Position numbers and translations under genes: made by a program. Shown piece by piece: positions 1 through 64,000 of a DNA stretch of 64,000 bases (position 1 is the first letter of the stretch; every line of letters begins with the position of its first letter). This stretch comes from Xestospongia bergquistia (Eukaryota; Porifera; Demospongiae; Haplosclerida; Petrosiidae). Under the pieces are notes generated by a model, which ran no database searches, was not told where the DNA came from, and saw nothing but the letters and a program-made list of their open reading frames with translations. The stretch is taken from positions 6,119,821 through 6,183,820 of the forward strand of contig OZ014417.1 in NCBI GenBank assembly GCA_963965975.1. Reading direction: 5' to 3'.

Positions 1-26
1 CCGTTGACTCTCACACACTTGTTACA
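1..26 (+). repeat. 3' end of the 5' LTR of gypsy-1
   Basis: The first 26 bases match the last bases of the LTR at 3999-4110 with small differences. Both end in the sequence CTTGTTACA, which sets the LTR boundary at position 26. The rest of this LTR lies upstream of the window. Confidence 0.85.
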
Positions 27-27
27 T

Positions 28-45
28 TGGTGCAGTGGGTAAACT
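28..45 (+). promoter_or_regulatory. putative tRNA primer binding site of gypsy-1
   Basis: Directly after the LTR end, the sequence begins TGGTGCAGTGGG. It starts with the TGG that pairs with the CCA tail of a tRNA, at the expected distance of one or two bases from the LTR. The tRNA species was not identified. Confidence 0.5.
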
Positions 46-64
46 ACTTGTCTCTCAGAACACT

Positions 65-740
65 ATGGCAGCTGCTAAACCGGTTATACTTCCTGACACA
101 TTCAACGGTGATGGGAATTGGGACGATTGGGCTACTACCCATTTTGACAACTGCTCCGTGATCAATGGTTGGGATGCCGCAGCAAAGCTCAAATTCTTAA
201 AGGTTAGACTAACAGGCAAGCACAGTCGGTTTTTCAGCGTTTACCTGACGATCAGAAAGATACCTTTGCTCACGCTACCACGGCTTTACAGAAATGGTTC
301 GAACCTGTCTCTAAACGGCAACTGTATGCTACAGAATTATCAACAAGGAGGAAACGGCCCGCAGAGAGTTGGGCAGACCTGGCTGACGATTTGAGGAAGT
401 TGGCTTCAAAAGCATACCCTGATCTTGCCCGAGAAGGCACCGACCAACTAGCTCTCACACATTACTTGATAAGTCTTACTGATATTCAGACGGCTCTGCA
501 CATCAAGCAACACTCCCCTGGGACGTTAGAAGAAGCTGTGAGTTTCACGTTACAAGTAGAAGCATCTATGGCCACACCCAGGATTGCAACCATGGGCGTG
601 GCCAATTGCACTACTCAGGAAGAGAACTCCCAACAGCTTGTCCCGGACAGTTCACAGATTGACAAGCTTCTAGCCCTGGTTCAGAAGTTAGACCAGAGGC
701 TAAGTACCCTCGAAAACCGCCTTCGGTACATGGTTAATGG
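65..740 (+). pseudogene. gypsy-1 gag, frameshifted and truncated
   Basis: The likely start is the ATG at 65, followed by a typical gag amino-terminus with a WDDW motif near residue 20. The open frame is lost near 225. A second frame carries the rest of the capsid-like region from about 225 to 740, including the segment that reads ESWADLADDLRKLA. The sequence ends in a glutamate- and leucine-rich stretch just before pol-like sequence starts. No CCHC zinc knuckle is visible, so the nucleocapsid end has been deleted. Confidence 0.8.
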
Positions 741-3700
741 AACACAACTTACAGAGCTGCAATTGCAGTGGTCTTCAGGTCGCCCGATCTTTAGTTCAAG
801 GTGGTGACACATATATGGTTGCTTCCGTCCTCAATTTGAGTGACCAACCAATAACCTTACGTGAGGGCACTAAGGTTGCTGTACTTCATAGTGTGGAAAA
901 GGATGACATCTATGACTCACCCGTCTCGAATCCCAAAGACACCACTAATTTGAAACCCCGGTTATTATGGGAGATGGTTTTGAAAGCTGAAGGACTATCT
1001 AAAAGGAGCTCACTTCCTTGTACGATTTGATTCTCTCCTATGAAGACATTTTTGCAACCACTCCTAATGAGTTAGGCAGGACCACTCTCATACAACACTC
1101 GATTGATACCGGCACTGCCAAACCAGTACGACAGCAACCCCGCCGACTACCACCTCACCACCGGCAACAATCGCAAGCTTTGATCAAAGATATGCTTCAA
1201 CGAGATATCATTCAAACATCTAGTAACCCCTGGGCATCTCCTATTGTTTTGGTCAAAAAGCAAGATGGCTCCTTTTGATTTTGTATTGACTACTGGAAGG
1301 TAAATTATATCACTAAAAAAGATGCATACCCTTTGCCTCGTGTGGATGACACACTGGATACTCTCTCTGGCTCCAAATGGTCCACTACCCTAGACCTTCT
1401 GAGTGGATATTGGCAAGTACAAATGAACAAACCTGATCAAGAGAAGACAGCCTTCACCACTCAAGAAGGGCTGTTTGAGTTTCGGGTAATGCCGTTCGGG
1501 TTGTCAAATGCACCCGCAACATTCCAACGACTTATGGATTTAGTTCTTGCAGGTATGCAGTGGTCACATTGTTTAGTTTATATCGATGACATTATTGTCT
1601 TTGGGAAGACTTTCCAAGAACATCTTTCCAATCTACAGATGGTTTTTGAACGGATACGTCAAGCAGGTCTTAAAATTAAACCCAGCAAGTGTGATCTTTT
1701 AAAGAAAGAGATACAATTCCTTGGTCATATCGTTTCAGAAAAGGGTATTGCAGCTGATCCAATGAAATCAGAAAAGATTTTCAACTGGCCACCCCCACGC
1801 ACCCGTTGCCAAGTTCAGCAATTCCTTGGGCTGGCAAATTATTATCGTCGTTTTATTCCAAACCCCTTCATTATTTAACTGAAAAGAATGTCTCTTTTAA
1901 GTGGACCACACAATGCCAGACAGCTTTTGACACTTTGTGTGAACAGCTCAGTTCTCCACCAGTTCTAGTTTTTCCAGATTTTTCCAAATCTTTCATCTTA
2001 GATACAGATGCAAGTGCGGTGGGTCTTGGTGCAGTGTTATCACAGGTCCAGGATGATGGTGCTGAGGACATAGTCGCTTATGCTAGTAGGGTATTGACCA
2101 AAGCAGAGAGACAGTATAGTGTTACCAGGCGGGAACTCCTAGCTGTTATTATATTTCTCGACCATTTCCGACAGTACCTCTTGGGGAAGCCTTTTTTACT
2201 TAGATCCGATCATGGCTCCCTTCAAGGGCTACAGAATTTCAAGAACCCCGAAGGCCAGTTAGCATGCTGGTTGGAGAAATTACAAGAGTACACTTTTACT
2301 ATTCAGCATCGACCTGGTACCAAGCATCTCAATGCTGATACCCTCTCTCGCCTCCCAGAGGGTGATTCAGGAGCTTTGACCGACTTAGGTCTTATCAGTG
2401 GTGTCCTTAGAGAAATTTCAAATGAGCAACTTCGATCTCTGCAACATCAGGACACAGAATTGAAGCCAGTAATGTTCGCCAAAGAGCAAGATGTATGTCC
2501 TACTAAGGAGGAAGTTCGATGTCAGAGCCTTAAAACTCGGAAACTAATACAAATATGGGACCAGTTGACCCTGCATGAGGGATTGCTAATGAGGAGATTT
2601 CGTGATGCTAACACCGATAGTACCAGGTTGCAATTAGTGGTTCCTCGTTGTCTCAGAGAGAGTATTTTGGAGGAGCTACATAGGGGTATAGTAGGTGGTC
2701 ATTTAGGTGAAGAGAAAACCCTAGGGAGACTCAAACAAAGATTCTATTGGCCAGGCCATTATCGTGATGTACATCAATGGTGCCAAACGTGTGCTTCTTG
2801 TGCTACTCGAAAGACTGCAGCTCCTCTCTTCAAAGCACCATTGGGAAACATGACCGTTGGAAGCCCCATGCAATTTGTTTCAGTTGATATTGTTGGTCCT
2901 TTTCCTGAGGGCCTGCAAGGCAATAAGTACATACTTGTAGCTGTTGATGAGTTCACTAAATGGAGCGAAGCGTTCCCGATCCCGAATCAGGAAGCTTCTA
3001 CTGTCGCTAGTGTGCTCAGTCAAGAATGGTTTTTTCGTTATTCACCTCCTGAGATTCAACATTCTGACTAGGGTCGTCAATTCGAATCAACCTGATTCAG
3101 GAATTGTGCAAAATTCTGCAGATCAAAAAGACCCACACCTCCTCATACCATCCCCAAGGTGATGGTACAGCTGAGCGTTTCAATAGAACCCTTCTCTCAA
3201 TGCTTGCAATTACTGCAAAAAATAATCCTTTTCAGTGGTAGTTCATTCGACATGTTTGTATGGCCTACAATTCCAGTATCCACCACTCCACAGGATTTAC
3301 TCCATTTTTTTAATGTTTGGACGTGAGGCCAGGCTTCCTGTAGACCTCAAATTTGGAGCGGATACCATCACCACTCTTTCCCCCATTAAATATGTTCGCC
3401 AGCTTCAGAGATCTCTAGAGTATGCATATGATGTCACTCGATCTCATTTGGGGTATGTCCAGCAACGGAACAAGACTCTATATGATCAAAAAGTCCATGG
3501 AAAGCCATTCAAAGTTGCTGACAAAGTATGGTTACATACAACAGTTGTTCCTCAAGAGAGTCACAAAAGTTGCATAATCCATGGATTGGACCGTACATTG
3601 TAGAGGAAAAATTGTCCAAGGTAAACTATCGTATTAAATCAGAGACTGATCCAGAGAAATTTCACATCGTTCATTTTGATTGATTGAAACCATGCGTACC

Positions 3701-3887
3701 CAACACTCGTCTTCAACCACCTCCTGGCTTAGAACCAATTAGTACCAGACCCCCCGACAATATTGGTGATGGTGCTATTCTTCTTGAAGATGATGACAAA
3801 ATTGAACCTCCTGCTGATCACGTCCCTCGTTATCCACGCCGGGATCGACGTGAACCGGCTCGATTACACACTTATGTGAGATATTAA
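741..3887 (+). pseudogene. gypsy-1 pol: RT, RNase H and integrase, multiply broken
   Basis: Sequence upstream of reverse transcriptase begins near 760 without a protease. RT starts near 1090 and contains the NPWASPIVLVKK region. A TGA stop follows at 1276-1278, then the fingers/palm with the catalytic YIDD motif near 1580-1591. A small deletion with a frame change falls near 1865. RNase H carries DTDAS near 2000. Integrase has an HH-CC zinc-binding region near 2700-2810 and a catalytic SVDIVG segment near 2883. A TAG stop lies at 3069-3071, right after the second catalytic aspartate. Further frameshifts follow in the integrase carboxy-terminal half. The last open frame ends at 3887. Domain order (RT, RNase H, then integrase) is that of Ty3/gypsy. 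Confidence 0.92.
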
Positions 3888-3983
3888 ACTCTACCCTTTA
3901 CTTACGTATATATTCTTATCTTATATAATTTTTGGTACTTACTGTACTTTTTGTTTTGCTTTTTTTGTTTTACTTTTTGTTTT

Positions 3984-3998
3984 TTTGAGGGGGGGTGG
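3984..3998 (+). promoter_or_regulatory. polypurine tract of gypsy-1
   Basis: A run made almost only of G, interrupted by a single T, directly abuts the TGTAACA start of the 3' LTR. This is the expected place for the plus-strand primer. Confidence 0.7.
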
Positions 3999-4110
3999 TG
4001 TAACACGTGGGGGATCACGTGCGAGTGACGAGGGATCGAGAGTGTTGATTGGTGTGTTGTTTTCAATAAAAAGAAGTTGTTAATCCGTTTACTCTCTCAC
4101 ACTTGTTACA
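3999..4110 (+). repeat. 3' LTR of gypsy-1 (112 bp)
   Basis: It starts TGTAACA and ends TGTTACA, which are short inverted ends of the TG...CA type. An AATAAA polyadenylation signal lies at 4065-4070. At 112 bp the LTR is unusually short for Ty3/gypsy, where several hundred bases is common. Flanking sequence begins at 4111 with GTTAT, which would be half of the target duplication. Confidence 0.88.
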
Positions 4111-4389
4111 GTTATGTAAAATGACATCTCCAAGATAGGCTGTCTATAGTCAAACTTATTTTGTGCAAAGAACAATTTTAGAGAAATATTCACTGTAAAT
4201 TTCCACAGAATTAACACAAGCCAATTTCTCTGACCGTTCTCATCGTGTGTTATCACTTTAACATAGTAACCAATTGTGTTGAGTTTTAGAAGATGGAACA
4301 GCAGTTTTCATTTCAGTAAAAGATAGTAAAGAATATTCTCAACCCCTCAATACCACATTGACCAATTTTAAAATTAGAGTTATAACAGA

Positions 4390-4416
4390 CATATATATAT
4401 ATATATATATATATAT
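4390..4416. repeat. (TA)n microsatellite
   Basis: A pure alternating AT run of about 27 bases in AT-rich intergenic DNA. Confidence 0.95.
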
Positions 4417-4527
4417 GTACTATAATAAAATTAACGTGTTATTTTAACAACCATATTGTAATGTACATAGGTAAAATATAATGGTGGGACTATACTGAAA
4501 TATAAAGTACTTTGTTCTTCTTTCTAT

Positions 4528-4556
4528 GAAGTATCTCACAACCTGTGAGATACTTC
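4528..4556. repeat. short perfect hairpin
   Basis: The sequence GAAGTATCTCACA is followed by a 3-base loop and its exact reverse complement. This gives a 13 bp perfect stem that extends by about three more bases if a G-U pair is allowed. Nothing coding lies next to it. Confidence 0.85.
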
Positions 4557-7170
4557 GTACAGACTAATAAAAAACACTTATACTTAATTTAATGGATTTA
4601 TATTATTAACACTTACTTCAACAGAAAAGAAATTTGCCATTTAGCATAAATTTCTCTGTAAACACTCAAAAATAACAATAAAACAGATTTAATATCTATT
4701 TATTAGTGTTTAAGGTTGTGAATATTAAAAAAGTTTGTATTGAGATTACTGCATATATGCCCATAAGCACCCACTGGACCCACCAACCTACAATAAGCAT
4801 CCAAAATCAGGACTCCAACCCTACTGTCTATGTTTCAGAGTGGTACTGGATAGTTAGAACATTTTCTATTTACTCAAAAGTGTTCTATCTTGCATTTAGT
4901 AACGCGCGTATTTCAATTCACAGCCATATAGAAGTACAGGAGTAACAAAAACAAAAAAAAATTAAAGAAGTGAAGATGAAATCCCTACATTGTAGACACA
5001 ATTAAACAGCTGTAAACCCTAAACTAAACACACATGTTAACATCTACTTTAAATATAAATGTGCAGATTTCAGCATGTTAGAATTTTCTAATTCTTGAAA
5101 AAGCAGCCAGCCAGATTTTAAAATATCTTATGATGCATAAAAAAGTGCAACTTAACCAATTGAGAAAGCACTAGACTAGCAACTATAATGTATTGTCAAT
5201 GCTGAACTAATAAATGTAAAATGATTAATATTGAATATGCAGATTTACATGTATTGAACTAATAACACACTTATTCTTAGCAGTTGACATTATGGCTACC
5301 TCAAAGCAGTAGTCATAGAACAAGGAACAACTTACATGATTATTTGTTGATTGCAAATGAAGTCTGTTTAATTAAGATTTCCTTCATACAATAAATAACT
5401 GAGACTGGCATATGTCTAGCAATGTTCATATAGGGATCAATTGAAAAGATAAATGGATGGATGGATGGACAGATGATAAAGAATTGAATGAATGGATTGA
5501 CACATAAGCATACATTATAAAAGTGTCATCTATTTATATGCTCAGCCATCTATCCATCCATTCACTATCCTCTCCAGGACTAAGACATGCTTCAGAATTG
5601 TATGATGAGTTTATTGTATGCAATCATGCAGGTAGTAAATGATAATAACTTTAGGCATAGCAAGTGCCAGTTTATTATAATAGGTGTCTGTGAAACAACT
5701 TTAGAACTTGTGTGTTATTATAATTATTATTATAGGAATGGAGAACTGGTTTTTAAAGTTTAATTGCTTCTTGATAATTTATTGAGACACTAGCATGTAG
5801 GCATTTTATTACTGCTACATTTTGTAAACGAATTTCATGCAATTGAACAGCATATTCCTAATTTGTAATCATTATATCTCTCATATAAAAGTATTTGCAA
5901 ATTATTAAATGTTTATTCCATATCTGTAGTAAGCACAGCTCTTGCTGTTTATCCTATTAAGTGTGAAATCTTTTATTAATACTGTGATTATGGTTAATGA
6001 AAATCATAATAATTAATGTCAGTCCAACTAAATAATATTTAAATTTTGATGTCATTTTTACTTTTAATATGTGAACATAATAATGGATGATTTACATTAA
6101 TTTGTATGCCAATTATAATTCACATTAGAAACATGTAAAATTATTGAATTAGCTGTCACTGATTCATTACACTTTCATAAAGAAAAAATTGATAGTTTCG
6201 TTGTATAACTGGGATTCGGAGTAGTCGGAGCTGTGGTATTATTTCCAGTGATTTCATGAAATCGCTAGAGTTTTAGTGAACTTATGAAGACTCTAAGTGA
6301 AACAGTGATTTCACAAACTCACTGAAATTTTCAGGAATTTCGCAAAATCCCTATATTATACACAATCTTACTATAACATATTTAAATATGCATCTGAAAA
6401 GCTATAACCAACTTGTGGTTTTAACTGAATTACACATACAACTATTATAGTATTATACATTTCTTATATATTTATAGTATTATTTTGTTGTATTATACAT
6501 TTCCATTTTGAGCATTTCATATATTTTTTTATTATTTTTTAGCATATCATGAAAAAAGGGCATGATTCATGTAGCACAAATTCTCACATATAGCAATTAT
6601 ATTTAATATACCACTACACATCAGACTGTGTTTAATATACCACCATACATCAGAACTGTGTCATATGTAGTACTCATATATGATACATCTATTACTAGTT
6701 GTCATAGATGTATCATATATGTCTAGTAGTAATAAACGTTTCATGCGTGAAGCAATATATATTACATATTTGAGGTTATCAAGTACAATAGATGGTATCA
6801 AGTACAGAAATGCTCAAGTATATCCATATTTTGATGCATTGTTTGGAGAGGAATATTATGAATGATACATATATCCAGTGAGATTGGTAGTAGTAATGGT
6901 CAAAATATTTTAAAATATTATGGTTCTATGTTTTATATCCTTGACAAGTTGATTGGCTAAACAGTCAACTAATCAGTAGTCTACAATGGATATAAAGAGT
7001 TCTACAAAAAAAAAACACCACAATGGATGAGATTATTGTAATCTCCAATGTTGACATGTGTTAACCTTAGTTAATCATATTTGGATTCCTTTTCACAGTC
7101 CCTTATCATATGTAAAGAAGTTATATAATTTATGAAAGGCCAAACGAACCATACCCAGTATACATGTTTC

Positions 7171-7922
7171 ATGTTCCTGTTTTCTGCATACATTGCCCAA
7201 CTTATCAGATCTACATGTATATATAAAAAAGTGACTTAATGAGTGAAGTACTTTATAGTATAAATTGTTTATAAACATTATTTGGCACATACAAGTGACA
7301 TATCTACTTGTAGCTTCTTCAACTTACATAGTATCAGCAAAGAATATTATGCATGAAGTAAATTTAGCTCATATTAAGAATAGATATGTGTTAATTATTA
7401 CTGCAAAACAATTTTATTGGATAATACTAACAAACTCAAAATCCAGCAAAATTGTATTACACCAATGACATTAATTGGTAATATAATTTTGCATTTTTCT
7501 ATTGTACAATTCATAGAATTTATAGTAAAATCAGAAGATTTATAGAAAAACAGAATGTTCCTGTTTTCTGCATACATTGCCCAACTTATCAGATCTACAT
7601 GTATATATAAAAAAGTGACTTAATGAGTGAAGTACTTTATAGTATAAATTGTTTATAAACATTATTTGGCACATACAAGTGACATATCTACTTGTAGCTT
7701 CTTCAACTTACATAGTATCAGCAAAGAATATTATGCATGAAGTAAATTTAGCTCATATTAAGAATAGATATGTGTTAATTATTACTGCAAAACAATTTTA
7801 TTGGATAATACTAACAAACTCAAAATCCAGCAAAATTGTATTACACCAATGACATTAATTGGTAATATAATTTTGCATTTTTCTATTGTACAATTCATAG
7901 AATTTATAGTAAAATCAGAAGT
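7171..7922. repeat. recent 384 bp tandem duplication
   Basis: The block starting ATGTTCCTGTTTTCTGCA at 7171 recurs at 7555. Both copies run without visible differences to AAAATCAGAAG, near 7537 and 7921. The two identical 67-residue open frames inside it are by-products of the duplication. The homologous segment near 42972 has only one copy, so the duplication is later than the segmental duplication. Confidence 0.92.
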
Positions 7923-8108
7923 TAATTTTTGCCAACTAACCAATATTTGAAGAAACTGAAGAGAGTCCTTGTGCAGTCTTACCTTTGTCATAATCATGAA
8001 TGTATGCATTTTAAAGTGCTCTGACTCTGAGGCTCTATGTTTACTATGGTATATAAAGACAGTATATTATGAGGCGCTGTTTGTGCCAAACTAAATAGTT
8101 TATATATA

Positions 8109-8400
8109 TTTAATTATGTGCTAAGGATTTATAAATACTACAATAAATATAATAAATACTAAAAGAGGTTTATACATGCACATGGGAAATTTATAAATGA
8201 TGTTAGAGATTTATAAAGACTGTACAATTCAAGAAGTTTTTTTTTATAAAATTGTGACAATCGTTACAAAACTCTAATATCATTTATAAATTCCCATGTG
8301 CATTTATAAATCTCTTTTCGTATTCATTATGTTTACTGTAGTATTTATAAATCTCTGTTCGAATTTATTATATTTATCATAGTAGTTACCACATAATTAA
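8109..8400. repeat. large imperfect palindrome
   Basis: The left arm (8109-8208) and right arm (8272-8400) are near reverse complements. Both contain TTTATAAATGAT and CACATGGGAA, and about 60 bases separate them. The same structure is present in the duplicate segment at about 43508-43800. Such fold-back structures are typical of MITEs, but clear target duplications were not found. Confidence 0.75.
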
Positions 8401-8799
8401 CACAGCACACACTGTCACACAGTCAGCAAAGTGAGGTAATATATTATAATACACACACAGAGAGACAGTTGTAGAAGCATGCATGTATAAACACAATTCA
8501 CAGAAAAACAAAGTGAGGCATTGCTGGTGTATGTATAGTGTATGTATAATGTATGTATGTGTATGTATCTTGTTATCAGGATTGTGTGAGTGTTTGTGGT
8601 TTCATGCTATTATGTGTAGATAAGTATGTGTGTTTGTGGTTTCTTGAAATCAGGATTGTGTGTGTGTTGGTGGTTTCTTGTTATCAGCAGTAGATAAATA
8701 TAAAATATATATAAATAATATAGTACATGATATAGTACCTGAAAAAAGCAATGAAGTCTGAATATTGAGTAACATTTCAGGGTTGATCGTAGTGAAGTT

Positions 8800-11073
8800 T
8801 AGTGTGGTAAATCTCAAAACATTCGTGTAGATATAAAGGTGTTTTGCATATCTTACATCGTACTTGAGTTTGTGATTTCTTTTACCTCTAGCCCTACATA
8901 CTTTACATTGCAAGCGGCCACTTGATGGAGTTGTTTTGGGGATTCGTTCTGAGAAAGGTCTCTCAGTCATTCTCAGTGGTATTTCTCGATTTACACAATA
9001 CCGTTTTTCAGGTTGAGGAGTATGTCCTTCAAGAAGTTCTTTCGCTACTGCTAACCAAAAGTCATTTGTTTCTCAGCAGCTATATTATATAGTATCTATG
9101 CATTCACGATATTCAGGTCTATTAGATGAAAGAAGACTCGTTTCCACCATTTCAGTGTCCTATTTCAATACTACAATAATCTGTGAGTGCTATATAATTG
9201 GCTAACCTATGTGAATAGCCATAAGACTGTAACATTTGATCACTAAGATCAACCCCACCCACGTATTGATTATAGTCCTATATCATCACAGGTTTAGTTT
9301 TCTTCAATACCAGTGTGAGCACTTCTTGTTTGCCTCCGTTTGACTAACATATCATCATTGTGAAATGTAGACAACATACTGACCATTTTTTTGTCCCTCC
9401 ACAGCAGGCATATAATTTCTCCACCATTAATTGTTTCACTATATACTTCACCTATAAGTTATGTTACAGCTTTGCATTTTACATTGTATTCAATGGACCT
9501 TTTCCTGGCTTTTCTGACTTGAAGTTGTCAGATAGACCCCTTCTGTCACACCTAACTGTGCCACAGGCTTCGAAGCCATGCCTGTGAAGGCCTGAGAAGA
9601 GTGTGGGAGAGGTATAAAAATTGTCCACATAAATATGGAACCCTTTGTTATTTAGGTCAGAAAGTAGAGTCATCACCACATTATGAACTAGACCATGCTC
9701 AGGAGATGCATTTCATTCTTTTCCTGTATATAAGGTGTATTATGTATGTATATGTGATGTTAATCTTACCTGTGTATAGGTGTAAATTCCACACATAACC
9801 AGTACAAGAGTCAGCAGTCACCCAGACATTGATCCCCCACTTAGTCGGCTTCTTTGACATATACTGAATCCAGCTAAGTCTCCTTTTGAACCCTATCATA
9901 CTCTCATCCACAGATAATTTTTTTTTCAGGTGTGTAAGCTTTTTTGAAAGCTCCAAGAATGACATCCAGTAGAGGTCGAATTTTATACAACTTATCGTAG
10001 TTGTTGCTACATCGTTCTGGCACTTTAGTTGAAGCATTTAGGTGCAAATATTTCATTAATAACTCAAATGTTTGGTCAGACATAATTGCTGTGAACGACT
10101 CATTAGATCTCATAAGATCTAGTTATGTGTACTTCGAATAATAGTACTTTGTGTATTTCTAATTACAAATGCTTAAAAATTATTTCACACTGATAAAAAG
10201 AGCTAATAAGATTCATAGTCATTTAGCTAATAACCTGTACTTTGAATAATACAAATGTACTTTACAATAAAAGCTTTCATATTCATATTCTTTGGTAACA
10301 ATATTCATTCTCTGGTAATAATTTATATAAAAATTGAATATTATTTTAATAATTATACAATAAACATTATTACCAGAGAATGAATATAATTAGCCTTTTT
10401 ATATAATTACCTCAAAGTTGGATAACCAACAACACCCATTGTTATAATTATTGCCAAGAAAGGAACAACTTCATTTCTGGCCATAATGGTTTCTTCTCCA
10501 GTCATTACCACGTGCACAACAATGCATATTGAGGTATTCCTCAGATGATGCAAGCTCTTGTTCAGCAAATTGGACTGTCTCAGTAAAAATGAGGTCTTTC
10601 ACTTCAGAAGTAAAAAAAAAAACTGATTGAAAAACTCCAAAAGTGTGTGCATGGTGCTGTCAGTGATGCCTGGTACAGCAGTAAATGCATGTACTATTAA
10701 AGATTATTATTATTTACAATTTCTGTGTAATAACCATGTATTATATAAGTACAAGTTTACAAGTAGGATGTGTTTGGTCTCGTTGTTGATGACAAGGACC
10801 TATAAGTACTTGCTCAGGAGTAACAGTACTGATAGGTGTAACTGCTGAGAACATTTCAGCTAAAGTAAGTGTAGGTATAGTACGAAGTGAGTGCATGGGG
10901 TAGAAGAATTGAATGGGGGGAGCTGGTGTTGACGGAGCATTAGCATCAGGTATAGCATCAGGTATAGGAATATTGTGGCTGATAGAATGTTCATTATCTG
11001 AATCGGGTGGGGCTAGTACTTGCAAAAATAAGTTGCTTGGCAGGTGTTCATAGTGGCAGATGCAAATTTGCAT
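8800..11073 (-). pseudogene. piggyBac-type transposase, decayed (copy 1)
   Basis: Minus-strand fragments read in the order of a DDE_Tnp_1_7 transposase. An acidic, proline-rich amino-terminus (11073-10741) with SDNE-like residues comes first. A region with ARGNDWR-like sequence follows near 10480-10510. Then come the first catalytic segment SVDESMIGFK near 9900, the second with HIYVDNFYTS near 9620, and the third with an (E)DYNQY...DLSDQM pattern near 9240-9290. A carboxy-terminal cysteine-containing tail (CKVC) lies near 8910. Frameshifts and stop codons separate the pieces, so the copy cannot make a full transposase. Confidence 0.88.
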
Positions 11074-11075
11074 CT
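11058..11075. repeat. 18 bp perfect palindrome near the piggyBac end
   Basis: AGATGCAAATTTGCATCT is its own reverse complement and lies about 50 bases inside the piggyBac terminus. It overlaps the first possible ATG of the transposase. It may be a subterminal transposase-binding site. Confidence 0.6.
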
Positions 11076-11081
11076 ACACCA

Positions 11082-11129
11082 GAGTTCCAACCGCTAGGGT
11101 GGATGCACTCTCGTGCGTCAAAGGGTTAA
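11082..11129 (-). repeat. piggyBac terminal sequence with TTAA target
   Basis: The transposase end of the element closes with ...GTGCGTCAAAGGG at 11125, followed by TTAA at 11126-11129. Read from outside, the end starts CCCTTTGACGCACG, the usual form for piggyBac termini next to TTAA. The opposite terminus could not be found on the low-coordinate side. Confidence 0.75.
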
Positions 11130-11327
11130 AATAAGGATGCACAGACCGCGCGCTACGCGCAAAATTTTTAACCCTGATAAAATTCATAACTATTTATTTT
11201 CATAGCACACCCTTTTAATTGTAAGGTGTGGCTGCAAGAATTTGCTACTTAAAGTAATACTTATGTACCACAGGGTGTGACTGAATGATTGACTATGAAT
11301 ATTATTATAGAATAATAAGGGAGGTGG

Positions 11328-11501
11328 TTCTTGGTGTAACTTCACTCTGATGACATCATCATTAAATGACAGGTAGTGATGTCATCATATATGATGACAT
11401 CATCTAAATCCATCACCTACACCTTAAAACCAAACCTTATGACACATTGTGATGTCATCATCATAGTACAAGTTACATCATCATAGAAGTTACACCAAGA
11501 A
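11328..11501. mobile_element. small MITE rich in TGATGTCATCA
   Basis: The 174 bp unit starts TTCTTGGTGTAACTTC and ends with its reverse complement. Inside, the words GATGACATCATC and GATGTCATCATC recur, giving much internal palindromy. No coding content is present. Confidence 0.7.
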
Positions 11502-11674
11502 GGACCCGGTGCCTGTGCACCCCAGGCACACCCTAGATCCGTCAGTGGCCTTTTTAAAAGCATTCCTTATATATAAATGCTCAAAATATAAGTGAATTGG
11601 AGGCTAATTTTGTTTATAACATATTGAGTTGTTGACGGCAATTATACCTTTGTATTATTTTATGCATAATCTAC

Positions 11675-11798
11675 TTAGATAATCAATTCCACCAGTGGTA
11701 AGAACATTTAATGTATCACAGGAGCAGTAGTATGATCCAATAGTATTAGTAAACTGAACTTGACACTTAACATGAGTTTTGTAGGCATTCATTGATTT
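11675..11798 (-). pseudogene. receptor-family relic E: DINEC-type EGF exon
   Basis: This minus-strand segment is homologous to the single DINEC-type EGF exon of genes A, B and C (for C, 51758-51874). The acceptor end near 11798 no longer has a clean AG, and an insertion changes the spacing around 11770. It is the left piece of a dead family member whose neighbouring exon is split by transposons. Confidence 0.8.
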
Positions 11799-11987
11799 TT
11801 ATTGTCAACAAGATAATAGCAGTAAATTTCTTGTTATTATCACATTCATTATTACAAATTGCTAATATATTACATCAATGTAAACAATACCTATTCAAAA
11901 GTCACTGCCTGTCCATCCACTGACACAAACGGAAGCTGAAGGTGGACATCCAATTCTACTTCGTAATTTCGTACTCTGCTTTGAAGT

Positions 11988-11996
11988 TTTCTGAAA
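11988..11996. repeat. target-site duplication, left copy
   Basis: TTTCTGAAA abuts the left terminus of the MULE-like element and recurs exactly at 13595-13603. Confidence 0.85.
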
Positions 11997-13594
11997 GGAA
12001 GTGTCTAACCTACCGGCAACGGCAGTCACTGGTTAACCTTTATCTTGCCGGCAGAAGGAATGACAGGGTTAAAATAACCGTTACTTAGCAACATAACAAA
12101 TAGTGTTAAACTTAATTGGTTGTAAACATCAAATAATGTTAAATTTAACATAACAAAATAGTGTTACACACTAGCACAACATTTTCTACAGAACCAGTTC
12201 TTAGACTTGGGTCTGGATACTACACCAACACAACCATAATGAAACCACTCTTCACATATAATATTATCTCCATGAAGTTCATGTTGACACACAGTACAAA
12301 TCCATAAATCAAAATCGTTCTTTCTTTGAACAACATCTTCCACAACAAGCCAAGCATTGTGTGAAAAGAAGTGCCTTACTAAGTTAATGTCAACATTATC
12401 ATCTAGTACAGCTGAAGATACTCTTTATGGTCGGCACTCAACAGATTCCTCTTCAATTAACTCCCCATCCATAGCCTTGTGTATGATATCTGACTCCACA
12501 AACCAAGAAAGAACAACTAAATTGGAATGATCACAATAAATTATTATCCATAACATCATACTTTTTTTGTGTATAATGCTTTGAAATAAAAGAAGTGCAC
12601 TTGGCATTTTCTTGTTCTTCTTAGAAGGAAGCCCACAAACTGTTAATGTGTGCCCCTTTGGTCGTCCTCTCCTTTTCACAACTGAGGCCTACATACATAA
12701 CAATAATAATTGTTTGTAATGATGAGACTTACCCAATGAAATAGCTGTTTCATCTACCAGACGAGGACACTTTGCATCATTTGATGGCATAGTAGTAGTT
12801 CCAGTGCATGTAGGAGTAGAGTTAAAAGAAATACTGGCAATAGAAATGATATGGGTGTCTTCTGTAGTAGCACTGTGTGTATTAGAAACAGGAACAATTG
12901 CTGATGCTGATGCTTGTGTTTTTAATGCTTCCGGCAACCTTCTTTGTCTTGGTAAGAAAATAATAATTAGTTAATATCACATATTATGAACACTGTATAG
13001 TCCACTCTTATATGTGTACACTTACTTGAGACACCGGATGATTGTGCTCTGAGTAAGTACTTGTAACTACAAGATGGCATCCACTTTCATCAATACGAAG
13101 GCTAATATGCATTTTACAATCTTGCTTGAATGTCCTGCACTTGAGTAAAGGTAATGATTAATCTAGAATCATAACTCACATTGTATTCATTCTTAGTCCC
13201 TTTCCATCAGTTTTAAAAGCCTTTTCTCCATGAATACAGCAATATTTCAGCTGACAGTATTTTAGATCTGGTTTCAGGTACCGGTCAACTCTCTTGTTGG
13301 CAGAAGTAACTGTTCTAGCTTCTCTCTTCCAAAGTTGCACTGAGTTTGATTGCTCATAAGTCTTGATCTTTTCTTCAAGTTCTTTGTACGATTTGAAGGA
13401 TTCTCCGACTCGAAAGTTAACTGGTGAAGTTGCAGGTGGTTCTTCGTTCTCTTTACCACGAGTTGCCATGTTGTATAGTAGTAATAACTATTTATAATTG
13501 TTGCTAAGTAACGGTTTATTTAACCCTTTCATTCCTTCTGCCGGCAAGCTAAGGTTAACCAGTGACTGCCGTTGCCGGTAGGTTAGACACTTCC
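11997..13594 (-). mobile_element. MULE-like DNA transposon, 1598 bp, ~100 bp TIRs, 9 bp TSD
   Basis: Inverted termini of about 100 bp (11997-12097 and 13495-13594) begin GGAAGTGTCTAACC and differ at only a few positions. Both contain CTACCGGCAACGG. The exact 9-mer TTTCTGAAA flanks the element at 11988-11996 and 13595-13603. Long inverted ends plus a 9 bp duplication are characteristic of Mutator-like elements. The minus-strand gene inside encodes DNA-binding and PHD regions but no recognisable DDE catalytic core, so this copy looks internally deleted and dependent on a helper. Confidence 0.88.
12164..13469 (-). pseudogene. MULE-associated protein: zinc-finger N-terminus, AT-hook, PHD finger
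   Basis: Exon 1 (13469-13180) begins MATRGKENEEPP and carries a Kx-rich DNA-binding region. Exon 2 (13134-13026) continues it and ends with EHNHPVS, so a C..C..H..H pattern of FAR1/WRKY-GCM1 type is formed. A spacer exon (about 12943-12733) is serine/threonine rich. The last exon (12681-12164) carries an AT-hook-like KRRGRPKGH followed by a PHD finger, with CTVCQ, CEEWFHYGC and WFCRKC clusters at about 12300-12180. GT-AG junctions fit except at the start of the spacer exon, where the phase does not close. A TAA stop at 12425-12427 lies in frame before the PHD finger. There is no DDE or SWIM region. I infer a deleted MULE transposase gene. Confidence 0.75.
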
Positions 13595-13603
13595 TTTCTG
13601 AAA
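13595..13603. repeat. target-site duplication, right copy
   Basis: TTTCTGAAA abuts the right terminus of the MULE-like element and matches 11988-11996 exactly. Confidence 0.85.
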
Positions 13604-14269
13604 ATATCCAATTCTACTTTGCAGTTCTCCAAAAATATTCCAATTCCTTTTCTATTTTCTATCCTTCGATGGAATATTTAACAACTAAAATCCTATATCA
13701 AACCCTAACTGGAAACATGTCGTTTTGCTCCATTCTAAGAGACAGTTCGCAGTGCTCGCTTCACTTCATTGAGCGATGCAAAACAGAATTGGAAATTGAA
13801 TGTCCGCCTTTGGCTTCCATAGACACATGTTCAATTATCAGAGGCTAAACATTTTTTAATAGTACCACATGGTAAATTGCAAATGCTATAAAAGTGTAAT
13901 GCAACTGTACCAACGAACAGTATCGTGTTCTCAGCTTTAACGTAACTGAAAGCATATCATAAATAACAAAATACAGAACTTAAATAGACCAAAGTACAAT
14001 AGACAAAGTAAGGTAACTACATAACAAAGAAGTGCAAAGTAAATATGACAAGATCTAATTAACACACATACACTACTTAACAAGTCATTCAATAAGACAT
14101 ACTGATTAACAGGACATTCAGTAGGACAATCAACAAGCTGAAGTGTTGAGTGAATTCTGCTACAAAAGTAATTTTTTATTACTGGAATTGTTATTTTATT
14201 ACTTTAATTGTTATTTTATTTGTTGCTTATATTGTTGTTGGTGAAGTTACGTCTGCTACAAAAAACTCT

Positions 14270-15164
14270 GTGACACTTCACTGTTTAATGAAGTTAATGA
14301 CTACCCACAGTATTCAGTACAGCTTTAGTACAAGTTTAAGTAATTATAGTATTTGATTACTTCATTAGACAAAGAGTGCAATTTCTATTATCATTACTTC
14401 AAGACATCTAATTAACTATGTAATTATCATCAGTTAAATTATCATTACAATATCCTTGTAAGACACATGTGATACACAAACTAGATATTTTCCTACATAT
14501 TTGTTATCAAAAAGAAGATTCAGAACGATCATCTATCAATCTGTACTGACTGTGAATTGTGAGGTGTATTTGTTTAATACTCTCTCAACAGTTGTAATTT
14601 GATCAATTGGCAGGCTGCTATATATGATTAATTAAAATAGATTGAAATGAATAGACAATTTAAAGTACATAGATATATTTAAAAATGTATAAAAAAACAT
14701 GTGTGTTCAGAGTTTAAATTTTATTAAATATAACTTGATTTTGCATCTGTCTCATTATTACAAAAGCAAATTTCTAATTTAATCAATCAAATATAAAAAT
14801 ATGAGATAATACCACGACAACTGAATTATCATTGTATGGAAGCCAAAGCAGATATACTTTTTTATTATCCAATTTCCTTCTCTAGAATTTAATTTATATA
14901 TCTCGTTCTTTAATTACATGAACTACTCATTGAACTCTGCGTATAATAAACATGTGTGTTCAGAGTTTAAATTTAGGGCTGTAGATTGTGTCTGCAATGT
15001 AGGGATTGTATATTGTGTACAGCCATCCCCTATATTTCAAGAATTTCTAAAATCCTTATTGACATCATTTGAGTTTTTTTTTCATTTAGAGAAGTAAAAA
15101 CACCTGTTTTTTTCAATTAACTATATAAAGTTTTAATTTTTACAGTAAGTAATTACACTCTAGA
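14270..15164 (+). repeat. duplicated 5' flank of relic D (partner 25440-26843)
   Basis: Several blocks match the flank of gene A in the same order. They include AATATCCTTGTAAGACACA, the ...GATTCAGAAC... segment with TCAATCTG near 14520, and CATGTGTGTTCAGAGTTTA near 14950, at the same distance from the ATG. The latter word also occurs near 14700. This indicates that promoter and gene were duplicated together. No coding sequence is seen in 13886-15164. Confidence 0.8.
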
Positions 15165-15759
15165 ATGATGAGGCTCTTCATTGTTTTGTTTTATTATACA
15201 GTTTTGATCGATAGGTAAGTTTTATTGTGACACTATGTTATTGTAATCTGTCTTATCATATACAGTTGTCATGCTGTATCATCTTGCTCACAATGTGTAT
15301 CTGTGTCTTCTGTAACATCATATCTTGGTTTAGTATAACAACTTCTATCAAATATTTTTTATGTATTTATAATTAAATTTTGCATTTAATAATACATATG
15401 ATATCATACAATCCAAAATAAGGTAACAATATTTTCTATCATTCTTGACATTGGTTAAAAACTTTTAAATATATTTAGCAGCAAAATTAGTTAAATGTAT
15501 ATACTTATTGTCTTAGATAATATATACCAATAATACAACAAATACATGTTTATATTATAATATAAAGTTATATGATAATATAATATAAAGTGACTAATAG
15601 TCTTCAACTACAATGTTGTTCAGGTTATGGTCTTAAACCAAACTATCTATGTAAGTTATACTTGTTATTGATGTACACAGAACATAATGTCACAAGAATG
15701 CTCAGCTCCTAATACTTGTACATGTGTCACTGGATGGAAAGGCAGTAACTGCTTAACAT
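15165..15759 (+). pseudogene. receptor-family relic D: signal peptide, EMI and one EGF piece
   Basis: Exon 1 (15165-15214) encodes a hydrophobic signal peptide, MMRLFIVLFYYTVLIDR, nearly the same as in gene A. Exon 2 (15266-15327) starts CHAVSSCS but lacks the carboxy-terminal third. Exon 3 (about 15580-15650) keeps [10 protein letters not shown] but has a Cys-to-Tyr change. An EGF remnant (about 15690-15759) retains only the SAPNTCTCVTGWKGSNC part. A gypsy relic follows directly. No fibronectin domains or membrane segment remain, so this is a truncated, dead paralogue. Confidence 0.85.
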
Positions 15760-15799
15760 GTATGCTTACATTTTAATGTGAAGACATTATAAGTATTAT

Positions 15800-17930
15800 T
15801 TCTTCCCAACATAGGCACAAAAGTACCTGTCTGGAGGTTGTTGAATTCATTGTGGGAAACGACAGCCGTAGTGGGATGTGGTTGTTAATTTATAACAAAA
15901 GTGGATAAATGATCTTCCACTGATCTTCCTTCCTTCTCAGATGCTTTCATAGATCTATTAATAGTTTGACCAAAATGTTCAATAACTCCGTTAGAGGAAG
16001 GATGGTATGGTGAGGTACTAGTATGATGAATACAATTCTCTTGACAAAAAAAAGCAAATTCTTGAGAACTGACTACCATTGTCTGTTAATTAGGTAACCC
16101 ATATAAAGAGAAAACATGTTTAAGACTTTCAATAGTTTTAGTACATGAGGTGGATGACATAGAAAATATTTCAGGCCACTCAGAATGAGCATCTATAAGA
16201 AGAAAAACATATGGCTTTGAAACAACATGAATTCCCCATAGGAGACAATTATTCTCAATATTAAAGTCATCTTTACAATTATAAAATGGCTTAAGACAAT
16301 TATTAAAATTGGAAGGCCAACCTGATTTAGTATAATCACCTAATACAGGGTCACAACGAGTAGCTTGTTGTAATTCTGTTGCTGTCACAGGCAATGATTC
16401 AATTTGCTTTATAAAATTATTAAAAATGGTTTGTTCTGATGAAACAGCTATGTTAAGGGCGTTGCTAAGGGTAAATGTGAAAACATGTCTGCATTACTAT
16501 GCTGGCTGGTGAAACAATATTGTATGTTGTAATGACATGCTGATAACAAAATTGAACATCTCTGGAGCCTAGCAGCTGCTAAAGTGGGTATCCCCTTTTT
16601 GGGACTAAATATAAAGGTTAGTAGTTTATGATCAGTTATAATTGTAAAATGCTGTCCATATAAGAACTTGTGAAACTTTTTGATGCCAATTGCAAGAATA
16701 AGGGATAAAGCTTCCTTATCTAGTTGGGAATAATTATGTTCACTTGATAACAATGTACGAGAAGCAAAGGCAACAGGTTTTCCTAAACCATTAGGCATGA
16801 TATGTGAAATGACAGCACTAACATCACAATTTGATGTATCAACTGCTAGAATAATTTGCAGGTCTGGGTTGTAATGAACTAAAACATCAGAATCGACTAA
16901 GAGGGATTTCACTTTTTCAAAGGCTTTCTGACAGTCATAAGACCACTTCCATTTAACATTACTACATAAACTTTGATTAAGAGGGTAGTGGACTAAGGCT
17001 AGATTACAAATAAATTTACTGTAGTACTTAAGTAAACCAATGAAGGATTGTAATTCATGAACATTCCTAGGAGAGGGAGCATTAACAATAGCATCCAACT
17101 TACTCTTTCATGTGTGGATTCAAACAGAGTCTACACAATGTCCTAGGTATTCAACTGAGTCTCTGAGTATTCGCATTTGCTGCTTTCCACACGAACTCCA
17201 TACAATTGTAACCGATGTAACACTTCTTCAAGGTTTTTCAAATGAGCCTCTTGAGTTGCTCCAATGATTAAAGTATTATCAACGTAACATTTGGTATGCC
17301 CTCCAGGATAGACTCCATAGTTTGTTGAAACAGGGCAGGAACAGATGAGGTTCAAAAGGAAGGTAGGTAAACCTGAATAGACCTCTATGTGTATTAATTG
17401 TGACATACTTGCAAGAATCTTCATCTTTGTTGATATGCTGTTCACAAATTCGATTTTGAAAATTGTTGACCACCAGTGAGAGTAGCAAACAACTCTTCTG
17501 GAGCAGGAAGAGGATGTTGGTCCACAATTACAGCCTGATTAACTGTGACCTTATAGTCACTGCATATTTGAATTTTGCCCCCTTTCTTTGGGACTGGCAC
17601 AATATAGGAGCTGCCCAATCACTACTTGTAACTTTTTCCAGCAGTGACTAATCTTTCAAGTTCATTATCAATCACTGTCTTGAGTGCAAATGGAACGGGA
17701 CAAGGTCCATCACCTTTAATGACATAAAGTATGAGAGACTTGTTTTGTGAACACACCTAATAACGGTACTTTTCCTGAGTAAATGTTTTAAGAATAACTG
17801 AAGAGTCAGAGAGGGGTACGTCCGGAAAGAAATGACTATTTGTACTTTCTGAAATTATTGAAACCAATGCCCCTAACAGTAACTCTTATGAGAGCCTCTA
17901 CCCATGACGAAAATATGCTGTTCCTGTTCC
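15800..17930 (-). mobile_element. Ty3/gypsy relic (gypsy-2)
   Basis: On the minus strand, from high to low coordinates, there are a protease-like remnant (near 17850, ALVSIIS), RT amino-terminal sequence (SDWAAPI near 17615; SDYKVTVNQAV near 17565), and an RT catalytic segment CYVDN near 17290. The usual second Asp there is replaced by Asn. RNase H with AVDTSNCDVSAV lies near 16840 and integrase fragments at 16394-15885. The integrase zinc-binding part is deleted. Frameshifts and stops are frequent. No LTRs were recognised. It lies just 3' of relic D and probably helped to truncate it. Confidence 0.88.
16448..17098 (-). pseudogene. gypsy-2 RT thumb / RNase H fragment
   Basis: This is the longest intact piece of gypsy-2, at 216 codons. 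It begins in the RT connection (FIGLLKYYSKFI). It continues through the RNase H fold with the VDTSNCDVSAV active-site region, SQLDKEALSLILAI, and TDHKLLTFIF near residue 156. It ends at HSNADMFSHLPL, the usual RNase H end. Confidence 0.88.
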
Positions 17931-18426
17931 TTAGGAGGAGTCCTATCACCATTGAGCCAGTTTAAAGTATGATTATGTGTAGGAGTAACAGTTGTTGATC
18001 GGCCAAGTCCCATTGACCTACAAATAATGCCAGCAGTGTGGCAAAAGTATTATTGTGATGTATTAACAATAAATATATTAAGTATGTTCATTCAATTAAT
18101 GTAGGGATGTGTGTACATGTGTAGGATTTGTAAACTGAGGTCACTATGTAACATAATACACCATACATATAGTGATGGTATAATATTATAATGACTACTT
18201 TGTACTAGTACATGTACATATCTCTCCTCTCTATCTCTAGATATCAGGGTAATTAACCTAGATTTGCATAGCAAGCACTTAAACCAAATGAAGATCCTAC
18301 AGACAATAAATGTACTTTACCAGGAGGTAATGAACTGAAGCCAAGGATAGATATTCCAATTCTTATTATGTACTTTTTTTAAGTTAATGAATTCCAATTT
18401 CTTATTCTATATTCCATTCTTTGCAC

Positions 18427-18550
18427 ATGCACTAATATCTAGGTCTTTTTTGTTATTTAATAAAACGCAGAGCACAAGGAACATGATCTGTTTTTAGAAT
18501 CGAGCATTAGTGAAATGTTTCGAGTTGGGTTTGGTTCCTGATTTTAATAA

Positions 18551-18596
<46 letters not shown>

Positions 18597-19040
18597 TGGT
18601 TTTTTCTTTTTTACTAACAAAAGGATATGTACGACAATCAAACAAATGAGCATAAGCAAATAAAAAGTAAACTCACTATGTAAATGTGAAAGAAAAACGC
18701 GAAACAATTAAAGTTTATTGTCTCGATCTACTTTTGCTTATGGGAACGTGGTTGATCCTTTAAGAAAGACAGTTAATTTTTATTAATAATTATTAAATTA
18801 ATTGTTTTATTAACTAAAGTTACGCACGCGCTGAAACGGCACTGGGGTCCTAATAAAAGTTGTGACTATATGTGTTAACACAACCTGGTAGTTTTCAGCG
18901 CGTACTTCTTCGTTGTTAAATTGAAGACTTAAAACTATCTGTTATCCAGTCGTACCAACTGTGGGTTGTGAGTGCACTATTCTCTGTAACAGTTGTAAGT
19001 TAATCAGCAACTATATTGAAATTCAACCATTGATTATAAT
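18427..19040. repeat. dispersed repeat family R, copy 1
   Basis: Ordered blocks recur at 62440-62665 and 63900-64000. They include TTACGCACGCGC, TAATAAAAGTT and TTTAAAACTATCTG followed by a GTGCCA/GTACCA-type word. A weaker copy lies at 58540-58760. In this copy, CGCGCTGAAAC (18828) and GTTTTCAGCGCG (18891) can pair into a hairpin. 17930-18426 shows nothing else recognisable. The family might be an old non-autonomous element or a duplicated promoter region. Confidence 0.6.
18546..18594. repeat. (AAT)n microsatellite
   Basis: An uninterrupted AAT/ATA repeat of about 49 bases. Confidence 0.95.
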
Positions 19041-19157
19041 AGTAATAACAAATATTTAAAATTTAATTTGAAATCTTTGAAATACAAAGATATAGTAATA
19101 TCTGCATTACTTTAACTTTATTTTGAATTTTGTAACACCACTGTTATCTGGCGTGCA

Positions 19158-20499
19158 TAGTCTCGCAAGGCCTGACCCTTTGCTTAGAAAGGAAGGGTCT
19201 GGTCTATCACGCATAGTGAATTGCCTTCTTCCCAAAGCATTCATGGGGAAACCATAGTTTGGTCAACAGTTACTTGAGCAAACCACTATATGTTTACGTA
19301 GGAAATAACGTAAAGTGTTAATTACTGCTAACAAAGTTTCACCTGTTTCATCTGGATTCAAAATTCAGGAAGCTGCAGTTGTCCTATTCGTTGTTTTTAT
19401 TTGTTATTTTATAGCTTAGCGCTTAATTTTCTATCTATTTTATGTGAAATTAATCTCTCAAAACAGTAACTAGTTTTCTTGCTTGCTGCTATGATGAAGG
19501 AGTACAGTCTTGGTCCTCGGGTTCATACGGGTATTAGAAAAGAGAAGAAAAATTGGAGGATTTTTAAAGAAGAATTATCAACTTGTATTTTACTTTTATG
19601 AAGCGATATTACCTCCAGAAAATTAGATAAGCAGTTTCTTGAAATATCATCTATTCTATCCAGAAACCACTACTTTTGTCAAAAGTGCAGCAATTCCCGG
19701 TCAATTTCAGGAGTTACGTCAGTTTCTTGTTCACAACGTTTCCAATGACCAGTACTAGGTTCAACATTACCAGTATCAACAATTCACCTGGATCAGAATG
19801 ATAAGCTTAGACATCTGAAAGTTGAAAAAAAGCTTTTTACGTGAGAAAGATGATATTTGACCATCAGCAAAACGTCTCTTTGTTTGTCATTCTAGTTCAC
19901 CTCCTGGGGTTTACACGAGTTATGTATAAATGTTTCATAATTTATGTTTGTAGTTTGTTAGTGTGTGATAAACAATAATATCTTGAGTCAATTCTTTCGT
20001 TACCTCCAGGTTGACATACAATATCAGAAACCTAAGAGTTTCATAAGCTACTCAAACTAAAAAATACCTTGGAAAGGTCGTTGCCAGAATAAGTAGATTG
20101 ATATTGCTCAAAAATAATCATATTATCATGAAAAGCCTCACTGCTAAGTTACATACACTATAATCAAAAATATCTTCTCTTTGAATTGCTCTGAACATAA
20201 AAGTCTACATTCCATACAGCTAGTAAAGCTTATATAACCTTTATCTGCTCTAGATCTGGACTAAATCTGTCGTATTCCAACTTAGATAACGCTTCTTGGA
20301 CAACCTAGTGGTTATCTTTTCAACATACTGATTAACGTGGTTCACTGTGTTTATATTAACACACGTAATTTTTAAATACACAAACCACAATACACATTAT
20401 ATGATGTTACATAGTTAATAAAACTCCTTCCTACACCTGTACTATGGTGATAGACCAGACCCTTCTTCTCTAAGCAAAGGGTCTGGCCTCGCAAGACTA
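19158..20499. mobile_element. DNA transposon with 53 bp TIRs, gutted
   Basis: TAGTCTCGCAAGGCC at 19158 starts a 53-base segment that matches the reverse complement of 20447-20499 with about five differences. GCGTG occurs just outside both ends, giving a possible but imperfect target duplication. No full transposase frame exists. A short minus-strand piece near 19670-19750 reads like degraded protein (GHWKRCEQETDVTPEIDREL). The superfamily is not determined; the TAG start would suit hAT or a relative. Confidence 0.75.
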
Positions 20500-22650
20500 G
20501 CGTGTCCATACAATTCCTACGTTTCCTTACACTGTTTACTGATTTTGTCTTTTCATAACAATATGTTTATCAGTTGCATACTACAAAGACTACATAACCA
20601 TCAGTAGGTTATTTTAACTCGTATATTCCATATTATGTAAAATAGTAATAATGATATAGATGGAAATCTGGATATAAGAATAACCTATTGGTAACAAAAT
20701 AAGACAAAGGCTATATATGAACTTGTAAGTATTCTGTATTTTCTTAATTTCTAGCATTAACAATTAGTGTCAATTGAGTCATTATTTTTGCAATAGTACA
20801 TACTTTGCTGTGTCTACCTACTGAGTGCCACCGCTTTTGCTAAACTGTAAATCAAAATTTTTGATCAATAACATTATTTATAAACAGATCATAACACAAT
20901 CGCATTAACAGAACAGAAAGATAATCGCACAAATATGATTATATTTAAAAAAATTAATTCATACACTTTTCCATTTTGCATATTCTCCCTCTATAACTTC
21001 CTGAAGAAAATAAAAAAGTTACAATAATAACTAAATGAACATAGATTAACACAAATACACTAACTGACAAAACATTAGCTGTCTTTATTTATCTTTTATC
21101 AGCCAAATATGTCAGTTGTAAAATATTAAATCCTATGTTGAAATTAAAGATTATAAGGATAGTTTCCTCTTTATTATTGATGCTTTATATATGTAAATTA
21201 TATGTCAACAGGAGGATTAAACAAGTGGCAGGACCCTATGTTTGGCTAGAACAATCACATTGTAGATTGGTTGTTAATCTGATTCATTGTCACTTGTAAT
21301 TTGGTTGCAATTCATGCATATAAAATACATTAAACCAATAAATTAACTGCATTCACTATTAATTAATATTTAACTGCACAGTCATGCAGTGTATTTTAAC
21401 AAAGGACTTCTCAAAAAGTCTACATGTTTAGCATAGTCAATGAGTACATGTTAGTAAGGATTACATATAATACTATATGCTTTCAGTGGTTTAATGTCTT
21501 TAGGTGTTTGCTTTTGTGTAAAGTAAATATATCTTTAACTTGTTAGACTTATTTTGTTAATGGTGTAGAGTTGGTTTAGTTAATTGAACATAGTGTGAAT
21601 TCACATAATTTGAAGGTCATTTTTGATAACAGACTGAATTAAGAAATACAGATAGTGTCCTTTATATTTATACTACCATAACAATTTACATGCCCTACAC
21701 AGTCTGTTTTTGATCACACCATCATTAAAATATATTTCTTGTCACTTAAAATTTCATTGTGCACATGCCTACAAAATCATTAAAATAATTATATTAACAG
21801 TTGAAGTAAATTTAACATGTAAATAAAATTATTTTTTTAAAACGAAGTGATGGCTAACAAGGCAGTTGTATCATCATGCACAAGTAATAATAAATTGAAC
21901 AATAATTATAATTATTATAATTATTTAGATCTATTAGATCTGTTGAGAAACAACTTGATTCTGTCTTTTCTAAATGGAGTGTTAAAATAAATTAGTGGCT
22001 TAGATATCAAACTAGATGTTTACAATGGCTCTATCTTTTTAAGATACATTTATTGTTTAAAGTGAATGTATCTTTAATCTGTTAAGTTTATCTTGCTAAT
22101 GGTGTAGATTTATTTAGTTGATTAAATATAAATCTAGTCTTGCACTTTATAGTATGGATTACACATTTGACAATTGACAATAAATGAAGATTGCCATTTA
22201 ATTGTATCTCAACAGTCTTGTACTTTTGGCAGTAAGTATAGACTATTTCCTGTTATAATATTCAGTTTAAAAGAAGATCCAGAATCAATATTGTATGAAT
22301 GATAACCCAGTAACTTTATGCCCAGCTACTATGCATAGAATTTCCTTGTTTCATTGCAAGAACTGTTAATACAAGTTCTGAGCTAATTCCTGTGATTGCT
22401 CATTTAATTATGTATTAGTAACTACATGTAATCTGTTTTTTTGTGTGAGCTGGTTAAACATGGAACCTTATCACCTTGTAGCATGCTCCTATTAACTATG
22501 AAATACTTGCATCTACAAAAATTAACTAAACAGCTAAAACATATCTAAGAAGAAAGTTAATTTAATATCAGTCCAATAAAAAGAATGAAAGAAGAAAGTA
22601 GGGATGGCAATTGCATCATTATCACTATGAAATAGGTGACTCGACATTTA
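20500..22650. other. non-coding AT-rich interval
   Basis: No gene was found. Two diverged copies of a 90-base word set, each containing TTGTTAATGGTGTAGA or TTGCTAATGGTGTAGA, lie at about 21510-21600 and 22055-22140. This indicates an old local duplication. Confidence 0.6.
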
Positions 22651-24711
22651 TGTAATTAGGTAGTTATTTAATAAGTTAATCTGTATGTGTTGATTACTGT
22701 ATATGTAATTAAACCTAGGTGTTAAATAGTATTAATTAGAGTATTACGTTTTAAGCTCACCTTTTTGTCCTCCCTTTAAGCTATATGTATGCCTATTGTT
22801 CTTTATGTTGTGATCCTTTGTACTTCCAATTGGTTCAACTAAAACTTTCGGAAACACCTTATGAGCCCAGTCTCCAATTCTCCAAGTTCCAAATGCGTTA
22901 CTTGTTAATGGCAAAAAGAGTGTACGGGATTTGTAGAAGTACAGAGGTACTCGCTCAGGCAAAAGTAGAATTTTACTTGAGGTCACAAAAGCATTTTCCT
23001 TAATTGAAATGGCATTCCGTACCCCGCAAATGACCTCGTGCAAGCAAGCCTGAGACATTGGCAAACAAGCTCTTGTTGAAGAAGCAATATTTTCAAATGG
23101 AAGTAAAGGAGGTCATGTCGATGGTGTTGCACCTCTAAAGCACATGAAATGCGATGACTGATAGGTTTGCAAGGAATTGGAGACCCTATCTCAGAGGAGT
23201 ACCACTTTATTAGGTAGCTTGCCATGGAGTTACTCCAGCTCGGTAATAGCTCTGGAAGCTCGTGTTGTTAGCATAAGACTCATCTTTGTCCAGTAAGCTC
23301 TAATTCATAAGCTAAAAGGGCAGATCGAGCATTTGAGAGATATGTTATCTGGTAGTCGAATGGCCTTGGTGTTAATAGGGACACAGAAGAGAGTCAAACC
23401 AGGAAACTCAAGTGTTTTGATTGTAGTGAGGAAGGTCATTTTTGATGAAACAGCTGTCCCAAATGAAAGTAATAAGAATGTTCAAGACTAGGACATAGAG
23501 CCAAATCTAGTAAAGAGAAGCACTCAGACTCAGACAATGTCTAAGTGTTTGCAGCATCAGTCAGCTAAAAGGATTCCCTCAGTTGGGTAAATGGCTAGTA
23601 AACTCTGACGTGTTGAGTCATATTACACTAGAGAAGGAACTCTTGACATATTACAAAGAGTTTGATAACTATGGAAGGTTGGGTCAGGTGTTGGTAAGAA
23701 GGATGATGTCATTTTTGTCAAAAATGTCCTCATGAACATGTTCTTTAGTATAATTAAGTCCAAGAGGTGTATTATACACAAAGTGCTTTATGTACCAAAG
23801 TTTGTGTGTAACTTGTTTTCAGTAAGAGGAGGAGCTAATAGAAGTAACTTCATGAAATTCAGTCATTCACGATGTTGGATCTGAGATAGTTATATAAAGT
23901 CGTGTGGTATGGAGTCTCACATACACAACTTATATCAACTGGACTGTGAAACGGTCATCACTGAACATATATCAATAACATTAGAACAAGAAAATGACAT
24001 AAATCTGTGCATTCAGCGTTTGAATGTATAGCAACTCAAAGAAATCACTCAGAAGGAACATGCAACTAGTGTGAAATTTCCCAAGAAGCTAACCTGACAT
24101 TTTGCGAAGGATGTGTTGAAAGCAAGATGCACAAGAAAACCTTTTAAGCCAATGGAGAAAATATACTTGGTGCACAGCAAATTTTTGTGGTCCAATACCC
24201 ACAGAATCGATTGGTGGATGACAGTTTTTGAGCTGAAGTTTTCGAAGAGTTTGAAGCAATCACTCCAAATGAACGTGTTCAAAGAATTGAAACCCTAAGG
24301 ACAAAATACATTGAAATCAGTTATTGCTATGTTCGTGAAGCTAGGTGGGAAGGAACAATTCCTCTACAATATTGTTCAACAAGTGAAATGAGTGCTGATC
24401 TACTGAAAAAGCCTCTAGCAAGAGGAAGAGTTTGAGACACTGTAGTCAACAAAAGGAATGGAGCACAACCAGCCAAATTAAGTGGGAGTGTTGTTACAAG
24501 CAGTTCTATAATAAGTTCATTTGTATGTGTTGATTACTGCACATATGTAATTAAGTTAGGAGTTAATGGATATTAATTAGAATATTGCTTTTCAAGCTTA
24601 CCATTTTTGTCCTTCCTTTAAACTATGTCTATGCTTTCTGTTTTTACTTTCAATCAGTTCAATTAAAATTATTGGCCAAAAACCTAGTGACAGATTGCAC
24701 ATCTGTTAACA
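22651..24711 (+). mobile_element. Ty1/copia retrotransposon, internally deleted
   Basis: LTR-like repeats at about 22651-22850 and 24489-24711 share GTATGTGTTGATTACTG, TATTAATTAGA and TTTTTGTCC in order. The 3' LTR starts TGTTGTTACA after a purine-rich GTGGGAG tract and may end TGTTAACA. Internal plus-strand fragments match copia gag at the left and the copia RNase H carboxy-terminus at the right. Most of integrase and RT is missing, so the element is about 2 kb and non-autonomous. Confidence 0.82.
22860..24440 (+). pseudogene. copia gag-pol remnants
   Basis: The gag part shows FQMRYLLMAKRVYGI near 22885. A CCHC zinc-knuckle remnant (CFDCSEEGHF then SCPK, with stops between) lies near 23412-23465. 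A protease/integrase junction segment VLYVPKFVCNLFSV lies near 23781. The RNase H end reads REARWEGTIPLQYCSTSEM and then ADLLKKPLARGR near 24335-24435. The pieces lie in different frames with many stops. Confidence 0.82.
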
Positions 24712-26843
24712 ACTGGTCTACCAAGGTGAGGAAGGATATTTTCCACCTCTCAAAATTAGTCAAATAATGTATCAGTCACATATTGTTGCATTCTGTGTCT
24801 GTGATATTATGTAGGTATAAAGCAATTGCAATTCCTACTATTTTGTTTGTATTTTTTGTATTTATGTTTTTGGACTGGTGTTACATATTTTTAGAAAATA
24901 TTTGTAGCAATTTACTATTAGATGTAATATTCAATATTGGTACTCATGTACAAAGAGTACTACTTTAGATAAAGATTTTATATTGTTTCCTAGCCTCTTC
25001 ACTAACATTCCTAAAGTGTAGGTTAGCATCTCTTCTACAATGTTTACAAATGCACTTAATAGTTTTGTATTCTTACATGTTCAGTTAACTTTTATTATAT
25101 ATCCAGACATTACAGCATCAGAGTCAGTAAGCAGATTTTTTTCTTAGCTGTTTTTTTTATTAAAAGTGTCTATGTTAAAATATGTTTTTAATTATGTAGT
25201 GATTACAATTAGCAATACTTCATGATTATCATGTCATAATTACTGACACCAATGCACTATTACTTTCAAATGTACCCAATTAGCATGTCATTCTACAAAA
25301 AGTCTCTTGTTAATTGCATAACTGATCACTCATATACTGACAATAAAGCAACCTACATTACCTTTTAGAAAGGTCACCATGTCAATTTGAGTATACGGAG
25401 AGCATTTCATTCAGCTGTTACTTGTAGCACTTTTAAAATTCAGTGAACTTAATGACTACTCATAGTACCAAGTAGAGCTTAATTATAAGTTTAAGTAATT
25501 GTATTTGATTACTTCAATTTATAAAGACTTAATTACCATTACCATTACTTCAAGATTTGCAATTAATTATGTAATTAATTACATTTAAATTATCATTACA
25601 ACATCCTTGTAAGATACACCTGATATAAAAATTAGATATTTCCTACTTTGTAATCAAAAAGAGGATTCAGAACTATCAATCTGTGCTGACTGTGGATTGT
25701 AACGAGTTATTGGTCAGTGCTTTCTAAGCAGCTGTAAGTTGATCAGCAGTTTCATATAATTAATCAAACCACGAGGAAATATAATATAACATATAGAAAT
25801 ATTACTGATTGTATCAATTATAACTTTGCTTTTTACAAAAATGGCAAAACCATTTTCTACTATAATCAATAACAGCTAAGCGAAAAATAAAAAAATCATG
25901 AGATAATACCAAGATAGTTAAATTAATAAATGAATGGAAGGCAGATGACCATTTCTATTTTGTAATTTCCTGCTCTTTTTATTATTTATAATATTTCACC
26001 AATCAATTCTTTAATAACGTGGTTTATTAACATACTAAGTGGAATAACAAATGTTATAATAGCATTAACACAATTTAACAGGCAATAGTTAGACTGTAGT
26101 ATGTCTTGAGGTATATACTGTATTGTAATATATGCAGAATTGACATATATGTTGAGGTACAATATTGTTATTGTCAAAGAACTTATTTTAATGGCCATCA
26201 ATAAATTGTGTTTACTCATATTTAACATAATGTATCAATTGAAGACATTTTTCTAAAGCAAAAAGTTGTTTAAATATTAACTGTTTAAGGAAATGTCAAT
26301 GACAATAAATAAGATGCATAAAAATGAAATTAACACAGAACAGTTTCATGTCAACAGAGCATCATGAAAATGAACAAAAACTCGAACAGTATCTCTTAGC
26401 TTGATTCATACAAGAAGATAACAAAAATCACTTATTGCTTTGAATATTTATACTATGGCATACAAGCAATGTTAGCATAGAGATAACAGACTATCCTGTC
26501 ACATTTAGGTAAGTGTAATATAATGTGCAATAAGAATCTATCAAACATTTGGCAATTTGTTTCATACATAATAACGTAAATTTTTAACTTAAAATGCAAC
26601 TGAACTCTGCACATACACAATTAAGTTAAACATAAACATGTGTGTTCAGAGTTTACGTTTAAGGCTGTACATTGTGTCTACAATGGAGGCATCTTATATT
26701 CACTACAGCCATCCTCTACTTTTGTAGATCTTTTTAACAATCTGATGACATCATTTGTGTTTCTTTTTTCATTTAGAAAAAAAATTATTTTTTACAAAAT
26801 GTTTTAAAGTTTTAACTTTTACAACAGGTTTTCGTGCTTTAAA
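24712..26843 (+). other. 5' flank of gene A
   Basis: No coding sequence was seen. From about 25440 onwards the sequence is a diverged duplicate of the flank of relic D (14270-15164). The most conserved block lies 100-240 bases before the ATG: CATGTGTGTTCAGAGTTTA near 26637, followed by a TGTAC/TACAGCC-rich stretch. This block is also recognisable upstream of gene C (52795-52890, inverted) and at 4990-5060. Conservation across four loci makes it a candidate core promoter or 5' UTR. Confidence 0.55.
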
Positions 26844-26893
26844 ATGATGAGGCTCTTGATTGTTTTATTTTGTTATACAGTTTTGATGGATAA
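26844..26893 (+). other. gene A exon 1: signal peptide
   Basis: [16 protein letters not shown] is strongly hydrophobic and is followed by a phase-2 GTAAGT donor. Gene C (52627-52578) and relic D (15165-15214) have near-identical first exons of the same 50 bp length, which supports this start. A second in-frame ATG follows at once, so either could be used. Confidence 0.85.
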
Positions 26894-27214
26894 GTAAGTT
26901 ATATTATGACACTGTATTATTGTAATCTGTCTTATCATATACAGTTGTCATGCTGTATTACCTTGCTCACACAATGTACCTGTATCTTCAATAACATCAT
27001 ATGTTGGATATTGTGGCTTGTTGAGTGAATCTCTTTGTCCAAATGGGTTAGTATAATACCCTCTTTTAAATATTTTTGTGTGTTTATGATTAAATTTTGA
27101 TTGTAATAAAACATGAATCATGCAATCCACAATAATGTAACAATATTTTCTATAATTTAGATTATTATTGACATGTATTAGAAACTTTTAATATATTTAG
27201 CAACAAAATGTAGT

Positions 27215-27266
<52 letters not shown>

Positions 27267-30200
27267 TTATTTCTAGATAGTACATGCAAATAATATAACA
27301 ACACATTTATATTATAATATAGAACTCACACTATCACAAAATATAAAGTGATTTACATTCTCCAACCTCAATGTTGTCCAGGTTTTGGTCCTAAACCAAA
27401 CTGTCTACGTAAGTTATACTTGTTAATGATGTACACAGAACATTATAATATCATAATATAGCAATTTGCAGTTCCCAATGTGGCATTAACATGGAATGCT
27501 CAGCTCCTGACAATTGTACATGTATCAGTGGATGGAAAGGCAGTGACTGTTTAACACGTATGGTTACCTTTTCTTGTGGAGATATAATTATTGTTTCGTC
27601 TCAACACAGCAATTTGTAGTTCAACATGTGGCACTAACAAAAACTATACAGCTCCTGACAATTGTACATGTATCAGTGGGTGGAAAGGCAGTGACTGTTT
27701 AACACGTATGGTTACCTTTTCTTGTGGAGACATAATTATTGTTTCCTCTCAATGCAGCAATTTGCAGTTCAACATGTGGCACTAACATGAAATGCTCAGC
27801 TCCTGACACTTGTACATGTATCAGTGGATGGAAAGGCAGTAACTGCTTAACACGTATGGTTACATATCCTGAACATATAATTATTGTTTCCTCTTAACAC
27901 AGCAATTTGCAGTTCAACATGTGGCGCCAACAAACAATGTACTGCTCCTGACACTTGTACATGTACCAGTGGATGGAAAGGCAGTAACTGCTTAACACGT
28001 ATGGTTACATATTCTGGACATATAATTGTTGTTTCCTCTTAACACAGCAATTTGCAGTTCAACATGTGGCACTAACAAACAATGTACAGCTCCTGACACT
28101 TGTGCATGTGTCAGTGGATGGAAAGACAGCGACTGCTTAACACGTATGGTTACATTTCCTTGTGGATATATTATAATTGTTTTTCCTCTCAAAACAGCAA
28201 TTTGCAGTTCAACATGTGGTACTAATAAAGAATGTACAGCTCCTGACACTTGTACATGTCTCAGTGGATGGACAGGCATTGACTGCTTAACATGTATTTT
28301 TACATTTTCTTGTGGACACATTGCAAATATTGTTTCCTCTTAACACAGCAATTTGCAGTTCAACATGTGGCCTTAATAAACAATGTACAGCTCCTGACAC
28401 TTGTACATGTGCCAGTGGATGGACTAGCAGTAATTGCTTAACAGGTATTGTTTATGTTGATTTGACAATACCTTTTTAACAGGTATGGTTAAATATTCAA
28501 TGGAACTCATTATATAGCCTAATAACAACACAGCAATTTGTAGTGTTTATGTTGAAATAATATTGATATGATGAATTAATAATTTGCGATAATCAATGAG
28601 ACATTAAATGTGCTGCTATTTTTTATTGACAATAGATATCAATGAATGTTTACTAAACTCATGTCAAGTTCATTGTAGTAATACGAATGGATCATACTAT
28701 TGCTTCTGTGATACATCAACAATCCTTGCTTCTGATGGAATTCATTGCCTAGGTAGATAACAAAGTATCTATGATAAAGATTGCTCTCGATAACTTAAAT
28801 TGTGTTAAGCACATCAGTCTTTTAACATTTTTACACATCTATAAAAGGTTTTTGTAATGACCACATTTATTTAAGGGATGTAAAGAATGTTTTACAATAA
28901 AGTACATAATTAAATATATTGTAGTAATAACTCCTTTTTTTCTCCATAGGAGCAATTCAAGACATCACCTTTTTACAACTTACCAGTACACACTGCATAA
29001 TAACATGGAATCCTCCATTGCAGTACATGCAGTATGGAAGGTTTCATGGTTACATAGTGGTGTGTAATATATCAAATATTAACTCTGTAATAGAATCAGA
29101 TACCACTCAGAAATTAAATATCTCTGTAATATTTCTAAAACCGTTTACTTCATACATTTGCTGTGTCACACCTCAATGGACAACTAATGGAAGAGGAAAA
29201 ACACAATGTATTAATTTTACTACATTACAAGATGGTAAGTAACAGACTAGCATCTATTAGTTAGGTTGTAAACTTCCAAATTAGCTCCTGATGACTCTCC
29301 AGTTAATGTTACCATTAGTGTTGTTAATTCTTCATCTCTTCTAATTCAATGGGAGCCCCCATTGATACATAATGGTATCATTACTCACTATACTCTGTAC
29401 ATCAACTATACTAATGGTAGTGAGATATTTATTAGAACTGTAGATAGTCAGTTCACACTATACCACTTGGAGGGACTGACACCCTATCAAAAGATAGGAG
29501 TAAGTCTCTCAGCTACAACAGGTGGAGGAGAAGGACCTCAGTCAGGTTATGTCTATAATACAACTGAACAGACAGGTTAGATTAATTGGTGGATAAATAT
29601 ACATACAAAAAGAATAGATAGATAAAAAGGGTTTGTAAACATTACAATATCTTTTTCATATGGTGAACTATAGAGCCAGGCACTGTACATCATTTGACTA
29701 TCAATGTGCTATCTAATTCATCTGTCAACATTTCATGGGAGCCACCATTGATATCAAATGGAATTATTTTGTACTACTACATCAGTATTAGGAGTTTGGC
29801 AGAAAATCAATCTGTTGTACTTAGTCTTGAAGAAAACATATACACAATAAACCATCTGAGTAAGAGTTGGTTACATCTTTAATTATATTTTTTTGTAATT
29901 TATATACTATTTATAGCTCCTTATACTCCATATAAAGTTAATGTTTCTGCAGTTACTATTGCTGGTATAGGAGAACCATTGCATAAAGTATTTTTTACTA
30001 AGGAGACAGGTAAATTTTAAAGACATAAGTATATATATTAAATGTATTTTAAAATTAATACTTATATTTTCCATTTTTTACTTTTCTGTAGTCCCCAGAG
30101 TGGCACCGAAGATTAAAGTAGCACAGAGAGTTTCTTTAACTGAAATAATCATAAAAATAAAGCCTCTAACACTAGAAGAGGGAAGAGGAATTGTGACAGG

Positions 30201-33200
30201 ATATTCCTTTAATCTGACCAAATCAACAGACTATTGTGTTGTGGTTGACATGAACAATTTATTAATTGATACTTTTAATACTTCAATTAAAGTAGGGAAT
30301 CTGGATCCACTCTCAAAGTATTGTTTGTCAGTGTCAGCACAAACTAAAGAAGGACATGGTTTGGAATCTCAAAATGTACTAATTCCTGGTTAGTTTAATT
30401 ATAAGTATAACTAAAAATTTTACATCATAGCTTTAAAGTGTATGATAGCAAACAGATTGTTATGTATATGAATGGATTGGATAACTGTTATCTCTGGATA
30501 GTAAGCCATATAACAATGACAAATTTTATAATACAATTTCTTGTTATGATAGCTAAATAACACTGAAAGTAAATTGAATGAGATTACTCAAGTCATAATG
30601 ACAGTGTTGAATAAAGTCTGTTATTGTTCAATAACTTCAGACTATATATCAGATAACACTTTACAATGTGATAGTGAACATACAATACAAATGAGAGCAA
30701 GATTATGTGCTATATCTAATTACACAACATCACAACTATTGACTATATTACAAAATTGGACAAGAAATACTTCAGAAATAATAGTTGATGGACAGAAGTT
30801 AACAGTGATATCAGTTTATTTTCTTTCAAATGATATGAGTGTAATACTTCCAACATCAAATAATAATACAAAAAAGAAAGTGGTTTTATTCAGTGCACTT
30901 GGTTCTGCTGGTGGCTTGTCATTTTTTCTTATTTTTTGTTGCATAATAATATCAGTTTGTATTTTTAAAAAGTTTAAATCAAAAGGAAATTACAAACTGA
31001 AAACAAGGTTTGTCTTTTAATACAATTAAAACAAAATTTTGTCATTACAATATATACAGAACACAAAAAATGAAAGGAAGAAATGATGACAATGAAGATT
31101 TATTAGCAGAAACAAAGTTTCATGATGAGCAGTACTTTGTATGTGATAGTAATGATATTTCTCCATATGGGTAATCAGATATTTATCACAAAAAGATGTT
31201 TAATATGGAGTTTTAAAAGTTTTGTAGATTCTAAAGACTATTATGATGACATAATAATAACTGAAAATTCCAAAAAAAGGTATGTAGGATGTTATATGTG
31301 ATCTTGATGTGAGTAAATGCGATGTACCTGTTTTCGATATTTTGAGTAATATTACTAGCAATTGCATTGCATATTGTCATTTATTAGGCCTCTAATCCCT
31401 ACAAAATTAAGTCAAGGAAAAGTAAATGATAGCAGTTGTACAAGTACAGCTACTAGTGTTTTTGATTCTCCTACTATTACTGGTACAGAAATAAGGCAAG
31501 TAAATAAACTCTCATGTTGTCCTTAGAAATGTTAAATGCCATGATATAATTATAGTATATTTCGGAGTACCCAAAAGAAACCAACTCCTCCTGTTCCTCC
31601 TCCTAAGAAAACAAAGTACAGAAGTCATATACAATGATGATATACACTGTACATATATGCTATAGTAAACATAGAGCCTCTGGTGTAGATCATTTTGAAA
31701 TGGCAAACAATTATGGTTGTGGCAAAGGAATGCCAACAGAAAAGAAACCAACTCCTCCTGCTCCCTCTCCTAAGAAACCGAGGTAAACCAATTATATTCA
31801 AAGATGACATCACTTTACATATATATTATAGTAAACATGGAGGCTCAGATGTAAAACATTTTGAAATGTCAAACAATTATGGTTATGGCAAAGTAATGCC
31901 AGCACAAAAGAAACCAATTCCTCCTGTTCCCCCTCCTAAGAAACTGAGGTAAACCAATTATATTCAAAGATGACATCACTCTACATATATACTATAGTAA
32001 CCATGGAGCCTCAGATGTAGAACATTTTGAAATGGCAAACAATTATAGTTATGGCAAAGTAATGCCAACAGAAAAGAAACCAACTCCTCCTGCTCCCCCT
32101 CCTAAGAAACCGAGGTAAACCAATTATATTCAAAGATGACATCACTTTACATATATATTATAGTAAACATGGAGGCTCAGATGTAAAACATTTTGAAATG
32201 TCAAACAATTATGGTTATGGCAAAGTAATGCCAGTACAAAAGAAACCAATTCCTCCTGTTCCCCCTCCTAAGAAACTGAGGTAAACCAATTATATTCAAA
32301 GATGACATCACTCTACATATATACTGTAGTAAACATGGAGCCTCAGATGTAGAACATTTTGAAATGTCATACAATTATGGTTATGGCAAAGGAATGCCAA
32401 CAGAAAAGAAACCAATTCCTCCTGTTCCCCCTCCTAAGAAACTGAGGTAAACCAATTATATTCAAAGATGACATCACTCTACATATATACTATAGTAACT
32501 ATGGAGCCTCAGATGTAGAACATTTTGAAATGTCATGCAATTATGGTTATGGCAAAGGAATGCCAACACAAAAGAAACCAACTCCTCCTGTTCCCCCTCC
32601 TAAGAAACTGAGGTAAACCAATTATATTCAAAGATGACATCACTCTACATATATACTGTAGTAAACATGGAGCCGCAGATCTAGAAAATTTTGAAATGTC
32701 ATACAATTTTGGTTATGGCAAAGGAATGCTAACACAAAAGAAACCAACTCCTCCTGTTCCCCCTCCTAAGAAACTGAGGTAAACCAATTATATTCAAATA
32801 TGACATCACTCTACATATATACTATAGTAAACATGGAGCCTCAGATCTAGAAAATTTTGAAATGTCATACAATTTTGGTTATGGCAAAGAAATGACTTCA
32901 GAAAGAAAACCAATTCCTCCAGTTTCCCCTCCTAAGAAAGCAGGGTAAAATTAATCATATATAATGACTACATACACTGTACATATATACTATAGTAAAA
33001 ATAGAACCTCAGATCTAGAACAGCTTGAAAAGCCATATAATTACGGTTCTGTCAAAGGAATGTCTTCACAAGTGAAACCACTTCCTCCTATTCCCCCTCT
33101 TAAGAAAACAAGGTAAGCCAATCATATGCAATGATGACAAATACTGTATAATATACTGTAGCAAATACAGAGCCACAGATGTAGAAAATTTTGAAACGCC

Positions 33201-33252
33201 ATATTATAGTTATGGCAAAGAAGTATCTGCACAAAAGCAAGGAATGGTTTAG
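26844..33252 (+). CDS. gene A: EMI-EGF-FN3 single-pass receptor with repeated tail modules
   Basis: Thirty-two exons join with consistent phase to 1392 codons plus stop. They are 26844-26893, 26945-27046, 27323-27408, seven EGF exons (27462-28444), 28636-28752, 28950-29234, 29285-29575, 29674-29859, 29917-30009, 30092-30388, 30439-30500, 30553-31007, 31060-31170, 31220-31279, 31388-31495, 31556-31615 and ten tail exons to 33252. Residues 1-17 form a signal peptide. An EMI-like region follows (to ~79, ending QCCPGFG), then EGF modules 80-303, a DINEC EGF to 342 and four FN3 domains to ~726. A cysteine-containing juxtamembrane region and one membrane helix (~858-885) come next, then KKFKSK as stop-transfer. 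The tail holds tyrosine plus SH3-ligand modules. EMI/EGF receptors such as CED-1/Draper/MEGF10 act in engulfment, but FN3 domains are not part of those, so the function is open. It is probably a cell-surface recognition receptor. Confidence 0.82.
27462..28444 (+). repeat. gene A: seven tandem 96 bp EGF exons
   Basis: The exons are 27462-27557, 27610-27705, 27758-27853, 27903-27998, 28048-28143, 28198-28293 and 28349-28444. Each is exactly 96 bp with phase-1 borders and starts 145-151 bp after the last. Each encodes 32 residues with the spacing C-x3-C-x5-C-x5-C-x-C-x8-C. The second module has Tyr in place of the third Cys, so it would lack one disulphide. Intron sequences are also similar, so the whole exon-intron unit was amplified by unequal exchange. 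Confidence 0.92.
28476..28547 (+). pseudogene. dead eighth EGF exon of gene A
   Basis: After the seventh EGF exon, the array's intron words recur (TTAACAGGTATGGTTAAATATTC). An acceptor with AACACAGCAATTTGTAGT follows at about 28528, then the match stops. This is the stump of a further EGF unit whose body has been deleted. Confidence 0.7.
31220..31615 (+). other. gene A membrane-proximal tail exons with a GC-AG intron
   Basis: Exon 31220-31279 encodes FVDSKDYYDDIIITENSKK. Exon 31388-31495 ends with the donor GCAAGT instead of GT, and the phase closes only if that GC site is used. Exon 31556-31615 (60 bp) carries the first SH3-ligand motif, [10 protein letters not shown]. Between 31318 and 31345 lies a short remnant of an exon present in gene C (48107-48190), which has been lost from A. 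All borders are phase 2. Confidence 0.78.
31666..33252 (+). repeat. gene A: ten tandem 39-residue tail-module exons, 166 bp period
   Basis: The exons start at 31666, 31832, 31998, 32164, 32330, 32496, 32662, 32828, 32996 and 33162. The first nine are 117 bp each with phase-2 borders; the last is cut short by a TAG at 33250-33252. Introns are about 49 bp and near identical. The typical module is a short acidic segment with HFEM, then NNYGYGK, then [12 protein letters not shown]. The PVPPPK core fits the class II SH3-ligand pattern PxxPxK. Tyrosines next to it are possible kinase targets. Units 1-2 and 3-4 share variants, which suggests a 332 bp two-unit duplication. Confidence 0.92.
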
Positions 33253-36200
33253 GTTCCCTCCTTTCTCCTCCCCCCCCCCCCCCCAAAAAAAAAAGTTAGT
33301 TGACTAAAATTGAATTTTCAATTTATTATAGCTTCTAGAATTGTTAAATGCTGCAAATTCCATGGCTAAATAGCAGTTTATGCAAAAGACAATAATGCTG
33401 GACTTTAATATTAAATGTCAAAGTAGTGCTAGTAAACTATAGTAGTAGTAGTAATATAATCCAGTAGAATTATTGAATATGTAATGTGAAGATGATATTA
33501 TTCTTAATATTGATACATATAATAGTTTCCTCTCTTCCTCTTTGCTGATGCCATGCATATAATGAGTGTTGCTCATTTATTATGTTAGACTTCATCTTTA
33601 GGTTTTGGCTATCTAAGGCTTGTTTACAGCTATGTATACGTATTTCAATGGCAACAGTAATTGTTCATAAGCTTCGACATCTGAAGAAATAAGACAATGA
33701 TGTCAAGTGATAGTAGGCACAAAGATTTAAAGATCTGCACACACTTTTCAATTGAACTAGGGATGAAATATGTCTGAGATTTCAAGGTGTCTTAAGAATC
33801 CCTGGATATTCTTGTACTAGCATGGGATAACCACACTCATATCTTAGGGATTCTTATACTACATAACCACACTACAGATGGATGAGGCCAATTGTGTCTC
33901 CTAAGTTCCTTGAGATATCCTGGCACTCTCCTGGAATGACCATACCATGGATGCATGAGCCAATTGTAACTGAGTGTATCTCTGGTGCCTCAGGATATCA
34001 CTGTTTTACTCTGAATGACCATATTCATATCTAATGCATCCGTGTTATTTTCCTGAGATAACTACACTATTAAATAAAGTGACTTTGATACCATTACTTA
34101 ATAGAGTGAGGGAATTCTAAATACTAAACAATATTAGCCAAATTTCTATTACTACATCATATTTGGAAGTGATAATATTTTGATATTTTTAAAAGACATG
34201 ATTTGTTTTGTGATTGATTAATATAATTGATATAAAATTGTTTTTAAATATCTAGTGTCAAAATACAAAGTATATAAGGACATTATATCTGATATAATGA
34301 CAGGATATCATCGACATTACGTTCTAAAAGTGAAGACACTTTCATGGTGACTTCCTAATGGGCATCTTTAGTCTTTTTAGTCTCAATTGATTTGAATCAA
34401 ATAAATAGACTATAAGTTTTTTGGAGTATTGTCTGAGTACCATCATGTGCCTCAAAATTAAAGTTTACTTCTAATTACAATATGAATCCTTAAATTCTGA
34501 CTTGACCTCTAATACAATATTTGTTACATCCTGGTTAGTTGAATCCATAAGGTCTACTGTAAAAATGAACTAAAATAAAATTTTCTATCATAATACTACT
34601 AACTAAATTCCATTCAAGCTTGTCTTCTTCAACAAGTAGTTTATATAGTTTTCTCACAACTTTTGAAAAAACAATATAAAGATAATTCACTCAAATAATG
34701 CATTTTCTTACTCTAACCTTTGAGGAATATTTGTCTTAAATCTTTTAGAACAACTGAATCACATGGTGTATATTCCAATACTTTCTTCAACATCCAACTA
34801 TTTTTCTTCATAATTGATTGGCCATCAAGTGACCCATTCTACTGGATCTTAATGGAAGTATTACACAAACAAAGCAAAATAAAACAAAGTAATTATTAAT
34901 TATTACTTGTATATCTATCTATTTGTCAGTTTGTGTAATATTATGTAAAAAAATAATAAATTTAAATGATATATATTTTTATCGGATCAGTTTCAGAACC
35001 AGTATATGGAAACATGGCTGAATGAGGACACCCCTAGCTAATTACATCACATATCAAGTTACACACACAACTGAAGAATATGCGTATTGTTGTCAGTTTA
35101 TTTTTCTTATAATCTTATTACATACTCAACTAATAAATTGTGCATGCTCTTTTAAAAACTGCTATAGTGGCGCCAATTTTAGTTCTAAAACATGTTAGAC
35201 ATTAGTTGAACCGCCATATTTATGCAATGCTGATGACATCTTGTCAGTAGACATTGAAGACCAAAGCAATTACTGCTACTGCCCTTTACTGTCAGTCTCC
35301 TCCATTCAAATTAACTTACTTTCTTGTTCACTACTTATTGTATTCTATCGTATTATTAATATTACAACCAAGATGAAACAATGGTGACAAATTAAGCTAA
35401 GCCTTTTTTGCTGCAGTATAGAGACATACTAGGGAAAGAACGTTTCGGTCAGATTAATAGTACAGAATGTGTATATATACATTATGGAAGACCTGACCTG
35501 TTCATCTAACCTTTAGCTTTCTTTTGACACAATGTAATCGTCACGTATCTACGATGTGTATAAAATTAATACATAAAGCGTCTTGTATAACAGATCTCGT
35601 GGCACACAACTTGCATTAAGTTAATATTAGCGAAACCTCTTACAATTGTTGTTAGAAAACCTTCAAACAGCTATACTTCCATGGCATATACATATATATA
35701 TATATATAAAGATGGAAAGCTACTTTGATTGTGTGTAAGATACTGACTTCACAGTGAATTTTGAATTAGTATCAATCTCTATGGAAGACTACAGATATAA
35801 CATTAAAGCTAGGAAATGTCAGATTAAGACATAAAGAATACTTGGAGAGCTTTCATTTCTAAATACCAGTAAATAATTAATCATGACTTTAGATGACACC
35901 TTCTTACAAGTGTTGAGTTTAACTTAGTCCCTTGATCTTTCATAATCTACATGTCTACTGTGCCATCATCACAAGTTAGTATGTCAATTATTATAATTGC
36001 ATGTCCTCCTGTGTTCTCTAGTTTATTTCAATTCTATCTATGATTATCTGTGTATATAGAAAACCTCTTTACTAAAGTTGCTGACACTCATGACATACCC
36101 TTATAATCAACATATACATTCTATAACACATACAAACCCTTTCATTATATCTGATATAGTCTTAATAGTTTATTTATTGTTAGAGTGAATGTTTGTGACA

Positions 36201-37439
36201 CAATATTGTAATAAATATTTAATATCTAGTAAGTTTCCTTGTATTAGTATAATTCTTTGGCCAGTTATAAAAATAATATTGTGGAGAGGTGTGGTTTTAA
36301 TTAAGTACCTGCCAAGCATGATTTATGGTGATTTACGTATTGTAAATGTTAGTTATATACAAGAGAGTGATGAATAGATAGACACTGCTAAAACAAATAG
36401 ACAGATAACTTTATTTAGCTCTCAATCTGTATAGTGATAGCAGACAAAAAACATTAGAGGAAGAGATATATCATTAGGTTCTTCAGTTTCTCTCACTGCA
36501 AAATTCCATCTGGACATAAGAGTTACAGGTACCAAATGTTTGTTTCAGTGGAAACAGACCGGAGTTTAAATATGTTTATAAGAATCTGTTTTATTTAATG
36601 TTCTTCAATTTATTGTCAATGTACATTCTCAGACTACACCAAGACTACTGATAAGAGGTTAGTCAAAATAGCAAGAATAGACTCATAGTTTATAGCAGTA
36701 CTGTATTACATAATAATGTCTTCCATTACTTTAGTATGAGGTACATATATAAATTATGTATTAATTTGTATAATAATCAAACAATATTTAAGTGCTACTG
36801 ATAGTAAGAACAGCTTTGGGTAAAAAGAAGAAGGATTTATAAGTGAGCTCATTATTTTTGTGTGATCTCTTTCTTCGTAAGGTTATGTGCTAGTCCTATC
36901 CCTTGGAAAATAATGAAAAGCTACCAAATATTGATCAGCTATATGCAGATTTACACAATATAGTAGATATGTGATCATTTCTAGAGTATTTGGTGTTGTG
37001 TGTGCCTCTAGCAGATAAACATGGTAGAATAATGTAGCAACACACACAATTTAAGTCAGTGATGATATGATTTCTTATTCTGCAGGCAGTTTGCTTTGTA
37101 ACTGTATTATATATTGGTGAAACAATTTGGACATTTTGTTATCTTGGTGTAATAATTATTTGAGGTACATATAATTTATGTTTTTAGTAAAATCATACTA
37201 ACAATGTAAAACATAAATTGTATTTTTTTTATCTTTTCAGTCACACATGCACACACAAATTAAACTCTTCATAATTTGTAACATCTTATTTGTTAATAAC
37301 ACTGTGGAATAGTACTTTAGTAATGCTATGTTGTGATACTGTCAAATGTATGACTGTCGAATGTACCACTCTCAATTGATAAACTGTCAATATATTATAA
37401 TGTAATGTTAACTATATTACATAATTACTCTTCACTTTT
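33253..37439. other. non-coding interval after gene A
   Basis: It opens with a poly-C/poly-A run at about 33266-33296. An imperfect tandem repeat of roughly 80-110 bp with CTGGAATGACCATAC-like words lies at about 33780-34070. An AATAAA at 34073-34078 could be a distant poly(A) signal for gene A. A (TA)n run lies at about 35692-35708. I see no protein-coding gene. Confidence 0.55.
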
Positions 37440-38115
37440 CTTTTATTTTTATACTTAGTTTCATTGGACTAGACAATGTCAAGATAGTTATTCATCTCTA
37501 CATCTCAGGGTATAAGTTTATAGTGTTCATTATGTTAACTTATGACTTTATGGCACATTATTATTTCTTATTGGTGTCCAGGATCTTGGTATGGTTGTAA
37601 GCTTGAGGTAACATAAATGTATGTTTTGTTTTATAATATTATTATATACTATGTCATACTTTTTCTTTTCTCTCAATTTTTTTACAGATCTTTCAGTTGC
37701 TCTCTCAAGACACTCCTTGTTGATCTTTATATCTGAGTGTATAAGTTAGTAATTACATTATGGCACATTATTACTTGCTACTTTTGTTTACATAGCTTCT
37801 TTGGACTATGGGATCTCAAGATACTTGTTTATCTTTCTATCAGAGGGTGTAAGTTTGTAATGCATATGATGTTGACTTATCATTTATAGCACGTTATTAC
37901 TTTCTTTTTAAATTATATAACATTATTGTAGTGCAGGATGTATGTATGGTTGTACATTTGAGGTAGCAATAATGTATGTTACATTTTATATTTTTTGGTT
38001 ATGTAGAATTGAGAATTGACAGTCTTTTCTACCTTTCTTGATATCTTTTCTATAGAATATTACGATGGGGTTGCTACCTCAAAACACTCAACTATCTCTA
38101 CACAAAAGATTGTGA
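37440..38115 (+). other. tandem array of exon-like modules, function unknown
   Basis: Four similar ~50 bp segments are each preceded by a pyrimidine-rich tract with AG and followed by a GT-type site: about 37464-37509, 37688-37735, 37797-37847 and 38057-38109. They share words such as TCAAGATA and TTATCTTTCTATCAGAG/TCATCTCTACATCTCAG. Two shorter segments (GGTATGGTTGTAAGCTTGAG near 37590 and GTATGGTTGTACATTTGAG near 37945) alternate with them. Reading frames are not clearly kept, so these may be decayed coding exons, exons of a non-coding RNA, or coincidence. Confidence 0.35.
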
Positions 38116-39274
38116 GTTCTTAGTACTTTATATAAGGCTATAAGGTGTAATCATTGGCAGTATATTATTTGAGAGTGGCACATCTGACAGTCTTAAATTT
38201 GGCAGTATGTATTTGTAATTAAAAAACTTTACATTAGACCAAGGGACAAAGGTGAGTATATCATCTAAGAAGAAGGCTAATGGAATTGACAAGCAACTAA
38301 TCAGCATTTCTAGCCTCATACAACCCATAGCTATTCTGGACTGATATAGAGCAATATAAAAGTATAAGGTGTGATCAAAATAAGGCGCACTCAAAATAGT
38401 TAGTAGATGTGGTTACTGAACCTTGATAAATAGGTGTGGTGCTTCTAGTTAGGCTTATATTATGGGCTAACTTATGGCATTAATTAAAACACAAGTAGAC
38501 TTAAAAAGTGTTAATATATTGTCGTAATTTAGTATTGTTTGCACAAATGATGTAACTGACACATTAGCCATTCCTACATTTGCCTCATAAAAATGTCTCA
38601 TTTGCATTTCTAATTCACTATAAGAAACAGATTTGTTGACCTAACAAAACTTTATAAAGTCATTTAAAATAATTTTGTCATCTCCCTTATATTGCTACAA
38701 AAAATTGTAAACACTTGTAAATGTTTGTAATAATAATCGCTATAAAATATATTATGCGAAATCTTTTGTACTCAAGATTCACTAGTTTCAATTGCCTAAT
38801 TTTGCTCAATGAACATCTGGTTCAATTAATATGAGTGAAGATGCTTGGAACATCCTGTAAAAATAGACAAAATCTGTAATGTAGATAAAGATGCTGAAAC
38901 ATGCATATGCAGTTGACGTAGATGAGATGGAATATATGTTGGAAATGCATTGGCAGAGAAGTGTCTATAGCTTGATAATATCAATAAAAGGTTGTGGTAT
39001 GTATCAATAATTTAGAAAAAAAACAACTTCACATTTTACATTTTTATAAATAAATTTATTACTAGTTTGTTCTCAGATTCACTCTACTATGATATGTTAT
39101 AAAAAAACAATTATGTTAAAATGAAAACAAACTCCAGCCTCATTTTCTTTATGTCCAAACCGTTATTTGGCCTTGGAATTTCAGTTTTTCTTTTCACAAT
39201 TCCTATAGTTTATAATAAAATCAGGAGTTACTTTTAGTACATTGACCTTGTTTTGAAGGAACTGAAGGAAGTTC
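38116..39274. other. non-coding interval between the exon-like array and gene B
   Basis: AT-rich sequence without recognisable genes. The 3' end of relic gene B begins at 39275. Confidence 0.5.
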
Positions 39275-42200
39275 TTACTTTTGTGAAGTCAGCCATTTGC
39301 CATAACCATAATTGTATTCCATTTCAAAATGTTCTGTATCTGAGGCTTCATGTTTACTATAGTATATATGTAAAATGTAGATCATCATTGTATATGACTG
39401 GTTTACCTTGCTTTGTTAGAAGGAGGAACAGGAGGAAGTGGTTTATTTTTGACATTCTCAAGTGTGCTATAATTGCATAACTACATTTTCAGGAATAACT
39501 TGAGATTTACTTGCCTTGTTTATATAGCAGTAACAGTAGGAAAGTCATGAACACCAGTATCTGCACCATGCAACTGCTCTCCTTCTCTTTCCTTTGACCT
39601 AATTTTGTAGATGTTGGTGCCCTAGCATTAAAATGACAATATAAAGCTATTTGTAATAATTTATATTACTCATAAATATTGAGGAACATCCATTGTGTCA
39701 CAGTTCATATCATCCATTCCTTCATAGATCATTTCATCCATTTCGTTATACATCATATCTGGCAAATCATGTGTATTTCTTTCAAAATAGGACTAAACAA
39801 TTACTGATTATATGAACAATTTACAAACTTTAGTCCACTGGTAGTTTTTTTAGTCACTGTTATGTCATCTGAGTGCAAGAATAACAAAGTTTATATTAAA
39901 CAAGTATTGTTGATGAATAACATATAATTACCTATTAAGAAAAATACCAATCTTATCATCTACAAGGCCTAGCTCATTGACAAATGTTGTTTCAGTTTGT
40001 GAATAGTAATGATATTCTGTAGAAAAATGACACTTTCTACAGATTGACTTAATGTATTGTTGTGTATGTGTCTTATCATAACCACAAATATTAATTAACT
40101 CTGTGTGTTATTATAGTGTGTTCTTAGAATGTTCTAGAAGGTTCTGGTGTATTATCATTGCTATATAAGTTTTGATTTGTGTACTCTCTCGCTCACTGCT
40201 CAATCCTTTGAATTGTTAATATTATACTTATCTGAATCTTCAGTAAAACTCTCAACATATTCATCATCATCTTTTTTATCTTGCATTTCATATCCTCTGT
40301 ATATACGTAATAATGACATCATCATTATTTGAAATATACTAAATTATGTATACAGCAAACCTTTCTTTTAAATTGTCATTTTCTTTTGATTTGAGTTTCT
40401 TGAAAATATAAACTGATATTATTATACAAAAAATGCAAAGAAACAATGACAAACCTCCAGCAGAACCAATTGCAGTAAATAGAATCATTTCGTTTTTTGC
40501 TTTAGTTTTATTATTTGAAGTTTGATTTGGATTACCACTAGTAAGTACTGGAGTTGTGTCATTTAAAAGTGATGTCACTGTTAACATTTGTTCATTAGCA
40601 AATATTTCTGGATTATCTGCAGTCCAATTTTGTAATATATTCAATAGTAGTGGTGTTATCAAATTAGATATAGCAAATTATCTTGCTCTCATTTGTAATG
40701 TATGTTCACTGTCACATTGTAAAGTGTTATCTGATATGTAGTCTGAAGTTATACTGAACAATAACAGACTTTATTCAACATTGTAATTATGACTTGTTTA
40801 ACCTCATTGAGTTTACTTTCAGTTTTATTTAGCTATTATAACAAGAAATTATATTATAATATTTGTCAATGTTATATGACTTACTATTCACAGATAACAG
40901 TTATCCAATCCATTGATATACAAAACAATCAATTTGTTGTCATACACTTTAAAAAAATAACTTAAAATTTGTTATCTTGTTAAAATAAACTAACCAGGAA
41001 TTAGTATATTTTGAGATTCCAAACCATATCCTTCTTTAGTTTGTGCTGAGACTGACAAACATTATTTTAAAGTGGATCCAGATTTTTTACTTTAATTGAA
41101 GTATTAAGAGTATCTATTAATAATTTGTTGATGTCAACCACAACACAATGATCTATTGATTTGATCAGATTAAAGGAATATCCTGTCAAAATTTCTCTCC
41201 TTTCTTCTAGTGTTAATGGGTTTATTTTCACAACAACTTCAGTTGGAGATATTCTTATTGGTAGCTCAATGTTACTCCAGGAACTGTATAGAAAAGCATA
41301 TAATTAATTGCTTATTATGTTTATGACCTAAAAGTTATACCTGTCTCCTTAGTAAAAAATATTTTATGTGAAGATTCTCCTATACCAGCAATAGTAACTC
41401 CAGAAACATTAACTTCATATGGAATATAAGGATCTATAAATAGTATATAATTTGAAAGAAATTTAATTTAAGATGTAACTAACACAGATTATGTATTAGG
41501 TGATGTACGTTTTCTTCAGTCTTAACTATGAATGATTGATTTACTGTAAAACACCTAATACTGATGTAGTAGTGTAAAATAACTCCATTAGACAACAATG
41601 GTGGTTCCCATGAAATGTTGACAGATGAGTTAGATAGTTTCATCTATCTATTCCTTTTGCATCTGTATCCATCCATCTAAAAAAAATCTGTCTGTTCAGT
41701 TGTATTGTAGACATAGTCTGACTGAGGTCCTTCTCCTCCACAGTTGAAGCTGAGATATTTCTTGATAGGGTGACAGTTCTTCCAGGAAATATACTATGAA
41801 CTGAATATTTACAGTTCTAGTAGATATCTCACTACCATTAGTATAGTTGATGTACAGAGTATAGTGATTAATGATACCATTAGGTATCACTGGAGGTTCC
41901 CATTGAATTTGAAGAGTTGAAGAATTAACAACACTAACTGTAACATTAACTGGAGAGACATCAGGAGCTTAATTGGAATGATATAAACTATTTAGTAATA
42001 GTTAATTTGTCACTTACAATCTTGTAATGTAGTAAAATTAATACAGTGTTTTTCCTGTTCCATTGCTTGTCCATTGAGGTGTGACACAACAAATGTGTGA
42101 AGTAAATGGTTTTAGAAATATTACAAAAACTTCCAATTCCTGAGTGATGTTTGATGTTATTATAGTGTTAGTATTTGATATATTACGCATCACTATGTAA

Positions 42201-42613
42201 GCATCAAAACTTCCATATTGCATGTATTGAAGTGGAGGATTCCATGTTGTTATGCAGTGTGTACTGGTATATTGTGAAAAAATCATGTCTTGAATAGCTT
42301 CTATGCAGAAAAATAGAATTACTAACAGAATACCTTTCAATGTGTGTTTTATTGAAGAACATAATTTATAACATACTTTAGTCATTTTCAAAACATTACT
42401 ATGCATACCCGCATTTAATCAGAACATAATTGCTTATAATGATGTATGAAATTGTTGATATCAGCATTAATTATACTTATACATTATGTAATCTACCTAG
42501 ACAATGAGTTCCATCATTAGCAAGTACACTACATATATCACAGGAGCAGTAATATGATCCATTAGTATTAGTACACTGATGATGCAATAAGTTTTGTGAA
42601 CATTCATTGATAT
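39275..42613 (-). pseudogene. gene B: receptor paralogue, decayed
   Basis: Exons homologous to A and C are recognisable in order on the minus strand: DINEC EGF (42613-42497), FN3-1 (42300-42018), FN3-2 (41969-41689), a truncated FN3-3 (about 41640-41483 and 41433-41341), FN3-4 (41283-40995), membrane exon (40832-40361), tail exons 40296-40228, 40036-39932, about 39880-39831, 39778-39670, about 39620-39522, a 60 bp SH3-ligand exon (39466-39407) and one terminal tail module (39356-39275). Breaks include a 2 bp insertion before the membrane helix near 40755, a nonsense codon near 40678, loss of the FN3-2 donor GT near 41688, and a stop at the end of the YxxM exon. The 5' half (signal, EMI, first EGF) is replaced by the piggyBac-bearing duplication. 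Confidence 0.85.
39670..39778 (-). other. gene B YxxM exon
   Basis: It encodes two YxxM motifs (YNEM and YEGM), the consensus for PI3-kinase p85 SH2 binding when phosphorylated. Compared with gene C (48107-48190), one extra base before the donor creates a TGA stop in frame. If transcribed, the protein would end here and lose the SH3-ligand modules. Confidence 0.65.
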
Positions 42614-42728
42614 CTATTGTCAATAAAACAATAGGAGTACATTTAATGTTATTGTAACATTGATTATTGCAAATTGCTAATATATGTTAAAAGAGTTCTA
42701 CAAAAAAACCCACCACAATGGATATATG

Positions 42729-45700
42729 ATGGTTCTATGTTTTATATCCTTGACAAGTTGATTGGCTAAACAGTCAGCTAAGCAGTAGTCTACAATGGAT
42801 ATAAAGAGTTCTACAAAAAAATCCCACCACAATGGATGAGATTATTGTAATCTCCAATGTTGACATGTGTTAACCTTAGTTAACCATATTTGGATTCCTT
42901 TTCACAGACCTTATCATATGTAAAGAAGTTATATAATTTATGAAAGGCCAAACGAACCATACCCAGCATACATGTTCCTGTTTTCTGCATACATTGTCCA
43001 ACTTATCAGATCTACATGTATATATAAAAAGAGTGTAACTTAATGAGTGAAGTATTTTATAGTATAAATTGTTTATAAACATTATTTGGCACATACAAGT
43101 GACATATCTACTTGTAGCTTCTTCAACTTACAAAGCATCAGCAAAGAATATTATGCATGAAGTAAATTTAGCTCATATTAAAATTAGATATGTGTCAATT
43201 ATTACTGCAAAACAATTTTATTGGATGATACTAACAAACTCAAAATCCAGCAAAATTGTATTACACCAACGATATTAATTGGTGATATAATTTTGGAATT
43301 TTCTATTGTACAATTCCTAGAATTTATAGTAAAATCAAAAGTTAATTTTTGTCAACTAACCAATATTTGAAGAAACTAAAGAGAGTCATAATCATGAATG
43401 TATGCATTTTAAAGTGCTCTGACTCTGAGGCTCCATGTTTACTATGGTATATAAAGACAGTATATTATGAGGTGCCGTTTGTGCCAAACTAAATAGTTTA
43501 TATATATTTAATTATGTGCTAAGGATTTATAAATACTACAATAAATATAATAAATACTAAAAGAGATTTATACATGCACATGGGATATTTATAAGTGATG
43601 TTAGAGGTTTATAAAGACTGTAAAATTCAAGTTTTTTTTATAAAATTGTGACAATTGTTACAAAACTCTAATATCATTTATAAATTCCCATGTGCATTTA
43701 TCAATCTCTTTTCGTATTCATTATATTTACTGTAGTATTTATAAATCTTTGTTCGAATTTATTATATTTATCATAGTAGTTACCACATAATTAACACAGC
43801 ACACACTGTCACACAGTCAGCAAAGTGAGGTAATATATTATAATACACACACAGAGAGACAGTTATAGAAGCTTGCATGTATAAACACAAGAAACAGTAA
43901 AACAAAGTGAGGCATTGCTGATGTATGTATAGTGTATGTATAATGTATGTATGTGTATGTATCTTGTTATCATGATTGTGTGCGTGTTTGTGGTTTCTTG
44001 CTATTATGAGTAGATAAGTATGCATGTTTGTGGTTTCTTGATATCAGTATTGTGTGTGTGTTTGTGGTTTCTTGTTATCAGGAGTAGATAAATATAATTA
44101 TATATAAATAATATAGTACATGATATAGTACCTTAAAAAAGCAATGAAGTCTGAATATTGAGTAACATTTCAGGGTTGATTGTAGTGAAGTTTAGTATGG
44201 TAAATCTCAAAACATTTGTGTAAATGTAAAGGTGTTTTGCATATCTTACATCATACTTGAGTTTGTGATTTCTTTTTACCTCTAGCCCTACATACTTCAC
44301 ATTGCAAGCGGCCACTTGATGGAGTTGTTTTGGGGATTCGTTTCGAGAAAAGTCTCTCAGTCAGTCTCAGTGGTAGTTCTCGATTTACACAATACCATTT
44401 TTCAGGTCAAGGAGTGTGTCCTTCAAGAAGTTCTTTTGCTACTGCTAACCAAAAGTCTAAGTGAGTCATTTGTTTCTCAGCAGCTATATTATATAGTATC
44501 CATGCATTCACAATGCTCAGGTCTATTAGATGAAAGAAGACTCGTTTCCAACATTTCAGTGTCCTATTTCAATACCACAATAATCTGTGAGTGCTGTATA
44601 GTTGGCTAACATATGTAAATAGCCATAAGACTGTAACATTTGATCACTAAGATCAACCACACCCATGTATTGATTATAGTCCTCTATCATCACAGGTTTA
44701 GTTATTTCTTCAATACCAGTGTGAGTACTTCTTGTTTGCCTTCGTTTGACTAACATATCATCATTGTGAAATGTAGACAACATACTGACCATTCTATTGT
44801 CCATCCACTGCAGGCATATAATTTCTCCATCGTTAATTGTTTCACTATATACTTCACCTATAAGTTATGTTACAGTTATGCATTTTACATTGTATTCTAT
44901 GGACCTTTTCCTGGCTTTTCTGACTTGAAGTTGTCAGATAGACCCCTTCTGTCACACCCAACTGTGCCACAGCATTCGAAGCCATGCCAGTGAAGGTCTG
45001 AGAAGAGTGTGGGAGAGGTATAAAAATTGTCGACATAATATGGAACCTTTTGTTATTTAGGTCAGAGAGTAGAGACATCACCACGTTATGAGGTAAGCCA
45101 TGCTCAGGAGATGCATTTCGTTATTTTCCCGTATATAAGGTGTATTATTTATGTATATGTCATGTTAATTTTACCTGTGTATAGGTGGAAATTCCACACA
45201 TAACCAGTACGGGAGTCAGCAGCCACCCAGACTTTGATCCCCCACTTAGTCGGCTTCTTTGACATATACTGAATCCGGCTAAGTCTCCCTTTGAACCCCA
45301 TCATACTCTCATCCACAGATAATTTTTTTCAGGTGTGTAGGTTTTTTTGAAAGCTCCAACAATGAGATCCAGTAGAGGGCGAATTTTATACAACTTATTG
45401 TAGTTGTTGCTACCTCATTCTGGCACTTTAATTGAAAGCATTTAGGTGCAAATATTTCATTAATAACTTGAATCTTCGGCTAGACAAAATTGCTGTGAAT
45501 GACTCATTGTAAAATGGCCACTTCGTACTCCAGTAAGATCTAATTATATGTACTTTGAATAGTAGTACTTTGTGTATTTCTAATTACAAATGCTTAAAAG
45601 TTATTTCACACTGATAAAAAGAGCTAATAAAATTCATAGTCATTTAGCTAATAACCTGTGCTTTGAATAATAGTACTTTGTGTATTTCTAATTACAAATG

Positions 45701-46165
45701 CTTAAAAGTTATTTCACACTGACAAAAAGAGCTAATAAGATTTATAGTAATTTAGCTAAAGAGCTAATAAGATTCATAGTCATTTAGCTAGTAAAGGTAA
45801 TAACCTGTACTTTACTACGAAAGCTTTCATATTCATATTCTTTGGTAACAATATTCATTCTCTGGTAATAATTTATATAAAAATTGAATATTATTTTAAT
45901 AATTATACAATACCGGAGAATGAATATAATTAGCCTTTTTATATAATTACCTCAAAGTTGAATAACCAACAACACCTATTGTTATAATTATTGCCAAGAA
46001 AGGATTAACTTCATTTCTGGCCATAGGGTTTTTTCTCCAGTCGTTACCACGTGCATGACGATGCATATTGAGGTATTCCTTGGATGATGCAAACTCTTGT
46101 TCAGCAAATCGGACTGTCTCAGTAAAAATGAGGTCTTTCACTTCAGAAGTAAAAAACTGATTGCA
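42729..46165. repeat. segmental duplication, copy 2 (partner 6920-10625)
   Basis: Collinear with 6920-10625 at high identity, including the palindrome (about 43508-43800) and the piggyBac relic. The join to the gene B intron lies near 42688, in the sequence ATATGTTAAAAGAG, which contains a TTAA. The block around 42691-42722 is repeated at 42808-42838. The far end breaks near 46165, after the transposase amino-terminal third has already been lost. Confidence 0.88.
44133..46141 (-). pseudogene. piggyBac-type transposase, decayed (copy 2)
   Basis: The same family and order as copy 1: TVRFAEQEFAS near 46100, ARGNDWRKNP near 46040, catalytic-region remnants near 45300 and 45060, the DYNQYMGVVDLSDQM segment near 44670, and the carboxy-terminal tail near 44290. 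The acidic amino-terminus and terminal repeat seen in copy 1 are absent. Frameshifts and stops interrupt the frame. Confidence 0.86.
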
Positions 46166-46418
46166 TCAGCAATGAATATTGGGCACAAAGCAAAGAAGAG
46201 AGTCTAGTGCAAGTTAAGATTAAAATATTTGTCAAGCAGAAATAACTATTTGTTGATATTGCTACTGTACTATTTTAGCAACACTACTATGACAGGAAAA
46301 TAACAACAAATAAAAGTTCAGCAAAATTGTATTACACCAAAACCATTAATTGTCAGTAGAATTTAAAGTTTTCCTTTTCTAGAATTCAATATAAAGTAAG
46401 GAGTTACTTTATAGTCAA

Positions 46419-47818
46419 CTAACCATCAATGGAAGAAACTGAAGGGAGTCTTTGCTTTTGTGCAGTCAATCCTTTGGCATAATCATAATTGTTTGTCATT
46501 TCAAAATGCTCTGCTTCTGAGTTTTCATCTTTACTATATTATATATATGTACAGTGTATATTATCATTGTGTATGACTGGTTTACCTTGCTTTCTTAGGA
46601 GGGGGAACAGGAGGAATTGATGTCTTTTGTGCAGCTATGTCTTTGCCATAAGCATAATTGTATGGAACTTCAAGCTGTTCTACATTAGAGGTTCCATGCT
46701 TCCTAGAGTATATATGAACAGTGTATATCATTATTGCATATGACTAATTTACCTTGTTTTCTTAGGAGGGGGAACAGGAGGAATTGATGTCTTTTGTGCA
46801 GCTATGTCTTTGCCATAAGCATAATTGTATGGAACTTCAAGCTGTTCTACATTAGAGGTTCCATGCTTCCTAGAGTATATATGTACAGTGTATATCATCA
46901 TTGTATATGATTGATTTACCTTGCTTTCTTAGGAGAGGGAACAGGAGGAATTGATGTCTTTTGTGCAGTCATGCTTTTGCCATAAGCATAATTGTATGGA
47001 ACTTCAAACTGTTCTACATTAGAGGTTCCATGTTTACTATAGTATATATGTACAGTGTATATCATTATTGCATATGACTAATTTACCTTGCTTTCTTAGG
47101 AGGGGGAACAGGAGGAGTTGATGTCTTTTGTGCAGTCATGCTTTTGCCATAAGCATAATTGTATGGAACTTCAAGCTGTTCTACATCAGAGGTTCCATGC
47201 TTCCTATAGTATATATGTACAGTGTATATTATTATTGCATATGACTAATTTACCTTGCTTTCTTAGGAGGGGGAACAGGAGGAATTGATGTCTTTTGTGC
47301 AGTCATGCTTTTGCCATAAGCATAATTGTATGGAAGTTCAAACTTTTCTACATCAGAAGTTCCATGTTTACTATAGTATATATGTACAGTGTATATATAT
47401 CATCATTGTATATGACTGATTTACCTTGCTTTCTTAGGAGGGGGAACAGGAGGAATTGATGTCTTTTGTGCAGTCATGCTTTTGCCATAAGCATAATTGT
47501 ATGGAAGTTCAAACTTTTCTACATCAGAAGTTCCATGTTTACTATAGTATATATGTACAGTGTATATATATCATCATTGTATATGACTGATTTACCTTGC
47601 TTTCTTAGGAGGGGGAACAGGAGGAATTGATGTCTTTTGTGCAGTCATGCTTTTGCCATAAGCATAATTGTATGGAAGTTCAAACTTTTCTACATCAGAG
47701 GCTCCATGTTTACTATAGTATATTGTACTTTTGTATCATCATTGTAGACTTGGTTTACCTTGCTTTTATAGGAAGGTTGACAGAAGGAATTGGTTGCTTT
47801 TGTTTATTCTCCATTGAA
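46419..47818 (-). repeat. gene C: tail-module exon array
   Basis: A 60 bp first exon (47818-47759) is followed by seven 117 bp exons starting at 47712, 47541, 47370, 47203, 47036, 46869 and 46702, and a 115 bp terminal exon (46533-46419). The period is 171 bp among the first three and 167 bp afterwards. Modules read like ...[10 protein letters not shown]...[13 protein letters not shown], keeping the tyrosines and the PVPPPK core. The terminal module lacks the proline motif. Within-array identity is higher than to gene A, so the array expanded separately. Confidence 0.92.
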
Positions 47819-47870
47819 CTATAATTATACATACATGCATACATACATACATACATACAACATACATACA

Positions 47871-47908
<38 letters not shown>

Positions 47909-50900
47909 TTATATATAATACAAATTTGTAGCTACAATCTGAAAGTTTATTAACTTGCCTTGTTTTTGTAAGATTAGTTGAATCATCTTCATAAGTAGCT
48001 GCATTTGTACTATTGCTTTCCTGAACTTTCGTTTGACCTAATATTGTAGATACTGGTACTCTAAGATTAAAACAATATTAATAGACACATTACTGATTAT
48101 TATTACTCAAAATATTGAGGAACATCTATCATTTCATAGTTCATATCATCCATCCTTTCATAGGTCATATCTTGTCGATCAATCATATATCTTTTAAAAA
48201 GGTACACAGAAGTTACTCATATTACTAGAAATATGATACATACATTTCTTTGGAATTTTCAGTCTCTTTAATGTTAGTAACATACTCATTATCGATCTCA
48301 GTATCTACAACGCTAAAATCATACATATTAAAACATACTTTGTGTCAAAGAATCTCTCATTACCTATTTGAAGAAAGACCATTGTTATCATGATCACACA
48401 CATTGTATAACTCATTATGAAGTCTTCTTCCTGTTGCCAAATAGTAATGATCACTATTATTATCTTCTCTTTCTTGATTTTTGTGTATTCTGTATACATT
48501 GTAATAATATTATTCTTATTTGAAATTATGTGTACAACAAACCTTGGTTTTACATTGTTGTTTCTTTTTGATTTAAACTTCATGAAGGTACAAAATGATA
48601 TTATTATACAGCAAACACAAAGAAACAATAACAAACCACTAGCAGAACCAATTGCACTGAAGAGTGTCACTTTGCTTTTCATGTTACTTTCATTATTTGA
48701 TGTTCGATTGTCATTTGACAGAAAATAAACTGATATCACTCTTAACACCTGTCCATCAACTATTATTTCTGAAGTATCTCTTGTCCAATTTTGTAATATA
48801 ATCAATAGTTGTGATGTTGTGAAATTAGATATAGCAGATAATCTTGCTCTCATTTGTATTGTATGTTCATTGTCACATTGTAAAGTGTTATCTGATATAT
48901 AGTCTGAAGTTATTGAACAATAACAGACTTTATTCAACACTTTAATTATGACTTGAGTAATATCAGTGAGTTTACTTTCAATCTTATTTAGCTATTATAA
49001 AAAGAAATTGTATTATAATATTTGTCATTGTTATATGACTTACTATCCACAGATAACAGTTATCCAATCCATTCATATGCATAACAATCACTTTTCTGTC
49101 ATATACTTTAAAGAAATAACTTTAAAATTCTTATCATATTTAAAAATAAACTAACCAGGAATTATTTTTTTTTGAGATTCCAAACCATGTCCTTCTTTAG
49201 TTTGTGCTGACACTGACAAACAATATTTTGAGAGTGGATCCAGATTTCCTACTTTAATTGAAGTATTAAGAGTATGTACTAATAATTTGTTCATGTCAAC
49301 CACAACACAATGATCAATTGATTTGGTCAGATTAAAGGAATATCCTGTCACAATTCCTCTCCCCTCTTCTAGTGTTAGTGGCTTTATTTTCACAACAACT
49401 ACTGTTGGAAAAACTCTCTGTGCTAGCTCAATGTTTGGAGCTACTCTAGGTACTACATAGAAGAGTTTATATAATTGTTTAAAATACTTGTATCTTAAAG
49501 TTTATACCTGTCTCCTTTGTAAAAAATATTTCATGTGATGATTCTCCTATACCTGCAACAGTAACGGCAGAAACATTTACTTCATATGGAGTATAAGAAT
49601 CTATAGATCCATAAAAATCGAAAAACAATTCTGTTAAGATGTATAACTAACTCAGATAATATATTATGTGATATAAGTTTTTTTCAGTCTTAAATATGAC
49701 AGACTGATTTGCTGCCAAACTTCTAATACTGATGTAGTAGTGTAAAATAACTCCATTTGGCAACAATGGTGGTTCCCATGAAACTTTGACAGATGAATTA
49801 GATAGCACATTGACAGTCAAATGATGAATAATGCCTGGCTCTAAAATTGACATATGAAAGAATAATTTCTACGAAGACATTTCATCTATCTATTCCTCTT
49901 GTATATGTATCCATATATCTATCAATCTAACCTGACTGTTCAGTTGTATTGTAGACATAGTCTGACTGAGGTCCTTCTCCTCCACTAGTTGTAGCTGAGA
50001 TACTTATTCCAACCTCTTGATAAGGTGTCAGTCCCTCCAGGAGATATATTGTGAAATGACTATCTACAGTTCTAGTAGATATCTCACTACCATTAGTATA
50101 GTTGATGTACAGAGTATAGTGAGTAATGATGCCATTAGGTATCAATGGAGGCTCCCATTGAATTAGAAGAGTTGAAGAGTTAACAACACTAACTGAAACA
50201 TTAACTGGAGAGTCATTAGGAGCTACATTGGAAGGTTACAACCTAATTAACAATAAGTAATCTGTCACTTACCATCTTGTAATGTAGTAAAACTAATACA
50301 CTGTGTTTTTCCTATTCCATTAGTTGTCCATTGAGGTGTGAGACAGCAAATATATGAAGTAAATGGTTTTAGAAATATTAAAGACAAATTCAATTTCTGA
50401 GTGACATTTGATGTTATTATAGTGTCAGTATTTGAATCATTACACATCACTATGTAACCATCAAAACTTCCATATTCCACGTATTGAAATGGAGGATTCC
50501 ATGTTATTATACAATGTGTACTAGTAAGTTGTGAAAAGGTCATTTTCTGAATAGCTCCTATGGAGAAAAAAAGATGTATTAATAGAATACCTTTTTTGTG
50601 CGTGTTCCAGTGAAGATCATACATAATTTATAACATACTTCAGTCAATATGTGATCATTTTAAAACATTCCTACACTTACATACATAAAATATTTAATAA
50701 TCAGGAGCTAATGTCATATTGAGTTGTTGATATCAATATTACTCATACTTTCTAGTGTTGTGTTAGTTATGAAATTTATTTCTAATTTATTTATAGTTAG
50801 TTTTTTAGTCCCTGTAAAATATTTTAGTTAGTTATAGTTATTTTTTTTATTGCTCATCTAGTTTTAGTTTATTTATAGTTATTTAACTATAAATCTACAG

Positions 50901-52627
50901 CAATTTTATTAGTTATAGTTATTGGCTTATAGTTTTAGTTTTTATTAGTTTTCTACTTATTCTATTCCATTTAAGTAATAATAATTGCACAGTTCAGAAT
51001 GTAATATTGGGACATATTGTTTATTCGTTTTAAAAAACATAAACTTAATCCACTAAGTCAATTTTTTTTACCTTGCACACAATATCCTGCCTTTGAAAAT
51101 ACATGTTCAACAGGTGTAGAAGACGCCGTGATTACAAAAATATCTTCGGCAAAAAGTTTTAATGCTTTAAGCATGTTACTTCCATTATCAGTCAAAACCT
51201 TGCCAATGACTTCTTTTGGAATACCCCATTCTCTTATTATGTCACTAAAAATAGTTAAGATATTTTCTGCTATATGAGAATCAAAAATATGTCTTACAGA
51301 TAACTTTTTATCTCTAATTCAATGCAAAAAATGCACTAAAACACCTAACTAAAGACTCTGTTATTCTTTTTTAGTCCTGATATCACAACTGAAAAAAGCA
51401 ACTGATGTGCTAAACTGATTTTTTGCCTGATATTACTCTTCACTCAAGCTACTACTTCAATATATCCTCTCTAGTTTTACCTCTTTCTAGTAAGGTGTAT
51501 TGTGGTTGCATCACTAACTTTCAAAGAAAATGTGGTAAACAATAAACACTTCTAAGCTCTTAGAAAATGAGTTGTTTTAGTTATTTTAGTTACAAACAGC
51601 TTTAGTTAGTTAGTTTTGAGAAGTTAAGATTTCATTTTAGTTAGTTATAGTTGGTTAATTAAAACCAAAAAACTCCTAACTAAAAGTATTTTAGTTTTAG
51701 TTATAGTTAAACTAAAACAACACTAATACTTTCACATTGTATATATATATAATCTACCTAGACAATGAATTCCATCAGTAGCAAGTACACTTGATGTATC
51801 ACAGGAACAGTAGTATGATCCATTAGTATTAGTACACTGAACTTGACATGAGTTTAGTGAACATTCATTGATATCTAATGTCAATAAAAAATTAGCAGCA
51901 TATTTTATATTATTGCCTCATTGATTAGTGCAAAATGCTTATATATGTTATATCATATAAACAAAACCTGTTAAACAGTTACTGCCTGTCCATCCACTGA
52001 CACATGTACAATTGTTAGGAGCTGAACATTCCATGTTAGTACCACATGAAGAATTGCAAATTGCTAAATTGTGATATTATAATATTCTGTGCACATCAAC
52101 AACAAGTATAACTTACGTAGACAGTTTGGTATAGGACCATAACCTGAACAACATTGTAGTTGAAGATTGTAGGTCAATTTATATTTGGTCATACTGCGTT
52201 CTCTATATTATAATATAAACATGTATTTGTTATTGTTATATTATTTGCATCTACTCTGGTAGAAATTTGCACATAATTTTTCTGTTTCTCATGTGTTGAC
52301 ATTAATGTCATTAACAGAATTATTTTGTGTTGTCCGATGTCTATTATTATAAGCAAAATTTATCATAAAGATACAACAAATATTGATTAGAAGATATCGT
52401 GCTAACCCATCTCGACAACGCCTACGTCCCCAAAAGCCACATGATCTGTAGGTAGCACGATATCCAACATATGATGTTACAGAAGACACAGATACATTGT
52501 ATGAGCAAGGTGTTACAGCATGACAACTATATATGATAAGACAAATTACAATAATACAGTGTCACAATAAAGCTTACCTATCCATCAAAACTGTATAACA
52601 AAACAAAACAATGAACAACCTCTCCAT
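46419..52627 (-). CDS. gene C: EMI-EGF-FN3 single-pass receptor with repeated tail modules
   Basis: Twenty-five exons join in phase to 1169 codons plus stop: 52627-52578, 52526-52407, 52202-52117, 52063-51968, 51874-51758, 50557-50273, 50222-49932, 49840-49652, 49600-49508, 49452-49156, 49105-49044, 48991-48543, 48489-48364, 48312-48244, 48190-48107, 48060-47959, 47818-47759, seven 117 bp exons from 47712 down to 46586, and 46533-46419. The order matches gene A: signal peptide, EMI (to ~85; [16 protein letters not shown]), one EGF, DINEC EGF, four FN3, juxtamembrane region, membrane helix ([18 protein letters not shown]), tail. Differences are one EGF instead of seven, a fuller EMI domain, an extra YxxM exon and seven full tail modules. 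A hAT element sits in the intron between DINEC EGF and FN3-1. It is probably a signalling surface receptor. Confidence 0.82.
47829..47904. repeat. (CATA)n followed by (TA)n microsatellite
   Basis: CATA repeats occupy about 47829-47872, then pure TA to 47904. The repeat lies in the intron between two tail exons of gene C. Confidence 0.9.
47959..48060 (-). other. gene C tail exon with GC donor
   Basis: The exon ends ACAAG and is followed by GCAAGTT rather than GT. The same GC donor occurs at the same intron of gene A (31496) and in B near 39521. The reading frame of C closes when the GC site is used. Confidence 0.78.
48107..48190 (-). other. gene C YxxM exon
   Basis: 84 bp, phase-2 borders, encoding [15 protein letters not shown] and then [16 protein letters not shown] fits the p85-SH2 consensus YxxM, and several other tyrosines are present. 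Gene A has lost this exon apart from a stump at 31318-31345. Confidence 0.75.
50753..51725 (-). mobile_element. hAT transposon, 973 bp, 8 bp TSD, in gene C intron
   Basis: The ends are TAGTGTTG at 50753 and CAACACTA at 51725, with further inverted similarity rich in TTAGTTA. The exact 8-mer ATACTTTC flanks it at 50745-50752 and 51726-51733. The minus strand between about 51290 and 51070 encodes hAT transposase words: [15 protein letters not shown], then the dimerisation motif [13 protein letters not shown]. Most of the transposase is missing. Gene A has no insertion in the matching intron, so this arrived after the A/C split. Confidence 0.9.
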
Positions 52628-53103
52628 TTTAGAGTTTGAACACTAACTGCAATATTAAAACTTTATAAGTTAAAGGATCTTTGAATAACAGGCGTTTATT
52701 TCTAAATTAAAAACAAACAAACACAAATCATTAAAGTTTCAAAAGGATTCCTAAAATGTAGCTATATAGGGTATGGCTCTACAGTGTACACAATATATAA
52801 TCCCTATACATTGTAGCCACTATCTACAGCCCTAAACCCTAAAATCTGAACACTTGTGTCTATGTTTAATTTAAATGTATACACATGTGCAGAGTTAAGA
52901 GTGTTAGAAATTTTAAGTCTCATTGAAGAAGCAAGTAGATTTTTTGGAATATCATATGTTGCATATAAATGTGCCACTTTCCCAAATGTATAGGATATTA
53001 GTCATGGATATACTATCATTTCATACCATACCTTTATACTTCAGTCAACAATACTGATTGTAATATTACAACGATAGGCGAGGCAAATGACAGGTTAACT
53101 ATA
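52628..53103. promoter_or_regulatory. putative divergent promoter between gene C and the 53104 exon
   Basis: Gene C starts leftward at 52627 and a signal-anchor-like exon starts rightward at 53104, leaving 476 bp between the two ATGs. The gene C side (about 52795-52890) is the conserved 5' flank block shared with A and D. No TATA box stands out with certainty. Confidence 0.45.
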
Positions 53104-53251
53104 ATGAGTGTGGCAGTGACAGTCAATAGAGACGCTGTTTGTAGATTGTTTCTTGCATTTTCTTGTAGACTTAGTATAGCATTTGTAACATTTTCTCTAT
53201 TGGTAGTCTCACTACTAACTGCTATAACTGGTGGCAGAGAAGAATGTCAAG
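53104..53251 (+). CDS. candidate first exon with signal-anchor-like segment
   Basis: The ATG at 53104 opens 49 codons, followed by a phase-1 GTAAAA donor. Residues 14-41 are strongly hydrophobic (SIAFVTFSLLVVSLLTAIT), preceded by a basic, cysteine-containing stretch and followed by GGREECQ. This fits a signal peptide or membrane anchor. A related but broken copy lies at 55344-55498 with the same donor position, which supports a real exon being conserved and then lost. No second exon could be assigned downstream, so the protein is unknown. Confidence 0.45.
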
Positions 53252-54064
53252 GTAAAAAAGCATAACTTCAAAGCGAAACATTTTAATGGAAATTCTTAAG
53301 TTGAAATTATAGATAATTGTGTTATGTACAAGCAGTTTGTTTATTGAAGCAAACAGTTGTTCCGTCTTGCCTGTGTTTTTTTAAAGATCTTTCTGACTTT
53401 TTAAGTTTTCTCTTTCGCTGTATTTGACAGCCTTTTATCTAGAACGACTTGTTAAGTTAAAAGTTAAGTACTAATCAGTACTTAGCTTTTTCCGTTTATC
53501 CGTTAAATTTTGTATCAGTAGATACTGACGCTGCTGAGTTAGAGCATGTATTACCAATTAACAGACAGACAGACAGCCACACAGTCATTAATTATCACTT
53601 AAATTTCCAATGTATGTTCTCTGTATGTACAATACTTTCTGGTACTAGCACTTTTTACTAATTTTTCCAGCATTTTAAATTACTAATGTCATAGAAAAAC
53701 ATTGTAATCATGAATTGGTAACATGCAATGTCTATGAAGTGACTTTAGAACTTGTGTGCTATTATAATTATTATAATAGGAACGGAGAACTGGTTGTCAT
53801 GGCTTTAATTGATTTTGGATACTATCATAATTTTATGGCTGTAAATCTACTGAGACACTAGTATAATCTAGGCAGTTTATTGGTCAATCAATTTTAACAT
53901 GAATATATAGATATGATATGCTAATTATTTATAAACTAACAAAAGGAAGCATTGTTGCTACATTTTGAGATGAATTTCATACAAATTTGTGATGTCATAT
54001 CTAAAAATTAATAAAAAACCTCTCTAACTTTGAAATGTATTTCGTAATTTGATGTTAGTGTCAC

Positions 54065-54066
<2 letters not shown>

Positions 54067-54116
<50 letters not shown>
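54067..54116. repeat. (TA)n microsatellite
   Basis: A pure TA run of about 50 bases. Confidence 0.95.
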
Positions 54117-54119
<3 letters not shown>

Positions 54120-55343
54120 AATTATGAGCATTGTTGCTAAATTTTGAAATAAAATTGATACAAATTTATAATGTCATATCTAAAAATTAAAAAAAACCTC
54201 TAAGTTTTAAAGTGTATTTCATAATTTGACGTTATTGTCCCATTATAATAATATATATATATACACACTTCTGTTTAAATGTGACTTAAAATGGTTTTTA
54301 ATTATTTTATTCGACGTTAATTGAATAAAATAGTATTATATAATAGCAAGTTGTTACAAGTACATAAAAACACTAAAATATTATGAACTGTATGGATGAT
54401 GGTGCAAAAACACAGTATATGGGAATAACAGTATATTAATCTTTACATAATATTCACCCAATGGAATTAACTAAACATGAGTCAGGTTTATTTTCTGTGT
54501 ATTTTTTCAATTAAACTTTACATTAATTATCATGGAGCACTAGCTTGACACAACCTTCAAATTATGGATAATTCATACTATTAATTATGGTGCCATATAT
54601 AGTGTACACATTTTCAATCAAATAAACCAAGTTCTATACCATTAACAAAATAAACCTAACAGATTATAGTTTGAGTTGCTTTAAACCAAAACAAACACTT
54701 GAAGCAACGAACTATTGTAAGCCTAACAGATTAAGTATATATTTTCTTTAAACAAAAGCAAATATCTGAAGTCTGAAGTAATGAAGCTATTGTAAACATA
54801 ACAGATTATAGTTATATTAGCTTTAAACAAAAGCAAACATCTAAAGCAATGAAGCCATTGTAAACGTCTATTATGATGTCTAAGCCACTATACATATTGC
54901 AACACTTCATTTAGAAAAAAAGATGAAATCAAATTATTATCAAGGAGTAGAGCTAAAAAATTATAATATACTTTTGTAATTTAGTATTGCTTGCATTTTA
55001 CTTATTTGAGTTAACATTCCTGAAAGAGTGGTTTTCTTTAAAAATACTTTTACAATGTGGGCCAAAAATTATAGGTTAATTTTATTTGCTTTTTTCAAAG
55101 TTTGCTTACAACTATTGAATAAATCGATACAAAATAAATAAACTTTATTACAACAAAAAGCACTGAAATGCAGAACCCCAACTTAAGTTTTAGTGATGTT
55201 ATAATAGTTGCAAAATAACTTAATAATAAATATTTAGATAAATGTACAACAGGATTGTGTGAAAACTTCTTTACTTTATGCAATCAATACAAGTGGTATG
55301 TGATGTTAAAGCAATAGCCATGGCAAATTACAGCTAAACCATA

Positions 55344-55498
55344 ATGGTGTGGCAGAGACAGTCAAAATTAAGACGCTGTTTGTAAACTGTTTCTTTACAT
55401 ACTTGCATATTTTGTAGACTTAGTGTCTCATTTGTAACAATTATTCTATCTAGTCTCACTACTTATCGCTATAACTGGTGGCAGAGAAGAATGTCAAG
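55344..55498 (+). pseudogene. broken paralogue of the 53104 first exon
   Basis: The sequence aligns with 53104-53251 and keeps the ATG and the TGTCAAGGTAA donor. Small indels shift the frame, and a stop appears after about 13 codons. It is therefore not translatable as in copy 1. Confidence 0.65.
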
Positions 55499-56201
55499 GT
55501 AAATAAAATTTGCCATAACTTCAAAACGAAACATTGTAATGCAAATTCTTAAGTTAAAAGTGTAGATAATTGTGTTCGTACAAGCACTTGCTTTATTGGA
55601 GCAAACACTTGTTCTATCTTGCCTGTGATTTTTGAAAGATCTTTCTGACTTTTCAAGCTTTTTCTTTCGTTGCAATTGGCAGCATTTTATCTAGAACGAC
55701 TATAGTACTTAACTTCTCCCGTTTCTCCGTTAAGTTTTGTATTAGTAGACACTGACGTTGTCAACTTAGAGCACTTCAAAGTGCATTACCATGATTAACA
55801 GACAGACACAACGCACACCCACAAACCAATGTTTATGTAGGAATATTAACAATTACATAAACAACTCGATGTATCTTCTCGTTCTCCATGCATATAGTAA
55901 TAATTATAATAACACACAAGTATTAAAGTCACTTCACAGACACTGCATGTTACAAATTTATGTTTTACTACAACACTAGCAATTTAAAATACTTGAAAAA
56001 ATAGAAAACAGTACTAGTACTGGAAGCTACTGTACATACAACTGCTTGTCACAGCTTTAAGTGGTTTTCCACATTATCATAATTTTATGGCTGTAGATCT
56101 ATTGAGACATTAGCATATACTGGTCAATCAATTTTAGCAAGAATACACAGATATGCGAATTACTTAATAACTGACAAAAGGAAATGCATATCATAATTAC
56201 A

Positions 56202-56562
56202 GAAGCCTCAGACGGACATTCCAATTCCTATTTCCAATTTCAATTAAACGGGGTTATACGGAGTTTGAATGTCCCTTCTCGGCTTCCCTAAATAATAGAC
56301 CTACAATATACAACCAAAATCAGGGACCCAACCCAACTGTGGAAACATCTTGCTGGCGCTCAATTCTAAGAGACGGCTCGTGGTACTCGCTCTCCGCGTT
56401 TTATTAAGTAAGAAGAAAAGCCTAGAATGCCACACATGCCAAAAATTGAAATAAGAATTAGAAATTGGAATTCATTAACTGGTCGTTAATTGGGATTTTT
56501 AAATGCCCCAACGTTCGCCGAAGAAATAAAATAGGAATTGGAATGTCCGTCTGCGGCTTCCG
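56202..56562. mobile_element. MITE with ~30 bp TIRs
   Basis: The left end GAAGCCTCAGACGGACATTC and the right end (reverse complement GGAAGCCGCAGACGGACATT) are inverted copies of about 30-38 bp that run into CCAATTCCTATTT. The element is 361 bp and non-coding. It belongs to the family that hit the relic E EGF exon at 11932-13817. Confidence 0.82.
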
Positions 56563-56583
56563 TACTTAATTGACATTATAGTG

Positions 56584-56649
<66 letters not shown>
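56584..56649. repeat. (CA)n microsatellite
   Basis: An uninterrupted CA run of about 66 bases next to the MITE. Confidence 0.96.
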
Positions 56650-56652
<3 letters not shown>

Positions 56653-57543
56653 TTTATACATATTGATTTGGGACAACTTCTGTTTCAATATGACTTAAAA
56701 TGGTCTTTAATAATCTTGTTCGATGTTAGCTGAATTAAATATTATATATAATAGCAATTTGTTACAAGTACATAAAAGTCTAAAATATGAACTGTAGGGA
56801 TGATGGTACAAAAACGTCTAACACACCACAGTATTTGTAGGAATGACAGTATATTAATCTTTACATAATAATTACCCAGTAGAATTTAACTAAACATGAC
56901 TCAGGTTTATTCTCTGTGTATCATTTATAATTAAACTTTAAATTTCATTATCATGGAGCACTCTAACTTGACACAACATTCAAATTATGTATAATTCATA
57001 CTATTAATTATGGTGCCATATATACACTTTATGTACACATTTTCAATCAAACAAACAGAATCTAAACCATTAACAAAATAAGCGTAACAGATTATAATTA
57101 TATTTGCTTTAAACAAAGCAAACATTTAAAACAACAAAGCCATTGTTAGCGTAACAGAATAAATGTATACTTTCCTTAAACAAATGAAACATCTAAGGCA
57201 AAGAACAATTGTAAGCCTACAGATTTAATATATATTTTCTTTTTAATCAAAAACAAACATCTACAACAATGAAACCATTGTAAACATTTATTGATGCCTA
57301 AGCTACTACACATATTTCAACACTTCATGTAGAAAAATGTTGAAATCAAATTATTATCAAGCAAATAATTATAATATATTGTTGTAATTTAGTATTACTT
57401 GTTGAGGATGATGCAATTGCCATATTAGCCATCACTACTTTACTTCATTTAAAAAGTTTTATAAGTAACATGTTGAATTTACTATAAGAGTAGATTAGTT
57501 GATCTATCCAAACCTTGTATGTTTACTTAAAATTCGTAATTAA

Positions 57544-57571
57544 CCTCGCTGTGCGTGGGCGCATAGCGAGG
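57544..57571. repeat. GC-rich short hairpin
   Basis: CCTCGCTGTGCG is followed by a few bases and then CGCATAGCGAGG, an inverted pair with one mismatch. It stands out from the AT-rich surroundings and could be the tip of a small MITE. Confidence 0.7.
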
Positions 57572-57599
57572 ATTATTGTAGTCTTTCAATGTGTGTGTG

Positions 57600-60360
57600 T
57601 CTGTTAACCGGCTTTGAACCGCTTTAACTCGGGAAACACGGCACTGGTAGCGACCTAACTATAGTGGACAGTACCAAAACTACTGTACTTCTTTTATTTT
57701 ATGACTAACTTTTGTTTGATGCATGCATATATCACTGTTAAAGTTGAATGGTTGATTTAACCAATATATGTTCTCACAGGTTGCATGGACATACCAACTT
57801 GTTTGATGCAATAAAGTAAACATCCTGTACTATTTTTATTTCTAACTTAATAAAAACTCTATAGAATTGATTATTAATAAAACTAATTGCTAGTACTATG
57901 ATGATGAGATGCCCAGAACTGTCACTATTAAATTCATACATTAAATTCAATGTATTTTGTAGAGAAGTATGTAACCACAATGTACATGAATTGATTAAAA
58001 CAACCAATTTTTAACTGTGTGAAAAGATAGGTAAAGAAAGTAAAAGTTAAAATCTATATTGCTATTATTATTTTACTTACAATGGAACATAAGAATTAAA
58101 ATAAACTACTGATAGTCATACAGTCTGTAGTGGTATGCAACTGATATGAAAAGACAAAATTAAGTAGTGTTTTATGAAGTTAGAAGATATTAATTAAATG
58201 GACACACCAGATGACAGTAGTGTTACAAAAGCAACCTTTAAATTAATGCAGTTATCGCTATCTATCTATCTATATATATATATGTATTTAAGATTTGAAT
58301 ACTATATTTCTTTTATATATTGCCTACATTATATATAATTGCTGATAAACTTACATCTGCTACAGTGAACACTGCTCCCAAAACGCACAGTCAGATAGGT
58401 GATACTTCTAAGTCTACTCCTTGATAACGAAGACGTATACAGGAAAATTACCTGGTTTGTATGTCAGATGTGTCTTAATACAGACAAACTCAAACAGAGA
58501 CAAGCAAACATCTGCTTTTATTCCGTCGCCGATGTTATTCTGCGCGTGCGTATAATATTAACAAACTTGTTATTACAAATAGAGTTTTGTTTGTTGTATA
58601 ACCAAAGTATGCGACAGTCAATCAAATTGCATAAGCAAAAATAAATTGAGTTGCTAAACGTTTAAATATATAACGTTTACTTACTTTGCTTATGCCCAGC
58701 ATTTCCTTGATTGTCACATCCTTTCTCTACCTCTCACTCTCTGTTCATACATTTTTTTTACTTTAATTTTGATGTTTCCAGTTGTGCAACAGAGACAAAC
58801 AGAAGCAGAATTATAGATCGTTTATCAGTAAATATGGTATAAGTTGTATGATATAACTTTGATATGGCAGAGTTAGAAAGAGAGTATGAGTTATATTGTC
58901 AAAAGTAAATTAACATTATCATTTTCAATAATGCACAGAAATGTACATGTATGAACATATAAAGGACTACTCACTACTAGAAGACTTACATGTGGAAGCA
59001 GATGTAAATAGTAGATTATGTTACATGTACAATTTATTATTTACTCTACATAATGTACAGTGTAATTGCTTGCAGTGTTACATTATCTATTTCAAATAAT
59101 ATAGCAATTCAACTTTCATATTATAATGTTTTGAAATCTTTGAGCTTATGACCAGACCCAAGCATTCATATCATTCATATTCCTTTAAGTAATTATAGCT
59201 TAAATGGAATCTAGTCTATTGAGCTAGACCCTATTTTTTCCAGAGCAAAAGCTTCTTTTACTGTTTGTCAGTTACATTATCAAAATAGACCATCATCTGA
59301 TATGGAAAGTATTGATCATTCTCCTCTGACTTGTCACTGACATGATATCAGCTTATTCCTCATGCTAGGCCACATCCTGTGAAGTAGCTAATAAGACCCA
59401 GTTTGGAAATCTGCACTTTTGATGAGGAAAATTAGTGGAAGTTGGAGATTAATTTCATGGGACAGTCTAAAGAAATTCACCATTGATCTTACTTGTACTA
59501 AAACAATACCCCCTAATTTCATTAAAATACTATTTTGAAATTATATATTCCTTAATTTGATCTCCAAAATTTGACTAAAAAAATAATTAGCCATAATCAA
59601 CTATGGTGAATATTTAGAGAAGTTACAGTAATTGTTATGTTTCTTTATTTCTAGGATGGCTCACTCACTCCATTTACCCTTGATCAAGAAGGAGGTTAAG
59701 AATTTTATCACCTTAATCTATTAAAATGAAAACTTTAAACCAAATTATTATTATCAGTTTATTTCATTAGTTTGCTTAAATTGGAAGGATGGAAGAGCAC
59801 AGAAAAGTTGACATTCAAACTTGTTACTAAAAACGTGTATCAGCTAATAATGTCTATGTTACAACTGATGACAATTCTAAGATGAGAGAGAGAGAGAGGT
59901 GGGGGAATAGGAACAAAAGAAAGATACAACAGGCAAAGACAGATAAAGTAAAAGACGAGTCCTCTCATCTATTAATAGATAGTAGACACACAAGAAGGAG
60001 TATGAATTAATGCAGACATAATATTTTTCTCTCTATTTACAATAAAGTATGTCAAATATCTGTGTAATTGTATCACTTGTTCTTAACCCGCTGTTAACAT
60101 AATTTTGTGTTTATACAGCATCAACTGTAGAAAAGAGACTATTTATATTTCCTCTTTTACTTTATCATCCAAAAGATATAGTTTCAATTAAGAATTTCTA
60201 AACTTATAACTGACACTTATGTGCATGCATATATTATATATCACATGAGTTTATACAGGTTAAATGTACATACTAACTTACTTGATGCAGTAAAATAAAC
60301 ATCCTCAAGTCTTGTATGGAAGAACAATAGGTAAGTCTTCTACATGCATAACCAAAAATA
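57600..60360. other. non-coding interval
   Basis: No gene was recognised. A (CTAT)n/(TA)n run lies at about 58256-58283. A weak copy of repeat family R lies near 58540-58760. A word set around AACTTGTTTGATGCA near 57795 recurs near 60278, a small dispersed duplication. A purine-rich GAGAGAGAGA stretch lies near 59885. Confidence 0.5.
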
Positions 60361-61186
60361 CTAGTTTAAATAAGAGTTGACAAAAGTGTCCTGAAGACAG
60401 TAGGAAGTTTTTAATTGATCATCCTTTAGATCAGAAACAGCATGCTGTAAAAAATAACAGTGCTGCTTTGTATATGCATTGTCAAAATTAATGCAAAATA
60501 GCTCTCTAGAAGACATCCCATGCAGACATTCACTAAAGAACTTGTAGTGATCAAACATGTTCTTTCTATATACCAACTACCAACTCTTTTGTAGATATAC
60601 TAACCACATGTAAAATGAACAGTTCAAACCATTCTTGGTCTTCAATTAAGACGTCTATACCTAATTTATTCTATGAGAATAAAGCCAAATAACTAGAGGG
60701 AAGGAAAGAGAGTAATAATGTTTGTTTGTTGAAATATAAATATATGGAAATAGTCCATAACATTTTAAAATGAACTATAATTTCATTCACATTACCTGCG
60801 ATCATAGTTGTGCCATTTTCTTTAATCAACTCTTCTGAAGTATGATTGTGATTGGCCACTTGGTACATATTGCAGGGGCACATTTTTATGCTATGATTAA
60901 GTAAGTGTGGTTGGTGTCTGACTTTGATAATGTTAATATAGAATTCCATGTGATGGTCACTCATATATATTATATATACTCGCGTGTATAATGCTTTTAA
61001 TATTAACTTGCAAGTTTATAACAATATAGTCTTGATCTACGAATTAAGTGACTCTTATTAAGATGTTGTTTGCTTTTTAAACTCTTGCTAATTATATGAT
61101 TAAACCAATTCATAAGCAATTTAATTGAATAATGTTAAATTGGACTGTTGTAAAGTTAACAATCCAGTTTGGAATTTTTCACCTAT

Positions 61187-61256
<70 letters not shown>

Positions 61257-61760
61257 ATAATAATAAAAAGCTAACATAATATTATATACCAGTCAACATG
61301 CACATACCAATACCTGGAAATACTATTGAGCACAGCCATAGAAAGAAGCAATCTTGGAAATATCAAATAATTTCGTATCAAATATTAACTATTATATATT
61401 GAAAATTGATAATAATAATTACTTGATACAAAAGGTAAAATTGTAAAATAATATTGACTGATTATATGAGCAATAAATTTTAATAGATTAGGGTTTAATT
61501 TGTAACTACATTCTTTGAAGAATTATTTCTGTGACCATGGACCAGACCTGTTTTAAAATACATTCCCTTTATAAATGTCATCACTGTTACTATTTGATTT
61601 TCAAATTGAATATTCTTCTCTAGGCTAGAAAAGATTAAAACTGTTCTTTTTGCTAGATCATCAAGATAATTGATAAGTTTGTTAGTATTATCTTCATCGA
61701 TTTGTTTGCAATCACTTTTATCACTTGACCTTGATTTCTTCCTGATCATCTTCATCACTT
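60361..61760 (-). other. possible unrecognised minus-strand coding exons
   Basis: Three minus-strand open frames have more protein-like composition than their surroundings. 61758-61495 (87 codons) contains LDDLAKRTVLIFSSLEKNIQ. 60964-60788 ends at a GCAG/GTAATG donor-like site after ENGTTMIAG. 60576-60361 (71 codons) contains KFFSECLHGMSSRELFCINF. I do not recognise a domain, and upstream continuation of the first is interrupted by a TGA. They could be exons of one gene, a decayed gene, or chance. A (TA)n run at 61187-61252 lies between them. Confidence 0.25.
61187..61252. repeat. (TA)n microsatellite
   Basis: A TA run of about 66 bases with one phase slip. Confidence 0.95.
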
Positions 61761-62439
61761 CACATCAGACCAGGCAGAATGTTTTTCTCCCGACAATCTT
61801 TGCTTTGTTAGTTGAATCCATGAAAATTTTAATATTATCATGAATTTGCATTTTTGTGGATTCAATGTGACTACGTTTTTGTTATTATTAGATTAAGGTT
61901 TCTCCTGGACAATTCAATAAGACGTTATTACGTTTTATTAGTTGCAATTCATTGCATCAATTTAATCTATTAATGTAATGGCCACATAGAAAAATCAGCA
62001 CCATTCTCAAGCATCTGTTAAAAGAAATGTAAAAGAGAAAAATAAATGATAGAGAAAGGATTTCATTTCTTTTTTTCTATCTGCAGTGACTGGTATGGGC
62101 AAGGTGACTTATAAAGGAATTAAATCTTTAATAACTGCTAATTCAATATAGTGGTACAGTTACATTGAATATAGATACAGACTCATATTCTAGTTTCAAA
62201 TAACTATAATGTGTCTCTATTGTCTTTGCTCATTACTCTAACTTAATTAATTATCATTAACTGTGCTGTCAACGTAGTTGCAGCTGATCATGGGTAACCA
62301 CTACCTAGTGATTTCGAAAATATATTAAAATTATCTAAGGTATATCATTGTTATTACCATCACTCTTATTGTTATTAAACATAAATAAAGTAATAAAGTG
62401 ATCTATTAATTAACATTCATGGCTTGTATAGTAAACATA

Positions 62440-62666
62440 AGAAAATAAAAGTCACTTGATAAATGTGAAAAAAACGCATAACATTTAAACGTTTATCCTC
62501 TTGATCTAACTTACTTATCCGAACTTGCTTCGTTGTCATATCCTTTTGTTAGTTAAAGAAAGAAACTATTAATTGTTATTAAAATTATAAAATTGCTTTT
62601 TCATTAACTAAGGTTACGCACGCGCAGAAAACACCGGCGTCGTAATAAAAGTTCCTGTGATTGTGT
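62440..62666. repeat. repeat family R, copy 2 (left part)
   Basis: It contains ACGTTTATCC, GTTGTCATATCC and GGTTACGCACGCGC in the order seen at 18712-18860. It is interrupted after TAATAAAAGTT by the inverted-repeat element at 62665-63831. 61760-62440 shows no recognisable feature. Confidence 0.6.
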
Positions 62667-63831
62667 TAAGGACTAGCCGTTAACGACAGGATATTATCCA
62701 TTCGAAGAAATAGAACATTCGGCCTGAATGTTCAATAATAATGACGTGATTTACTAATACCGGAAAAAGTGTGTGGTGGTTTCATTTCTATAAAAAACAC
62801 CAAAAATCATAAAATAAACTAGAAGAGTTACATTCAGCTGATAATGAGCGTATCCACACACCATAATTTGAACAGCTAATCCAAGATATATCAGGATCAT
62901 CTCCATGTATTGCCAACAATAATCACAGACAGTGACTTCGGTAGTCACTAATTTATTCTATGTACTCTCTTCATCTTCATGAGAGGGCTTTGGTAACCTT
63001 GCTTTTGATTGCCTCTTTTGCTTAGTTGAAAAAAACCTAGGCTACTTGACATGATTTGTATTAGGAGCTGGGTTGGACTTTGGATCAAGATGTGGTAATT
63101 TTCTCCTTTCTTTGTCTATTTTTAGTACTAATAAAGCAGAACTTAGGTGTGTAGTATGTTAACTACAATTTAGTAGACTTGTTAATTTGTGTTATTGACA
63201 CTTCTGTATTGGTTGTTTAGTTGTTAATCTTTTAGTGTTCACACCTTTTGTTAGCACTGTTTATTCTACTTGTATTTAAGTTACTCTCTTATGTTGGTTG
63301 TTGTAACAGTCTTCTTTACAGTTCTTCCATTATAAAGTTAAAAAAATATACACACTTTAAGTTGATATCTACGTGAAGTTACCAAAATATCACAAGGTGC
63401 TTTTTTACAGTCTTCAGTCTCTTTAAGTCATGGCATACTTCAACATGCCCTACCACTTCTAGCACTAAGCTCTTCATTGCTTGACTTACCATTTGACAAT
63501 TGATGAACTCACCGCTCAAGAACTTGCAAATCAAGTAGAATATGTAGTAACTCTTTATCATCAGGGGTCCATTATTTTTGTTTCATGTGAACTAAATGGA
63601 AATGTTTATAGACAGTGTTATGAATTAGGTTTTCAAATTATGGTGTCTGGATACACTCATTACGTGATCATTGTAACTCTTTCTAGTACGCTTCATGATT
63701 GTTGGTGCAAAAGATGTTTTTAAAATTAATTGATTGAAATGAAACACACCTTTTCCGGTATGTTGAATTATTATTGAACATTCACGCCAAATATTCTACT
63801 TCGAATAGATAAGATCCTGTCGTTAACGGCT
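62665..63831. mobile_element. 1.16 kb element with ~200 bp inverted repeats
   Basis: TAGCCGTTAACGACAGGAT at 62665 is matched by its reverse complement ending at about 63831. The inverted similarity runs on for about 200 bases on both sides, through GAATGTTCAATAATAAT, TACCGGAAAA and the ...ACACCATAATTTGAA... word. The open frames inside (62948-62754 minus, 63481-63723 plus) are mirror readings of the two arms, not genes. The centre has no transposase. It is inserted into repeat family R. Confidence 0.78.
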
Positions 63832-64000
63832 ATATGTTTCTGAAGCACGTGACACACCCCTTTTACGTGCTGGATAACATCCTGTCGTTAACGGTTAGTG
63901 TATTAAGACCCGTCGTCTGATATAAAACAAAGTAGTTTACTGCGTGCTTCTTCTTTGTTAACTAAAGATTTAAAACTATCTGCTACTCGGTTGTGCCAGC
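63832..64000. repeat. repeat family R, copy 2 (right part) with a solo element end
   Basis: ATCCTGTCGTTAACGG at about 63880 repeats the end of the neighbouring inverted-repeat element. The window then closes with GTGCTTCTTCTTTGTTAAC and TTTAAAACTATCTG, which match 18905-18945 of copy 1. The repeat continues beyond the window. Confidence 0.6.

Follow-up and report, generated by a model that had tools for sequence, protein, structure and literature searches.

Does a run of nearly identical short exons in a sponge genome encode an adjustable part of a receptor and, if so, what might the number of repeated units change? The question is raised by a 64,000-nucleotide stretch of the Xestospongia bergquistia genome (hereafter the window; two-dot coordinates are window positions), for which an initial annotation, made from the letters alone, had described a receptor tail assembled from tandem exons that each carry a tyrosine segment and an SH3-ligand core. 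Here, we place this array within a complete gene model, compare it with its paralogs, and weigh a multivalent docking tail against other explanations.

Gene A and its tail exon array

The gene model was built by hand and checked by script, with exon boundaries placed at inferred splice sites, and comprises the following parts:

26844..33252, plus strand: gene A, 31 exons encoding 1,358 amino acids, predicted type I membrane receptor (open spliced frame, Pfam)
26844..27408, plus strand: exons 1–3, signal peptide as judged by eye, plus an N-terminal stretch with cysteines that closes with CCPGFGPKPNC
27462..28444, plus strand: exons 4–10, seven 96-nt EGF exons, phase 1, introns of 49–55 nt
28636..28752, plus strand: exon 11, calcium-binding-type EGF (by eye)
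28950..30388, plus strand: exons 12–16, FN3 domains in four stretches (Pfam)
30593..31007, plus strand: exon 17, membrane-proximal domain and transmembrane helix
31060..31495, plus strand: exons 18–20, membrane-near tail exons, phase 2, with matches in paralogs
31556..31615, plus strand: exon 21, leader, 60 nt, SH3-ligand-like core alone
31666..33112, plus strand: exons 22–30, nine 117-nt modules (39 amino acids each), NxxY segment and proline core
33162..33252, plus strand: exon 31, terminal, tyrosine segment alone, stop TAG at 33250–33252

All gene A exons are open, with AG acceptors and GT donors throughout except for a GC donor at exon 20, the sequence of which (GGCAAG) is also present in four of the seven paralogs examined; this donor and the start of exon 17 are the weakest boundaries of the model. 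Pfam recognized fn3 in four stretches and several EGF families (including EGF_PEAR1L, at 72.1 bits against a cut-off of 37.5), and no kinase family at E values up to 0.1. An EMI domain considered for the N-terminal piece had no Pfam match at E values up to 10 (a range in which HMMER filters drop most matches above approximately 0.1), with a resemblance of CCPGFG to EMI persisting by eye, and a SEA domain, likewise considered, had no match in Pfam scans. An AlphaFold model of exon 17, built with two sequences, had a mean pLDDT of 46, with the transmembrane helix as the sole confident part. The EGF portion is a second tandem exon array within the same gene (seven exons of 96 nt, phase 1).

On the evidence of its sequence, gene A is a single-pass receptor, and the module array is coding sequence located behind its transmembrane helix, where the tail had initially been placed. 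The hydrophobic N terminus, the single helix in exon 17 and the basic stretch behind that helix together indicate that the modules are probably intracellular. The nine exons of exactly 117 bp and the short leader were confirmed to the coordinate, as was the symmetry of the tail exons, with every junction from exon 17/18 through exon 30/31 in phase 2. Other details needed adjustment: the ten exons with a 166-bp period hold if the terminal exon is counted as the tenth (strictly, there are nine modules and a shorter terminal exon), and the 49-bp introns described throughout apply between modules except for 51 nt behind exon 29, with a further exception of 50 nt behind the leader, such that the 166-bp period contains a single step of 168. 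Tandem Repeats Finder independently recovered an array at 31572–33220 (period 166, 9.9 copies, 88% matches).

A paralog family with variable module number

Whole-genome searches for relatives led to contig C7. A two-module protein query returned 131 matches, all 131 on C7 (all 134 candidates scored); the array DNA returned 54, again all on C7 (among 40 of 52 candidates scored); and the transmembrane exon returned 65, with 64 on C7 and one weak match on C12 (all 72 candidates scored). The transmembrane exon matches cluster in two stretches of C7 (approximately 3.47–4.00 and 5.66–6.56 Mb), with 35 covering at least 131 of 138 residues (among them 6416798, with a TAA inside the match) and two more near-complete (5887448 and 6160186). 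By this measure, approximately 37 recognizable family genes lie on one contig. Two further members fall within the window, listed here with their parts:

46420..47818, minus strand: gene B tail, leader, seven 117-nt modules and terminal exon (3' end approximate)
48548..48952, minus strand: gene B membrane-proximal and transmembrane exon, sharing 80% identity with exon 17 of gene A
39245..42418, minus strand: third family copy, leader and terminal exon without a full module between them; TAA inside the transmembrane exon match

Tails were read for 28 genes (25 of the 35 with long transmembrane matches, plus 5887448, 6160186 and 5658130, the last with a partial transmembrane match), taking profile hits 3' of the transmembrane exon in order: the first was called the leader if it held the proline end alone, the last was called the terminal exon, and all hits between them were counted as modules, including any without intact splice sites. 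A leader was found in 27 of the 28 tails, and the same order of leader, modules and terminal exon in 27 of the 28 places the array far from chance as judged by sequence. Module number ranged widely, from none (six tails) through one (five), two (two), three (five), four (two), five (two) and six (two) to single tails with seven, eight, nine and ten; gene A has nine modules and gene B seven. The large arrays of A, B and two paralogs, L004 and L019, have kept frames, splice sites and phase throughout. Some copies look broken (6160186, with a TAA in the transmembrane match, and the gene at 5696986, with an in-frame stop in one module), and the paralog at 6267931 has short PxxP-only hits interspersed among its modules.

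Comparisons among units bear on how such differences in number might arise. Units 23 and 25 of gene A align over 166 bp ungapped at 99% identity; similarity peaks marginally between units two steps apart (88.8, compared with 87.2 for adjacent units), and the last two units are 63–76% like the others. L004 has a similar layout (units 4 and 7 ungapped and 99% identical, the last two units at 77–84% and 69–72%), and in gene B, where no edge unit has diverged, all units are 83–99% alike. If whole exons are exchanged unequally, the interior of an array should become homogenized and its edges should diverge, as seen in A and L004 and, without the edges, in B; near-identical units together with diverged edge units thus suggest that such exchange has shaped the arrays. 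Of 61 modules, 42 had their nearest relative within their own array (with labels shuffled, mean 4.3 and maximum 14). Between L004 and L019, the final modules are 96% alike, a correspondence by position. Because gene A exon 24 is 97% like L019 modules, exchange between genes is also possible. The initially proposed capacity for changes in copy number is thus borne out among paralogs, with 0–10 modules in 28 tails and a pattern like that of unequal exchange.

The same annotation had recognized no named receptor family in this design, and two protein searches agreed, within a database that may be poor in sponge-like genomes: the tail had no match at an E value of 0.001 among the best 7,996 candidates by shared words, and gene A residues 640–940 had no homolog among 1,848 candidates scored. 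A literature search, mostly of titles and the starts of abstracts, turned up no title that describes a tail of this kind or this receptor family among the papers listed.

Motif conservation and selection within the module

The leader holds the proline core alone, the terminal exon the tyrosine segment alone, and each module both, as had been proposed for the modules; what changed is which tyrosine is kept. Across the 66 modules of 117 nt that were open, drawn from 19 arrays, array-weighted conservation was highest at Y19 (0.99), followed by P34 (0.96), S6 (0.94), P31 (0.93), N16, K38 and E9 (0.92 each) and Y17 (0.90). Among the 95 modules and terminal exons (from 155 profile hits) that could be scored over the acceptor and tyrosine region, Y19 was tyrosine in 90, N16 was asparagine in 86 and position 17 was tyrosine in 70, with the first tyrosine absent in 25. 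Replacement rates across the 19 arrays followed suit, being lowest at Y19 (0.009), P34 (0.047), N16 (0.054), E9 (0.057), S6 (0.058), K38 (0.064), D7 (0.069), P31 (0.070) and S1 (0.075) and reaching up to 0.60 elsewhere. Sequence conservation thus identifies the second tyrosine, Y19 in an N-x-x-Y context, rather than the first, as the conserved one.

Motifs were counted in 72 modules picked for PP near the end, a choice that favours proline motifs, and recounted in an unfiltered set of 79 resolved exons (the 72 plus seven without PP, some of them terminal exons); for 83 of the 155 profile hits, a complete exon bounded by two splice sites could be delimited. NxxY was present in 68 of the 72 modules (weighted 0.95, shuffle 0.13) and in 73 of the 79 unfiltered exons. 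The proline core had initially been called a class II SH3 ligand, and PxxPx[KR] does occur modestly more often than in shuffles (47 of 72, weighted 0.53 versus 0.35, a level reached in 1 of 500 shuffles; without the filter, 47 of 79, reached in 12 of 500). The class I register is better kept, with [KR]xxPxxP in 54 of 72 modules, a count reached by none of 500 shuffles (without the filter, 55 of 79), and the strict form, basic-x-Phi-P-x-Phi-P, in 51 of 72 (weighted 0.74, shuffle 0.02; 0 of 500 shuffles as high) or, unfiltered, 52 of 79 (weighted 0.61, shuffle 0.02); shuffles from composition alone gave 0.35 for class I and 0.35 for class II. K28, the basic residue at the class I position, is kept at 0.80 weighted. 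K-P-I-P-P-V-P, a class I SH3-ligand-like sequence, therefore appears to be the better fit to the core kept in modules, a case that the recount without the PP filter weakened a little and did not overturn. Leaders were split (class I in seven, class II in eight, neither in two, among 14 leaders taken from earlier boundary calls that were partly wrong for degenerate modules), and the class I core is absent from 18 of the 72 modules and 7 of the 14 leaders.

The context of Y19 matches no textbook SH2 consensus among those counted (YxxP in one, YxxM in one, YxN in four and YxxQ in none of the 72 modules). Among other single-motif forms, YxxPhi occurred in 18 of the 72 and ITIM in none, and NPxY, FPPPP-type and PPxY motifs were each absent from all 72. 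The canonical acceptor is lost in four of the 95 scored exons, and an internal AG at codon 18 is kept in all four, compared with 38 of the other 91 (Fisher's exact test, P = 0.035), an association that is a lead, as the four exons are few and partly related.

Outside these positions, constraint appears slight. Pooled dN/dS between the 19 arrays was 0.93 (codon bootstrap 0.63–1.41), compared with a lower value of 0.71 for the transmembrane exon (25 copies); most module positions therefore seem to be barely constrained, with constraint resting on few sites. Within gene A, the nine modules gave a dN/dS of 2.27 (codon bootstrap 1.30–5.60), and exons 22–28 carry 25 replacement variants, compared with one silent variant and four in introns (P = 0.009, binomial test; P = 0.0005, Fisher's exact test of replacement versus silent plus intron). 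Replacement-to-silent counts in the other arrays (21:5 in 8 of 10 L004 units, 13:2 in the 7 units of gene B and 3:5 in 5 of the 7 117-nt units of L019) showed no significant excess; the A, L004 and L019 subsets were chosen for likeness, and shared unit history makes variants non-independent. An excess in one array of four is thus a lead, not proof, of diversifying selection.

Possible functions and partners of the tail

We consider a multivalent docking tail, in which module number sets valency and with it the threshold for clustering and signalling, to be the best reading, with a probability of roughly 0.55. A leader bearing an SH3 ligand, N modules and a terminal exon bearing a tyrosine, all kept in phase 2, would present up to N + 1 proline cores alternating with N + 1 NxxY segments. 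Each core could dock a Src-type kinase or an adaptor through its SH3 domain, thereby placing that partner beside the next NxxY, and ligand-driven clustering might then lead to phosphorylation of many tyrosines, whether by Src-type or by co-clustered receptor kinases, with SH2 or PTB proteins as their readers. The number of modules would in this way set valency and hence the clustering and signalling threshold, much as valency is described to set nephrin clustering (PMC4238058). Relatives that combine this EGF type with a kinase may act in trans. As judged from exon phase, alternative splicing of the modules is also possible.

Known systems resemble this arrangement in part. The substrate domain of p130Cas combines docking of the Src SH3 domain with repeated substrate tyrosines beside it; p130Cas is cytosolic and uses YxxP, whereas the gene A family has YxxP in 1 of 72 modules and thus no YxxP array. 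For nephrin, we know of no tandem exon array, and proline motifs in the nephrin–Nck–N-WASP system reside in N-WASP rather than, as in gene A, within the receptor itself. The likeness is to a membrane receptor whose clustering is set by tyrosine valency, and nephrin clustering depends on both tyrosine and SH3 valency (both from PMC4238058). MEGF10, Draper and CED-1 (with PEAR1) share with gene A a single pass, EGF-like repeats (EGF_PEAR1L is above its cut-off) and a kinase-less tail with tyrosine motifs, and for Megf10 and Draper, Src-family kinases are given as the writers (PMC8092387). In contrast to these receptors, gene A has FN3 domains and no Pfam EMI match, its modules carry NxxY rather than NPxY and no ITIM-type motif, and its tail consists of a repeated unit that includes a proline core. 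At best, a multivalent docking tail would work like those of Draper, Cas and nephrin while belonging to none of these groups, because gene A lacks a feature of each (a Pfam EMI match and, in the modules, NPxY; the YxxP array; and the placement of prolines outside the receptor, in N-WASP, respectively).

Weak constraint across most of the module, the Y19 context, and the modules and leaders that lack a class I core all count against a docking function. So do the six of 28 tails with no full module, an observation that sits more easily with a largely neutral, satellite-like expansion, in which short symmetric exons are harmless in a disordered tail and their number has no function. The wide variation in N, the dN/dS of 0.93 between arrays, and the homogenized interiors with diverged edges in A and L004, as expected of blind exchange, all agree with neutrality; however, Y19, N16, P31 and P34 are conserved across 19 arrays while their neighbours vary freely, the large arrays A, B, L004 and L019 keep frames, splice sites and phase, and five L019 units have three replacement to five silent variants, and we consider this explanation unlikely, though it deserves serious weight. 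The opposite departure, a rapidly evolving recognition tail under diversifying selection (for example, for module-specific SH3 domains or readers, or under targeting by pathogens), would account for the 25 replacement against 1 silent and 4 intron variants in gene A exons 22–28 and for the dN/dS of 2.27 (1.30–5.60) across its nine modules. That excess appears in A alone of four arrays, in hand-picked subsets of units that share history, and such a tail seems quite improbable.

The motifs could also be read as those of a cytoskeletal or endocytic linker, with prolines binding profilin, EVH1, WW or endocytic SH3 domains and NxxY serving, unphosphorylated, as a PTB-type uptake signal. NxxY in 68 of 72 modules would suit this role, as would the leaders, in which class II fits are as frequent as class I fits, and the PTB domains in the genome (six matches); in vitro evidence cited for CED-1 suggests that phosphate may be dispensable for the binding of PTB proteins to NPxY (PMC8092387). 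However, the 72 modules contain no FPPPP-type, PPxY or NPxY motif, and K28 is kept as a basic residue at the class I position (0.80 weighted), such that a linker appears doubtful. Under the preferred multivalent docking tail, evolution appears to change the partner capacity of receptors through gain or loss of whole exons. Multivalent systems of tyrosines and SH3 ligands are known to control clustering, nephrin being an example, and we know of no receptor in which the docking sites are encoded by exons that are interchangeable as units. The paralogs offer a natural series of 0 to 10 modules in which a link between valency and signalling, and selection on it, can be tested.

Candidate partners for a docking tail are encoded in the same genome. 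In the C7 cluster, at 6.33–6.51 Mb, there are at least five tyrosine kinase matches (129 of 1,201 candidates scored), and the two cluster kinases that were read, L032 and L033, both have the N-terminal stretch and EGF type of gene A, followed by a Ser/Thr/Pro linker, a transmembrane segment and a kinase (by eye). Each has two EGFs, 68–81% identical to one gene A EGF, and differs in its kinase from kinase-less gene A; the tail module had no hit in L032, and two hits in L033 were assigned to the neighbouring gene. As a speculative extension that we think improbable, the tails could act as an adjustable valency gauge, in which co-clustered kinases with the same ectodomain type phosphorylate kinase-less tails in trans at a threshold given by module number, which differs between genes and perhaps individuals, so as to form a repertoire that marks self or senses microbes. 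The presence of kinases with this EGF type in the same cluster would also be relevant to the diversification of animal tyrosine signalling. Src-type kinases prefer class I ligands of the form of the module core, and at C6:1.62–1.70 Mb, on the minus strand, at least 10 kinase, 10 SH2 and 14 SH3 matches were found, a domain set that corresponds to the make-up of Src-type kinases and marks these genes as candidate partners.

Repeated exons and splice acceptors in the receptor family

The EGF part of gene A, the EGF/FN3 single-pass receptor with a tail of repeated module exons, is likewise a tandem exon array (window positions 27462-28444), as the tail is, and one paralog on C7, the contig with the receptor-family cluster, has more than 12 consecutive EGF matches (6039391-6044402). 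Membrane-near tail exons seem to be duplicated too, because the equivalent of exon 20, one of the membrane-near tail exons of gene A, matches twice per locus in two family loci (L012, near C7 5.671 Mb; L024, near 5.790 Mb). Among family members, all four exons that have lost the canonical acceptor AG (4/4; loci L007, L014, L031 and L035) retain, at codon 18, an internal AG of the same phase, the use of which as an acceptor would give a 66-nt exon.

Kinase genes in the genome searched

Receptor tyrosine kinases are located within the receptor-family cluster (C7 6.33-6.51 Mb), and the EGF type of the receptor family is common to both kinase loci that were read (L032 and L033; n = 2). On another contig, C6, a one-strand run at 1.62-1.70 Mb comprises 10 kinase, 10 SH2 and 14 SH3 matches, a pattern resembling that of tandem SH3-SH2-kinase genes.

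Mobile-element-like sequence in the window

Mobile-element-like frames were recognized by eye:

8-3600, + strand, open frame, Ty3-type retroelement-like piece
9702-10037, - strand, frame resembling a piggyBac-type transposase piece
16089-17538, - strand, open frame, Ty3-type retroelement-like piece

The piggyBac-like frame accompanies a two-copy sequence (6915-9924 and 42724-45329; spacing ~35.4 kb), the copies of which are 92-96% alike in most blocks; one part of this sequence (7171-7921) is itself duplicated, at a spacing of 384 bp and with matches of 100%.
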